From assembly GCF_963675165.1 (NCBI RefSeq), contig NC_087393.1, positions 4,469,502-4,533,501 on the forward strand: DNA of 64,000 bases, written 5' to 3'. This stretch comes from Halichondria panicea. Taxonomy: Eukaryota; Porifera; Demospongiae; Suberitida; Halichondriidae. Positions 1 to 64,000 of the stretch are shown piece by piece (the stretch's first letter is position 1; each line of letters begins with the position of its first letter). The notes under the pieces were generated by a model. It saw nothing but the letters and a program-made list of their open reading frames with translations, did not search any database and had not been told where the DNA came from. The position numbers and the translations under genes were made by a program.

Positions 1-960
1 GGCTGCTCTTGTAAAAAGCCCATTCAGTGCAATCGCAAACTAGTGAACTTTGAAGCTATGTCTCTGCACGTGCATGGCAGCCATATTGATACTGGTATAC
101 AGTAGCAGCTAGCTAGGTAGCAGCTTGTGTTAGTACTTTTCTCATTGCAGAGTTCGAGTTTGTACAGGTAATAATAACTTTTGATAACAAACTAAAGGTT
201 GTTGGGCCGGCAAATAAACGGCTCTCTCCTCAGCCAGCAAATAGTAGCCGCGGCTTCTGATCAAGCACTTCACATGCATTTATTCACCCACATTTTAATT
301 CTGCTAGCTACGTGTATACTAAATAGTGAGTTGCATGCATGCAATGTTTGTACCTGACGGCTGGCTACATACTTGGTGGTCTAGATTGAAATTGATCCCT
401 TTAGAGGGTTGGGACATTGTTTGACAAAAAGGAGGACAGGTATACATATATGGCCATGAAAGCAATCTCCTGCTGATCTATAATCAGCTCTTCTGTTCTT
501 GCACCAATTGGTGAGCGTATAGAACTCCAGCAATAATCAGGTTCATAATAAAAATGGCGACGCTAGTGATTGGTACAGAGCAAAGCTTGTTGTATTATCC
601 ATGGTACATGCATGCAGTGAAGAAAATGATTTGCTATAGGTGCTTGCCTTATACTTATATATATATGCTGAGTAATATGAGGCATTTGTGTGTCAGAATG
701 AGCAAAAGTATACACGAGAAAAAAGTTGAGAATATGCAGATGATAGACCTGAGCACGCTTGCATGGTGTGTCAACTTGCTAACTATACTAAGTATATATA
801 GCAACTCTAATACAGGGTTGGAGCAAAATTTGATACATAATGCTGACCTATTTTAGTGCAAGTAATAAAGTGCAGCCAATCCACAAGTTATTGCCCCAGA
901 CGAAAGGTATATATTAGTGAGCAAAGAGCCATGATTATGTTCCATCGTAACTGGTACGTG
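1..960. other. no gene recognised
   Basis: AT-rich sequence with no exon chain, RNA gene or recognisable domain. The longest open frame (554-856, plus) has no motif and looks like chance. Confidence 0.5.
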
Positions 961-982
961 TAAGCAAGCACTTTGACAAATA

Positions 983-1330
983 GCAATCATACTGAGTGGT
1001 CCTGGTGGTGTTGGCAAATCTCATGTGAGCTTGTACAGCAGACACTTTGAGACTAATCAAACATAGGAAGAGATGATGTTCTAGTATTGCTAACTGTATG
1101 CATTCCATGTGAACGGTATAATTATGACACTATACATTCAGCTGCGGCAACCACTAAGTTATGACCAAGCTCGTGTTGTTATTATGGATGAAGTATAGGC
1201 GCAAACATGTTGATATACACAAAAGGCTACAGCAGATCAAATCAGTGCTACTTCATGCATGTTTGGCTGTGCATGGGTGACTTGTATCAATTGCCTCCAG
1301 TTGCTCAGCTTATGCTATTCAGTATACATC
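983..1330 (+). pseudogene. PIF1-like helicase relic
   Basis: Successive fragments in different frames follow the order of a PIF1-family DNA helicase: a Walker A block GPGGVGKS near 996-1020, TIHSA near 1132-1145, a Walker B block VVIMDEV immediately followed by a stop near 1174-1197, and GDLYQLPPVAQ near 1275-1308. Stops and frame changes separate them, so no working enzyme is encoded. In animal genomes such isolated PIF1 remnants commonly come from Helitron or related rolling-circle transposons; no replication-initiator domain or Helitron end is visible here, so that origin is inference. A decayed host PIF1 retrocopy is the alternative. Confidence 0.7.
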
Positions 1331-1439
1331 AGTTGGTGATAGTTATGCACAGTCAAGTCATGCAGTTGTTGTACAAATCTGGTTCATTGTGGCAAGTTGA
1401 GTTTGAAATGCTATGGGTTTTATGATAAAACCATGCTGC

Positions 1440-2560
1440 ATGTGTTTATTAAAGTGCACGGTAATTATATAGTTAGTTCTTGACCAAAAACAAAAAGTAA
1501 AATAATTTGACAGTTGGGTTCTACTGTTCATTTGTTTAGTAACGAAATTACAAAAAGCACTAACCCTTATACGGATGCGTAAGTAAAGCTGTGTTTGTGA
1601 GAAAGTAAATAATTTAACAAAGTATTTGCTGTGATAGTGATTAAAACTGAAAGTATGAAGTGTAAAATAAGCTGTGTTTGTGATTTACAAACTATCTAGG
1701 CTAGCTACAAGATTAAGTGTGACTGGACTAACAAGTTAGTTTCTTTGTTATTATTCATTCATATTACTTGCGTCATACATGCAGAGGGGAAAGGGGCCTC
1801 CTGGCTCAAATGTCCCCCCCCTAAGACTTTCATTCAGGTGCTAGTTGTATGACTGTGAGTACAAAATTATGCAAAGGCAACCACAAAACCCACCAGAATT
1901 CACCTAAGACAATGCTTAACAAAAAACCCAGGAATTTCTTGAATCGGTAATTAACCGCACATGACGTGCATCAGCCATGGATGTAATTATATCTAACAAT
2001 AGAAATCAAATTCACGGTCGATCACTATATAGATGAGATAATGCGTCAGAGGGGGGACAGCATTTGCTGAGTTACTGTGTAGAGTGGGAACAGACAGTTG
2101 TAATGATGATGACATAATTATAGCAACATGCACTTGAGTCCGGAGTGACTAAACCCAACAGTCCTGGTTATTATAGTGAAGTATTGCTGCACGTGTACAG
2201 GCTTATAATGTACTTGATGAGTGTATTGAACCAGTATAATTATAGTCTCCCATGCAGTATCAGATCAAAGCTAAAATTAGATTCAATGACTAGTCAAACA
2301 AGCACATCGATATATGTCTGCATTACATGGTGTGCTTAAGATAGCATGTTCATAGTGCCAGAGTTATGCTAGGGTGAAGTTGTTCACATTCACTAACAGG
2401 AACAACAAAGTGACCACGGTGCTAGTACTTTTACACTAACTGTATAGCGTTCTTGAAGCCTATACGAAAAGGTGCTATGTTGTAAAAGACAGTGTAGTAG
2501 ACCTCAGCTAGAGACTATGGTAGATAAAAAAATACACCTCTCTAATAATAGTGAATCTCA
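1440..2560. other. no gene recognised
   Basis: AT-rich. I see no conserved coding segment, RNA gene or clear transposon end. Confidence 0.45.
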
Positions 2561-2561
2561 T

Positions 2562-2850
2562 GCCCTCTCTTACTGGTGGCCAGTGAGTAAAGCACTCTGC
2601 TTAAGATCGGAAGGTTGAGAGTTCGAGCCCCATCAGTAGCAGAAACTTTCTAAGGAGTTCACTCAGCTTTACCCTGAGAAGGTGCTCATCACTGTCCAGC
2701 CCCATCAGTAGCAGAAACATTTTCTAAGGAGTTCACTCAGCTTTACCCTGAGAAGGTGCTCATCACTGTCCATCACATCCTGACGGATGGGATGCAAAGC
2801 CGGAGGTCCCGGGAATCTTCCTTCAGACCCTCGTCAGTAAAACCCGAAAA
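2562..2850 (+). repeat. tRNA-derived SINE-like element
   Basis: The 5' part (about 2565-2640) has a tRNA-like layout: an A-box-like stretch (TGGCCAGTGAGTAAAG) and a B-box-like GAGTTCGAGCC. It is followed by a body in which a unit of roughly 70 bp (CATCAGTAGCAGAAAC... CATCACTGTCC) is present twice in tandem. No intact tRNA cloverleaf with CCA-ready acceptor is evident, so this is more likely a tRNA-headed SINE than a functional tRNA. Confidence 0.55.
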
Positions 2851-3051
2851 AATACTGCCTGACTACGAGCTTACTCTAAGTTCTATATAATTATATAGCG
2901 GGTAATTGTAAAACTTTTACAGTAATTTTCGTGAGTAAAAATACTGCATTTCGTGCACTTCATTTCATGCGTTCCGGTAAACCCACGCCTATAGGCTTTT
3001 TGAAATAGCGAATTTTTAGTGGTAAAAATTACCTACTACCAATCGCTACTA

Positions 3052-3350
3052 CAGTAGAACCTCGATTATCCGGACACCTTGGTTCCAGAAGCAGGCCGGA
3101 TAAGTGAATATGCCGGATAATCGAATAGATAAACCACGCCTTGATCCACCCACTTTATTGATGAACAGCAGTGCCACATGTTGTCTGCGCATGCGCAAAA
3201 GAAAAGCAGGCATGTCTCCATGGTAACAGCTGCAACGCGCATGTGCATTTGAGGGACACGCCCATTTTCTGAATTATGTAATCAGAAAACTGCCAAGCCG
3301 GATAATCGAGGTTCCGGATAATCGAGGGCCGGATAATCGAGGTTCTACTG
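3052..3350. mobile_element. Tigger/pogo-like MITE
   Basis: The left end CAGTAGAACCTCGATTATCC is matched by an inverted right end (GGATAATCGAGGTTCTACTG), and both ends are flanked by TA, the target duplication of Tc1/mariner-pogo elements. No transposase is encoded, so it is non-autonomous (299 bp). Related copies lie at 17667-17845 and 37193-37368, and a single end at about 57913. Confidence 0.85.
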
Positions 3351-3352
3351 TA

Positions 3353-4911
3353 CAAAGAAACAGTCCAAGTACAACTTAAATTTCCATCGCTTACTCAATC
3401 GTGTGCATTATGCACAACTGTCTCTATGACATGAAATCCAAGTTTTAAAATTGCGCACACTCATCCCAAACAGGTACCTCGTGCATGCTACATATTAAAC
3501 CAGATTTTATCATGCATGACTATACATAATTGTCAAGAATTAGCTATACATTATTGTCTGATGCAGTCATACCATACCTCTAATGAAGAGGCTGTGGAAC
3601 TGTAGAACTGTGAAGGAACTAGCTGATCAGAGCTCGAGACAGTAGATAGATCTATAGGTAACAGCAGGTCCGTTGCCAATTACTGTCGTTTGTACCAATT
3701 GCGCAGGGAATAAGTGCCCATACAAGCCCATAGCTGCTTTATGCCTTGGTGCGCATGCGCAAGCTAGCGAGGTAGTATTGCAGTAGCCTCGATTCCAGGC
3801 CGATCAAAATACGTATTTTAATCGGCCTGATAAATTATGCTTGAAATTTAGCATAAAACAAGGCCGTAGAAAGCGATCAGGCTGGTCAGGCTGACGACTT
3901 TTGTAGCTGAGTAGGTAATGGTCGTCATTAAAAATTTGCATGATCGTTTCCTGGTAATGGTCGGTAATATTGTGAGTGATAATGTATGTATGAGCCCGCT
4001 TAGATATTGCAGCAGGATATCTACCTAGGAGTCAATCTCCCCAATGGAGAGGTATTAAAGATCTTATCTGATATCTGAGATAACTTTTGGGAAGAGATCG
4101 GAACCACGCATTTTTCGACATAAGGGTGTTCAGCCCTTTCGCACTGAAAAAATGTAAAATTTACGCCATAATACAATTAAGATAATTATGGTGATCAGGT
4201 TATCTTTTAAAAATTTAAAGAATTATGGGAAGCATTTTATCAAAGAGACCCATAATACCCCCTGACTCATAATACAGGTATCTACCTTACTTACGTGGTT
4301 TCAGAAAAATGTATATATGAAGTCTCATGAAGTGATGACCTTTTTTTAGTCACCGCTAGCGCGCTGTATGCGAAAGTTCCAAGACGAGTTGACCTTTAAT
4401 TAAGTGTAAGTTGGCCAGACCACTTTAAACTTGTTTGGTACTGACTACGCTCCTCCTGGATTAATAGGGGGCTAAGGAATAAATTGGGAATAGTAGGCAT
4501 CAATGTCCATTTTGATAATCTCATAATTATACGATAATTATACAATCATGCGTAATTTATTACTTTCTTGGATCCACTTTACATGAGACGTTAACCCCAA
4601 CATTAAGTTTTGCATAACGACGTTTTCATGGCAAAAAAGGTTGAAGGGAATATTATGGCTCAGTTCAAGTTAAGTCGAGTTAACAAGATAATACTGAGAA
4701 TCATTAATAATTATGATGTCTACATTGTTCCACAATTTCTTTATTTCTGTCTTCCCCACCCCTTTTCTAGAATTGAATCTCTCTGGCCGGTATTGCTCAG
4801 CCTCTGACTGATTGTTATCTTGGTTCCATGACGACATGCAGTCTAACAAGCAAGTGGCGAAGCTGTGGATCACTAATTCCACCGAGAGCAAAGCGGAAGT
4901 GTATAATCATT
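3353..4911. other. no gene; transposon-tip fragment
   Basis: No coding exon recognised. At 3784-3829 there is a short foldback made of two inverted TAGCCTCGATTCCAGGCCGAT-type tips, the same ends as the MULE-like elements at 14553-15578 and 50445-51033, here with almost no interior. Confidence 0.5.
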
Positions 4912-5078
4912 GTATACCGTATAGCGGGAAATTTTCGCAGGTGCACATTTTTGCTGGCGCTATTTGGCTTCAGAGCCCTCAGCAGAAATTTTCGTGGGTT
5001 CTAATATTTCTTAACTACTCTGCCCTCGAAAAACACGAAATTTTTCACCCCACGAAAATTTCCCGCTATACGGTATAC
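4912..5078. mobile_element. MITE with GTATACCGTATAGCGGG ends
   Basis: Perfect inverted ends: GTATACCGTATAGCGGGAAA on the left and its reverse complement on the right, 167 bp, no coding capacity. Related elements with ATACCRTATAGCG / CGGTAT ends occur at 20404-20596, 28201-28934, 48103-48324 and 57563-57770. Confidence 0.8.
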
Positions 5079-5696
5079 TCTATCATACGTAGTTTGGACC
5101 CTTGCATGCAAATATGCTAGCCTCTACACATGCAGGCTCTCTTTTTTCTTTGTTCTTTATCACAATCGTTCAATTACTGTATTAATCGTTCAATGAGATA
5201 AAATACGGTATTAATTGGAGGAATAAAGAAAGAAATAGCTTACTTTTTCTTAACTGTACGCCCATTTCTTTCTTTGCTGCCTCACTATGTCTTTCTGGAT
5301 GAACAGTGACAACAGCAAGGAAAAGTAAGGCCTGGGAACGAGGCTACAAATATGTAGCAATGTGATTGTTGTTGTGATTTGATTTGAGCATAACGCACTT
5401 CATTCAATGAGTGTAATTGAACGATTTAGAAATGTGTCTGAATTATCATAGGGATGGAGCTCAGGGTACTATTCTCTGTACACAAAGACATAATTATAGT
5501 ACAATGCAATGATATATGTGCATAGCAACATTAATGTTTATGCTGAGAAAATTTTTGTCATCACAACATAATGTATAATAAAATTATTTACATGATTAAT
5601 GTACTGTATACAATCTGAGAATGTTGTAATGCTAAGAAATGTTCAATAGGGTAATGATAAAATGTTCAACTACTCCGCTTCAGTATAATTACATGT
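5079..5696. other. no gene recognised
   Basis: AT-rich. A MULE-tip-like string (GGCCTGGGAACGAGGCTA, ending near 5345) is the only recognisable piece. Confidence 0.4.
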
Positions 5697-5768
5697 ATGT
5701 AATGATGAATATGTAATGATGAATATGTAATGATGAATATGTAATGATGAATATGTAATGATGAATAT
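5697..5768. repeat. 14-bp tandem repeat
   Basis: About five copies of AATGATGAATATGT in direct tandem, just downstream of the 3' end of the Reeler gene. Confidence 0.9.
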
Positions 5769-5804
5769 TCAACTACTCAGTTGCAGTATACGTACTACTC
5801 CAGT

Positions 5805-8800
5805 TCAGAACGGCTTGAGTGCAGCAATGAGTGCGATTCCAATGGCCCAGATGGTCACTGAAGCAGTGAGGCCAGCTGTGTGTGGGTGTGAGGGAGGGCA
5901 TATCCAGTGTAAGTGGGAACAAAAAATTATCATCACATTTCTAATAATTATACACAAGTGCTGTGCTTGTTAATTGTCTATTATAAATTGCACGGGGGGG
6001 GGGCTGTTTTTGAATAACGGCCGTGACTGAATTAAACTGCATCATGACGATTAGAAAAATTACTCGCAATAAGGGATTAATGGCACTCATAACAAGCACT
6101 GGCAAGGTAAATAGCACTAGGCTATGCCTCGTGCAATTAGAAGCCTTGCCATTGCTTGTTACTCGTGTTATTAATCCCACAAAATTAATTATTGCACTCT
6201 TAATCATACTATTGTTATACTATATCAACAGCAGGATGTCATGCAGGATTTTGAAGTAGGAGGGGGAGGGGGGGAGTCACCATACAAAAAAGGTCAACTT
6301 GTACTTCAATACCCTGTCAGCATTTAACACCACGGTGGGGTTTGGGGTTGCCTTGCATATACTCCGTCATACAACTGGTACCTGAAGGCACGTTTTAGTG
6401 GGGGATATCCCCCTTTCCCCCTGTATGACACCCTGAACTGATACAGCAAACAGACATTGCATCCATGGATAAACTAACCAGCGTTGTTGTCTGAATCAGT
6501 TACCGGTGGACCAGAATCAGTTGCACTAATTACCGATGGACCGGTTTCAGTTGTCGGTGGATTGGTAGGAGGCAGAGTGGTAGGAGGTAGAGTGGTAGGA
6601 GGTAGAGTAGGAGGAGGAGGAGGATTCTATAATTATGTAATAAGTAAAAATTAATAATACGGTAGAAACAATTTGCACGCGTATTCAGGCTTTGATGTGT
6701 ACACTGAGCCATGGGAATTATATAGAGGTCAACCTATACTCCTACCTGGGTTCTCAATAACTAAGAAACCTAGCTACTATAATAATATACACCTTTAGTC
6801 TGGGGGCCAGACCTAATAGCTCGGGGACAAAATCAAGAGAGCTAGGATTAGGTCTGGAGACTCTTGCAGCATTTCCGTGTGCTCTAGCGGAATGTGGCCA
6901 GAGCCAATGAAAATAATGCATATCCTATGTCATGTGATTTTTAATGCGAGTATTGCCTTTGTGGAATTTGGATTACAGCCAATGGAATTTAGATACAGCC
7001 AATGAAATGAGAGTATTGCTACATCTACTCCTTCTTTATAACCTCCAATATCACAGTCTCCTCCCTATTGACATTCCAAGAGCACGTGGAAGTGCTGCAA
7101 GAGTCTCCAGACCTCTTTCTCTCTTCCCCCTCCCCCCTCGGAGAAAAAGGTCTGGCCCCCAGACTAATACACCTTACATAATCACACTATTGACCTGTGC
7201 CAGACACAGTAAAAACTATCAAGGCTATGCTATCTCTGTAGTACTGTAGCCTGGCACATGATTACACAGACTGAGCCTGCAAAACAATGCAGTGACCCCT
7301 GAACCTGAATTGTATGCACCAGCCTACTTTATATTGAAGCCACCACCCTCCTACATTGACAGTAGACAAGTATATGTACAGTGTATGCTAGCTGACTCAC
7401 TCCAACAGGTCCTCTCACAGGGAAAAAATGAGCACGATGCTGCTGAACAATTGTATACCTGCACATGAATGGAACATTTTAAGAAAGTACAAGAAATTAT
7501 GGAAAGCATAACTATTACACACTACCGTATAGTGCGAAATTTTCGAGGCACTTATATACAGCTGAATACAGGCCGGAATACAGGCCTGTATGCGGATGTA
7601 ATTGCCCACGACCTGCTTACATCCTGGAACCACAGGGCCCGTTAGAGCATGTACATCCACGCCTGAATACAGCCCGTAATTAGCGGGCCTGTTTTAGCCT
7701 GTACCACCCACGTCCTGCTTACAACCCGTACAGCTAGTGTATGCACATGCGCAGAGAGAGTCACCTAGCTACGAAATCCACCAAGAGACTGAAGGTGTGC
7801 TTATGTGGTCATATAAATAATTAAGTTCACAGAGTTATTCTGTTGCAGATCTGGTTGCCTCTGACGCCACGTTGTAAGTGAGTACGGTCCATATGCTGCT
7901 GTATAGGAATACACATCTATACCACGACTACTAAAAACGTGAGTACAAAAGGATGGTATAAAATGCATGCCTGAAAAACACAACTGCTAATATCCACAAG
8001 AACACTCACTGACCAGAACACAACGGTGACTGCGTCATCTTGTTTGACAGGTGATACCCAGTAGAGAAGCACCTCATTGTCTCCCATTATATCAGCAATG
8101 TCCATAGATAGCCTTTGAGTAGCCGAGTTCTGAAGGCAAAAATTATGATTAACGCAATTGACATCTGCAGCTTAATTGTACGACTTATATACAAGTAATA
8201 CTTTGTACATTGGATTCATGAAGCTACAAGTCTTGTAAGCTCACAGGATAAAGCATAGATGTATCGGCCACGGATTTGCCACAGTTCAGTGGTCTATAAT
8301 ATAGCATTGTATCGTCCTCCCACGTCCCGTGTATGGAGGATTCAGGGACAAACATGTCTGTGTAATTACGAGCTTGAACCAGGAACCCTACAAAGCCGTT
8401 CGTTTGCTGACCACCCGCCAACATGATTATCCTCAACGAAACTGTGTGTGTGTGTGTGTGTGTGTGTAGGGGGGGGGGGAGGGCTAATAATGGGCGGCAT
8501 ATACATTACACGCATGTAAACTTTAATAAGCACATTGAAAATATACCTCTACTGACAATGCCGGTCTAGAAATCCGTGCGAGGGGGGTTATGGTTCTGGT
8601 CTGCTATATTATACAAAACTACGTACAATTGCACAGTCGATTCATGTCTATACGCTAAAATACAAGCTATATACATGTATTATAGTGTGATAAACGCTAT
8701 AGTGTAAACACGAACTAATTGCAATTTGCCATTTGAGCAGTCACGTATATATGTGTGGGGGGGGGCTAGTACTAAATGGGGGCATATACATTACACATGC

Positions 8801-9139
8801 ACACATGTAAACTTTAATAAGAGCAGTCCTGTTATACACAATAAAAAACTCACATTGATAAGTGGTGTTCAGCTTGTACTCAAAACTTGTTGTCGTACTC
8901 GTTTCATATTCTATCAGAGTTCCATTTTCTGCTCGTTCCCCAACAACATATAGTTGGTAGCCACAGGGGGTGTTACAGACTGTACTTGGATCATTTATAA
9001 CTTCACCCCCCCCTAAATCTACAGTGTGAATAATGCTGTGGTCGTAACAAGACTCTTCACGAGCTCCATCAAGGTACGCAGAAGAGGTAGCAAACAACGA
9101 GAGGAGCAGCAGTGCCGGCACTAACAGGTTGTTATTCAT
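5805..9139 (-). CDS. Reeler-domain protein, GPI-anchor-like C-terminus
   Basis: Six exons (minus): 9139-8854, 8441-8245, 8129-8014, 7458-7401, 6626-6479, 5875-5805, all in phase; 291 aa. A signal peptide (MNNNLLVPALLLLSLFATSS) leads into a Reeler domain (about residues 22-220). The Reeler hallmark FVGFLVQAR opens the second half of the domain; LLYWVSP and VTVVFWYTIV correspond to its last strands. Then comes a Pro/Thr stalk (PPTTLPPTTLPPT). The last exon ends in a hydrophobic stretch (ASVTIWAIGIALIAALKPF) followed directly by the stop, as in GPI signals or tail anchors. The protein should sit outside the cell. Reeler domains occur in reelin, spondins and some invertebrate immune proteins; its ligand here is unknown. 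The start is the Met that begins the signal peptide. Exons 4-6 are less certain than 1-3, but the phases fit exactly. Confidence 0.78.
7548..7980. repeat. partial copy of the ACACAGCC element, in a Reeler intron
   Basis: Sequence with GAATACAGGCCGGAATAC, then GCGCATGCGCAGAGAGAG..CTACGAAATCCACCAAGAG and CAGATCTGGTTGCCTCTGAC, matches in the same order the 9397-11458 and 12350-13782 copies. It lies in intron 3 of the Reeler gene. Confidence 0.7.
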
Positions 9140-9396
9140 TTTTTCTGGAATGAAATAAAATGCATAGGTATAATTATGAGTAATGAAGTGCATGCATACA
9201 CATCTCTTACTTAGCGTGATTATACTGACGTCTCAAACAAGAAATTGCGAAGGGGCAATAAGTAGCAGCTAAATAGTAATACTCAGAGGCGAGTACGAGC
9301 TAGTTAGTTTGTCTTTTACTGATTTACTTCGTATCCAAGGTGATGTGCAGTGATTATAATTATTACATCACTAATGGCCCCAGGCACTATTCTTAT
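9140..9396. promoter_or_regulatory. presumed promoter region of the Reeler gene
   Basis: Sequence between the Reeler start codon (minus strand) and the transposon starting at 9397. No specific motif can be assigned; the label rests on position only. Confidence 0.3.
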
Positions 9397-11458
9397 ACAC
9401 AGCCAAAAATCCACGGGCCTGAAAGAAAATCAGTTGAATACAGGCCGGAATACGGGCCTGTATGCGGATGTAATCGCCCACGGCCCGCTTACATCCTGGA
9501 ACCACAGGCCTGTTACAGCACGTACATCCTGTCCTGAATACGCCGTAAATAACAGGCCTGTTTCAGCCTGTGCAGCCAGTGTATGCGCATGCGCAGAGAG
9601 AAAGTTGCTTAGCTACGAAATCCACCAAGAGACTGAAAAGGTGCTTCAGTTTGATGTTCTCGTTCAGTTGCAGCTTTAAAGGATGGATGGAGTAATTATA
9701 TTATTTATGGAGCTGACTGCCAAGGCCAGCTAGCAAGAAAAGAGAGAGAGAGGAAGTAAGTAGAGTCTAAATAAGGAGCTAGTATAGTAGGTCTAATTAA
9801 TACTCACTTCTGTCCATTTGTCAGCTGCTAGATGTCTCTGCAATTATTCTTTCACTGTCTCTAGGAGTCTAGCTCTATAGGCTACAAGGTGTGCTTATGT
9901 GGTAATGTATAAATAATTATGTTGACGGAGTTATTTCGTATTGCAGATCTGGTTGCCTCTGACGCAGGTTGTTGACTTCTTCTACAACGTTTAATATAAG
10001 TGAGTGCTCAGCTGGTTTTTAAAATGTTGGTCAATATGCTGCTTATGTATAGGAATACACATCTAAAAAGGACCTCTACAACGACTACTATATAAGTGAG
10101 TATGAGGTATATAAAATGTATACCTATGATATTGTGTCATCATTACTTTACGAGCTCGAGATTCAGGTTCTATTATTGACTCACTTACTCGAACTCGTTT
10201 ACATATGCACACACAGATGTACCTGTGTCTATGTCATCATTACTGTACTGATTGAGCTCGAGATTGAGGTTCCTTGTCACACTACTTGAGAATGTGAGCC
10301 AATTAATAATTATTTAACTCACTTTAAACTCGTGTACTGATGCACACATACAGATGTACATATATAAATTGGAATGCTCATGCCATCAATGATTTCAACC
10401 CATCATGACCAGAAGGTATTTTACAATAATAATTATTGTCGTTTACATTGGTTGGTCTAATTACAGCATCGTGGACACACCTATACTTTAGGAACTATCA
10501 GAATTTGGCAGGTAAGCAATCATTCATAATAATTATAAAAACTTTGTTTGTGTTTTGCTTTAGTTAAGTTACTGGCTGTGGACATGGCTGGTCTGTGACA
10601 GTACAAACAGTCAAACAAAAAATGTATAATGGTAAGAAACATTATTTTCTTTGCAACCATATTCACTATATACACAGTGACAGAGGACATGGCTGGTCTG
10701 TGGACAGTACGAACAGTCGAACAACACATTATATTGGTAAGAAACATTATTTTCTTTGCAACGATATTCACTATATACACAGTGACAGAGGACATGGCTG
10801 GTCTGTGGACAGTACGAACAGTCGAACAACACATTATATTGGTAAGAAACATTATTTTCTTTGCAACGATATTCACTATATACACAGTGACAGAGGACAT
10901 GGCTGGTCTGTGGACAGTACGAACAGTCGAACAACACATTATATTGGTAAGAAACATTATTTTCTTTGCAACGATATTCACATGTCTTCTTTATACACAC
11001 AGTGTGACAGAGGACATGGCTGGTAGTACAAACAGTCAAACAGAAAATTTATAAATGTAAGAAACATTATTTTCTTTCCAACCATTATTCACGTGTCTTC
11101 TTTATACACACAGTGACACACTCGAGCAGCACAAGCACTAGAAGAAACATTCCTATTAGTGTTGTAAACTGTCGAACTGTCTGGCTATGTTTGTTTCTTA
11201 AAAATTTTAACACTTCGTTGAATTATTCATGCCAAACTCAGCTTTTAACTGTATAAAAGCAAACCGGAACTAACTGAGAACATAGGGCTGCTTACAGGCC
11301 GTGCTCAGGCTGCTTACAGCCGTTCCACGGCTGATTACATGCTGAAATCCACAGGCTGCTAAACAGTACCTAACCAAACAGTTGAATACACCACGTGGAT
11401 TTATACCTGTAACGGGCCCGTAACAGGCATGAAACGGCCCGTGGATTTTTGGCTGTGT
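9397..11458. mobile_element. DNA transposon with 23-bp TIRs (non-autonomous)
   Basis: The first 23 bases (starting ACACAGCCAAAAATCCACGG) are the exact reverse complement of 11436-11458. No transposase-like frame is visible in the 2062-bp interior, which holds a CATGCGCAGAGAG block, a short GA-rich run, GAGCTCGAGATT.. blocks and a 105-bp VNTR. A related copy without the VNTR expansion is at 12350-13782, a shorter one at 7548-7980. I cannot define a clear target duplication, so the superfamily is unassigned. Confidence 0.75.
10619..11062. repeat. 105-bp VNTR
   Basis: Near-identical 105-bp units begin with GGTAAGAAACATTATTTTCT at 10631, 10736, 10841 and 10946, with a partial unit near 11056. 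Because 105 is a multiple of three, all frames without stops stay open across it, giving several long spurious frames on both strands. The sister element at 13388-13450 has only one unit. Confidence 0.95.
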
Positions 11459-11888
11459 AAGTCTTACTTCCTACAGGAGCTAGGCGGCAGGCTAGGCTAG
11501 GCTAGCTAGGCGCTAATAGGTGGGGGGGGGGGGGGGGGGGCTCACTATTCCGCATCTTGACAATGTGTACACAGCAAAATAGTAGTACAGACACATATTA
11601 TTGAACTGAGCTAGCTAGCTACTTATTTATACTGATATACATGTTCAAGAGGCCATGCCACGCGCCAGCAGTTAAATTCTTGCTCTGTGCTTTTTAGTCA
11701 TGGCTGTGGCTCAGAGGTAGAGGAGTACAGGTAGTGTTGTTTACATTTAATAATAGCTAGCTCACTGCCTTAGCTAGCTAGCTCTGAACTGTAATAAATG
11801 TAGCTAGATTAGCTAGCTAGAATAAAAACCTCAGAAAAACTGCAGCTGCTGTGATTGGTGGGCGGGTCTGGTCAAAGTTAAGTTTATG

Positions 11889-11931
11889 GCTTCCAGCAGT
11901 AGTTGGAACTTCTCCAACTACTGCTGGAAGC
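11889..11931. repeat. perfect 19-bp hairpin
   Basis: GCTTCCAGCAGTAGTTGGA, a 5-nt spacer, then the exact reverse complement. The loop is too short for a typical microRNA precursor; more likely a foldback scar. Confidence 0.8.
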
Positions 11932-12063
11932 TGTAACTGGTCTAACTGCATAGTCTGAGGCAGAAGGGGCTGTGAGAGAAAGCTTTACTGTCTCCATTGA
12001 TGTTCAAATTGCTCAGTGTTTTGCTATTTTTTGCAAATCAGTTGTTGACTGGTGGCCTAGTGA

Positions 12064-12186
12064 TTATGCACAGGATGTAAGCAGGCCGTGGGCAATTACA
12101 TCCGCATACAGGTTTATATTCCGGCCCGTATTCAACTGATTCCCCCCCACGGCCTGAAATAGGCCCGTGGATTATTGGCTGTATAC
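12064..12186. repeat. inverted fragment of the ACACAGCC element
   Basis: Reverse-complement match to the first ~110 bp of the 9397-11458 element (GCAGGCCGTGGGCAATTACA... GGCCCGTGGATTATTGGCTG). Confidence 0.7.
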
Positions 12187-12349
12187 CAATCACAATTATA
12201 ACACTCATACTATAATTATTGATAGGGATTTATGGTAACGTAAACCACACCTCGCCCTCGGGCTACGCCCTTGTGCTTAGTGGGTTTACTGGCATAAATT
12301 CCTAGAACCATAGTATAACTATAATGTATGTAAAGATCCTTCATAATTA

Positions 12350-13782
12350 TCCCGTTAGAGCACGTACATCCACGTCCTGAATACAGCCCGTAAATAACGG
12401 GTCGTTTCAGCCTGTACCACCCACGTCCTGCTTACAGCCCCGTGCAGCTAGTGTATGCGCATGCGCAGAGAGAGTCGCTTATAGCTACGAAATCCACCAA
12501 GAGACTGAAAAAGTCCTTCAGTTGGTCTTCTCGTTCAGTTGCAGCTTTAAAGGATGAATAGAGAGAGGAGAGAGAGGAGGGAGAGAGGGAGAGGGAGAGG
12601 GAGAGAGGGAGAGAGGGAGGAAGTAAGTAGAGTCTAAATAATGAGCTACACGTACCTGCACTGCATGTAGCTGTACTAGTAGGTCTAATTACTTTTGTCC
12701 ATTTATCAGAATAAATAATATGTCTCTGCAATTCTTCTCTCACTGTCTCTAGGAGTCTAGCTCTATAGACTACAAAGTGTGCTTATGTGCATGGTGACGT
12801 ATACTTGAGTTATTTTGTGTTGCAGATCTGGTTGCCTCTGACGCCGGCTGTTGAATGAATGAATGAATGATATTTATCCAGCAAGGGTTTCTGTTAACAT
12901 ACTTCTGTAAGTGAGTACTTTGCTGGTTTTAAAACTGTTGGTCCATAATTATGCTGCTTATGTATAGGAATACACATCCGGATATGCACTTATATAACGA
13001 TCGACTACTAAACAGGTGAGTAACAGGGTGGTATAAAATTTATACACGCCTATTATCTCTATTATAGTATATACCTACAGGTGTCTGTGTCATCATTACT
13101 TGACGAGCTCGAGTTTCAGGTTCTTTGTCACACTACCGAGAATGTGAGCCAATTATACACTGTTATAATAATGAATTGACTCACTTCTTCGTTTACAGAT
13201 GTACTTATTTGTATGTCATCATTACTAATTGATGAGCTCGAGATTGAGGTTCTAACCGTGGACACACATGCACCTATACTTTAGGAACTATTAGAATTGG
13301 CAGGTAAGCTTATATAATTACAACAATGAACAACATTTGCTTTAGCTACTGGTTGAGGACGTGGCTGGTCTGTGACAGTGTACAAACAGTCGAATAATGA
13401 TAATGGTAAGAAACGCTATTTTCTTTGCAACAATATTCACATGTCTTCTTTATACACACAGTGACACACTTGAGCAGCACAAGCACTAGAATTCTATTAG
13501 CTAGTGTTGTAAACTGTCTGGCTATGTTTGTTTCTTCAAAATTTTAACACTGTTGAATTTTTCATGTAATTTCAGCTTTAAACTGTATAAAGTAAATCGG
13601 AACTAACTGAGAACATAGGGCTGCTTACAGGCCGTGCTCAGACTGCTTACAGCCCGTTCCACAGCCGCTTACATGCTGAAATTCACAGGCTGCTAAGCAG
13701 TACCTATCCAAACAGTTGAATACACCACGTGGTTTCATGCCTGTTACGGGCCCGTAACAGGCATGAAACGGCCCGTGGATTA
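12350..13782. mobile_element. second copy of the ACACAGCC element
   Basis: Follows 9397-11458 block by block (GCGCATGCGCAGAGAG, GA-rich run, CAGATCTGGTTGCCTCTGAC, the single VNTR-like unit, CATAGGGCTGCTTACAGGCC, and the end GGCCCGTGGATTATT). The left end is truncated; the right TIR is diverged after GTGGATT. Confidence 0.7.
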
Positions 13783-14432
13783 TTCTATAATTGCGCATCC
13801 TCTACACTATGCAAGGTAACTCACGTTCAAACTATCAGAAAGTAAAAAGAAAGCATTGTGGAAAAGCTTGCTCTGTCCATAGATAGTGTAGAAAGAGGGA
13901 TTGGAAACAGGATCACGTGGGCTTATCAAGTGTGTGCTGGGAAAACATGGGAAAACTACCAGTACATGTGATTGACGTTGTAACGGATTGGAGTTATGCT
14001 CTCGTCTGATTTCTTGTTCCCACGCTTTTTTGTTTTTTGAATCCTAGCAATTTTTCACATTGCAAATGTTTTTCTAGTCGGATCTCACTATAATGCTGAA
14101 TAGTAGACAAACATGCAGTAATCAACCTAGCCTCTAGCTAGCTTACCGAGATATAGGCAGCTTATACTTTCGCACCACTCTCCTCCACAACTGTCTATAT
14201 CCTAGTAGACTTCCTGAACCCTGCAACTCTTTCTGTGAATGTGATATTGAAGGTCAATAAAAATAAATAAATTATGACGTGAAGAATAAGCGTGGTCTCA
14301 AAGTCCGGTCTCAAATAATTCTTGCTACGCTTTGCGCCCGTTTATTGTCTCTGAGCACCCCTTTCCCAAAATTCCTGGCAACACTGTACCTATAGCATAC
14401 AATTAAAACTGAAACTGTTTTCACAATACAAT
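13783..14432. other. no gene recognised
   Basis: No exon, RNA gene or transposon end can be supported here. Confidence 0.45.
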
Positions 14433-15812
14433 CAGTGGCGGATCTAGGATTCTTGTCAGGGGGGTTCCAGTGGCAAGGCAGGGCTCAAGCGGGACGGACT
14501 CTGCATTCTTAAAAAAAGGTTGTCACTTCTATGAAACAGTCAGCATGCGCAATAGCCTCGATCCCAGGCCAAGTTTTCGCTTTTATAACGGTCAGGCGAA
14601 CAACTAGGCCTGGTACTAGTTCTGCGCATGCGTCAACCAATTAGCCCATTTCTGGCTATTAGTATATTCTCGTTCACTTTTGTGACATTTATATTCGTGT
14701 ACTATCGTACTAGAAGTCAGTTCCCGTTTTATCATTATTTGGAATGGCTCTTAGCTGAAGCTTCTGTCTTCTCTGAAGCTTAGAAAACATTATTCTGAAG
14801 ACTGAACAACAAGGGAAGAGGTATAAAGCTTTGTCAAGCCAGATATTTTTGTGTGCCCTATGCTATCAAGTCTTGTTCATGTTTGGCAACATCTAGGTAG
14901 ACTATATATTAATATGGTGGATCAAGTGAAGAGTGTGAGCTAGAGAACTTGGTGCTGCCATCATCAGCTCGTTGACAATGGCACTATAACCTGTTTAATA
15001 CGATAAATTTAATATGTATATAGATCTACACGTATTTAGAATGTCAACTTCTCTGTACAGGAGCAATGGCTACTATCCAGCTATCCCAACAGTGCTCCTC
15101 TTGGATATACTAACGGACGAGACTGGACAGTTTGAGGTAAGGGTTTAACCGTCTTTGGTTTCTTTTAATATTGTCCTATACTCACAGGACTGGAGTATGA
15201 CCTGCTCGTTCGAGCGTTACTGGGTATCTCAGAGGCATCAAGAGAATCTACGTTTTCTCAAGCAAAATTTAATTGAGTCACTATAGAATCAGAGAAGTCC
15301 AGCAGCCTGCTAAATCTTTTTGAAACGTAATTTGAAGGCATTCAATCATCCTGAAGTTGCCCTGGGTCACTGTAATCGTGCTGCAGCACAACTGGCAACT
15401 CCCCAGGCCTTTGTGAAGCAGCTCCATATGTGCATCTTTTGTGTACTCACTCTGTGCATTTTCATTTCAAATATTTTTGCCGACCAAAATACAATGAAAA
15501 TTTGACGCATGCGCAGACAACTAGTACCAGGCTTAGTTGTTCGCCTAAAAGCGAAAACTCGGCCTGGGATCGAGGCTACATGCGCAATAGAACATTAGAT
15601 TTTGCCTAAAAAAAGGTCAGATTCCTTAGAGACGGCAGCATGCGCAGAGAATAGAACTGCACAAACAGAGCTTCGCAGGACTTAGGAGAACTAAAAGTAA
15701 GTATGGTAAGTGAATATGCAAGCGTGAAACAAGCTTGAAACTTGCTAGCTAGCTGCATAAGCCTCCAGGGGGGTACTTGAGCACCCTCTGCTACCTGCTA
15801 GATCAGCCCCTG
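14433..15812. mobile_element. hAT-like MITE interrupted by a second element
   Basis: Imperfect inverted ends CAGTGGCGGATCTAG (left) and CTAGATCAGCCCCTG (right), a pattern seen in hAT-type MITEs. The flanking 8-mers are not identical, so the boundary is less sure. The MULE-like element 14553-15578 lies inside it and is therefore younger. Confidence 0.55.
14553..15578. mobile_element. MULE-like foldback element, 9-bp TSD
   Basis: 1026 bp with long inverted ends (TAGCCTCGATCCCAGGCC... and its inverse), flanked by a perfect 9-bp duplication CATGCGCAA at 14544-14552 and 15579-15587. A 9-bp duplication is typical of Mutator-like elements. The unique interior (about 14640-15490) holds short exon-like stretches but no transposase, and may be captured sequence. 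Its sister, with a different 9-bp duplication, is at 50445-51033. Confidence 0.82.
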
Positions 15813-16576
15813 ACAATAGTCAATAGTGCATGTATGCCTCAGACATCAGGCTAGCAAGGGTGGTTAATGATATGAGATGGTGAGAACTTCACAACCAAAC
15901 TAGGATTTTGTGGTCTACATTTCCAGTTGAGTTTTCATGAATTGTGAGTGAAAAGAGTTGGGTCACCTTCCTGACATATCCACTGTCCACAATCCTCCCC
16001 TCCTGATCGAGTAGATCTGTGTGTGATCACTCGTAGCTCTTGTTCATCGACGTCATTACTCGAATTGTGGTCTCCCTCTTCGAGTTAGTGTGTTGAACGC
16101 TTTATCAATGAATGACTTGACTGTTGTGGCCATGTTCATCTGGAGGTTAGTAACCAATCTCAGTGAAGCTCTGCAGAGAGTATCAAAACCTCATACTAGA
16201 TATATCGTATAGGTACTAGCGTACGAATAACTACCGTCTACCTGTTGTATCAATTGTAATACACATTTGCTCCTCTTCTTAATATGTTGGTGGTACATTT
16301 AATAGATCTAGTATAGATCTATTCTGCAGAGGAACTCTTTTTCCTAGTATCCTGTACACATTTGTCTAGTCTGTGGTGCAGTGCAGTGCAGTGTCTTTGT
16401 AATTGTCTGTCCGGTGTTGTATGTGTAAAATTATTACAAAGACCCCGACAACTAAGTCACACCCACAGACACCTGCCCACATGCAGTTGAGAGAGAGCTA
16501 CTGCAAACAAGGGTGTGTTGGATCTGAGATCGATCGCTCATTAGCTCTACATACCGTCTGACTGAAGGCTACCAAA
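15813..16576 (+). promoter_or_regulatory. 5' flank and likely 5'UTR of LLGL
   Basis: Stretch upstream of the LLGL start codon. The start context is ACCAAAATG (A at -3 is favourable). No TATA box or specific factor site can be claimed. On the minus strand a short frame beginning at 16139 ends after about 27 codons. Confidence 0.35.
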
Positions 16577-19205
16577 ATGCCCAAGAGCAAGAGGCGAGGA
16601 CAAGCAAAGCTAGAAGAGCTGTCACAGGAGCACTTCACCTACAGAAAGGTAGCTTGCACTCTGTAGCCAGCTAGCTGTATATTAAAAGGTCAAGCTGAGA
16701 CCAGCCACGTACATGCACCTGCATGTCTGTATCTCTAGCTATGCTGCCCTACTAGTTAATGTGTATCTGAGGTGTACAATGAACTAGTTTATACAGTGCA
16801 TTCGCACACAATGAGTCCTGTATAATCATACCAATTCCTTAATCTATGGCAAACACACTATGATTTCGGCATTTCTAGCTGGTGTACTAGTATTGATTGT
16901 TTTTGTTATACGTTTCTCATAAGAATATCGTATACAATGGCAGTTAAATTGCTCGTGTATGTTGTACGTACGTGTAGTGTCCCCTCAGGCAGTATTACAA
17001 ATATTTTATTTTTGTGGATCAATGATCAACATGTAGTGTGTCACTATAATGACAGAATATTTGTGGACATGCTTCCCGATTGAACCTTCACCTGTGTTGA
17101 TATTGTGGTTAGTGCTCCAATGGAGTGGGAGTTGAGTGCCCAGTAGACCTTATCCCTAGCGTCTCATTTTACGCACTCGCCGACATCACTGTTGTGTAAG
17201 TAGTGTCTCACCAGAATAGTTGCAACTTGTTTTGTGGGATAGCTGTTAGCTGTTGTAACAATGCTTTACTCACCATGCAGTAGAAAACCAAACATTTTCG
17301 TATCAACACATATATAGGAGTTTCAGTTAAAAGGTAACCAAGAAACCAGCTATTTTATATACATGTAGGTTACTGTAGTTACTCTGCTTTGATATCCATG
17401 CCTTTAGGTGAGGATTACATAATTATGTGTCTTGCATCTGTCTCTCATGGTCTATGAATTGGCTATGAAAGCACTTGAGATACTCAATGTATCTACTGCA
17501 ACATTATCCGTACTAATCCCGATTGTCCATGAATACTAATAGCAAGTTATGTATTTCCTTTTTGCCTGCACATCCATTGTGCGTTAATTTATATTTATGT
17601 TCAACTGCCTCTTTGGTACATGTATTGATTTGAAAGCAGCCGCTCGTTACATTTTGCTGCCACAAACAGTGGAACCCCTAAACGTGGGCTCCCTGAAATA
17701 AGGGCCACCTCAGTACAAAACCCCACCCAAATCTCAACTCAATAGAGGCACGTAGAAGTGTTAACCTGTGCAGGACACAGTTATATTATTTTGTATTGGA
17801 TGGCCCCAAAAGTGTTTGTGTGTGTATGTACGAGAGGTTCCACTGTTAGAACTTACAGTACTGTATGTAGCCAGAGGCCAAATTTAATCAGTGTGTGAAG
17901 CTCCACTCGTAGATGGAGGTGGTCTCACTGGCTTCTTGAGGCTGACCACTGGTATGGTGTATGGCACATATCGCAGGTTTCTTCCGGCTCATAACATACT
18001 GACCTGTGGTTTGCCTGTTAGCACATTTCTAACAGCTTTGTGGTGTCACTGTTTACACACTGACTTGTAATCCAAAACCTTTGCACCAGATTAGGTGACC
18101 ATCACTGTGTAGCTGCTTCCACATTGCTACAAAACACACTATTTTAGAACCCAGTGTGTGTTTTTAGCAGGGAGTTATAAGCCATTTTGGGACACTATAA
18201 TACTACATACTGTAGATACATCATGCCAATGATCAGAGTCTTATATCAAGTACATGTACCAACCTAATGTGTCTAGTATAATGATAGTCACATACCTCAA
18301 GTGTGTGTAGCCCATGTAGGTACCCTCTGGAATGTTATGTGAGGGCTCTAACAATACAACAAGAAAGGCACCGTGGAAACCAAATAGTGTAACTCCCACC
18401 TTCTTAAAGGTTGTGAGATATCTCATAAGTTGATTTAGTATTGTTTGTCTACAAGCAATGCTGTGTGCTTATAATCATTGAGGCGTAACTCCCTGTTTAA
18501 TAGGGTCTAGAATTATGTCAACTGCACCTTGATCGTTTCAAGCAATTAACGACAACCCCATTGCAACACGTATTGTGCCCACATGTATAGTGTCCACCAG
18601 CTTGCTCTGATATTCCATTGAGAATGTTTTTCTGGAAGTTAGTGAATTTAATGCATGTATGTATAGTTCAACTGTTTATAGTCAGTGATGTCCTGCTAAC
18701 ACAGGTTATGGAGACCTATAGTCAGTGATGTCCTGCTAACACAGGTTATGGAGACCTTGTCTACTACCTAACTTGGCTGTATGAGTAGCGACAGGTTTCA
18801 CTGTACTAGCATACATAGAAAGTAATTATGAGCTAAATAAGTTTTATCAGTAGTGGTAGTGGGGGGGACTGCAAGGTCACTATAATTATTTGAGATATTG
18901 TATATAGGTATGTCACCCATTCATGAATAATTAAAGGTGAAATGCTTGTGGTCAGAGGTGCTCTCCCTGTCAACAACCATGTAGATGGTACGTGTGATAG
19001 TTAGTTTGTTGAGTACTGAGAAGCTTTTGTAGTTGAAGAGGTTAATGTTAGTTTAACGAGGTGAATGTGTGTTTTCTGCCAATTATCAGAGACAGCTGGC
19101 TCAATGGCTGCCTTAATGTGTACTTAATGTGTGTGATTTGATTTTGCAGGTGTTAATTGAATTTTATTATCCACACACGCACACACACACACACACGCAC
19201 ACCCC

Positions 19206-19249
<44 letters not shown>

Positions 19250-22200
19250 ACACGCATACCCCACACACACTCACACCCCTCACACACACACACAGTCTGG
19301 CTACCTTGGGTTTCCAAACTCCCCAACGGCCTTCAGTTACGAGCCCGATTCTCAACTACTGGCCATTGGAACCAAATATGGAGAACTTAGAATCTATGGT
19401 CGTCCAGGAGTAGAATTCAAATCGAAACTGCTTGATAGAGTGGCTATCACAGAGATATTCACATTCAGTAGTTTGCACCTGTTCATTACGGTCTCCGAGG
19501 ACAACAGTGTGGTGCTGTGGGAGATAGACGCTGACGGGCAGGGGGAGCTCCAGGTATCCAAGGAGTTTAAACTGGACTCAGACGGGTGAGTTATAGAACC
19601 AAGTATTGCAGACTGAAATTATTATATACATATATGGACGCCAGCTAGTACAGTAAAAGCCAGCGGCTAAGTCTCTTTTTATGAATGATAGGATATCAGT
19701 GTTTCATCTAGGATTAACAATTTTGGGGGGAAGCTGGGCTCTTTGGGGGGGAGGTTCACCCATGCCCCCTCCCCCCACTAGATGAAACCCCGGGTATTAT
19801 ATAATAGTTAGACACTGTTTTGGAGGTGTCTATGGGATTTAGAAACCCAAAGGCACTGATTAGTATCCCGAGCGTAGCGAGGGTACTAAAGTGGCTGAGG
19901 GCTTCTAAATCACATGGACACCGACAAAACAGTGTCTAACTCATTTAGATATTAGTGCACATGCGCAAATCGCTTGACTACAATACAATTACTTGACAAC
20001 GGAATACTAGGTATACTAAGTAAATTTGCAGGTATACTAAGTCCCATAGTATACCTGCTCTGAGGCACTTTTCCCATGTACTTCCCATGTAGATCTTATC
20101 AACTAGTGTCTAATATACGCTAACCAAATGTTAAAGCTGAATTGTACTACATGTGTTTATGGATACCAGCTAGTACACTTAGGCTAGGCTAGCAGTAAAA
20201 TCTACACATGTATGTGTGTAGCTGTGGAGGTGTTCGGTGTAATTAAAATATGAACATGTCTTAAAACAGTTACTCATGTAGGTAGGTTGCTGCTCTGATA
20301 ACACCCCCACACACACGCCCTCACAGCAACATATTGAGCCACGTTGGAATGTAAACTATATGCACTAGAGGAAATGTTTTGATGGCTAATGACTGCAAAT
20401 CAGATACCATATAGCGAGTAATTTTCGTGGTGTAAAAAATTCGTGGGCAAACTGACTTTGACAAAACGAAAACCTTTAGGTGTGGTTTACCGGAATGCAG
20501 GCATACAGTGCACGTGATGAACTCATAAATCAGCAAACGAATTTTTATCTCGTTCAAATTTTTTCATCCCACGAAAATCACCAGCAGATACGGTATGCAT
20601 GCACTGTACACAATTAATACAGAGGTGCACTTTTAGAGGTGAAGATGAATGATACAGGGATTAATATAATACCCTCTCCTCTCACACACACAGGGGCAAG
20701 AAGATCACTAAGTGCTGCCTCTCCCAACACAGCGGCCATTTCTTCATTGGCACAGAGGGTGGCAATGTGTTCATCCTCGATGTCAAACACTTCCAACTCA
20801 CTTCTGATATCATCTACTGGAACCAAGCCACTGCACTGTGAGCACCTACCTGTACCCTAGCTATGGTAGCCTCTATGCCACTGCACTGTGATCCACATGC
20901 CTGTACTCAGCTATGGTTGCCCCCAGGCCCTTAGCCTCTATGCCACTGCATTGTGAGCACCTGCCTGTACTCTAGCTATCCAATGGGCATTATTGTTTTT
21001 GAAAGAACCGTTGCTCTATGCTACTGCATTGTGCTGCCCTAGCTACATGTACAGTTGTATGGTGGCCCCCAGGCTATAATTATGCTACAAGGGATTGGCA
21101 TACACTGCATGCACTTAAGAGTCTGTTACGGTTTTTCTTATCGTATTTCAACTTTTTGATGCGCATTAAAGGCCCCAATTTTAGTAACGACACTCAACTT
21201 CTGGAGGGTGTCCAAAGCAATTATACATGAAGTACTGTATAAGGTTCAGTTCTCACAGATACAAATATTGGGAATTTTTAGCACTTATATTTTGCTGTCC
21301 CACATGATTAGTAGTTCCTGTGTGAACGACTGTTGTGTGTTTGGGAATGTGCATCAAAGTCTTAGCTGAGAGTGTGTGTACACTAGAGAAGCTGCTCAAT
21401 CTCGTGCCCTTACACTCCACACTGCAAACACTCTAATCTGTACATGTAGTATAATCCAATCTCTGGGGACTTTTGTGACATGTACACCTAGGAAACTATA
21501 GCACACTGTTATGTACAGACTGTACAGACTATACAGTACACTAAATGCCCTCTAATAGCCTCTCTACCTTCAACACTGCGTCACCGTAACATGAGCATGA
21601 AATGAATTGAAAGCTAGCTGGCATAAACAACAGTCTACTATCACTTTCTAGGACAGTGATACTTGAATGATTAATATCATGTTACAAAATCTCTTTCTCT
21701 CCTAGCATTCGATAGACTAACCTGACTTATTTGCTTGGTCTTTGGTTTTTATAACACTTAATTGTGTAAATTTATATATAAAAAAAAAACCTATCTATAT
21801 ACACTGTACCTAACAGCAGCGGTTCAGCTCACATCACCACATCAAAGGGTATTCCTTGTACTGTTCCTTTGATCTCTTGTAGGGTCCAGCCCACATCAAA
21901 GAACAACCCGGGGATGGTCAAGTGCCTGGAGCTGTCTCCGCTTGACCAGAACTTAATTCTGATTGGCTACGAGAAAGCTGTGATTGTGCTGTGGGATCTC
22001 GACCGCTGTATGCCCAGTAAGAACTACCCTACCAGTATACAGGATGCTCAGCTGGTAAGGGAGGTACGGCTCACACTAGTCTAGTTCTCATTTCAGTCTC
22101 ATAGTATATTGTGCCTCGAGGCGTAGCCGTACGAGGAATACAGTAATTTAAAGCTAACTTTGTCACTGTGTGTCTGTCTGTTTGTCTGTCTATTCCAGCT

Positions 22201-23351
22201 GTATTATAGCTGCTCAACAGTTGCAATGCGACGAAAACTAATAGCTAGCTTCTATAGGCTTCTAGCCACGAAAACAAAGCTAAATAGCTAGTGTACTACA
22301 ATGTAGGTCGAAACTGTATTGGTTTTGTGTAGCTTCGTTTCCTTGTTCGCTATAATTATAATAGCTGAAATAATGATTGGGCCCATCCTTGACTTACCAC
22401 GGTTGTGTAGGCTACAGTAATAATGGCCCTTGATCGAGTTTAGACATTGCCTAGGAGTTTTAATGAATTAGTATGACGAGAATGTAGCTTTGAAATAATG
22501 ATGTACCGACCATGACCATGACTACTGCATCTGCATCAGCATAAAGTGTTAGCAACTACACTAGCAACTAGTCTACGCTAACAAACTTCTGCTCTCTATC
22601 TCCATGGCTACATGTTTGTACAGCTGTACTTGTTTCCCCGTGTAGCCATTGGAGAGTCTCTGTTGGCAGAACGATGGAGTCAAGTTCATCACCTCCCACT
22701 CTGACTCGAGTCTATACTACTGGAGCATAACCAACAGCACAGCTCACGAGGGACCCACCAAGTACTATGGTGAGTGATGACAGAGTCTGTATGCTCAAGC
22801 TACAATATAGCTATAATTATAGTGTGTAAATAAAGCCACTAGCAGAGTACCTACACTGTCTATGCACAGTGGCACACATGGCCTATAGAATGTCATTGGC
22901 TCCAGTTGAATGGTGCACGTAGCTATATGAAGTCTGTATGCTATGCTCAAGCTATGGCTACATGTATATAAAGAGTACGGTTATGGACACATGGTCTATA
23001 GAACAGCATTGGCTCTAGTCGAATAGTGCACGTAGTTATAATTATGCTATGCTCAAGCTATGGTATATAGTGTGTAAACAAAGCCACTAGCGGAGTACAG
23101 TATATGCCCGCACACATGGTGTATAGAACGTCATTGGGTCTAGTTGAATGGTGCACGTACATGTGTAGAGGTCAGCATGTTAACCTCGGGGGGGGGGGGG
23201 GGGGGCTCCATGGATATATGATGTTGCTAGGGAGCATAGTGATGCAGTTCTGTAGCTGTAGAGTCGCTGTAACGGTTGTATTATCGTGCAAAATATCGTT
23301 AGACTAGTGTTTACACACAGCTGCTATACACAATGCTCATGTACCACCCCG

Positions 23352-23386
<35 letters not shown>

Positions 23387-26300
23387 CCCGGTGATGGTAA
23401 CTGCAACCCTGTGACCAAGGTCAGGTGGCTCAACACGGATGCCAACCCACTCATTATCTGTGCAGGGGGCCTCCCCACAGAGCAGGACGATGAACATCAC
23501 ACCGTTACCGTGGTGCACGGGGCGGATCATGTGGCACTCGACTTCTCGTCACCTGTTGTTGACTTTATTCCCATCGTGGGTAAGTACAGGTGACATGTGA
23601 CATGTAGAATACAGCTGCTACCAATGTGAATATCATCGTCACTGTGACATAATAATAATTATTATTACTCTTCACATTTTAGTTTTGCTGTACATACACG
23701 TAGATATAACTCTACCCCCCTCACACGTGTACACACTTCACACTCACACACGCTCACCTACACACACACTCCACACACACTCCACACACACACACACACC
23801 CCACACACACACACATATAGATCCAACCACTCAGCGAGGCAGGTCTCTCCTGGTGCTGTGTGAACAGGAGCTTCTGGCCTTTGACCTGGAGGCACCAAAG
23901 TATGACATGTCGTTATAAACCGTTACCACCCAGCCATTACTTAGAAGCCTTCTAGAACTAGAATTAGATTTTCCTCATGTGAAGTGCTAATTTTTACTTC
24001 AGAGCCTTTCCCCGAGCTTGATCACTACAGAGCAATGTACGTACACACACGTTGCAACAACATGCCATGAAAATATGTATGGTAATATTTCATAAATCTT
24101 CTATTCCTATTCCACCAGGTGTCCTCAGATTCGTAAGCCGTATCTCTTCAGTCTCCATGCCTCCCCGGTCACATGTATTCGTCTCTATGACAACTGCTCT
24201 AAGGAGATATTCGAGGCTCTCCACGAGGTCTCTATTACTAGCCCCCCTCCACACGAGCACTTCAGCACGATGGAGTGGCCGGCCATGGGAGGGTGTGTGC
24301 GAGACTCTGAGCCAGAGACATTTGATATCGCCATCACCGGGTGAGTGGGTACACACACATACATGTACCTACATAATTTATTGAGCTTCTAAATAAAGGA
24401 TGCTTTGGGAGCAGCGAGCATTCAACCTTACCTCACCACCAAGAAATAAGAAATCGGTTATCATAATTATACTGGGGCTTTGCGAATGCATAGTTATATA
24501 AATTGTGAATAATTTTTGTACAAACCTGATTTCACTATTGTGGGCTGCATTATAAGCATGAGAAATATTGCTCAGTGCCTATGTGTTTATACACACTTAA
24601 TCGTTTCAATTATTGTGAGAAAGTACATAAGCGTATACTCTCTTCTTTGCGAGTCTTTCGTTTGCAATCTAACGAAAAATCGCACTTTGCAATCAAAAGA
24701 TTTTCGCATTCGATACAGTAACTAGAATGATTATTGTGTACGTGTCATACGACTACCTCACTGCAGCCACGAGAATGGGTCTGTCAAGTTTTGGGACGTC
24801 ACGTGCGGCTCAATGAGGATGGTCCACGAACTAAAGACGGCCATTTTGTTCGTCGGGCAAGAACCGGATACGGACGCCATGAACGAAGAGTTCTCTGACT
24901 ATAATTGGCCACCATATCGGAAGGTGTCCAGTTACGATCCATTTGAAGATGACCAGCGGTTGGCCGTCAGGTTTGTCGAGTTTTCCGCCCACTCCAAGAC
25001 CCTCTGTGTCGGTGGTAACGGTGGTCAGGTGATCACCTTCTCACTCAACTCCCTGCCCTCCGAGATACACCTGGAGGTGAGTGTTGAACCTGCTCAGTGT
25101 ATACCACCTGTGTATGATATACAGTGAGATGTACATGTACATGTATGTATGCATGTATGTACATGTATGTATGCATGTATGTACACTCACTATTTGTAGG
25201 TTCCTCAAAATTAGTACACAGCATAATTAGGAAGCTCCAAAACACATTCTTTACAGAAATTCAGTGAATTTACAGTACTGTACATGTATATGTATTGTAT
25301 TGTACATGTTACTATCATTATGTGCCCATCATTTGTACTTGAAATGTGTATAATTATACTACTGTAATGTTTCTGCCTGCTCAGTGTGATGCATGTATTC
25401 CCCTCGTGATACATGCCCCCCTGTTAGTGTGTGATACATGCCCCCCCCCCCTATTAGTGTGTGATATGTGATACATGCCCCCCTGTTAGTGTGTGATACA
25501 TGCCCCCCCCCCCTGTTAGTGTGTGATACATGCCCCCTATTAGTGTGTGATATGTGATACATGCCCCCCTGTTAGTGTGTGATACATGCCCCCCCCCCTA
25601 TTAGTGTGTGATATGTGATACATGCCCCCCTGTTAGTGTGTGATACATGCCCCCCCCCTGTTAGTGTGTGATACATGCCCCTATTAGTGTGTGATACATG
25701 CCCCCCTGTTAGTGTGTGATATGTGATACATGCCCCCCTGTTAGTGTGTGATACATGCCCCCCTATTAGCGTGTGATATGTGATACATGCCCCCCCCTAT
25801 TAGTGTGTGAAGGCTGAGATCTTCCTCGGTCCTGACTCCCCTCAAAGCAGACGCAGTGGAGGACTGAGGTCAACCAACGCTCTAGAGTGCAAAACAGACC
25901 CCATACAAGTGCCAGCTGGTTTCCAGGCCAACTTCTGCCTCCAGTGTGTGCCTGCCTCGCAGATTACATCCATTGCATTCCGGCCCTCTTGGGGACTGTG
26001 AGTGTGTGTGTGTGTGTGTGGGGGGGTGTGGGTGGGGTGGGTGAACTGTGAGTGTGTGTGTGTGGGGTAGAATGAGGGGTTGTGTATGGATATCCAGACT
26101 TACCATTTTGTGGGACTCAGCTCTGTGTACAACACGTGTACAAATTTTTTTTACAAACTTTGTTCATGCTAGAGAAGCTCAGTCCTGTGTACAGTATAAG
26201 AGAACACACTTGTTCCGTATGCAGGGTGGCAGCTGGTGTGGGGAAGGGTTTTGCTGTGGCCAACTTCCTGGTCAAGAGGTTGGTGCTGGTCCACGCCACC

Positions 26301-29300
26301 GTGCAGCCAGACGGTCAAGGTGCAAGGTCATTCAACAGGTACAGTGTAACACCCAGCTCATTGCTCTACCCTGGTCTTATAGAGCTACGTGTATATAATA
26401 TTGCAGATTCAATGTGCGTGTCATATCTCACATACAGTATGCGTGGATGTGGCAGTTGAAACAATGAATTCTATTGGCAATTTTACCTGTATTATTAGTG
26501 ACAGCTGTTGGACATTTTATTCACGCACACACACTCCTACAGAATGCAGTCATTCCGTCGCTCTGTTCGTCAGTCGTTTCGTCGCCGTACCGGTACCTCG
26601 GTTACCCTTGACGACCGCAAGAAAATCGCGACCTCTCTAAATTTGGAGGATGGGAACAAGGTCAAAGGTCACAGGAAACGTGCCGCTACCGAACCAGCCT
26701 CTGATCTCAGTCCAGCACATGCAGGGGGACTACAGGTAAGGGATTATAACGTGCACGAATACTTTACCGATTATAATTATAGTGTCATTTTTAATGGTTT
26801 ATGTATACAAATATGCCCTCTCCACTGTCATGGTAACGCTTGTTTTTTCACACCCAGGTTCAACCTGACCAGGCTGGCTTCGTGACTCATATTTGTTTTG
26901 CGGAGACCCATGTGACAGGGGGTGGTCCCCAGGCGAGTTTGTGGGTGTCGACAAAGGGATCCTCGGTGATCCGCTACTCCCTCACCATTCCTGAGCCAGC
27001 AGAGAGACTCTCTCAGATCAACAGGGCACTTGTCGCAGGTACGTGCATTCGTTGTTTTCGTAGAGTTACACTAGCAGTCATCTTGTCTCTTTCATGTATC
27101 TTCATAGTCATGTCATTCTTAAACAAAATCGAGCCTTTTTTCATAATAATTATAGGCAGTGAGTTTCCTACATGTATATCAGGAGGTACGACAATCGTGC
27201 GCCTGAAGCTGCTCTTTAGAGTATGCTGACTCAGCAAAATTCAGTGATACTTTAGGCGTACGCACGTCATACCTCCTCTGGTACTATATCTGTTACCCAT
27301 GGATTTACTGATCTTTACCAAACCAACTATTCCCCCTCTTGCAGGCAAGGACTACTCCTTGCTGCATGCTGCCCCTATAGTGGGCGTGTTCCTGCTGGAT
27401 CATGAGGGGATTCCCCTCCCAGACCCATACGAGGTGGAAGCGCGGTCGATTCCCATGCCGGACATGCGCCACCCTCACTTTGCCGTCATTGTCTCCCAGG
27501 AACAGATCAAGATTGTGGGTCTCCCCGGAATGAGACAAAAGAAGAAAGAAAAGGTGAGAATTGAAGTACATACATGTAGCTAGTAAGAATACATAAGTAT
27601 ACCAATTTTCAAGCAAAATCTATATCTTTGTGCCCCCCCCCCCCCCAAGGTGTATTTTAACCTGTCACAAAAGCATACCGTGTGATAGACATCCCTAGGA
27701 GTTGCTGATTGTAGCATTGCCGTTTGAAATTGGGTGATGCAAACTTGCAAACTAAGTTACGAGCCATCAAAGACAGAGCCCTTGAACATCGCTAAAACCT
27801 TAAAGAAGGCCTGCCCCAAAATGTTGTCATACTTGTACCATTTAATAGACCCATTTACTTAACGGATACCCTGTCTGGTCTCCCAGGTAACGGACCGTAT
27901 GAACGAGCGAATCAGTCGAGCGTGGTTGTTGAGGGTGAAAGTGGCAGCTGCTCCGGTTGGTGTACATCGAGACTGGAACCCCGCCCTAGCCGTCCTCACG
28001 TCTGCAGGGGACCTCTTTATCTACTCTCTCCCAGACCTCACTCTGTGCTTCAGAGAGGAAGACTTCATTCCCGCCTCTGACCAAAAGTGAGCAATTAAAG
28101 AAGCAATTTGAACTTCTATTCGCATTTTAGCTGCATGAAAAAAGTGTAAATTTAACAGAGTTAGTAACTCTGTTAAATTATTATCCATAAACTGGTCTGC
28201 TATACCGTATTACTAGAATGTTGTGCTGGTGAAAAACCTTTGCGAATGAGCCAAATCAGCAGAAAACATGACCCTTTGCGATCTAACTATTGCGTTCTGG
28301 CAAGGATTGTGTGTATTTACTAGTAATAATTATGCCTCGGTGCGCATGCGCAAGCAAGGTATACAGTAGTGTGTTTGTGTGTGTCTGTGTAGACTGCTAC
28401 AGCTGCTCAAGGATCAATGAAGTGCAAGTAAGAGTTTCTATAGGCTTCTAGTCATGTTTTCTTGGATTTTGATTCATGGATTTGCAAAATAATGCTTCGT
28501 TCTCGAGTTTTGCTTACTTGGAATGCCATTGCAGCCTTATCAGAAGAGCACGTAGCCAAACTTGTTTACCGAGTGTTGCTACTCTACTTAGTACACTAGA
28601 ACGCTAGCTATTGGTAAGTGAGAAGAGAGCTGCAAGGCTCTGCTGATGGCAGCCATTAATTTTAGACTTGAGCTTTTTGCATCAATCGTTTTTAACAACA
28701 ATCATGGTCGATCATTACCCACTCTTTGAGTTTGCATGCAGCAAATTAAAAATGTTCATCATGTGTATAAAATTAAACTATTAGTAGCTTTATGTTATGT
28801 AGATTTGGCATCTCCACCGAGGCATCAGCACCTGCGGTGCTTCATTTATTTTGCGGATTTTATTATTACGAATTGATCAACCATCGCAAAGTTCGCAAAT
28901 GTTTGATGCTCGCAAAACCTAGTAATACGGTATAACAGATAAATATGTCTCCTGTAAAGCATTTGAGCACACTCATTAAAATTTTCACCTTGCATTTCCT
29001 AGTCGGCCATTTAACCCCTCCCCCTCCCTCCACCCACTCATTTAACTCCTTCACCCACTTCAGGGCCCTCCATTCTGCCACCATGTCGTTAAGCGGTGAA
29101 GCACTCCACTTAAAGTCATTCTCTGAGCTCGAGAGGTCTCTGCTCTGCTCCTATGGATTGTGAGTGACCTCCTTGCACTGTACACATGTGTCATGCATTG
29201 TGTATTGTGTGCATGTGTGCACTGTACTAGTATACCGGTGTATTTGCATGTGCACTGTACACACGTGTGCATGCACTCTCTGCATGTAGTATTGGAGACG

Positions 29301-32300
29301 TGTGTGTAGTGTGACATCTGTGCCCAATGCATGTACGTACTGACTACTGTAATTCACATGGGGACTCTTCATACTGCTGTAAATAAAGATTTACCTTTTA
29401 TGGTCCGAGTAGAAACAAAATATGTAACCTTTTGGGACTAAAAATGATTATTCCCAGGAATACGTTTGTTGTGTACATGCTGCGTTGCTCTGGTTTCACA
29501 TAAGATTACAAATGTGCTGTTAATATGGAAATACATGCATTGTGCAATATAGCTATCTACTGTATCTAGCTGTGCTCTATATAGCTAGACTAGCGTTCCT
29601 TTGGCTGGGTTTATCTGCCTTGTACCCACTGACTCCGCCCTCCTCGATCCTCCACCCTCCACCCACTCGGATACACTCTGCAGATGCTTTCTCTTGGGTA
29701 GCTCAATGTACGTATATTCATGTTTGTCCAGGTCCGCCGCTAGCGAGGTGGTATTTCTCGAGTATTTGAAGTTGGAGTGCAGTGTTTGCATATTGAATGC
29801 ACTTGCACTGGGGTATGGGATTCTTGGTAGTGACTGTCTCCCAGGACGGTACATGTCACCATGGTAACTTAGGGGGGAAGGCTTACCTCTTCTCTGTGTG
29901 TATGCTGAATTTGATCTTGTTGATACATCGTCAATACTGAACGAGTGACCGACTTGTTGCCTGTGTAGGTTACTACGTCTGTTTGTGAAGAACCTCATAT
30001 CCACGTGATAATCCTCGTGACTATCATCAGCTCTAGAGGTACTGCCATCTTGAGACAAGCTCGCTTCTTCGTGAACTTGTTGACTTCCTCGACTGGTACT
30101 TAGTAATCTGCTCTGGTTAAGACTTTCCATGATAAAATAGCCATCATCGTCTTCCGAGTCTGTTCGTGACAGAACCTTCTCCTCGCTTGGTTTAGCAATC
30201 GGACCTAGCCCTTCATTGACATAATCGTCTTCATCTATACTTTCTCCACTTTTAGTTTCTATATTCGTCTCGTGTGTTGGTAGCGCTTGATTGAATGTGC
30301 TAGCTTTAGCTTGAAGACGCTCGCCTGACAACTTGCTACTCACTGGACCAAGACCTTCGTTCACGTAATCCTCTTCGCTCTCACTCAAAGCTTTGCTTGT
30401 CTCTGGAAGGACTACTCCAGTTGGTCTAGGAAGGTTCCACTCCTCCCATAGGCAGTACCCTTCATCGTCAGATGTGTCATTAGTTGGTGGTTTCTTTGCA
30501 CTATTAGTAGGAGCTTCTGTAGCCAGAGTGCTTTCAGTTATTTCGTCTTTTTTAGTGTTTGTTTTTGATGCACTGTGTGATGAAAGATGTGCTGTAGCGG
30601 AAGACTCCTCATTTGCTGTAGCGGAAGACTCCTCATTTGCTGTAGTCTCTGTCGTCACTGGTTGACTATATAAATTCTTCATCAATGAAATATGATCGTC
30701 TGTTAGAGCATGTAGTTTCAATTTAGGGACCCATTCTTGCGGTGTGTAGTTATGGTCTTCACTATCAGCATCACTGTAGTCTCTGCTCACCACATCTTCG
30801 TACTCCATTGCCTTCAGTCGAGGATTGGTCGTATCCAAACTGGTTCTGGTACGCACAAGCTCTATAGCTATTGGTCGGCTTGTCTTCTTGTACCCTGTGA
30901 GTCTGGGTCCAGTTAGAGTAGCAACGTTGTGTGAGGTGTGGTCTAAAGTGGGACGGGTCACGGGTAGGCTGTACGGCAGGGAAGTGGGCGGGGCTGTCCT
31001 GTCGGGGAGTGAGGTAATGCTTTCGTAGACCTGACTAGTTGTTGTCGCAGAAGTTTTTTGACCCTCTGTAGGAACACAGTTTTATAATCAATATAGTGCA
31101 CCTGATCTAGTGTAGAGCATAATCATGTACTGCTAAAATTATTGCATGTGAGTATCTTAGTAGGATTTTAGTTTGACAGTAACTGTGCAATTTGTGTATG
31201 CTAGCTAGTACTCATTTATTAGTGGAGTTTGAAATTAAGTATGTACACTCAATTTATGCCTGTATCTCTAAGTTTTTGTGTAGTACATTTATCTACAAAG
31301 TAAATTTATCGAGAGTCTTTACTTGTCGTCATTTCCTTGATTAACTGAAAGTCTATAATTATTTCTAAAGCGGTGTGTACATTACACTTGCCTGTATCTC
31401 TAGTCCTCCTTGAGAGTCGGTTGCTCCTTTTCGTAGTCATCACACACACTATGATAGTAATGATGACTATCACTATGACCACCCCTGGGGCAAGGGAGAC
31501 TGCGGCCAGTCCTACAGCTAGTCCCACGATGGACTCATCGCTGGGAGTCTGGGTAGTTATCATCTCACTGGTGGCCATCTCTGTAGTAGCCATTCTAGAA
31601 ACAACGTTATTAGTGTAATTTGAGCATTACGCACTGCACTGTTACGTGCATCACTTGATGACTTAAACTTTAATGAGTTTGTTTAACAATTAACAGGAAA
31701 AATGAAGTATTTCATGAAATACATGACGAGCACCGCATGCATACACTATCTGTGTTATTGTTGTGTAATTTCTCACTTGTATCATAAACTCGGAGTTGAT
31801 AACTTTCGGTTTGCTACTAAGAGATGCAGTCCTGCGTGGATAAGAGTAGTTGTTGTTTTGTGTGAGTTAAGCGAGAATTTGTCCCATCTGATATTGTCAG
31901 TTTAGAAAGCTGAATTCCCAGTACAACATTCGACTAGTGACCGTGCACATGTTGATTCAGGTGTATACCATTTTCAGATTCATCAATAATTCGGACCCAA
32001 ACATTCTGTTTTTGAATGAAAATCATGACTTAATTAATATTATACCCCACTTGGGGTCTGTATCATAGCAACTGGGTGGGGTTTAGCTACCATAAACTCT
32101 GCATTCCTCATAAACTCCCTTGCCTTGACGGCGCGCACTGATTTTATACTACATGTAGATCTACACAGCCAAAAGAGAGCTAGACATTAATTGTTGGCAA
32201 GGGTAGGACAGATGGGTGAGGCTCGCTAAACACCAGGAAGACTGGAGAAACGGTGGGGCTCACTGCTTAGACATGGACAAGTTAGTGCGTGGAGCTAGAA

Positions 32301-35300
32301 GCTTAGCATTGGCTACAAGCTATACGCACAAGCTTTTTGTTAGTTTTTGAGACTGTTAGCTAGTTTTATCCAGGGTAAGGTAGCTTAGTAGCAAGTATTT
32401 TTCATTCTAGTGGGTATATAACATTTATTGTCCACTACATTTGAATTTACGGCAACGTAAACCATCCTTGGCTTCTATTGAAGGGTGTGTTTAAATCAAC
32501 AATCACAATTACACCTACTGACACACTTACTGACCCAAAATACCTGCTACCCACAATTACTACGATTTGTCATTAGACACCTATAATTTCATGCTAACTT
32601 GTCTTTAGACTTTAGACACAAATGGATGCCTCTAACTCTCCCACCCCACACACACACACACACACACACAGCTCATTCCACACGGCCATGCTGCCCAGTC
32701 TATTCCAGTTCGAGGGCTCCACCATACCAGTGCACTCTACCCGAAGGTCCAGCACTCGAGGCAGGGGACAGGTAAAGCATTTCAGTGCATGTACAACACA
32801 GATATAACTGCAGTACCCAACACATTGATCATTCCTGTGCTGAACATTCTCCATATAGCAAGCTTAAATGTCCGACCTTGCATTTTCTCAGAACAACCAT
32901 TAAATTATATTTTAAAGGATTACCTAATTGTTAATGTTCGAGAACAGTACATTGTACATGCGTATGAGAGAGTACCCCCTCACCCCCAACAGGTTGTCGT
33001 GGCAGAGGTGGCTCCCTCTGATGAGCCAGCTGGAGATGAGGAGGGGAGGTCGACCACACCCAAACAGGAAGGACCTGAAGGTGTGTTGCTGCTCATGTAG
33101 TGTGTGGGTGGGAAATTATAATATGTGTTTGCATGCTATGGCATCACTAGCTTGTTGCCATGGCACCACCTCCAACTGCACCCCTCCCTTTGGCAAGTGG
33201 TCCACTTGACACTGTGGCCCGGTCCTCACTATGAATTAATGCAATTTTAAGCTCATACAACTTTCCACTCTCATCTCTCTTTAGGTGGGGCTGACATAGA
33301 TGCGTTGTTAATTGTCTGTGAGGTTTCTTACTCTCACAGAGCTTTGAATATAGCATTGTACATATTCAGTTTACATTGATGTAGACTGTAATACGCATGT
33401 TTTGCTTAAAATCACATTAATTTATAGAACAGGTGTGTGTATTCTTTAATTGTTTAAAATTAGTCCCATTCGCTATCTCTAGTAAACATTAGCTCACATC
33501 CCGTACATCTCAACTCTATCCTAGATCCACACAATGGTGATTTCTCCTTTGCCCTTTTGTCGTCGCGGCTAGTCATGTTTGTTGTGTCTTGAGGTCGTCC
33601 AAACACGCACCTCATCCTGTTGGTCCTGTCTTTGTGTACGGGCAGTACCTATAGTCATTGTATGCATTCTTGCGTCTACGTGTCATCCAAACCTTACTTT
33701 GTTGTGTGTGTACACTAGCTGTGGATAAACTGACTCCATGTTGAATAACAATGAGTTGTTGATATGAGCAGTATTGAATGTAGCGCCTACAGCTGCTCTT
33801 ATAAAGCTTAGCTCTGCCAGTTTAGCTCATTTGAGAAGTTAGGATTGGAATTTTGTTTGGCTACTAGTAAAAACAAAGCTGAAAAGGAAGAATGAGTGTG
33901 GCTTTCTGTAAGTTGAAGTTATACATGTATCATATAATGCTTAGTGTGTACTGGTCTACAGCTTAGCTAGCTTACATATTCATACTTTAATATATATATA
34001 TGTTTTGATTATTTTGTTGGCTGGTGTACGTGTTAACAGTTCATATAAGAGTTTGTGTTACTTTTGCTACTGCTTTGAAGTTACCCTCCCTAGCTTAACT
34101 TGTGTTGTGGGTGGGAGGCCATTACCCTGAGTACTGCCACCCACACAGAGAGTTGCATCTTCTCTTGTAACTTATCGTAGCGTATGTTGAGTATTTTGGA
34201 GCTGTGCAAACGCTTACCTGTATATATATGCACAACAGAAAGTTCTCTATAAATTATAGAGAACTTTTTGTAATCGATCTAGGTATAGACTCACTCAGAC
34301 TAAAAGTACTTTATATATATCGGACTTATATAGCGTTACATAGACAATCATTGAATGGCCATAACTTTAGTTCTTTAGTTTCGTTTGTTCAATAACGTTA
34401 ATTTAGAGAAAGGCCTTTTAGATAATGTGTTAAAATCAAAAGTCTATTTTTGGCCTGTTTTGATATAGCCCATGATATAGCCCATGATAAAAAAAATTAT
34501 TGCCTGTTCCAAATTTGGTATTACCATCTGAAGGGGCTCCTCCTAAGCTTTCAGAAAATCATAAAATCGTTGAATTTGGATCACCAGAACTCTAGTTACA
34601 GAGCTGATTCTATTACTTTCAAAATGAAAGGGATCGAATTGTGTCTATATATCCCATCTACACCTTTCATGCATAATTAACCTATCATTGTGTCATTGTA
34701 TCAAAGTGCACCATAATCATTGTTAATGAGATTTGTTATCTAGCTCCCTCCCTTAAACCTTTTGGCTGGTACTGTCCGTGTGTGTAGTACTTGTGCTACG
34801 AGTCTCATTGTGTGGGTGCATGTGTAGCATTGTCATAGCCAAATGCCTCTCCTTTTATAACACACACCATTATGCATTTCAATAGCTTGTCTGTGTTCAA
34901 TGCATTCTAAAAGTGAGAAAGTTGCTTCAGTACTAGTTACACATTGCAACACACCTAGTAAGCCTGAGAGATTACCTGCTGCTGGTAGCTAGCCAGAGAG
35001 TGTCTTCCTGTTGTGTTGAATAGCTCTACAGTAGTTAGTTAGTTAGTTAGTTAGTGTGTGGTGCTGCCTCATAAGCAGCTGCATCAGTTAACATCTGTGC
35101 TGAGTGTCAGTATTGATAGTATGTTTTCGTATCTTTCTTGCTGCTGTGGGGGATCTAAAGGTAGAGTTATGTCTACTCTGTGATTTTCAGAACACTTAGT
35201 TTTGTTGAAGTATGTCTGTATCTCTGTTTAGTTGACTGGAATGCCCCTACCTGTACAGTACCTACCTGTACAATATCATCATCCTTGCCTCATTGCATTC

Positions 35301-35325
35301 ACCACTAGCTCTCTAACTATCCCCC

Positions 35326-35415
<90 letters not shown>

Positions 35416-35956
35416 TGCACCAGTAGAGAAGCTGGCAGAATCTCCAGTGAGTGCCCCGCCCCCAGTGAGTGCCGCGCCCACTGCTCAACCATCCAATGGG
35501 GTGGTAGTCGATCTCGTTGATAGTGGGGTCAAGTCAGAAAGGTCAAAGTCCAAATCCAAGACCCCTGAGAGGGAGTCCACTAGATCAGCGTCGATTGGAG
35601 TGAACAGCAAGAGCTCTCGGTAAGTAGTCACCTTATATACATGCACAGCACTCTCCATTGGTCATAACTTGTATATAGTTGCTCTAGGAGCTACAAGTAT
35701 GATTGCCCCAGAGTCAGGTGATTATTCTCGGGCCTAAAATCAAGTTTATTTGACCTGTCCTATTTATTGAAAATAGGTCAGATCAAACGTTGTGAGGTGA
35801 TCACATGTTTGTGCATAATGATAGCTGCATGCTTATATTATTATGCATGGTTATATTGAGCCTTCCGATTTATTATTGTACACTACTTATGAACGCTACC
35901 TGTCAGTTACTCGCATTGTTGCTACACTGTACCTGCACACACCACACACACACACA

Positions 35957-36019
<63 letters not shown>

Positions 36020-36466
36020 TAAGTCAGGTGGCTCCAGCTCTAACTCAGATGACTCGAGCAGTGATAGTGACAGTGACGAGAGCTCTGACGATGACGACCT
36101 GCCCACCCCCAGGAAGGGGGAGGAGACTACATTCGGGAACCAGCTAGCCCTACATGTAGAGGTGAGTGACTGATCCAGCTAACACATTGTCCTGTAATAG
36201 TTGTGTCATGTGATGCTGTACTATACAATCCCCCATCATGCACACGCACACATTTTCCCATATACATCCACCCACTCAACCCCCGCCCCCACACACACAC
36301 ACATTCCCACCGTCCACCCACTTAACCCCCATCCCCCCACACACAAACACAGGACATTGGAGGTGGCAAAGAGCTGGACAACATCATTGCTTCGTCACTA
36401 CAGCAACTAGAGAGTGCTCGAGCTTTTTATGAACAAATGCAGGCTAGGGTTAAGAACACTGACTAA
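16577..36466 (+). CDS. LLGL: Lethal giant larvae homolog (LLGL)
   Basis: 21 exons, all in phase, 1148 aa: 16577-16648, 19296-19585, 20694-20837, 21883-22054, 22646-22769, 23385-23579, 23821-23899, 24119-24340, 24767-25076, 25804-25997, 26225-26338, 26543-26735, 26858-27038, 27345-27553, 27887-28086, 29064-29159, 32672-32771, 32993-33080, 35415-35619, 36017-36161, 36353-36466. LLGL is a cytoplasmic/cortical double beta-propeller protein that works against the Par6-aPKC complex in cell polarity. Hallmarks: GFPNSPTAF and AIGTKYGELRIYGRPGVEF near the N-terminus, WPPYRKVSSYDPF (about 480), VPAGFQ, and the basic aPKC-target loop MQSFRRSVRQSFRRR with Ser642, Ser646 and Ser650, spaced as in known LLGL proteins. 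There is no C-terminal R-SNARE, which excludes tomosyn. The C-terminus (about 995-1148) is Ser/Asp-rich and unlike family tails I know. Exon 10 may instead begin at 25813. Confidence 0.95.
17667..17845. mobile_element. Tigger-like MITE in LLGL intron 1
   Basis: Ends CAGTGGAACCCCT and AGAGGTTCCACTG are inverted; 179 bp, same family as 37193-37368. Confidence 0.75.
18677..18756. repeat. 40-bp tandem duplication
   Basis: Two exact neighbouring copies containing GTCAGTGATGTCCTGCTAAC, in LLGL intron 1. Confidence 0.95.
19171..19295. repeat. (CA)n microsatellite at LLGL exon 2 acceptor
   Basis: CA-rich tract with short CCCC and CAT interruptions; its last CACACAG is the splice acceptor of exon 2. 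Confidence 0.95.
19809..19938. mobile_element. TAGACACTGTTT inverted-repeat MITE
   Basis: Starts TAGACACTGTTTTGG, ends AACAGTGTCTA; 130 bp, in LLGL intron 2. Relatives at 45801-45931, 58938-59059 and a truncated one at 60003-60092 share the interior GTATCCCGA.. / GGGCTTCTAAAT blocks. Confidence 0.85.
20404..20596. mobile_element. ATACCATATAGCG-type MITE
   Basis: Inverted ends ATACCATATAGCGAGTAATT and CACCAGCAGATACGGTAT, in LLGL intron 2; same family as 4912-5078. Confidence 0.7.
20826..21040. repeat. tandem copies covering the LLGL exon 3 donor site
   Basis: CCACTGCACTGTGAGCACC spans the exon 3 donor (after 20837). Diverged copies follow at about 20878, 20942 and 21017, each repeating CTGCAYTGTGA plus CCTGTACTC.AGCTATGG, so three decoy donor sites lie just downstream. 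Confidence 0.75.
23188..23206. repeat. poly-G run
   Basis: About 19 consecutive G in LLGL intron 5. Similar homopolymers occur at 11522-11540 (G) and 27632-27647 (C). Lengths of such runs are unreliable in assemblies. Confidence 0.9.
25392..25803. repeat. minisatellite ending at LLGL exon 10 acceptor
   Basis: Some 15 units of TTAGTGTGTGATACATGCCC with variable C-runs and a longer variant containing GATATGTGATACATG. Each unit pairs a C-rich pyrimidine tract with TATTAG or TGTTAG, i.e. a splice-acceptor-like string. The last unit appears to supply the acceptor of LLGL exon 10. Confidence 0.95.
28147..28179. repeat. palindrome in LLGL intron 15
   Basis: ATTTAACAGAGTTA next to its inverse GTAACTCTGTTAAAT. 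Confidence 0.8.
28201..28934. mobile_element. ATACCGTATTACTAG-type inverted-repeat element
   Basis: Inverted ends TATACCGTATTACTAG and CTAGTAATACGGTATA bound about 730 bp of non-coding sequence in LLGL intron 15. Near-terminal GCGAA/TTCGC strings are also inverted. No transposase. Confidence 0.7.
29585..31593 (-). CDS. nested membrane protein with YVNEG tyrosine motifs
   Basis: Two exons on the minus strand, 31593-31392 and 31065-29585, 560 aa, lying wholly inside LLGL intron 16. The first exon codes a short Thr/Met-rich head (MATTEMATSEMITTQTPSDE), a transmembrane segment (about 22-52, VIVIVIITIIVCVM) and a basic stop-transfer KRSNRLSRRTR. The second codes a cytoplasmic tail of about 490 residues with EDYVNEGLGP twice, plus GYFIM, YEDV, YHVDM and TYIEL. 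YVN fits the pYxN consensus of Grb2-type SH2 domains. The intron donor is GC (CAG|GCAAGT), phase 1, followed by a normal AG. No ectodomain or signal-peptide exon was found upstream, so either the outside part is tiny or the 5' end is missing. It resembles the 43.7-64 kb cluster in layout and shares YVNEG with the 46.7-kb member. Function unknown. Confidence 0.72.
35329..35414. repeat. (CA)n at LLGL exon 19 acceptor
   Basis: About 40 CA units running straight into CACAG and exon 19. Confidence 0.95.
35938..36016. repeat. (CA)n at LLGL exon 20 acceptor
   Basis: CA tract with CCA interruptions whose final CACAG is the acceptor of exon 20. Confidence 0.95.
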
Positions 36467-36875
36467 TACTATTCGATTTTGTTACTGATACATTGTAGCA
36501 TTAGCTGAACATGTATACTGTTACTTTTTTATCCATTTCTCCCCTAAAAGCCACTCAAAACAATTAAATTAAGTAGATAATTATTTTAATTACGCATGCA
36601 TGCATGTACAGTACTATTTGTTTGTATTGTCGTGCTTATTATATTGTATAATATTGTGTTGCATTGTTTGTGAAGATATAAATTATATTCTTCTTTATTA
36701 ATGATCAACGATCGACTAGATTAATTTGCATACCATTGTATACATGTCAACAATAATTATAGTCATTGCAGCTGCATAATTATATAGTATACTTGTGAAA
36801 ATTAATGACGACATGCATGACTGACTTTGTACATTTTAATTAATAATTTAATAACTGCAAGTGGTTTCTGTGATT
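36467..36875. other. convergent intergenic, LLGL and ALG6 3' ends
   Basis: 410-bp tail-to-tail spacer. Possible polyadenylation signals: ATTAAA at 36563-36568 (plus, for LLGL) and ATTAAA on the minus strand at 36840-36835 (for ALG6). No other feature. Confidence 0.5.
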
Positions 36876-38824
36876 TTAATTCGTGTGTGTCTTGTTGCCA
36901 TAGAGATATTCTTTGCAACCTCGCACTCCGAGGGGGGGTGGTCCTCTGTGACCCCCCGTCAAGGTGAGGTACGAAAAATAAATAAGATAACCGAGAAATT
37001 GGATAAACGAGACAACGGAAATGAGTAGAGGGAAGATGTGAGGGAGTGAAGGTGGTGGGCGGAGGAGGTGTGATAGTGTGCAGAGTGTGAGGAGTGTGGA
37101 GAGCAGGAAGAGGACCTGTAGGAGGGGGAGGGGCAATTAATGTCATGTGATTAATATAGCAGCAAGGCAAATCCGAAAACAATAGAGAAATACAGTGGAA
37201 CCTCTCTATAACGGACACCTTTGGGAGCAATGTTCTGGCCTTTATACAGAGGTGGCCTTTGTTGAGAGGTTGTTTTGTACACAAACTGTTCATTTAGGAC
37301 CTGGGTGCCTGGCCGTTATATAGCAGCTGGCCTTTATTCAGTGGTGACTGTTAACAGAGGTTCCACTGTACTAGCCAAAGAACCTCTTACAATCGTCACA
37401 CACATAAATTAAGTGCATAGGAGAATTATGAAAAATAGCAAACAATTGAAAACATTGTATTTCCATAAGTACACTACTCGTATTCCTGTACAAACATATG
37501 TATTCACTCACCAACACTTTCACTTTCGATTCCATTAGAGGCATCTCCGTGTTGGTCCTATCCAGGAACAGGACGGAGAGGAGAGAGTAGAGACAACAGA
37601 GTGCCCACACGGCTAAGCACAGCTGGTCCTGAGTCAACAGCGGGTACATGCTGAAGGCAGCTGTCAGTTGGAAGGTGGTCGCTAGGAAAGGGTGGTGTGC
37701 TGTGAGCAGGCTCATAGGGAGGCAGGCCAACAGGATCGACTTCTCGTGGACTTGGAACGAAAAGAGGAAGAATGAAAGGGAGGAGGTCACCTGACGACGT
37801 GTGTGTGGGGGAGGGGGGGTCGTGTTTGGTTATAGCTCCATGTGGGAATAGTGTAAGCCATGAACACATGCACTCAATGCTACTGCTATCATAACTAAAT
37901 CTACAGTGTACATGCAAGTACACACGACTACAGATGTGTGTGTTGATAATCCTTACGTCCTGAATGCTTTCTTAACCGTATGATATTATACATTCACTTT
38001 ATAAAACAACACACACTCACACAACACACACTCCACACTCACACACACACTCACACACACTCACACACCCCACACTCACACACACACACTCCACACACAC
38101 TCACACACCCACACACTCCACACTCACACACACACTCCACACACTCCACACACTCACTCAGTCACTCACCCACTCACTCACTCAGTCACTTACCAGTGCT
38201 AATAGGAAGTTATAGGCACGAGGATACCACAGAAGATATAAAGACGATGGAAGGGCAGCCATTAAAGTCAAACCACCACTGACAAAAACCAGAGTTCCTT
38301 GAGAGATCTTCTGCCTCACTTTGACTAAAACTGAAACCGAGCACCAGAAATTGGCAACTTTGTCTTCAAACAGTCCTCTGTTGAATGGAAACAGTCTTCG
38401 AGCCACTTGTAGTACGCCTTCAATGCCTCGAGCTTGGAAGAACGGAAACCACAATACAGCAAACGTCAGTAAAACAACAAAACCAATTTTTAGCACATTA
38501 AACACTCCTCTCAAAGAAATGGTTGTTTTAGATCTCCTCTCTTTTTCGTGTTTAGTCTGGCCTTGAAACGACTTTCCGAGCAAGTAAAAGAAAAATGGCA
38601 GCGCGTGATAGAGTTCCATCTGCTTGTAGTTGAGGGCAAGAGAGAAAGCTATTGAGCCGAGCAAGTTATGGTCCGTAATGACACCGACGATGCCCCACAA
38701 GACGAGCCCCAGGCTGGCAGCGTTGTACTGGAAGTGACCGTAGTCTATGAGCAGGAGGCCAGGTTGAAGGAGAATCAAAAGTGCCAGCTTGGAGTTGAGA
38801 ATGCTCTGTGACTCCTGTGTGTGT

Positions 38825-38897
<73 letters not shown>

Positions 38898-40061
38898 TTT
38901 ACATGAAGGTGTGGCTTATACGACAGACTACATACTGATACTGATTGCTATAGCTACCCTAACACGCACTCATAGTTTTAGACTGCGGTTTCAAAAGGAA
39001 AGGTTGCTTCCTGTATATAACTCTCAAGATATAATGACCATTCTACAGTTGTCTGTATATACAATTGACATAATAATTATGCTTATAATTATTATGTAAT
39101 TATGTATATAGGTTTTGACAGTTGATTCACCTTGTCAACCTTCTGCTTTCTCTGACCCAGGAACAGACTAAACAGTGCTCTCACAAAGAGGGCCACTCCA
39201 CTGAAGAACACGAGTACATCCACCATCAGTACGGAGTACCTCATGAACAGTTTGTGCTCTGAACTCTCGTGACCTCGGGAGGTAGTCAGAGCCACCCAGG
39301 CGGAGTTGATGCGATTAGCAACGGCCCCGCACAGCCAGCTGTGATAGGCAGTGAGTGGGGGGTAGTCCAGGCCCCAGTACAGCAGGTTGTTGCCGGGTGT
39401 GTCGTGGTACCTGCATAAAGGAGGAAGGAGGAGTAGCAATTACCTGCCAGAGAATTACTACATAAGTCTGTTCACAAACAAAAATCTAATCGCAGCATCG
39501 AATTCAAATCTGAATGTAACCGTTGAAACAGATTACAAAACACCTGAATGTTATATGCAACTACTGACCCCCGGACGCAATGAATCATTATTATGCATAA
39601 TTTGGGGTAAATGTTAATGGCAAATCATAGACGGACATGTACGTATGTAGAAACGAAAATGAAGAGCTAGGGAAATTTTTTTCCTACTACCAGCCACACC
39701 CACCATTGACTGAGGGGTGTATTGAACGTGATCTCCATCCAGTGCCTCTGGGCCTCATAGTCACCGTACAGCGGAGGCTTGCCCGCACCTGCACACACAC
39801 ACACATACACATGGCATTTGAGTGACACCCATAACGCTCAACAAGTAGGAACTTTTTGTACTGAGATAATAATGCTATAGCCAGGACAGTGACGTAGCCA
39901 GTTAAGTTATAGGGATTAATTTTGTAAGCATACACTCCACTGTAGCTATTGCAGTGTTTGGCTCTGAGCTTAATCTCACCAGAATATGGGTGCAGAGAGA
40001 TAGCCAGTCTCAGAAACACGGCTACTGACACCACTAGTAGTCCCAGCAGCACGCCATTCAT
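36876..40061 (-). CDS. ALG6: ALG6, dolichyl-P-glucose alpha-1,3-glucosyltransferase
   Basis: Six exons (minus): 40061-39980, 39788-39704, 39410-39131, 38805-38194, 37790-37512, 37115-36876; all phases join and give 525 aa (human about 507). ALG6 is a GT57 multi-pass ER membrane enzyme that adds the first glucose to Man9GlcNAc2-PP-dolichol, from dolichyl-phosphate-glucose, during N-glycan assembly. Diagnostic blocks: GDYEAQRHW (about 36-44; the Asp here is the proposed catalytic base in yeast Alg6), [64 protein letters not shown] and [18 protein letters not shown]8, the close relative, lacks this combination. The N-terminus is a hydrophobic first helix. The last exon ([12 protein letters not shown]..) aligns with the final helices and ends in a short polar tail. 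The gene is convergent with LLGL; intron 5 carries a MITE. Confidence 0.95.
37193..37368. mobile_element. Tigger-like MITE in ALG6 intron 5
   Basis: Ends CAGTGGAACCTCTCTATAAC and AACAGAGGTTCCACTG with TA on both sides; 176 bp, no coding. Confidence 0.85.
37998..38190. repeat. CA/CACT-rich microsatellite
   Basis: Imperfect ACACTC, CACACA and CACT units in ALG6 intron 4, ending just before exon 4 donor at 38193. Confidence 0.9.
38821..38893. repeat. (GT)n near ALG6 exon 4 acceptor
   Basis: About 36 GT units on the plus strand, so CA units in the ALG6 sense, ending about 15 bp before the exon 4 acceptor. Confidence 0.95.
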
Positions 40062-40248
40062 TTTGATCTAACAGCAATCCTAGCCTTGTGAAAGTAGGGA
40101 AAAAGTCGAGGGGAAAAGGTCGTCTGTAGGAATAAGCTCTGCCCTCACTGGATCTACATTGGTGGGTGTGTCAAAATGGCTGAGCCAGACAGCTTGAAGA
40201 AGTCTAAAATTTGTCACTACTCTTATCATTGGTCAGGTTTGACTTTAA
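40062..40248. promoter_or_regulatory. short spacer upstream of ALG6
   Basis: Divergent spacer between the ALG6 start (minus) and the BTB pseudogene (plus). Position suggests the ALG6 promoter; no specific motif seen. Confidence 0.4.
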
Positions 40249-41222
40249 AAAAGACATTTTTCAGCACTGATTCCAAGTAGCAAGTCAGCTGGTGCTCAAC
40301 TGAAATTTTGTGTCGAATTTTTGGAAGCGTCTACGTCTACGTCTACGTCTGTCGCATATAGTCCGAGGCTATCTAGATCTGGTCGACAAAGAGCCACTGC
40401 CAGAATTAAACTTGTCAATGGTGCCAAAAAGGTTAAATTTGTTTATCATGTAGGTGGAAAGGTAGGTGAAGATAAGATAGATGGCTCTAGAATGGAAATC
40501 GAATTAGGACTAGGGCAATGTCACAGCATAGATATCTATGGTAATCAAACTATCACTCCCACTATATTTAGTAGTGGGCAGCAAGTCAGGCTAGATGATC
40601 TAGCTGAAATTAAATTGGAACTATTTGTTTTAAATGAAGTCCCTCTCGTTAAAGTATTTCCTCCTGACATATCTTCTGATCTGGAAACCTCACTCGGCAT
40701 GAATGATTCGATGAAGGATGTTACCATATTTGCTGGGCCCGACTGTGTAGAGATCATGCTCGATCCACATACTTCGATAGCATGTTTCGTACTGAAATGA
40801 AAGAAAAGGCAACAAACTGTGTCAAACTCTCATTTGAGCCGGACATTTGTCAAGAAGTTATCTCTTATATCCATACTGATGAAACACCAAATATCATGGA
40901 TCCGGGAATGGCAGAGAAACTGTGGTATGCAGCTCACATGTATGAGCTACCCGGCCTTCAAGCTCGTTGCGAGAATGCTCTTGCAATGCAAATCACAGAA
41001 GAAAATGCTGCTCATCTTTTGGCGTTTACGAGCTTGATAGAGTACGCTGAGCCGCTTGAAGAGTTGAGGGAGTATGTGCTTGAGTTTATCACCAAAGGAA
41101 ATGGTATTTGTAACAAGGTAATGATGAGTGAAGGTTGGTCTGAAATCAAATCCAACCTGGATATTGTACATGCAGTGCTAGAACAACTAGCATGTGATGG
41201 TAAACCCCCACCAAGAAAGTAA
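40249..41222 (+). pseudogene. SPOP-like BTB gene, frameshifted in the BTB core
   Basis: Intronless. The first frame (open from 40249, no in-frame ATG before the conserved part) ends in MKDVTIFAGPDCVEI, the first strands of a BTB/POZ domain. An overlapping frame continues with ARSTYFDSMFRTEMKE and runs to a stop at 41222. That second part has the BTB remainder and a SPOP-type BACK region (ITEENAAHLLAFTSLIEYAE, SEGWSEI, PPPRK at the end). The usual short stretch between those parts (H..VL.A) is missing, so a small deletion of about 16-20 nt removed it and shifted frame. Intact members recruit substrates to Cullin-3 ligases. Absence of introns and of a start codon suggests a decayed retrocopy. 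An assembly indel is the alternative, but would not supply the missing residues. Confidence 0.65.
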
Positions 41223-41795
41223 CAAAAGACTTGAACAACTATATACGATTAACAAAGCCAACTAGTATATAATTTTATGCCGTCAATAGCTTGCATGGCT
41301 GAACTGGTACATAATGTGCTTATACATGTATACTGACTTGTAGGCGATTTGCTTTTCTTTTCTTTTTTGCGTATTTGTATGCATATATACTTTGTAGCAT
41401 ATCTCATATGTATAGTATGTAAGGCTACCAAAAATATTTTTTCACTTTATACAAAAACTACACAGTGCATATAAATACTAATTGAAGGTGCAGGGTTGTT
41501 GTACAAACTACAAAACCTCTGCACTGGTTAGAATGGGTTGGTCACTTTTAGACTTGCAAGCCAACTAGGGGAAAGGTCGTTTTATTGAAAATAGGGGAAA
41601 GATCGTCGTTGTTGAAGCGTTTTGGATCTAGCTTAGTTAAGGATCTTTACCAAATCTTGAAGAAGTTTAGCAAGCAGCAAGCAATAATATCTTCACATCC
41701 CCCATAGCGCATATATATATATATATAAATATCTTCACATCATAGGTAATCTATCTATAAACTTTAATTGTGTCCCTCCTTCTTTCATTCTTTGA
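41223..41795. other. KHK upstream region
   Basis: AT-rich, no gene seen. A pyrimidine tract and CAG immediately before 41801 could be a splice acceptor, so an untranslated first exon of the ketohexokinase gene may lie here. Confidence 0.4.
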
Positions 41796-43492
41796 ATGCA
41801 GGTATTGTCCATGTCACTCGTAGTCTCCCCTGCCAGCCCCTGTCCGATACTGTGTGTTGGTCTGGCATGCCTGGATATCGTCAACTATTGTGACTACTAC
41901 CCGCAGGAGGACAGTGATGTAAGAGCTCGAGACCAGAAGTGGTGCTCCGGGGGAAATGCCCTAAATACGTGTAAGGTCCTCTCTCTGATTGGACGCCACT
42001 GTGAGCTGGTGACCACGCTAGGAGAAGGGATGGAGACTGAGTGAGAGACCACCATCTCATGAAGTTAACATTATAAGTGCTATTTTATATTTTAGTAGTG
42101 GTAGAAGGAAAGAACCATCTTCTAACAGAATAGCATTACATTATTGCTATTTTCAAATGCTGTTTGATATCTCCCTCTCACACACACACACACACCAGTT
42201 TTATAGTCTCTGAGATGGACAGATATGGCGTCCCCCACAGCTGCTGTGTTCCCTATCCTCAGTGCCGACTGCCCACCTCCTACATTGTGCTCAACACAAC
42301 TAATGGATCCAGAACCATAGTCCACTATCGGTAAGCTTGGAGCTCCCCTTATTAACACTTTTTGTAAATGGCTGCACAAAAATGTGAATTCTCACAATTT
42401 GTTTTACAGAAACCTTCCCGAGTTGACTTGTGAGGACTTTCTGAAGGTGGACATTTCACCATTTTCTTGGATTCATTTTGAGGTAATCACTATACAGTGG
42501 AATATCAGGCTAGCTCACCTTTGCTGCACAATCCTCCACAGGGAAGATGCCCAGATGTATACTCAAAGCTGGTTTCTAGAGTACAAGAACATAATCAGAC
42601 AGCTGAGAACAAAATCATCATCTCAATCGAAGTCGAGAAAACAAAGATTCAATTTTCTGTTCTAATTCCACTGGCAGACGTTGTAAGTGGAAATATTTCG
42701 CTAAATTACTATGTTTTAATCGTTTAAAAAACGCACAGCTTATCGTTGGTAAAGATGTCGCCCAGTACCTTGGATACCAGACCATGGAAGAGGCAGTTGT
42801 CAAGTTAAGGGAAACGGCCAAACACAGGTGAACACTTACTGGAAATGTATCGCAGTGGCTGTCATTATAATAAACAAATATTGTGTGTATATTGTAGAAA
42901 AGTATTATGTTTCAGTGTGTACATTTATAGCTTCTTTTTGCAGTGCTATAGTTGTTTGCCCTTGGGGCGATAAAGGAGCGGCTGCCTCTGATAAAGACGG
43001 AAAGGTAAATTTCCCTGTTCTTCCCCACTCCCCCCCTCCTTTCTTCCCACTATCCCCCACTACCTCCCACTCTTTCCTCCTCTTCCCTCACTCTCTCTTC
43101 TTTCTTCTCCACTATCCACAACTGTTTCCCTTTCTATCCCCCTAAGATGCCCTAACGATAACACACCCTCAAAATTTAGACCAGTCCACCATTAGAGATA
43201 CCTTAAACACATGTGCCGTACAAACCTTGTTATTATGTATGCGGCAGTTTAAAATTCAGCAAAATCGTACGTAGCTATTGATCACCTTCTGTACATGCAG
43301 GTGTACCAATGCCCTGCCACACCACCTGCGAGACTAGTGGATACACTGGGTGCAGGTGACACGTTCAACGCTGGTCTCATCCACAGTCTGTCTCTGGAGA
43401 AAGGTGTGGAGAAATCTCTACAGTTCGCCTGCGATTTAGCCGGAGCTAAGTGCGGTATGGCTGGGTTTGATGGACTGAAATCGTTTTGTTAA
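41796..43492 (+). CDS. KHK: ketohexokinase (fructokinase)
   Basis: Seven exons: 41796 (or 41811)-42040, 42199-42330, 42410-42482, 42542-42682, 42739-42827, 42944-43004, 43301-43492; 305 aa from the Met at 41811 or 310 from 41796 (human 298). The PfkB-family enzyme phosphorylates fructose to fructose-1-phosphate in the cytosol with ATP. Recognisable blocks: [82 protein letters not shown] and the PfkB signature 2 [12 protein letters not shown], whose Asp is the catalytic base, then [12 protein letters not shown] at the end. All catalytic blocks are present, so it should be active. The start is ambiguous because the bases at 41796-41801 also look like a splice acceptor. Its 3' end faces the receptor gene at 43726, 234 bp away. 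Confidence 0.93.
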
Positions 43493-43725
43493 TTTTGGCC
43501 CCAGGGTATTATTCGTATCATTTTGTGCCTCCAATTTTTCATTAAGCTTTCCTTAATTCAATACTGTATTCTTACGATAAGTGTGTCTGTTCATTCAAGC
43601 ATCTTAAAAAAATCGTTTAATAATTATGTACATGTATAGTTTTTCCTTTGGCGTGAGCATGTAACTCTACAAAGTACAGTAACATAATCTATATAATGAA
43701 GTTATTAACAATGTAGTTTTAGTTT

Positions 43726-45396
43726 TTAGGGTAAGCATTCGTAAGTGTTTTCAATTTCCTCTCTTTCAGTGTCAGCAGTCACACTAGTGTATACCTCATT
43801 CTCTGTGGTGGGTATTGAGGGGTCATTGTCAGAACTCGACTGTCTCACTCCAACATTTGTAATAGTCACATAGTCATAATTTCCTTCATCCTGAGCAGCC
43901 ACATTAACATTATCATACAACTCATCTTCTATGGTGGGTACTGAAAGATGGTTGATATTGCCATAGGCTTTATTTTGGGTCAGTTTCATTTCCACTTCTC
44001 CCTCGTTATTGTCATAGTAATCGTTTTCTTGAGCCAAGTTTTGTTTAGCTTCAGTATGAATGTGATCAATTTTTTCGTAAGTATCTTCCCCAGCTGTGTC
44101 ATAATCAGTGCGTTGGATAGTAGCTTTCTTATTTGTGGTTGTGGGTTTGTTAAGAGCTGAAAAATGTATAGCGTGCACATGACATACTGTTCGTAATAAT
44201 ATTGCATAAATGGTTACCTATATTAACTCTAGTTGCAGCAATGTATACAATAGCCGCCTACGGACGTACCTAGTGTCACAGTGGAGGTCTTTCTCTTCCA
44301 CTTGACAATAGCACAACACACAACACATACAAACAGAATGATGAGCATCACCACACCGGTAACACCTACGGCCACTCCTATACTCAGCATTTGTACTCCA
44401 GCATTCATTTCTGTCATATTGGGAAGTACAGAGTTAGTTGGCTTTGGAATCAGCTTTGTTGTAGTAGCAGAAGATTCCCTATTAAGTTGCATGGAAGTGT
44501 GTGTCGTAGCACTTTCCAATGATGCTGTTGAACGTTGGGTGGTTATTTCCGAGTTCTTTGCCGGGAAAGTCGATGATAGTTGAGGTGCTGAGGTTCTTGT
44601 GGTTTCGATGCATTTTGTAGGCACTAATATTGTGCAGTGGTCACATATAAACAGATGCATAAGCGCTCGGTGTACTTACTTACTACTCACCCCTTGTTTA
44701 GTTACTTGTATAGCTCTTATATAGCTTACCTATTATAGCTGTAATCAAAGGAGCACTATTTGTAGAGCGGAATTGCTCTGCATTGCACAGTGAAGTTGGT
44801 TCAATTCTGTCGCTGTTAATTGAATACAACACAGATTCATTAGTGTAGAGTTCATCACGACTGAAAAGTATTCCATTGTCATCATCAGTGCTAGTGAGAT
44901 TTAATCCGACCACGTCTCCTGGCTCCACTGATATCCATTCACTCTCTGGTACTGTCACGTTGATTAGACCTCTTTGAGGATCCAGAGAGCTTAATCCCCC
45001 CAGGCACATGTCTTGTAAGTAGTTTGCTCCAATCTTGCTATAACAGTTGTCTCCTAAAGATGAGTTGACTCTCCACACCTCAAAAGAAATAGAGTAGCAG
45101 TCTCGACCACTAGCTCTTTCCACAAAGGTTCTCCACTCAGTCACCACTCCACAGCAGTTGAACCTGTAGCTAGTGATGATAGCTTGGATGGGATTATCGC
45201 GAAATCGAGGTATTCTATCTTCTGTCCTCACAAAGTTTGGTAGAGGTAGTCTTCCATTACTTGCTTGAATACACCCATATGGTGTCAATTGTCCTATATA
45301 TACGTATATTAATTATACACAAGCTTATAATTATGCCTTACCATTACCCTTTCCCTGGAATATAGTCACAAGGCTTAGTACATATAGTAGCTTCAT
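43726..45396 (-). CDS. type I receptor-like protein R1 (WRP ectodomain, tyrosine-rich tail)
   Basis: Four exons (minus): 45396-45342, 45293-44730, 44623-44270, 44156-43726; all three introns phase 1; 467 aa. Order: signal peptide (MKLLYVLSLVTIFQG), a single-exon ectodomain of about 188 residues with YRFNCCGVVTEW, FEVWRV and VEPGDVVGLNL, a Thr/Ser stalk, a transmembrane helix (about 274-300, GVVMLIILFVCVVCCAIV), a KWKRK stop-transfer, and a tail with ten tyrosines: YEKI, YYDN, NKAYGNI, YDNV, YDYV, NEVYTSV, YECL. YGNI and YDNV are 12 residues apart, close to but not matching strict ITAM spacing/residues (the last position is V). I do not recognise the ectodomain as a named family. Function is unknown; an extracellular recognition protein that signals through tyrosine phosphorylation is inferred from layout alone. 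Confidence 0.85.
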
Positions 45397-45800
45397 TTCT
45401 TGAGCACCAATTAAAATTAGCCTGCTAATCTCTAAACTTAAAGAGAATGCACATACACAACGTATAAGGTACTGCCAAGGTTTCTGTTGTCTGCTTCAAA
45501 TAAATTAAACAGGTTACATGACATGACATCATTGCAAGAACTTTAACAAGTGCTTAATGTTCAGAATGAGAGGTTTCATATACACAAAACTGTGCCTGAG
45601 GGAGCTACGTGTATTTAGATCATGTTTGTCATAAATACTGCAATCTGATTGGTTAGAGGAAATGTTCTATCCAATTTAGAAAATCATGTACTTCAATAGA
45701 AAATCATGTACTTCACTTAGAAAATCATGTAGCAAAGATTAGATAAGAACATTCAAATCTGATTGGCTAAATACTCATGGTTGCTATGATCTAAAATGCT

Positions 45801-45931
45801 TAGACACTGTTTAGGAAGTTTCCACATGATTTAGAAGTCCTCAGGGCTAGTAGAACCCTCACTGCGTTCGGGATACTACAACCAGCCCTTTGGGCTTCTA
45901 AATCATGTAGAAACTTCCTAAACAGTGTCTA
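45801..45931. mobile_element. TAGACACTGTTT MITE
   Basis: TAGACACTGTTTAGGAAGTT and its inverse AACTTCCTAAACAGTGTCTA bound 131 bp with interior TTCGGGATACTACAACCAGC. Confidence 0.9.
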
Positions 45932-46677
45932 ACTATTATATAGTGTACATAATTATAGTGTAACCGTAAAATGTTTGTACATGTAGACTGCTCATCTGCA
46001 TTGAAAGCACGAGCACAAATATTGACAAGAGGATAGCGATGCAATGTGGTTTCTTTGATCTTTGCTCAAGCAAGCAATGTCTGTCGGTTGTTTACTATAC
46101 ATTGAAAGTTTGTAGTGACCTTAATTGAGACTGTCATCAGTTTTTTCTTCTACAACACTCGCTCTACACAGTTACAATGTTGTTTTAGTTTGTAACGAAA
46201 TCTGCAGCTTTCTTACCATTATTTCTTTCAAAATTAACCAATATAGAGCCACAAAGATAGCTAGTGCAGTTTCATTCTTAGCCGATAATAATTATATTCT
46301 GTGCATGCTTTCATAAATGTACTGTACGTACTATGCTTACTGCTATGGACTGCTATGAACTGTTATGGTTTTTGTTTCTGTTTATAACACGTCATCAACT
46401 AACAGCGTATACTAATGATACCCGTGTCAACTATTGTTTCTTTGATGTATCACATATATGCTTTCGTAAAGCCTTTTAATAAGTATGTAGGTTTCAGAAG
46501 GAAAGATACACAAACACAATTTTGTAACTACACCATCACCCCACCCTCTCCAGCTGACAATAACGCTGAATTCAACAGCGTATGTATAATTATGGCTGAT
46601 GCATCCACACGTACACAATGACTGTTGTCAAAATCTATATATACACACACATTTTAGTGAACTTTATACTGTCATAA
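45932..46677. other. no gene recognised
   Basis: Spacer between R2 (3' end) and R1 (5' side), AT-rich; no exon, RNA or transposon end can be supported beyond the neighbouring MITE. Confidence 0.45.
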
Positions 46678-49064
46678 TCATTTATCTACAGCATTCGCAC
46701 TAGACACTTGATGTGTGTATGTATATATGTACGTCTCATCTTCTGCAATGGGTTCCAAATGTTGAAGCTCTCTTGTTTTAGTGTAGGCTTTGTTTTCTGT
46801 CATTCTCATTACTGCTGGCCCTCCCATCCCCTCGTTTACATAGTAGTCAGGGCAACTCAGCCTCGGATAATCATACTCCACAATGAACGGGTTGCTAGGG
46901 TAACTGTAGATCTCACTCTGACGAGAGGTGTCAATTACTTGTCCGTATGATACGTTTTGTTCTGTTTGTGGATCTGTGCTTAAATCTATTGTGCTATATC
47001 GGTCTTGGATTGTAGTACTTGTTCTCTGATCGGATGTATTCAGGTTGACTCCTGGAATGGAATCAAAACACACACATCTAAGTGGAATCCAAACACACAC
47101 ATCTAAGTTCATATTGTTTTGCTTCCGCAATGTATACATTGTTATTGTGTAAACGGATGTAATTGTATAGCTCTTTTATGTATTCACTCCATAAGGTATT
47201 TCACCTCCTTTTGGTATGTTTCCTCTTTTCTTCATCACAATGCACACCAAAATAACCGCCAGCGTTACTAGTAGTGCTAGCACCAGCATTGCCACAGTCA
47301 TACCAACATGCAATCCTACGTTCACGTTTTGATTTGGCAAGGTAGGAAGTGCAATAGGTGTAGCTAGTAGGTTCTTTGAAGTCATGATAGGATGGTTAGA
47401 AGACTCGATAAATACTGTTAGTGGTGTGGTGTGTGTTTCCGTAGGCATTTCCCGTGTTGCAAGTAAAGTTGATAGCATGGTCTCCATAGATACTGGTGTA
47501 GACTTTATCCCTATATAATGTTGCACCTGATTATTAAGAGTGAATCATGGTCCAACTTACCTGTGTTTGTGGTAGTAGGTTTAGGGATTCTTGATGTTGA
47601 AAATGCAGTTGATATCTGGCCAAGTAAAGTTGGTAGCATGGTCTCCATAGATACTGGTGTAGACTTTATCCCTATATAATGTTGCACCTGATTATTAAGA
47701 GTGAATCATGGTCCAACTTACCTGTGTTTGTGGTAGTAGGTTTAGGGATTTTTGATGTTGAAAATGCAGTTGATATCTGGCCTAGAGTCTCCATAGATAC
47801 TGATGTAGAGCTTATTTCTAATGCTGCACCTGAAACCATTATACGTACAGTAGTACTGACAATACACATGTGTGAATGTTACAACTTACCTGTGTGTATG
47901 GTAGTAGTATAAGTAGTGGTGAGGAAAATAGAGGATGAGGTCGATGTTGGGCAGACCAGCGTGGATGTGAATGTAGAGGGGCAGTTACCGTTCACCGTAG
48001 TAGCTGTAGGTGACATTGAGATACTAGTAGTAGCATCGCGACCATTATACGTTACTATGTTGAAATTGACATCGTTTACTGCATGATGTCTGATCTAATT
48101 TGCGTATAGCGGGTAATTTTCGTGGGACAAAATTTTCGTGGTTGGAGGTCTGACCACGAATATTTTACCCACGAATGAAGCGACCTTGCCTACCTTTACC
48201 TGCAGTGCAAGTAGCAACCACGAAAATATTATCCCCACGAAATGACTAAAATAATATTGCTCAACCACGAATATTAAATTTTTGCCCCCCCAAAAGTTAC
48301 CCGCTATCAGACATGTACGGTATGCGTATGTGTACTAACTTCAGTAATTATGTATTTTGTAGTTACTGTATCGTTGCTTACCCAAGGACACTGAGATGAT
48401 TGGTCCAAGGCTTGTAGACATGCTGAGGTCCCCTGCATTGCCCACTTCCAGTAAGCACTCATTTTGTAGTTCAGAGTTACCAGTCGCATACCATAGCTCC
48501 TCAAGATTGAAGTCCCGGCTATCAAACTTCAGTCCTACATTAGTGCCGCCATCCTCCTGTTCAAGATAGTATCCAACCACATCTCCTGGTTGGAAGTCAA
48601 GTTGCTCACTGTTGGCTGGTATTTTTTCAATGTCACTGTTGGTATTAGGATTATTAGCGAAGGTAAGTAAAGGAAAAGAGTTCTCTCCAATTTTAACAAA
48701 TCTGTTGCTACTCATAGGCCTCCATATCTGGAACTTTATTGAGTACACTTCACCACCACTAGCCTCCAAAAAAGCTGACCAACCGCCGACTTTCCCACAG
48801 CAGTGGAACTTGTAACTTTTGATGATGACTTGGATCGGATTCACCTCAATTCGAGGGGCATTTCTTCCCGGGTTTTGGAATCTAGGCAAACTGTCTGCAG
48901 AGTTAGCCCTAAGGCATTCTCGAGCTTTTGACATAATATGTAAATTAGATAGTAAATACTGTGAGCAGGCTATGTGCGTACAGTTACATGTCATTCTCAC
49001 CTTTACAATAATCTACTGTGGTTATTAGCATAATTGTGACAACTGTCCTTAGTGAAATGTTCAT
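46678..49064 (-). CDS. type I receptor-like protein R2 (WRP ectodomain)
   Basis: Seven exons (minus): 49064-49001, 48924-48382, 48003-47890, 47829-47722, 47671-47561, 47510-47205, 47051-46678; all six introns phase 1; 539 aa. Signal peptide (MNISLRTVVTIMLI), WRP ectodomain of 181 residues (YKFHCCGKVGGWSAF, FQIWRP, FQPGDVVGYYL, EELWYATGN), a Cys-Pro-Ser-Thr stalk exon (NCPSTFTSTLVCPTS), three related Thr-rich stalk segments each with STxVSMET, a transmembrane helix (MTVAMLVLALLVTLAVILVC), KKR stop-transfer and a tail with SYGQV, IYSYP, YDYP, YYVNEGMG, NKAYTK and TYIYTY. The ectodomain exon has exactly the same length (543 bp) as that of R5. Function unknown, as for R1. Confidence 0.85.
47511..47829. 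repeat. tandem exon duplication in R2
   Basis: The string CTATATAATGTTGCACCTGA with following intron and stalk-exon sequence recurs with a period of about 161 bp (47511 and 47672). It yields two nearly identical stalk exons (47561-47671, 47722-47829) and the related start of the next exon. Confidence 0.9.
48103..48324. mobile_element. CGTATAGCGGGTAATTTTCG MITE in R2 intron 2
   Basis: Inverted ends GCGTATAGCGGGTAA and TTACCCGCTAT..CGGTATGC with paired TTTTCGTGG/CCACGAAAA strings inside; same broad family as 4912-5078. Confidence 0.75.
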
Positions 49065-49544
49065 TCTTGAAGAGAGCCAGATGGTTCAAGATTAGCTATA
49101 ATTATAGCTGGTGTTTATAGCATATGCTTTATATATGGTCATTGATTCAGAGCATTATTCATCAGCTGACAAAGTGATGAATTGTGTACATGGCATATTA
49201 GAGTAAATGAGAGACCGTTAATAATGGATGCCTTCCTTATTATAGTAAACATGCTACAAGTTAATTGTTATAGCCATCGCGTGAGCACTGGCAGCCAATG
49301 CATTAATTGCATACCATTCTTTTAGCTTCGTGCAGAATTATCTATAAAGCGTGCCGTTGAATATTTACATGCACACAACATTGGTGATTGATAGTTTGAT
49401 TGATAGTAACATGATTACTAAATAATTAAGCCGTGTGGAAAGTATAATGTATATTCACGGTTTAGTGTAAGTACGTTGTACTGACTTTTACATTGCTAAT
49501 TTAATATCTAACATACATAATCATAAGCACTCATGCAGTGCGCT

Positions 49545-49605
49545 AGTGTTAGCGGTCACACTAGTGTGTGCCTCATTCTCTGTGGTGGGTATTGAGGGAT
49601 CATGC
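49545..49605 (-). pseudogene. relic of a receptor tail exon
   Basis: The plus-strand string ACACTAGTGTGTGCCTCATT followed by CTCTGTGGTGGGTATTGAGG matches the tail-exon ends of R1 (about 43783-43825) and R5 (about 55545-55590), encoding the IPTTENEAYTSV motif. Nothing else of a gene surrounds it. It marks a deleted cluster member. The rest of 49065-49867 holds no recognisable gene. Confidence 0.75.
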
Positions 49606-50444
49606 TTTTGTTATGTATTAAACATTTAATGTGATGGTAAGCCATGCATGAAATATGTACGTAATACCGTATTTATACTTATAATAAGTACATTACTGTA
49701 TAACAATACACTGTATGAGATAATACCCAACACACAGCACATTCTCTAAGGATGCTAGACCTATAGTAAATGTATTGCCTATAACATAATCTTCAGTCTC
49801 AGTTTTAGCAGTCACACATTACTAGATCAGAGTCCCATGCATGTGTCTCTGTGCATATGCAGCTCCATCATATACATGCTTCGCTCAATACATCAATGCA
49901 TTGGTCATCATTTGCTACCGTGACAACCAATCCGCTATCTGACATAACATGGTTTGAAACACTTGATTCTTGTATTTGTGAAATTTCACCAGAGTTGCCT
50001 AATCTTCCATAAGCTTCGTTCTTGCTAATTACTGGATCTGGCCCTGCTTTGTTCAATGTACCAATGCAGTGGTCATCATTTGCTACCGTGACAACCAATC
50101 CGGCCCTATCTGATATACGGAACTTTAATCCTTGTGTTTGTGAAATCTCACTAGAGTTGCCCAATCTTCCATAAGCTTCATTCTCAGTGCCAATTATTAG
50201 ATCTAATCTCTGTGGTGGATGTGGAGGGGGCGTTGTCAGAGCTTGGCTGTCTAACTCTCGTCTCATTTCTTGTGGGTGACCATTTGTATTAATGTCACCC
50301 GGATCAGTATCGATGTAGTCGTACATAGGTTCTGTATTATGTTCTTCAATTCTCTCTGTGTGATAAGAAACATGGAGTATAATAGCTGTATACATACTTG
50401 TTGCATTTTGAGTGGGCAGATCAAATGAAACACTGTGCCAATAT

Positions 50445-51033
50445 TAGCCTCGATTCAAGGCCGATTAAAATACGGCCTGGTACTTATTGCAGGGGTGATA
50501 GTGCGCATGCGCTTCAAATTACCCAGAATATGGATAATCGTACCACGAACGTAAAACCTTAGTAAATTATCCGGAAATTAGTCCGTTTACTAAGAATATG
50601 TTCCGTAATACTTATCTCAAAGACTGAGTTCTGTGAAGCTGTGGCTTATGCCGTCTATTGCGTTGGTCTAGAAGGCTTAAACACTAGTTTTAAGACAGAA
50701 GAGGCTCTCATCTACGTCTAGGATGGTCCTATAGCCGGGTTGTCTTTGCAAGTGGCAGTTTGAGGCACCATACACTTCTCATATAGCCTGTACAGATCCA
50801 AGGTAAGACATCCTGACCATACAACCGTCATAGAGGTAGATGAGAACCTCTTCTGGCTTCAGACTAGTGTGAAACAACGCAATAGAGAGCTAAGCTGATG
50901 TTACAAAGATAGAAAATAGATGAAGGAAGAAAAAGGGGATTCCCCAGATTCTGGTGAATAAACTAACGCATGCGCACTATCACCCCTGCAATAGGTACCA
51001 GGCCGTATTTTAATCGGCCTTGAATCGAGGCTA
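50445..51033. mobile_element. MULE-like foldback element, 9-bp TSD
   Basis: 589 bp with long inverted arms (TAGCCTCGATTCAAGGCCGA and its inverse) flanked by a perfect 9-bp duplication TGCCAATAT at 50436-50444 and 51034-51042. It sits in the last intron of R3. Inner arms also pair, so almost the whole element can fold back on itself. No transposase. Confidence 0.9.
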
Positions 51034-51870
51034 TGCCAATATCTGCCATATGGCACAGGTCAAACGGTGAACTGTGCCATACTATGGCATGGGTGAAGTT
51101 ACCTAAAGCCCACCCTCCATCTAGATACTGGCATAGTATGGCTGAAGTTACCTAAAGCCGACCCTCCACCCAGTAACCTGAAACGGTCCCTTTTATAGTA
51201 TAACACTGTCAACAGATTCAGTGGTAGGCAGAAAACGTTTTTCATGCGGCTGGTGCATTCCACAGCCGACTACAAATAGTTGCAAACTATAGTTGTCCTA
51301 TAAAAGGAGTGATGTGTACACGGAAAGGAATGCAACAAGGAATGCAACAAATCAGTTGTTACACAGCTATAGATCTACTGCATACTAATTGCACTAAGTA
51401 CATGGGATTTAAGCAAAGAGACTTCTGAATCATCATTGTTGACTCATGTATATACGTCATACACACTTACCCATGCAGCCATGCCTTTTTATGCATATCA
51501 AGGTAGAAATAGATATGATTATGGCTACTACAACCACCAGTTGAAACTACACCAGCAATAACAAACACAGTCGTATCGGCAGTAGACATGGTGTTGTTGG
51601 TGGGTAATGTGGTCTGAGTAGGTTGAATCTGTGTCGTGGTAGTAGCAGGTTCAGCAGTAGTACCAGGTGCAGCAGTAGTAGTAGTAACTATTGTACTTGG
51701 AGCCTGCTGAACCACTCCCGTTCGCTGATTGGCCCAGTAGGTCATCCGTGTTTCAACTACAGCAAATCTGCAGTGTGTAAACAATGTGACATAATAAATA
51801 ACAGATAACAGTAGCTACTGAAAGACTAAAACACACTATTGAAGGTGTTTTAGGTGTGGGGGGACTATAA

Positions 51871-52076
51871 CCATATCGCAGGTTATTTTGAGGGACTAAA
51901 TGTTCGCGAAATGCTCAAACTAAACATTTTGCGGATTATGTTTTCGAGGATAGAGGTTCAAACGACCACACCCCTACAGTAGAGAAGTTCCGGAAGTAAA
52001 CCAATTTTGAGGTTCGAGGTCAAACCTTGAAATTTAGTGCCTCAAAAATAACCAGCTGTACGGTACTATGCATATT
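51871..52076. mobile_element. inverted-repeat element in R3 intron 3
   Basis: Left GCAGGTTATTTTGAGGGAC and right CTCAAAAATAACCAGCTG are inverted; about 200 bp, no coding. Confidence 0.6.
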
Positions 52077-52859
52077 TACTCAAGCGTAATAGGTTCCAAA
52101 CTCACCCAAATCTGATATCTCCAGTGTTACCCATAGGAGCTGTCCAAGTGAAATAAATGATGTCTTTATCAGCAGGTGAGTTGTGGGTGACTCCATCCTG
52201 AAAGGAAAAGTGGTTAGAGTGCAAATACAAACCAACATTTTGGTCTCAGTTTTGAACCAAGGATCATAATAAAATATGCAACTTAGCTTATTAGACCAAA
52301 GCTCCTACTGATATAAGCTAGGCCATGCATCAACGGTTAGCTAAACTGCAGATCTGCTTACCGTGTTAATAGGACAGCTGCTGAGTCTGCTTTGGTCTGC
52401 CAATGGCCCTGTTGGAGCGAAGACTCCAGCACGAGTGGTATCATCGTTCATCAGCCTTGCTTGCACGAAAAATCCTCTGAAAGTGCCTCCAACAGTTGCG
52501 TTAGCAATCGACACTACAAAAAAGCAAAAGTGGAAGCTTTTTCAGATACCTAACAAGAGCCTTCAGGTAGAATTGATTAAGCAGAACATGCAGCGCTGCA
52601 CCATACTGCAATGCAATATTATAATTCTCAACGTACAGGTGTAGGTTCTTCCAAGGTAGAATGTAAAAGAGTTGTCACTAGCATTATAGAAGGGCATGAG
52701 ACTAATAGCGTAGGGGACATCACTGGCCTGTGGCTGGGCTAAATGAATGGGGGAGAGGCTATCACAGGCACCAGCAGGTGCACCACTTGAATAACCCTCC
52801 ACAAGCAGTCCTATGGAGGACATCACCAAGGAGACACCGATAAGCAGCTTCATACTCAC

Positions 52860-53553
52860 AACAGGCTATTGAGACAATCTGCAAAGGAAAGAAAGTAACT
52901 CAAAGATTTCCAGGAAAATGTTCACATTAATTTATAGAGAGCTACACTTATTTTATCTATATATGTGACTATGCTTGGTCTATGTATACTCATGCACCTA
53001 AAATGCAATACAGCAGAAGCTCTTTACTCACCACTCAGTCTGATCTGCACAGACGTACTGAATATTTGTAGGTTAAGGGTGCCCGCACATAGTGACATAA
53101 TTTAACCACAAAAATGCAACGTTTAGATCACGTGTGCAATTTGAAACTTGCACTTGCAATATTTAATTTCAATGCGTGCGCTAGAGTATAAAGTATCAAT
53201 TGTCAGACAGAACATATAATCAGACAGCTGCCAGAGGAGAACGGATGGGCGAAACAAGCTGATTTTTCACCTGACAATAGATCTACCTATAAACAATGTA
53301 ACCTCCAAAAATATACACCAAAATGTGGTGTGTCTGATAAATTGATTAATCAGACAAAATAAACATAATATCGGACACAGGAACCAACGAATCACTAAAG
53401 AGGCAGAGCCACAAGATTTAATAGCCCAACATATCACAAAACAAAAGAGCTACATGTACCCTACACATGACAGCAGCAGTTACAAAACCACTAACTGCAC
53501 TGCACATAGACTATATTATAGCTGTTACAAAGTGCACATAGATTGATACTCAC
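52860..53553. other. no gene recognised
   Basis: Spacer between the R3 5' end and the R4 relic; presumably includes the R3 promoter. No motif can be assigned. Confidence 0.4.
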
Positions 53554-54231
53554 TCGAGATGATTGGTCCAAGGTTTGTAGACATGCTGAGGTCCCCTGCA
53601 TTGCTCTTCCAACAAGCACTCATTTTGTAGGTCAGAGTTACCAGTCGTATACCATAGCTCTTCAACATTGAAGTTACTATCAAACAATTAACAGACCTCC
53701 GTTATTGTCACCAGCCTGCTCGAGATTGTAACCAACCACATCTCCTGGTTGGAAGTCAAGTTAATGGCTTTGGCTATGAGACTAGCATCAGCCAGTGTAG
53801 GAAATGAGTTCTCTCCGATTTTAACAAATCTGTTATCCCCCATAGACCTCCATATCTGGAACTTTATTGAGTACACCTCAGTATGAGCACCACCACCAGC
53901 GTCTACATACGCAGCCTAACCAGCAACTCTCCCATAGCAGTATATATAGAACTCGTAGCTTTTAATAATGGCTTGGATCGGATTCACAGCCATTTGAGGG
54001 GCACGGTTTCCTGGGTCTCCAAAGCTATATAGGCAGACTGTCTGCTCCATCAGAGTTAGCACGGACACAATCCTGAGCTGTATACAATCATAAACAAAGC
54101 TATGAAATTATCTGTAGATAGCTAGTATGACACTGACACTGACATTGTCATTGTGCACCTCTGTACATGCACTTACCTGTAACATGACTAGCAATTAGTA
54201 CCAGTGCTAGTGAAATAGTGATTAGTGTCAT
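53554..54231 (-). pseudogene. relic R4: signal-peptide exon plus degraded WRP exon
   Basis: The signal-peptide exon 54231-54177 is intact (MTLITISLALVLIASHVT) and nearly identical to that of R5. The ectodomain exon, 54077-53554, is 524 bp instead of 543 and has stops and frame changes: an inserted TA after ..GACAGTCTGCCTA, a stop after GRVAG, and a lost stretch near ..FNLTSNQEMW. The part YSIKFQIWRSMGDNRFVKIG is still readable. No stalk, TM or tail exons follow. Dead paralogue closest to R5. Confidence 0.85.
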
Positions 54232-54799
54232 TCCTATTGTATTAGATCTAGGGTGCATGCGTAGATCTATATAGACGTCTATATGTGTTTCCTGGTGATC
54301 AAACTTGATTGTGGTCATATTGTTGTATGCTTGAAGGGTTTCTCTTATTTGAAACCAAAAATATCCACATACACAACTAACACGCATGTACGAGCAAGCA
54401 TATACAAAGTTCGGTTTCTTTATAGGTGGAATTTCCTTCGACATGTGTCCATCAATCAGTTTGTAATCAGTAATCACAACATTGTAATACTGTAGTTCAT
54501 ACTTACCGCTTTACAATGAACCCTAATAAGTTTTCTAATAGCAGCACTATTATGCAGCTTCACATTACACACCACTATAGATCATGCAGTACCACACCGA
54601 CCTTATCAGATGCACTCTCCGTATTTAGAGTTGAATGTGGATTTTTGCAACAAGCGTATAGTTGAGTGAACCTTGGACCCAGTTCCTGTAGTCCCACTTG
54701 TTTAGAATTCCTGAAAACGTACCTACACAAGAACAACAAAACTGTCCTCACAACTATCACAACAGATCTACATGCATGAATGCACAAATTAACGACTAA

Positions 54800-55370
54800 T
54801 TACCCAGTGGAACATCAAGGTGCCACTTCGGCTGTAGTTTGAGCTGCTACTGACTGAGCAGCACACAAGACACTATTATTATGCAGTACAGGATTGTGTT
54901 TATTTCAACTTACCTGATAAGCTGAAAACAACTAGTATTAGCATAAACATGTTAATTCTTCCCATCTTGACAGTCCAGAGTCCTGGTCTCTTAATTACAT
55001 ACAATAAATTATTCTGGTGCTTGTGAACTTTGTTTGCATGTACTCTCGGTTTACTTTAAGCATCCCATTATTTTTTAACCACGCTCAATTTAATGGTGCA
55101 TGGGTAACCCGAAACTTATATTGCATTTTCATTGATCCAAGAACCTTGCAACAATGCAATTAAGAGCAGACCATCCTTTTCATATAAAAGCCATGCAATA
55201 TAATAATGTCGCCTATTGTGTGTTTATTGCCACTGTACACTTTTTAACCCACAAAACACATGTATTTACTATTATGGCTTCAAGCCAAACTTTATACAAC
55301 AACAATCACAGCATGCAGCTGTTGTGGAAACTCAAAATCAGAAGCTTTTTGCATAAACTATAAGATACAC
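54800..55370. repeat. segmental duplication with 62100-62640
   Basis: Beyond the R7-like 5' end, the upstream flank is also shared: CCACGCTCAATTTAATGGTG, CATTGATCCAAGAACCTT, ACAACAATCACAGCATGCAG occur in the same order in both places, with small indels. Confidence 0.85.
54802..54965 (-). pseudogene. relic of an R7-like gene 5' end
   Basis: 54965-54914 is a signal-peptide exon of the same 52 bp as in R7 (MGRINMFMLILVVFSLS). 54856-54802 matches the first ~55 bp of the R7 ectodomain exon (AGCAGCTCAAACTACAGC..) and then similarity stops; the rest of the gene is gone. Confidence 0.8.
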
Positions 55371-55498
55371 TCTCTGAAAACATTCCATCGCAGGACCATA
55401 CAAATTATTGCTGTAGTTTTACTCTACCATAGGCTATATAGACATTATATGTGAAGTTTTGTGGAACTCTGAGAGGGTCACCCGTTAGGTTTTGTTCA

Positions 55499-58400
55499 TT
55501 ACACAACATAGTCATAATATTCTTCAGCCTCGGTGTTAGCAGTGACACTAGTGTATGCCTCATTCTCTGTGGTGGGTATTGAGGGGCCATTGTCAGAACT
55601 CGACTGTCTTACTCCAACGTAGGCTTCATTTCTTATCATTGCCACTTCTGCTGTGACATATATAAATAGTATACATGTATATTTATAGTGCATATAGGTT
55701 TGAACATACCTCTTTGTCGTTTGTTTTCCCTCTTCTTTGTCACCACACAAGCCAAAAGCATCACTGCAGTCAGTATGACCAACAGCACTAGTACTGCAAC
55801 AGACACTGCGATTCCAGCAAACAGTCCCACGTTCACTTCTTGAGGTTGTGTTGTAGTAACTGCTGGTGTGACTTGAGGAGAGTTCATGGGAGAACTGCTT
55901 GGTTGTGGTAGACCAGTGGTTGTTATAGGTGCTGACACAGAGCTAGACTCAGCTTGAAGTCCGAAGTCACTACTAGAGGGTAATATTGTCATTCCAATAT
56001 TGTCTAGAGTAGCACTGCTTGGTTGTGGTAGACCAATGGTGGTTATAGGTGCTGACACAGAGCTAGACTCGGCTTGAAGTCCGAAGTCACTACTAGAGGG
56101 CAGTATTGTCTCAGAGGATATTCCAATCTTGCCTTGAGTAGCACTTACTGCTATGGTTGTTGGTTCTGTAATTATTGTGTACATGACGAAAATACATAAT
56201 ATTATACCTTCAGTCTGTTGTCTATTATGTAGTTTGTATAAGGTAACAGGGCGTGTGCATGTCCTTTCTATTACATGGTCGTTTTATGCAATATATATAT
56301 ACAAGCAACTAGCTCGCCCTCATACTTGTGCCTGTCTATTTCAGTCATTATGCTATACACACAGAGGAGGTTCGACACGGTCAAAAGGTCATTAATGAAT
56401 TAATCACTTGCTCTATGTTTCTAATGGAGATTCAACTTGATGCTGATTCATCGATGTACCCCAGATCTCTCATCATTTTCTCTTGATTCTTCAAACAAAA
56501 TAATAACAATCAATCCAATGTACCCCTCAGGTACATCAGTAGGAAGCGAGAAATTCTAGCTTAACCTTTTGAACTCTACACCACCCCAATTTTCACCAAC
56601 GCTTTGGAAACGCAAGAAAAATACAAGCATTGGCAGCCTTCAAAGACGTCGCTTAGACTATAATTATAAGCTTAGTTCTTTTACATCAAAAAAAGGTATT
56701 AATGTGCCTTCAAACGATTAAAGTACAGTTTGCGTTATATGCGTGTTAAGCATTGAATCCAAAGGTCAGGAATGCAATACGCTAGTGTTGTTATCCTTGA
56801 CCTTTTGACCTTGTCGAACCTTCTCTGTATTACACATGCATAACTCACCATTAACAGTTAATGGGGTCACAGTGGCCACATAGGTGGGGTTTAGGACCAT
56901 GGTCGAGGTGGAGGGACAGTCCACAGTGGTTGCTATAGTGTACATTAATAATTGAATTAAAACTATGCATGCAGCAATAACCTATCAGTTGGATATGTAT
57001 ACCATGCTGAAAGTAATGCTTGCATGGTTCTCGATGTTATGTCTACGTAGTTCGGTTACTTGTTGCAGCCTTTTCATAAAAGTGCATAGCAAAACTTATC
57101 CATGAAGTGTTGCTACTCTACTTAGTAGTTAGCTCTGTACTTAGAACGCTATAGCTATATATACAGACAAAATCAAATTGCACTGGAAGCCTTAACATCC
57201 TAGTATGTATATATAACACCGACAAAATCAATCACTACCGCCCGCATCAGTTTATTCTTCTCATTATTTCTACTACGCATGCATGTGGCACAAAATAGTG
57301 TGCAAATATGACATAATGACAAAAGCTGCCCACCCGCATGCAATTAGAAAAACTTCTGTACGAGAAACCAGAGTATCCTTGGAGTGGCCTTATATAGGTA
57401 GGAGGGAACAGCTGCAAGTTGACATATCAATACCATGACAAGAGGCCCAAAAATGTGTTACCATGGCTATGACATCATCACATTGCGGAACTGACTTCTA
57501 CCTTAGCATGCCTAGCCTCGTTCCCAGGCCTTCCTTTTTCTTGCTGCATCATAGCATCATAGATACCATATAGCGAGACGATATAAATGTTTGTGGTTTT
57601 CGCTGATTAAGCATTAGCCTTGATTTATTTTAATAGGCCTTGAATCGAGGCTTATTAAGCATGTACCGCAAACATTTATAATCCAGGATGACTTTATTAC
57701 CATGCGTGCATGCCGCTGCAAAATGTTTTTCCGCGAATATTTATACCCTCGAGCTCGAATAATACGGTATCTCAACATAAATAGAAGGCAGCAAAAACAA
57801 AAAGACGAAATGAGGCAGCAAAGAAAGACATGAGCGTATTTTTTCTATATAGTTCTTATGAACGATTGTGACAAAGAACAGAAAAGGAAGAGCCTGTGTA
57901 GAGGCATGCATACAGTAGAATCTCGCTATACCGGTATTCCGGTTCTCTGAAGTATGCCGCCTCGGTATACGGGCCATTTGGTACGAATTAATTGCTAGCT
58001 AGATGTTACTGCACAAAACTTGCCCTGAAATGCGGCCCCTTTGATGTGATCTGCCAGTATGCTATAAGACGAGAACTGACATCTATAGAATTCATGAAAA
58101 ACTCCAATGGGGGCCAGGTGTATATTTTCCATTTTTACTTGAGTGTTCTGACAAAATAACATAGATTGATACTCACTAATTGATATTGAGATGATTGGTC
58201 CAAGGCTTGCAGACATGCTGAGGTCCCCTGCATTGCCCACTTCCAGTGAGTTGTCATTTTGTAGGCCAGAGTTACCAGTCGCATACCATAGCTCTTCAGA
58301 AGTGAACCCAGCATCAAACTGCAGACCTCCATTAGTGCCACCATCCTGCTGGAGATAATATCCAACCACATCTCCTGGTTGGAAGTCAAGTTGTTGGCTG

Positions 58401-58879
58401 GGAAGTGGTGTTGCAGCAATGTAGCTGTTAGTAAGAGTAGCAGGGAAAAAGGAATTCTCTCCAATTTTTATGCAACTTGCACTATTCTCACTCGTTGGTC
58501 TCCATATCTGGAACTTTATGGAGTACGCATTAGTATGACTATTGCCACCAGGCTCCACATACGCAGCCCAACCACCAACTTTCCCACAGCAGTGGAACTC
58601 GTAGCTTTTAATGATGACTTGTATCGGATTCACACGAACTATAGAGTTCCAATTATTTGGGTCTAAGAAGCTAGGCAGACTGTCTGCTCCATCAGAGTTA
58701 CCACGGACACATTCTTGAGCTGTACAACAATCATAAGCAAAGCTATGAAATTATCTCAGTACTATAGCCAGTATACACTATAATACATGACACTGTCATT
58801 GTGCACCTCTGTACATGCACTTACCTGTAACGTGATTAGCAATTAGTACCAGTGCTAGTGAAATAGTGATTAGTGCCAT
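55499..58879 (-). CDS. type I receptor-like protein R5 (WRP ectodomain)
   Basis: Five exons (minus): 58879-58825, 58719-58177, 56932-56849, 56165-55710, 55650-55499; all four introns phase 1; 429 aa. Signal peptide (MALITISLALVLIANHVT), WRP ectodomain (YEFHCCGKVGGWAAYV, FQIWRP, FQPGDVVGYYL, EELWYATGNSGLQ), a short TTVDCPSTSTM exon homologous to R2 exon 3, a stalk with a two-copy repeat of about 35 residues (ILPSSSDFGLQAESSSVSAP), a transmembrane helix (VAVLVLLVILTAVMLLACVV), KKR and a short tail: RNEAYVGV, NEAYTSV, EEYYDYVV at the very end. The long intron 2 holds transposon debris (57563-57770 MITE, a single Tigger-like end at 57913). Function unknown. Confidence 0.85.
57563..57770. mobile_element. 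ATACCATATAGCG-type MITE with an inserted MULE tip
   Basis: Ends ATACCATATAGCGAG and AATACGGTAT are inverted-type; within it, TTAGCCTTGATT...GGCCTTGAATCGAGGCTTA (about 57611-57656) is a minimal foldback of the MULE-like tips. Confidence 0.6.
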
Positions 58880-58937
58880 TTCTATTGTAGCTACAATCTG
58901 TAGTCTAGCTGCGGTGCATAGATCTATATAATAGTTA

Positions 58938-59059
58938 TAGACACTGTTTAGGAAGTTTATCCTGGTTTAGAAGCCCAAAGGGCTGGTTGTAGTATCCCGA
59001 ACCTAGTGAGGGTTCTACTAGCCCTGAGGGCTTCTAAATCATGTCGTAAACAGTGTCTA
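58938..59059. mobile_element. TAGACACTGTTT MITE upstream of R5
   Basis: TAGACACTGTTTAGGAAGTT at the left, AAACAGTGTCTA at the right, 122 bp, with the family interior GTAGTATCCCGAACCTAGTG. Confidence 0.88.
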
Positions 59060-59387
59060 GATCATAGCAATTATTCAAGTCTCTAGCCAATCAGACTTGT
59101 CTAAACTTTGCTACATGATTGTCTAAGTGTTGTCTAAGTGAATTACATGATTGTCTAAGTATAAGTATATTACATGATTTTCTAAGTTAGATAGAGCACT
59201 TCCTCTAACCAGGCAATCAGATTGCAGTTTATGACAAACATCTATATATATAGACGTCTATTTACAGTGTCCTGATGACCAGACTTTGTGGCCATATTAG
59301 GTTGCCTGAAGGGTTTCTCTACTATAATTATACTGAACCACATACATACAACTAACACATCAGGAAACAGCTTGTTTGACACTAATA

Positions 59388-59760
59388 CTCACTGTCTAAT
59401 TTACCCAAGGAGAAAAGTCTTCCACTTCTCACCACACTGGAAGTAAAAAAATCAACTGGAGCTGATGGTATCTCGGCTCTAAATGCCAAAAAAACACAGC
59501 ACATTCTATAGTACCCAGCCTCTCTGGTAAGGTTCCCAGAGACTGAAAGTTTGTTCGAGTGACTCAAATTCCAAATTCTGGTGACAGAGAAAATCCTGCT
59601 AACTACGGACCAATACCTGTTATCAGTGGAAAGGCACATACTGAGTGTCATGGCAACCCATGCACCTCCATGCAAACTCTCTCCTTGTCTACTCACCAAT
59701 GGGGCTTCACTGCAGGGAACAGCACAACTTCTTATCTTTTTCACAAGACTTCCTCGAATT
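59388..59760 (+). pseudogene. non-LTR retrotransposon reverse transcriptase relic
   Basis: Plus-strand fragments in shifted frames match a LINE-type reverse transcriptase in order: KKSTGADGIS (59449-59478), IPNSGDRENPANYGPIPVIS (about 59565-59625; the NYRPIS block) and QWGFTAGNST (about 59697-59726; the QFGFRxGRST block). Stops and frameshifts separate them and no catalytic YADD is seen. Clade not assignable. Confidence 0.8.
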
Positions 59761-60712
59761 CACTTTTCATAATTGGGCTAAGCCTATACTGTAGATCCAT
59801 GCACTTTTTGCACAAATTCAATTTTATAGTGGTCGTTTCTACTATGCCACTACTTAAATCCCGATTAGATTATGTCAGCCTGCAATCTGATTGGTTAGAG
59901 GTAGTGTTCCTTTCAACTTTAAAAATTATGTGTATACTTCACTTTAATCATGTAGCCTGATTGGCTAGATATTCGTGGTTGCTATAATACATGATCTAAG
60001 CTTAGACACTATTTAGGAAGTTTTCGCGTGATTTAGAAGCACTAATGGCTTAGTGGAACCCTCACATACGTTCGGGATACTTGCAATTAGAGAGCTTAAA
60101 TTGTTTGTTGCAGGTATATGCATGTGGAGCTAATAAATAGCTTCAGACTAACTATAGTTTATTCGTATACAGGAGCAACGTGATCGAGTGTTCAGAACTT
60201 CTTCAGCATGAGTAAAACTTGGCAATGGCAAGAAATATTAAGCGATTTAAAAAGACAATGCTTTTGCCTGAGGCAGTAGCATGCATTACTGCCTGACATC
60301 TCTTTAACTAGGGAGGGGGCTAAACATCGAGGCAAGCGTCCTATAGCAATCGTGTGGGCCCAGTGAAATATCTAGCAATCGTGTGGGCCCAGTGAAATCT
60401 CTGCATGCCATGTCTTTGTGCAACTATACACATGCACTTGAAATCTCAAAAAGAGTAATAAAAACATTCAAAGCACTGTTGTTCATCAGCTGCACAACAA
60501 AACTGTTGAATGTGCATAGCATATACTTTTAAACATAAAATTATAATTATAATGTTATAGCCATACAAAAATAGTTTACCGATAATTATAATGTGTACTG
60601 TCAAGCATTTGCCATGCAGAGAATGTTATTATGCTACACAATTAACACAGGATGCTATAAGCCTTATGTAGCTAATGCTATATAATCTTCATGCATGCAG
60701 ACAGTTTAGCAG
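59761..60712. other. no gene; truncated MITE
   Basis: Holds the truncated TAGACACT MITE end at 60003-60092 and a direct repeat of GCAATCGTGTGGGCCCAGTG at about 60347 and 60377. Otherwise AT-rich without exons. Confidence 0.5.
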
Positions 60713-62251
60713 TCATGTGTATATATTGTCTACTGCTCCTCTCATTCCCTCGTTCATGTGGTCATCACTTGTCGTGGCAACTTCCTCATAGGTTGGGTTC
60801 CCATTTGTTAAGATGTCACCTGGATCAGTATCAATGTAGTCGTACATAGGTTCTGTATTATGTTCTTCAATTCTCTCTGTGTGATAAGAAACATGGAGTG
60901 TATACATAACTTTATTGCTTTTTAAAAACTCGTTTGTGCCTATAGTAACTGTCACTCGTGCCTTGCAGGCACTCGTGCAGTTACTGGCCACACTTGTGAT
61001 AAATCTTCAATATCTATAGGATAATATCATAGTATATAAATACCGATGCATAGTCAATACATGGTCAATTAAACAACCAATTAGTAGGAAGCTATGCAGT
61101 ACAATACTATTGGAAGTAGGAGACCCTGAATCATTGTTGTGGTATGCAACTCATGTATATTGTCATGCACACTTACCCATGCAGCCATGCCTTTTTATGC
61201 ATATCAAGGTAGAAATAGATATGATTATGGCTACTACAAGCAGCCCACCAGTTGAAACTACACCAGCAATAACAAACACAGTCGTATCGGCAGTAGACAT
61301 GGTGTTGTTGGTGGGTAATGTGGTTTGAGTAGGTTGAATCTGTGTTGTAGATTCTAGACACGATAACGGAAGATTTTGTGGAGTGCATATTCCGTTAGCC
61401 AAAACAGTGCCTAAAGTTGCAGCTGTAGTTTCTGTAGGAGATAGTTAAACAATGTGTCATTTTTGTGCATGCAGTCTGATTCTATATATACAAATGTATG
61501 GACTTGTGTAGCGCTGCATATTATTCTTGATGTATATAACTCACCGTACTGCAGAGTAATGAGCGGGAGAGAGGATTGTTTTTGGACTTCTTTGTCGCAC
61601 GTATACAGCTCACAGGGATCGCTTGACGACACTTTGATAAGTAGTTCTGAGCTCAAGTCGGTGCTATACAAAGCTACACCAAAACCTCGTGTAAGTCCTT
61701 GTGATGGTGGACTGTACCAGCCCAGTACATCATCTGGTTGGAAATGAATTCGTTTGTTTTCAGAAATTTGACTAGTGAGCGTTGCGAATGTGATGTTGGA
61801 ATTATCAAGTGTCACTGTTTCAGTTCGAGGGCGATAAGTTAATAGGTTAGATCCAACTAGATCGAATTTTTCATCAAAATCTTGACTTGGCCTCCAAACT
61901 TGGAGATATAATAGGTGGGTAAGTCTTAGACCAGTCTCTTGATCTTTGACAGTGACTAGAGCTCTCCATTCTGTGATTTGTCCATGGCACTCAAACTTGA
62001 TCCCGGGAGTGATAACTTGTATATTCCTGAAATCCGGAGCTATCTCAGTGAGATCTGCACTCGGTTGGAGAGAGTCAACGGCTGGAAACCCAGTGCCACA
62101 TTGAGGAACCACTTCAGTTGTAGTTTGAGCTGCTACTGAGCAGCATATAGACACTATAGTATAATGCAGTACATCAGGATTGTGTTTGTTTCAACTTACC
62201 TGATAAGCTGAAAACAACTGGTATTAGCATAAACATGTTAATTCTTCCCAT
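60713..62251 (-). CDS. type I receptor-like protein R7 (diverged WRP ectodomain)
   Basis: Four exons (minus): 62251-62200, 62135-61545, 61431-61177, 60876-60713; all introns phase 1; 353 aa. Signal peptide (MGRINMFMLIPVVFSLS), ectodomain of 197 residues with IKFECHGQITEWRALV, LQVWRP and FQPDDVLGWYSPP (the most diverged copy, with four further Cys), a Thr stalk (TTQIQPTQTTLPTNNT), transmembrane helix (LLVVAIIISISTLICI), KRH and a 53-residue tail: MYDYIDTD, TYEEV, MNEGMRG, NIYT. The stalk/TM exon is nearly identical to that of Reeler gene R3, and the tail starts with the same EEHNTEPMYDYIDTDPGDI, although R3 then differs. MNEGM replaces the YVNEGM seen in R2, i.e. the Tyr is lost. Function unknown. 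Confidence 0.85.
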
Positions 62252-62639
62252 CTTTGACAGTCCAGAGTCCTGATCTCTTAATTACACACAATAAATTATT
62301 CTGGTGCATGTGAACTGTGTTTGTACTCTCGGTTTACTTTAGGCATTCCATTAACCACGCTCAATTTAATGGTGCATGGGTGACCCGAAACTTACTGCAT
62401 GTTCATTGATCCAAGAACCTTATTGTATATCTGGATATTTAGGTTGCAGACAATCCTTTTATTGTAAAGCACTATACGTTGTGTTGCCTATTGCGTGCAT
62501 ATTGCTATATATACTACACACTTTTTACCCCACAAAACACATTCATAATTATATGACTTCATGCAACAACAATCACAGCATGCAGCATACAGTTGTTGCC
62601 AATAAATTTTTCAATGAATAGAAGCCTTTTGCAGTCATG
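62252..62639. other. R7 upstream region (duplicated flank)
   Basis: Presumed R7 promoter region; shared with 54966-55370 (see segmental duplication). No exon seen. Confidence 0.5.
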
Positions 62640-64000
62640 GAGCTGAAATCACCAGCCGAATACACACAAGGTGAGTCGAGTGCAAAACAACGAGTAGAAT
62701 CGAACCAAACATTATAAGAATTGTCTCCAGCAAACTGGATACCATCATCATCATTATACTACTCTCCAGATAGAACCCGACCACATCTCCTGATTGGACC
62801 TCAATCCTCTCACTCTCTAGTGGTACCCCAGTCACTATTCCTCTGTCAGTGTTAGGATCAGCCAGTGGAATAGGTGAGAATTCAACAATAGTGTATTGGC
62901 CATCAGGAGGAGAGTTTGGTCTCCACACTTGGAATGAAACGGAATAAGGTTGATCATCAAAATTTACAGGGCCTCTTCTCTCCACAAATGCTCTCCACTC
63001 AGTAATTTGCCCATAACAATTGAACTTGTAGCTAGGTATAATGACCTGTACTGGGCCCCCACCACCGGGTCTGACAAAGTTTGGTAGAGGACAGGTACCA
63101 TCCGTTGCCATCAGAGAGTCTGCAAAACAGTCAACCGGTTAATATAGCCACACTATTGTAATGAGAAGGAACTTCAATGTTGAAGCACTAATACACACAC
63201 TGTCTGAAGATGACCACACAGCTATTTTATGAGTACGTTCTCAACTCACTGTCTACAACAACTGGAGTACCAGGTCCAGTGGTGATGGGGGTGGGTGTGG
63301 GGGTGGGGGTGGGGCAGAACATGGTTGAGGTGAAGGTAGAGGGCCAGTTATATAGCCATATGCAGAGGTAATTGCTATAGTGAGGGAAGTATGAGTATAA
63401 AAGCAGTAACATTTGATCACACATATAATTATGTGTAATACTTTTACAGGAAACACATCATGTTCACACTCACTAAGTGATATGGAGAGGATTGGTCCAA
63501 GGTTTGACTGAGTCAAACCTTGTCAGTTTGTAAACATGCTGAGGTCCCCTGCATTGCCCACTTCCAACAAGTTGTCATTTTGTAGGTCAGGGTTACCAGT
63601 CGCATACCATAGCTCTTCAGAAGTGAAGCCACTATCAAACTGCAGACCTCCATTTTGGTTTATGTTGTCTTCTAGATAATATCCAACCACATCTCCTGGT
63701 TGGAAGTTAAGCTGCTCACTGTTGGCTGGTATTTCTTCAATGAGTCTAGTCAGTATAAGTGAAGGAAATGAGTTCTCTCCAATTTTGTTATCCCCCATAG
63801 GCCTCCATATCTGGAACTTTATCGAGTATAAGCATTTATAGTATGACCACTGCCACCAGGCTCCACATACGCAGCCCAACCATCAACTCTCCCACAACAG
63901 TGGAACTTGTAACTTTTAATGATGACAAGGATCGGATTCATTTCAATTCGAGGGGCTCCATTCCCTGGGTCTCCAAAGCTAGGCAGACTGTCCGCTCCAT
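62640..64000 (-). pseudogene. relic R8: two broken WRP exons and a stalk exon
   Basis: Runs off the window's right edge. 64000-63474: R5-like ectodomain (FGDPGNGAPRI, YKFHCCGRVDGWAAYV, FQIWRP, FQPGDVVGYYL, EELWYATGN) broken by a 2-bp insertion before YSIKF and by a ~23-bp insertion with a stop near its end. 63374-63250: the CPST stalk exon (NWPSTFTSTMFCPTP), length inconsistent with its phase-1 neighbours. 63119 to about 62640: a second WRP exon, R1-like (CPLPNFVRP, YKFNCYGQITEWRAFV, FQVWRP, VQSGDVVGFYL) with a 1-bp frameshift before DDDGIQFAGDNSYNVWFDS, cut off where the duplicated flank begins. Could be remains of one two-domain receptor or of two fused genes. Confidence 0.78.

Follow-up and report, generated by a model that had tools for sequence, protein, structure and literature searches.

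A chromosome-linked family of candidate recognition receptors in a siliceous sponge

Results

Receptor genes, relics and a Reeler-domain gene in the window

The window, i.e. the whole stretch of 64,000 nucleotides analysed here, corresponds to C17:4469502-4533501 of an assembly of 131.5 Mb in 39 contigs, to which C17 contributes 5.74 Mb (4.4%). It contains the following receptor genes, relics and related features:

43726..45396, minus strand: R1, receptor gene with exons 45396-45348 (signal peptide), 45293-44730 (ectodomain), 44623-44270 (stalk and transmembrane segment, TM) and 44156-43726 (tail); 1398 nt, one terminal stop
46678..49064, minus strand: R2, receptor gene with exons 49064-49001, 48924-48382 (ectodomain), 47510-47205 (stalk and TM) and 47051-46678 (tail), and optional stalk exons 48003-47890, 47829-47722 and 47671-47561 (114, 108 and 111 nt); 1620 nt with all three optional exons, 1287 nt without them
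49868..52852, minus strand: Reeler-domain gene (PF02014 on the hand-spliced protein) with stalk, TM and tail of R7 type
53528..54231, minus strand: relic, frameshifted class A ectodomain exon with profile pieces in several frames and internal stops; its signal-peptide exon, located by eye, at about 54231-54177 (minus)
54780..54970 (approximate), minus strand: relic, R7-type signal-peptide exon and start of an ectodomain exon, by eye against exon 1 of R7
55499..58879, minus strand: R5, receptor gene with exons 58879-58825, 58719-58177 (ectodomain), 56932-56849 (linker), 56165-55710 (stalk and TM) and 55650-55499 (tail); 1290 nt, one terminal stop
60713..62251, minus strand: R7, receptor gene with exons 62251-62200, 62135-61545 (divergent ectodomain), 61431-61177 (stalk and TM) and 60876-60713 (short tail, acceptor at 60876); 1062 nt, one terminal stop
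62576..64000, minus strand: relic, from profile pieces, best read as one two-ectodomain gene

A sequence-only reading had proposed four intact genes of one layout. When the splice models were rebuilt, R1, R2, R5 and R7 indeed each gave a single open frame with GT..AG junctions, and all four are intact models of type I receptors in which a signal peptide is followed by the ectodomain, a Thr/Ser stalk, the TM, a basic stop-transfer sequence and a tyrosine-containing tail. The spliced lengths proposed earlier were recovered for R2, R5 and R7; the 1404 nt proposed for R1 result if the next GT, which by reading lies 6 nt downstream, is used as donor, the model otherwise giving 1398 nt. The ectodomain, expected to comprise about 190 residues, measures 180-196 residues and is encoded in each of the four genes by one exon of 543-591 nt. 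All internal splice junctions of these genes are in phase 1, so that the modules, like the optional stalk exons, can be joined without loss of frame, and each of the eight possible subsets of the R2 stalk exons leaves the frame open. Part of the R2 stalk region consists of a 161-bp unit present twice (98% identity), and the stalk and TM exon of R5 carries an internal 120-bp repeat (94% identity); tandem duplication thus seems to alter the length of the stalk itself. In view of the anatomy of the genes, a transposon origin of the family was considered but not adopted.

A profile built from 20 ectodomains of the family (A1) was searched against the six frames of the window and found 13 pieces with E-values from 7e-75 to 0.005. 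All of these lie between 44.7 and 64.0 kb on the minus strand, and every further row is at E 4.3 or worse. Broken relatives, which had been noted amid the intact genes, lie at 54.2-53.5, at about 55.0-54.8 (by eye) and at 64.0-62.6 kb. The last of these has the order class A ectodomain exon, which continues past the right edge of the window, Cys/Pro linker exon and class Y ectodomain exon, and its reading as a single relic of a two-ectodomain gene is suggested by this order.

The gene at 52.85-49.87 kb encodes a different head. Its hand-spliced protein matches PF02014 with E 7.7e-21 (75.4 bits, gathering cut-off 21), and its DNA is 95% identical to R7 in the stalk and TM exon (200 columns) and 92% identical in the tail (109 columns). 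Compared with R7, 5 bp are missing from the TM exon, and the gene is therefore probably decayed and dead, or its product soluble. Among the matches listed for the genome, four of seven Reeler-domain places are located on C17 (4436921, 4272496, 3981041 and 3928155); the copy in the window, being split by introns, is absent from these seven.

Several other elements were observed in the window. On the left flank of the cluster, at 40707-42044 (plus strand), lies a BTB-domain frame (PF00651, E 3.5e-10), together with a pfkB-like frame that scores below its cut-off. A 498-aa open frame at 29585-31081 (minus strand) has repeated YVNEGLG motifs resembling the YVNEGMGG in the tails of R2 and some class B members, and it might perhaps encode another receptor tail or a docking protein. 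By eye, mutually similar, MITE-like inverted stretches lie between receptor genes at 45.9-45.8, 59.1-58.95 and 60.1-60.0 kb. An element of about 59 bp at 50441-50500 recurs at at least 35 other places on many contigs with 93-98% identity (40 of 868 candidates scored). The tandem repeat at 10520-11054, both strands of which have long, repetitive open frames, is probably non-coding.

Silicatein is known only from siliceous sponges, and silicatein-type exons, in which Ser replaces the catalytic Cys, are present in the genome at C2:659 kb, C2:668 kb and C6:200 kb, which marks it as the genome of such a sponge. Among the hits of the silicatein search that were read, the first three loci keep the catalytic Cys and were assigned to cathepsin L; of the four small regions read next, three have Ser in place of Cys, as above, and one is cathepsin-like.

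Distribution of the family over C17

Ectodomain places were collected by four protein searches of the sponge's own genome (E up to 0.001 in one, up to 0.01 in the others). Merging gave 49 places, 47 on C17 and one weak place each on C16 and C5. This count is too low, since places within 300 bp on a strand were merged and the entry at C17:4541583-4543356 spans several pieces; the genome searches ignore introns and thus give lower bounds, and many of the places are fragments or hold stops. The merged places on C17 are arranged as follows:

C17 4.514-4.566 Mb, minus strand: ectodomain block
C17 4.604-4.644 Mb, plus strand: ectodomain block
C17 5.219-5.230 Mb, plus strand: ectodomain block
C17 5.582-5.601 Mb, plus strand: ectodomain block
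C17 2.88, 3.47, 3.56-3.57, 3.73 and 5.62 Mb: scattered ectodomain places

Tandem duplication, divergence, relics and receptor layout, as claimed for the window, extend over one chromosome (47 of 49 places), and the window is one edge of a larger receptor complex on C17. The further claim of a common strand is true of the window, where all members are on the minus strand, and fails across C17, where 29 places are on the plus and 18 on the minus strand.

The modules beyond the ectodomain show a related distribution. All 18 places that match the R1 tail cassette, its own included, are on C17, as are 16 of the 23 places that match a 79-aa stalk and TM stretch of R5, the other seven lying elsewhere; the weak R5 matches, including those on C17, may reflect general TM similarity. 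At 23 loci, the frames beginning beyond base 1700 were scanned, and 17 of these loci showed a TM segment after the ectodomain; L010, L011 and L015 have only segments without a stalk, and for L021 and L022 no TM was detected in these frames. L033 is an eighteenth TM locus; its stalk and TM continue in the frame of the ectodomain and for this reason escaped the scan. Once two duplicate readings of R2 had been dropped, there were 31 open frames that cover at least about 150 of the 196 profile positions.

Exchange of modules and two-ectodomain loci

The stalk/TM region of R5, a class A gene, is 91% alike to that of L032, a class Y locus at C17:4553267, whereas the ectodomains of the two classes agree to about 39% only (comparison of L032 with R2, which is also of class A), and the TMs of R2 and R5, both class A, are 51% alike over 51 aa. 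A copy of the 79-aa R5 stretch with 99% identity is located at C17:4544970.

A single open frame results at C17:5589667-5591195 when the exon of a class A ectodomain is spliced to a Cys/Pro linker exon and this to the exon of a class Y ectodomain. No signal-peptide exon was recognised between the two ectodomains, nor, in the piece examined, one upstream of them or a TM exon downstream, so the gene may be incomplete. The same arrangement recurs, as order only, at C17:4554814-4553267, with an in-frame stop in the class A place, and in broken form at 64.0-62.6 kb of the window. Some genes thus probably encode two-ectodomain receptors, as far as exon order and frame indicate. The ectodomains at C17 5599428 and 5600339 are separated by a signal-peptide-like exon and were for this reason read as two genes.

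The ectodomain

The ectodomain had been described as unassigned, and it remained without a significant match in Pfam, PDB sequences, prokaryote genomes and viral contigs. Pfam gave chance matches only, with best E-values of 0.039 for seven frames of the window and 0.12 for 20 ectodomains. One ectodomain sequence found three PDB entries at E 0.82 or worse, and the ectodomain profile found none among PDB sequences up to E 10. Pattern matches in prokaryote genomes (99) and viral contigs (20) included no confirmed relative. For all 20 ectodomains, the immunoglobulin (Ig) family was absent from Pfam matches up to E 1; the structure comparison is not strong enough to rule out an Ig-like fold.

Two AlphaFold models built from window sequences alone (6 and 7 rows) reached a mean pLDDT of 52, and Foldseek with the first of them (pLDDT 52) returned nothing at E <= 0.001. 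In VIA-align, the rows of these weak models mix carbohydrate-binding, F5/8, TNF, PHR, enzyme, phage and capsid chains, which limits the claim to a probable beta-sandwich, perhaps a lectin-like one, as judged from the models. In the literature covered by titles and the beginnings of abstracts, with few subscription papers among it, no description of this family was found.

Tyrosine motifs in the tails

Thirteen tails, with limits set by eye, comprise 1757 residues with 7.8% Tyr. They contain 65 YxxPhi motifs, seven of them in R1, compared with a mean of 20.0 and a maximum of 34 in shuffled tails (0 of 2000 shuffles reach 65), and 36 N-x-[AV]-Y cassettes compared with 1.7 in shuffles; as the tails are homologous, these counts are not independent, and they are evidence that YxxPhi is retained, not evidence of repeated origins. 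Counts of hemITAM-like motifs were left aside because a single tyrosine can enter them repeatedly. Other motifs were not clearly enriched in the 13 tails, namely ITIM-type (11 vs 6.7, reached by 136 of 2000 shuffles), ITAM-type (2 vs 0.4, 132 of 2000) and Y.N motifs (15 vs 11.6, 335 of 2000). SH2 domains were detected at 71 places in the genome.

Constraint, recombination and possible conversion

Rates were compared with custom scripts in two hand-picked subfamilies, class B (n=13) and class A (n=7). Median dN, dS and dN/dS were 0.180, 0.346 and 0.54 (range 0.26-1.17) in class B and 0.155, 0.376 and 0.44 (range 0.34-0.70) in class A, so that the highest ratio of any single pair was 1.17. When all 31 frames were paired, ratios ranged from 0.42 to 1.05 in the 30 pairs with the lowest dS, one identical pair apart. 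Windows with dN/dS above 1 occur (1.29, 1.29 and 1.82), largely because of low pS. The ectodomains are therefore under loose constraint, and dN/dS falls short of proving positive selection. Along the exon, the conserved cores NPIQ, SY.F.C.G, VWRP and GDVVG alternate with variable, indel-rich segments.

In 15-codon windows, pS varies from 0.04 to 0.50 along the ectodomain exon, a pattern as expected if conversion had occurred. In a PHI-type test, likewise a custom script on the same subfamilies, none of 1000 permutations reached the observed value in either class A or class B, which speaks for recombination within the ectodomain exons of both. The alignment of L064 and L065 has 45 mismatches in about 716 bases up to base 1402, none in the following 536 and five in the last 270 or so, an identity boundary that shows recombination directly. 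As a separate observation, 148 aligned ectodomain codons of L065 (C17:5222520) and L064 (C17:5227742) are identical in DNA while their upstream flanks differ by about 6%, reflecting either a recent conversion or an assembly duplicate.

These data also bear on the possibility that the genes belong to an ordinary adhesion or developmental receptor family without a recognition role, the local expansion of which is now decaying. Such a family would account for dN/dS values mostly under 1 and for the many broken copies, and local tandem expansion alone yields clustering, conversion and relics. However, the spread of blocks over the chromosome, the modules shared with the Reeler gene, the two-ectodomain frame and the enriched tyrosine motifs exceed what decay would be expected to leave, and we regard this explanation as quite unlikely.

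Discussion

The gene anatomy, clustering, relics, module sharing, recombination and motif enrichment described here characterise a receptor family of one sponge chromosome. The tyrosine-motif tails, the shared modules and the recombination together favour a recognition or immune role. A function in recognition appears rather likely, and it is, on balance, probable that the window lies at the margin of a large complex of recognition receptors, each with a single TM, which is linked to one chromosome of a siliceous sponge.

It might be hypothesized that, once transcribed and brought to the cell surface, each receptor displays one ectodomain, or probably two in some genes, on a Thr/Ser stalk of variable length. 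The ectodomain would bind a partner carried by another cell or by a microbe, and binding would lead to phosphorylation of the YxxPhi tyrosines in the tail and to recruitment of SH2 proteins. Diversity is generated by tandem duplication, by recombination or gene conversion in the ectodomain exons and by phase-1 exon shuffling, and many receptor copies are lost to decay.

What such receptors would recognise can be specified tentatively. Allorecognition in particular is conceivable but somewhat doubtful. Its main rival is the sensing of microbes or symbionts by germline-encoded pattern-recognition receptors, the heads of which would bind microbial glycans and which would have expanded like the SRCR and NLR families of sponges; we consider this a real possibility, short of the probable. 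Those expansions are, by their published descriptions, likewise large sponge receptor families linked to immunity; they differ in consisting of unrelated domains, none of which matched the C17 ectodomains in Pfam. Even in the case of microbe sensing, the C17 genes would form a large receptor family with a domain absent from Pfam. Receptors for gamete or larval-settlement recognition also evolve fast and, on general grounds, would be expected to show the same anatomy and evolutionary pattern; we deem this role very improbable.

Comparison with known recognition systems

Clustered, duplicated single-pass receptor genes with relics, a feature of allorecognition systems, were found here in gene models that predict a surface location. 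Sponge aggregation factors, secreted proteins with Calx-beta domains, are the long-standing self/non-self candidates of sponges. Among the matches listed for the genome (150 of 645 candidates scored), no Calx-beta domain is located on C17; one match, at C6:2382998-2383231, lies within an open frame of 10065 aa. These factors are named in PMC5450542, according to which sponge grafts have been described since 1869, and a mapped chromosome-linked receptor complex would provide a concrete locus for tests of segregation with graft outcome.

In Dictyostelium, the tgr self/non-self genes are described as duplicating and recombining in a hotspot (PMC12324515). The C17 family is similar to TgrB1/TgrC1 in its duplication and recombination, a likeness at the level of description, and differs in that the tgr genes belong to another organism and have an established role.

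The Alr proteins of Hydractinia are reported as a single-pass transmembrane family of the immunoglobulin superfamily, encoded in several clusters with many probable pseudogenes (PMC11067881), and their tails are reported to carry ITIM- or hemITAM-type motifs (PMC12065747). As far as these accounts go, the C17 family resembles Alr in its clustered single-pass receptor genes with pseudogenes or relics and in having tyrosine motifs in its tails. In contrast to the Ig ectodomains of Alr, those of the sponge have no Pfam Ig match; moreover, polymorphism and control of fusion are known for Alr, whereas the C17 family is known from one assembly.

The FcoR proteins of the Botryllus fuhc locus are described as type I transmembrane proteins with long tails bearing ITIM, hemITAM or core Y-x-x-I/L/V motifs, with genotype-specific splicing mostly between ectodomain and TM (PMC12065747). 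By that description, the C17 models share the type I layout and the core motif, and the spliced region is the one in which R2 has its three in-frame optional exons. FcoR ectodomains, however, consist of Ig and sushi domains, and the C17 tails are dominated by the core motif, with few ITIM or ITAM forms. At the sequence level, membership of the Ig family fails, and the likeness to Alr and FcoR is a resemblance of design.

According to a 2025 review, the proteins proposed to mediate allorecognition in sponges, cnidarians and ascidians lack conservation (PMC12065747). It might be speculated, as an unlikely but specific possibility, that C17 carries the chromosome-scale histocompatibility complex of a sponge which decides between fusion and rejection through an undescribed ectodomain, its design of clustered receptors with tyrosine tails having been reached independently of Hydractinia and Botryllus. 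If the C17 complex does control recognition, three animal lineages would use a similar design with unrelated ectodomains.
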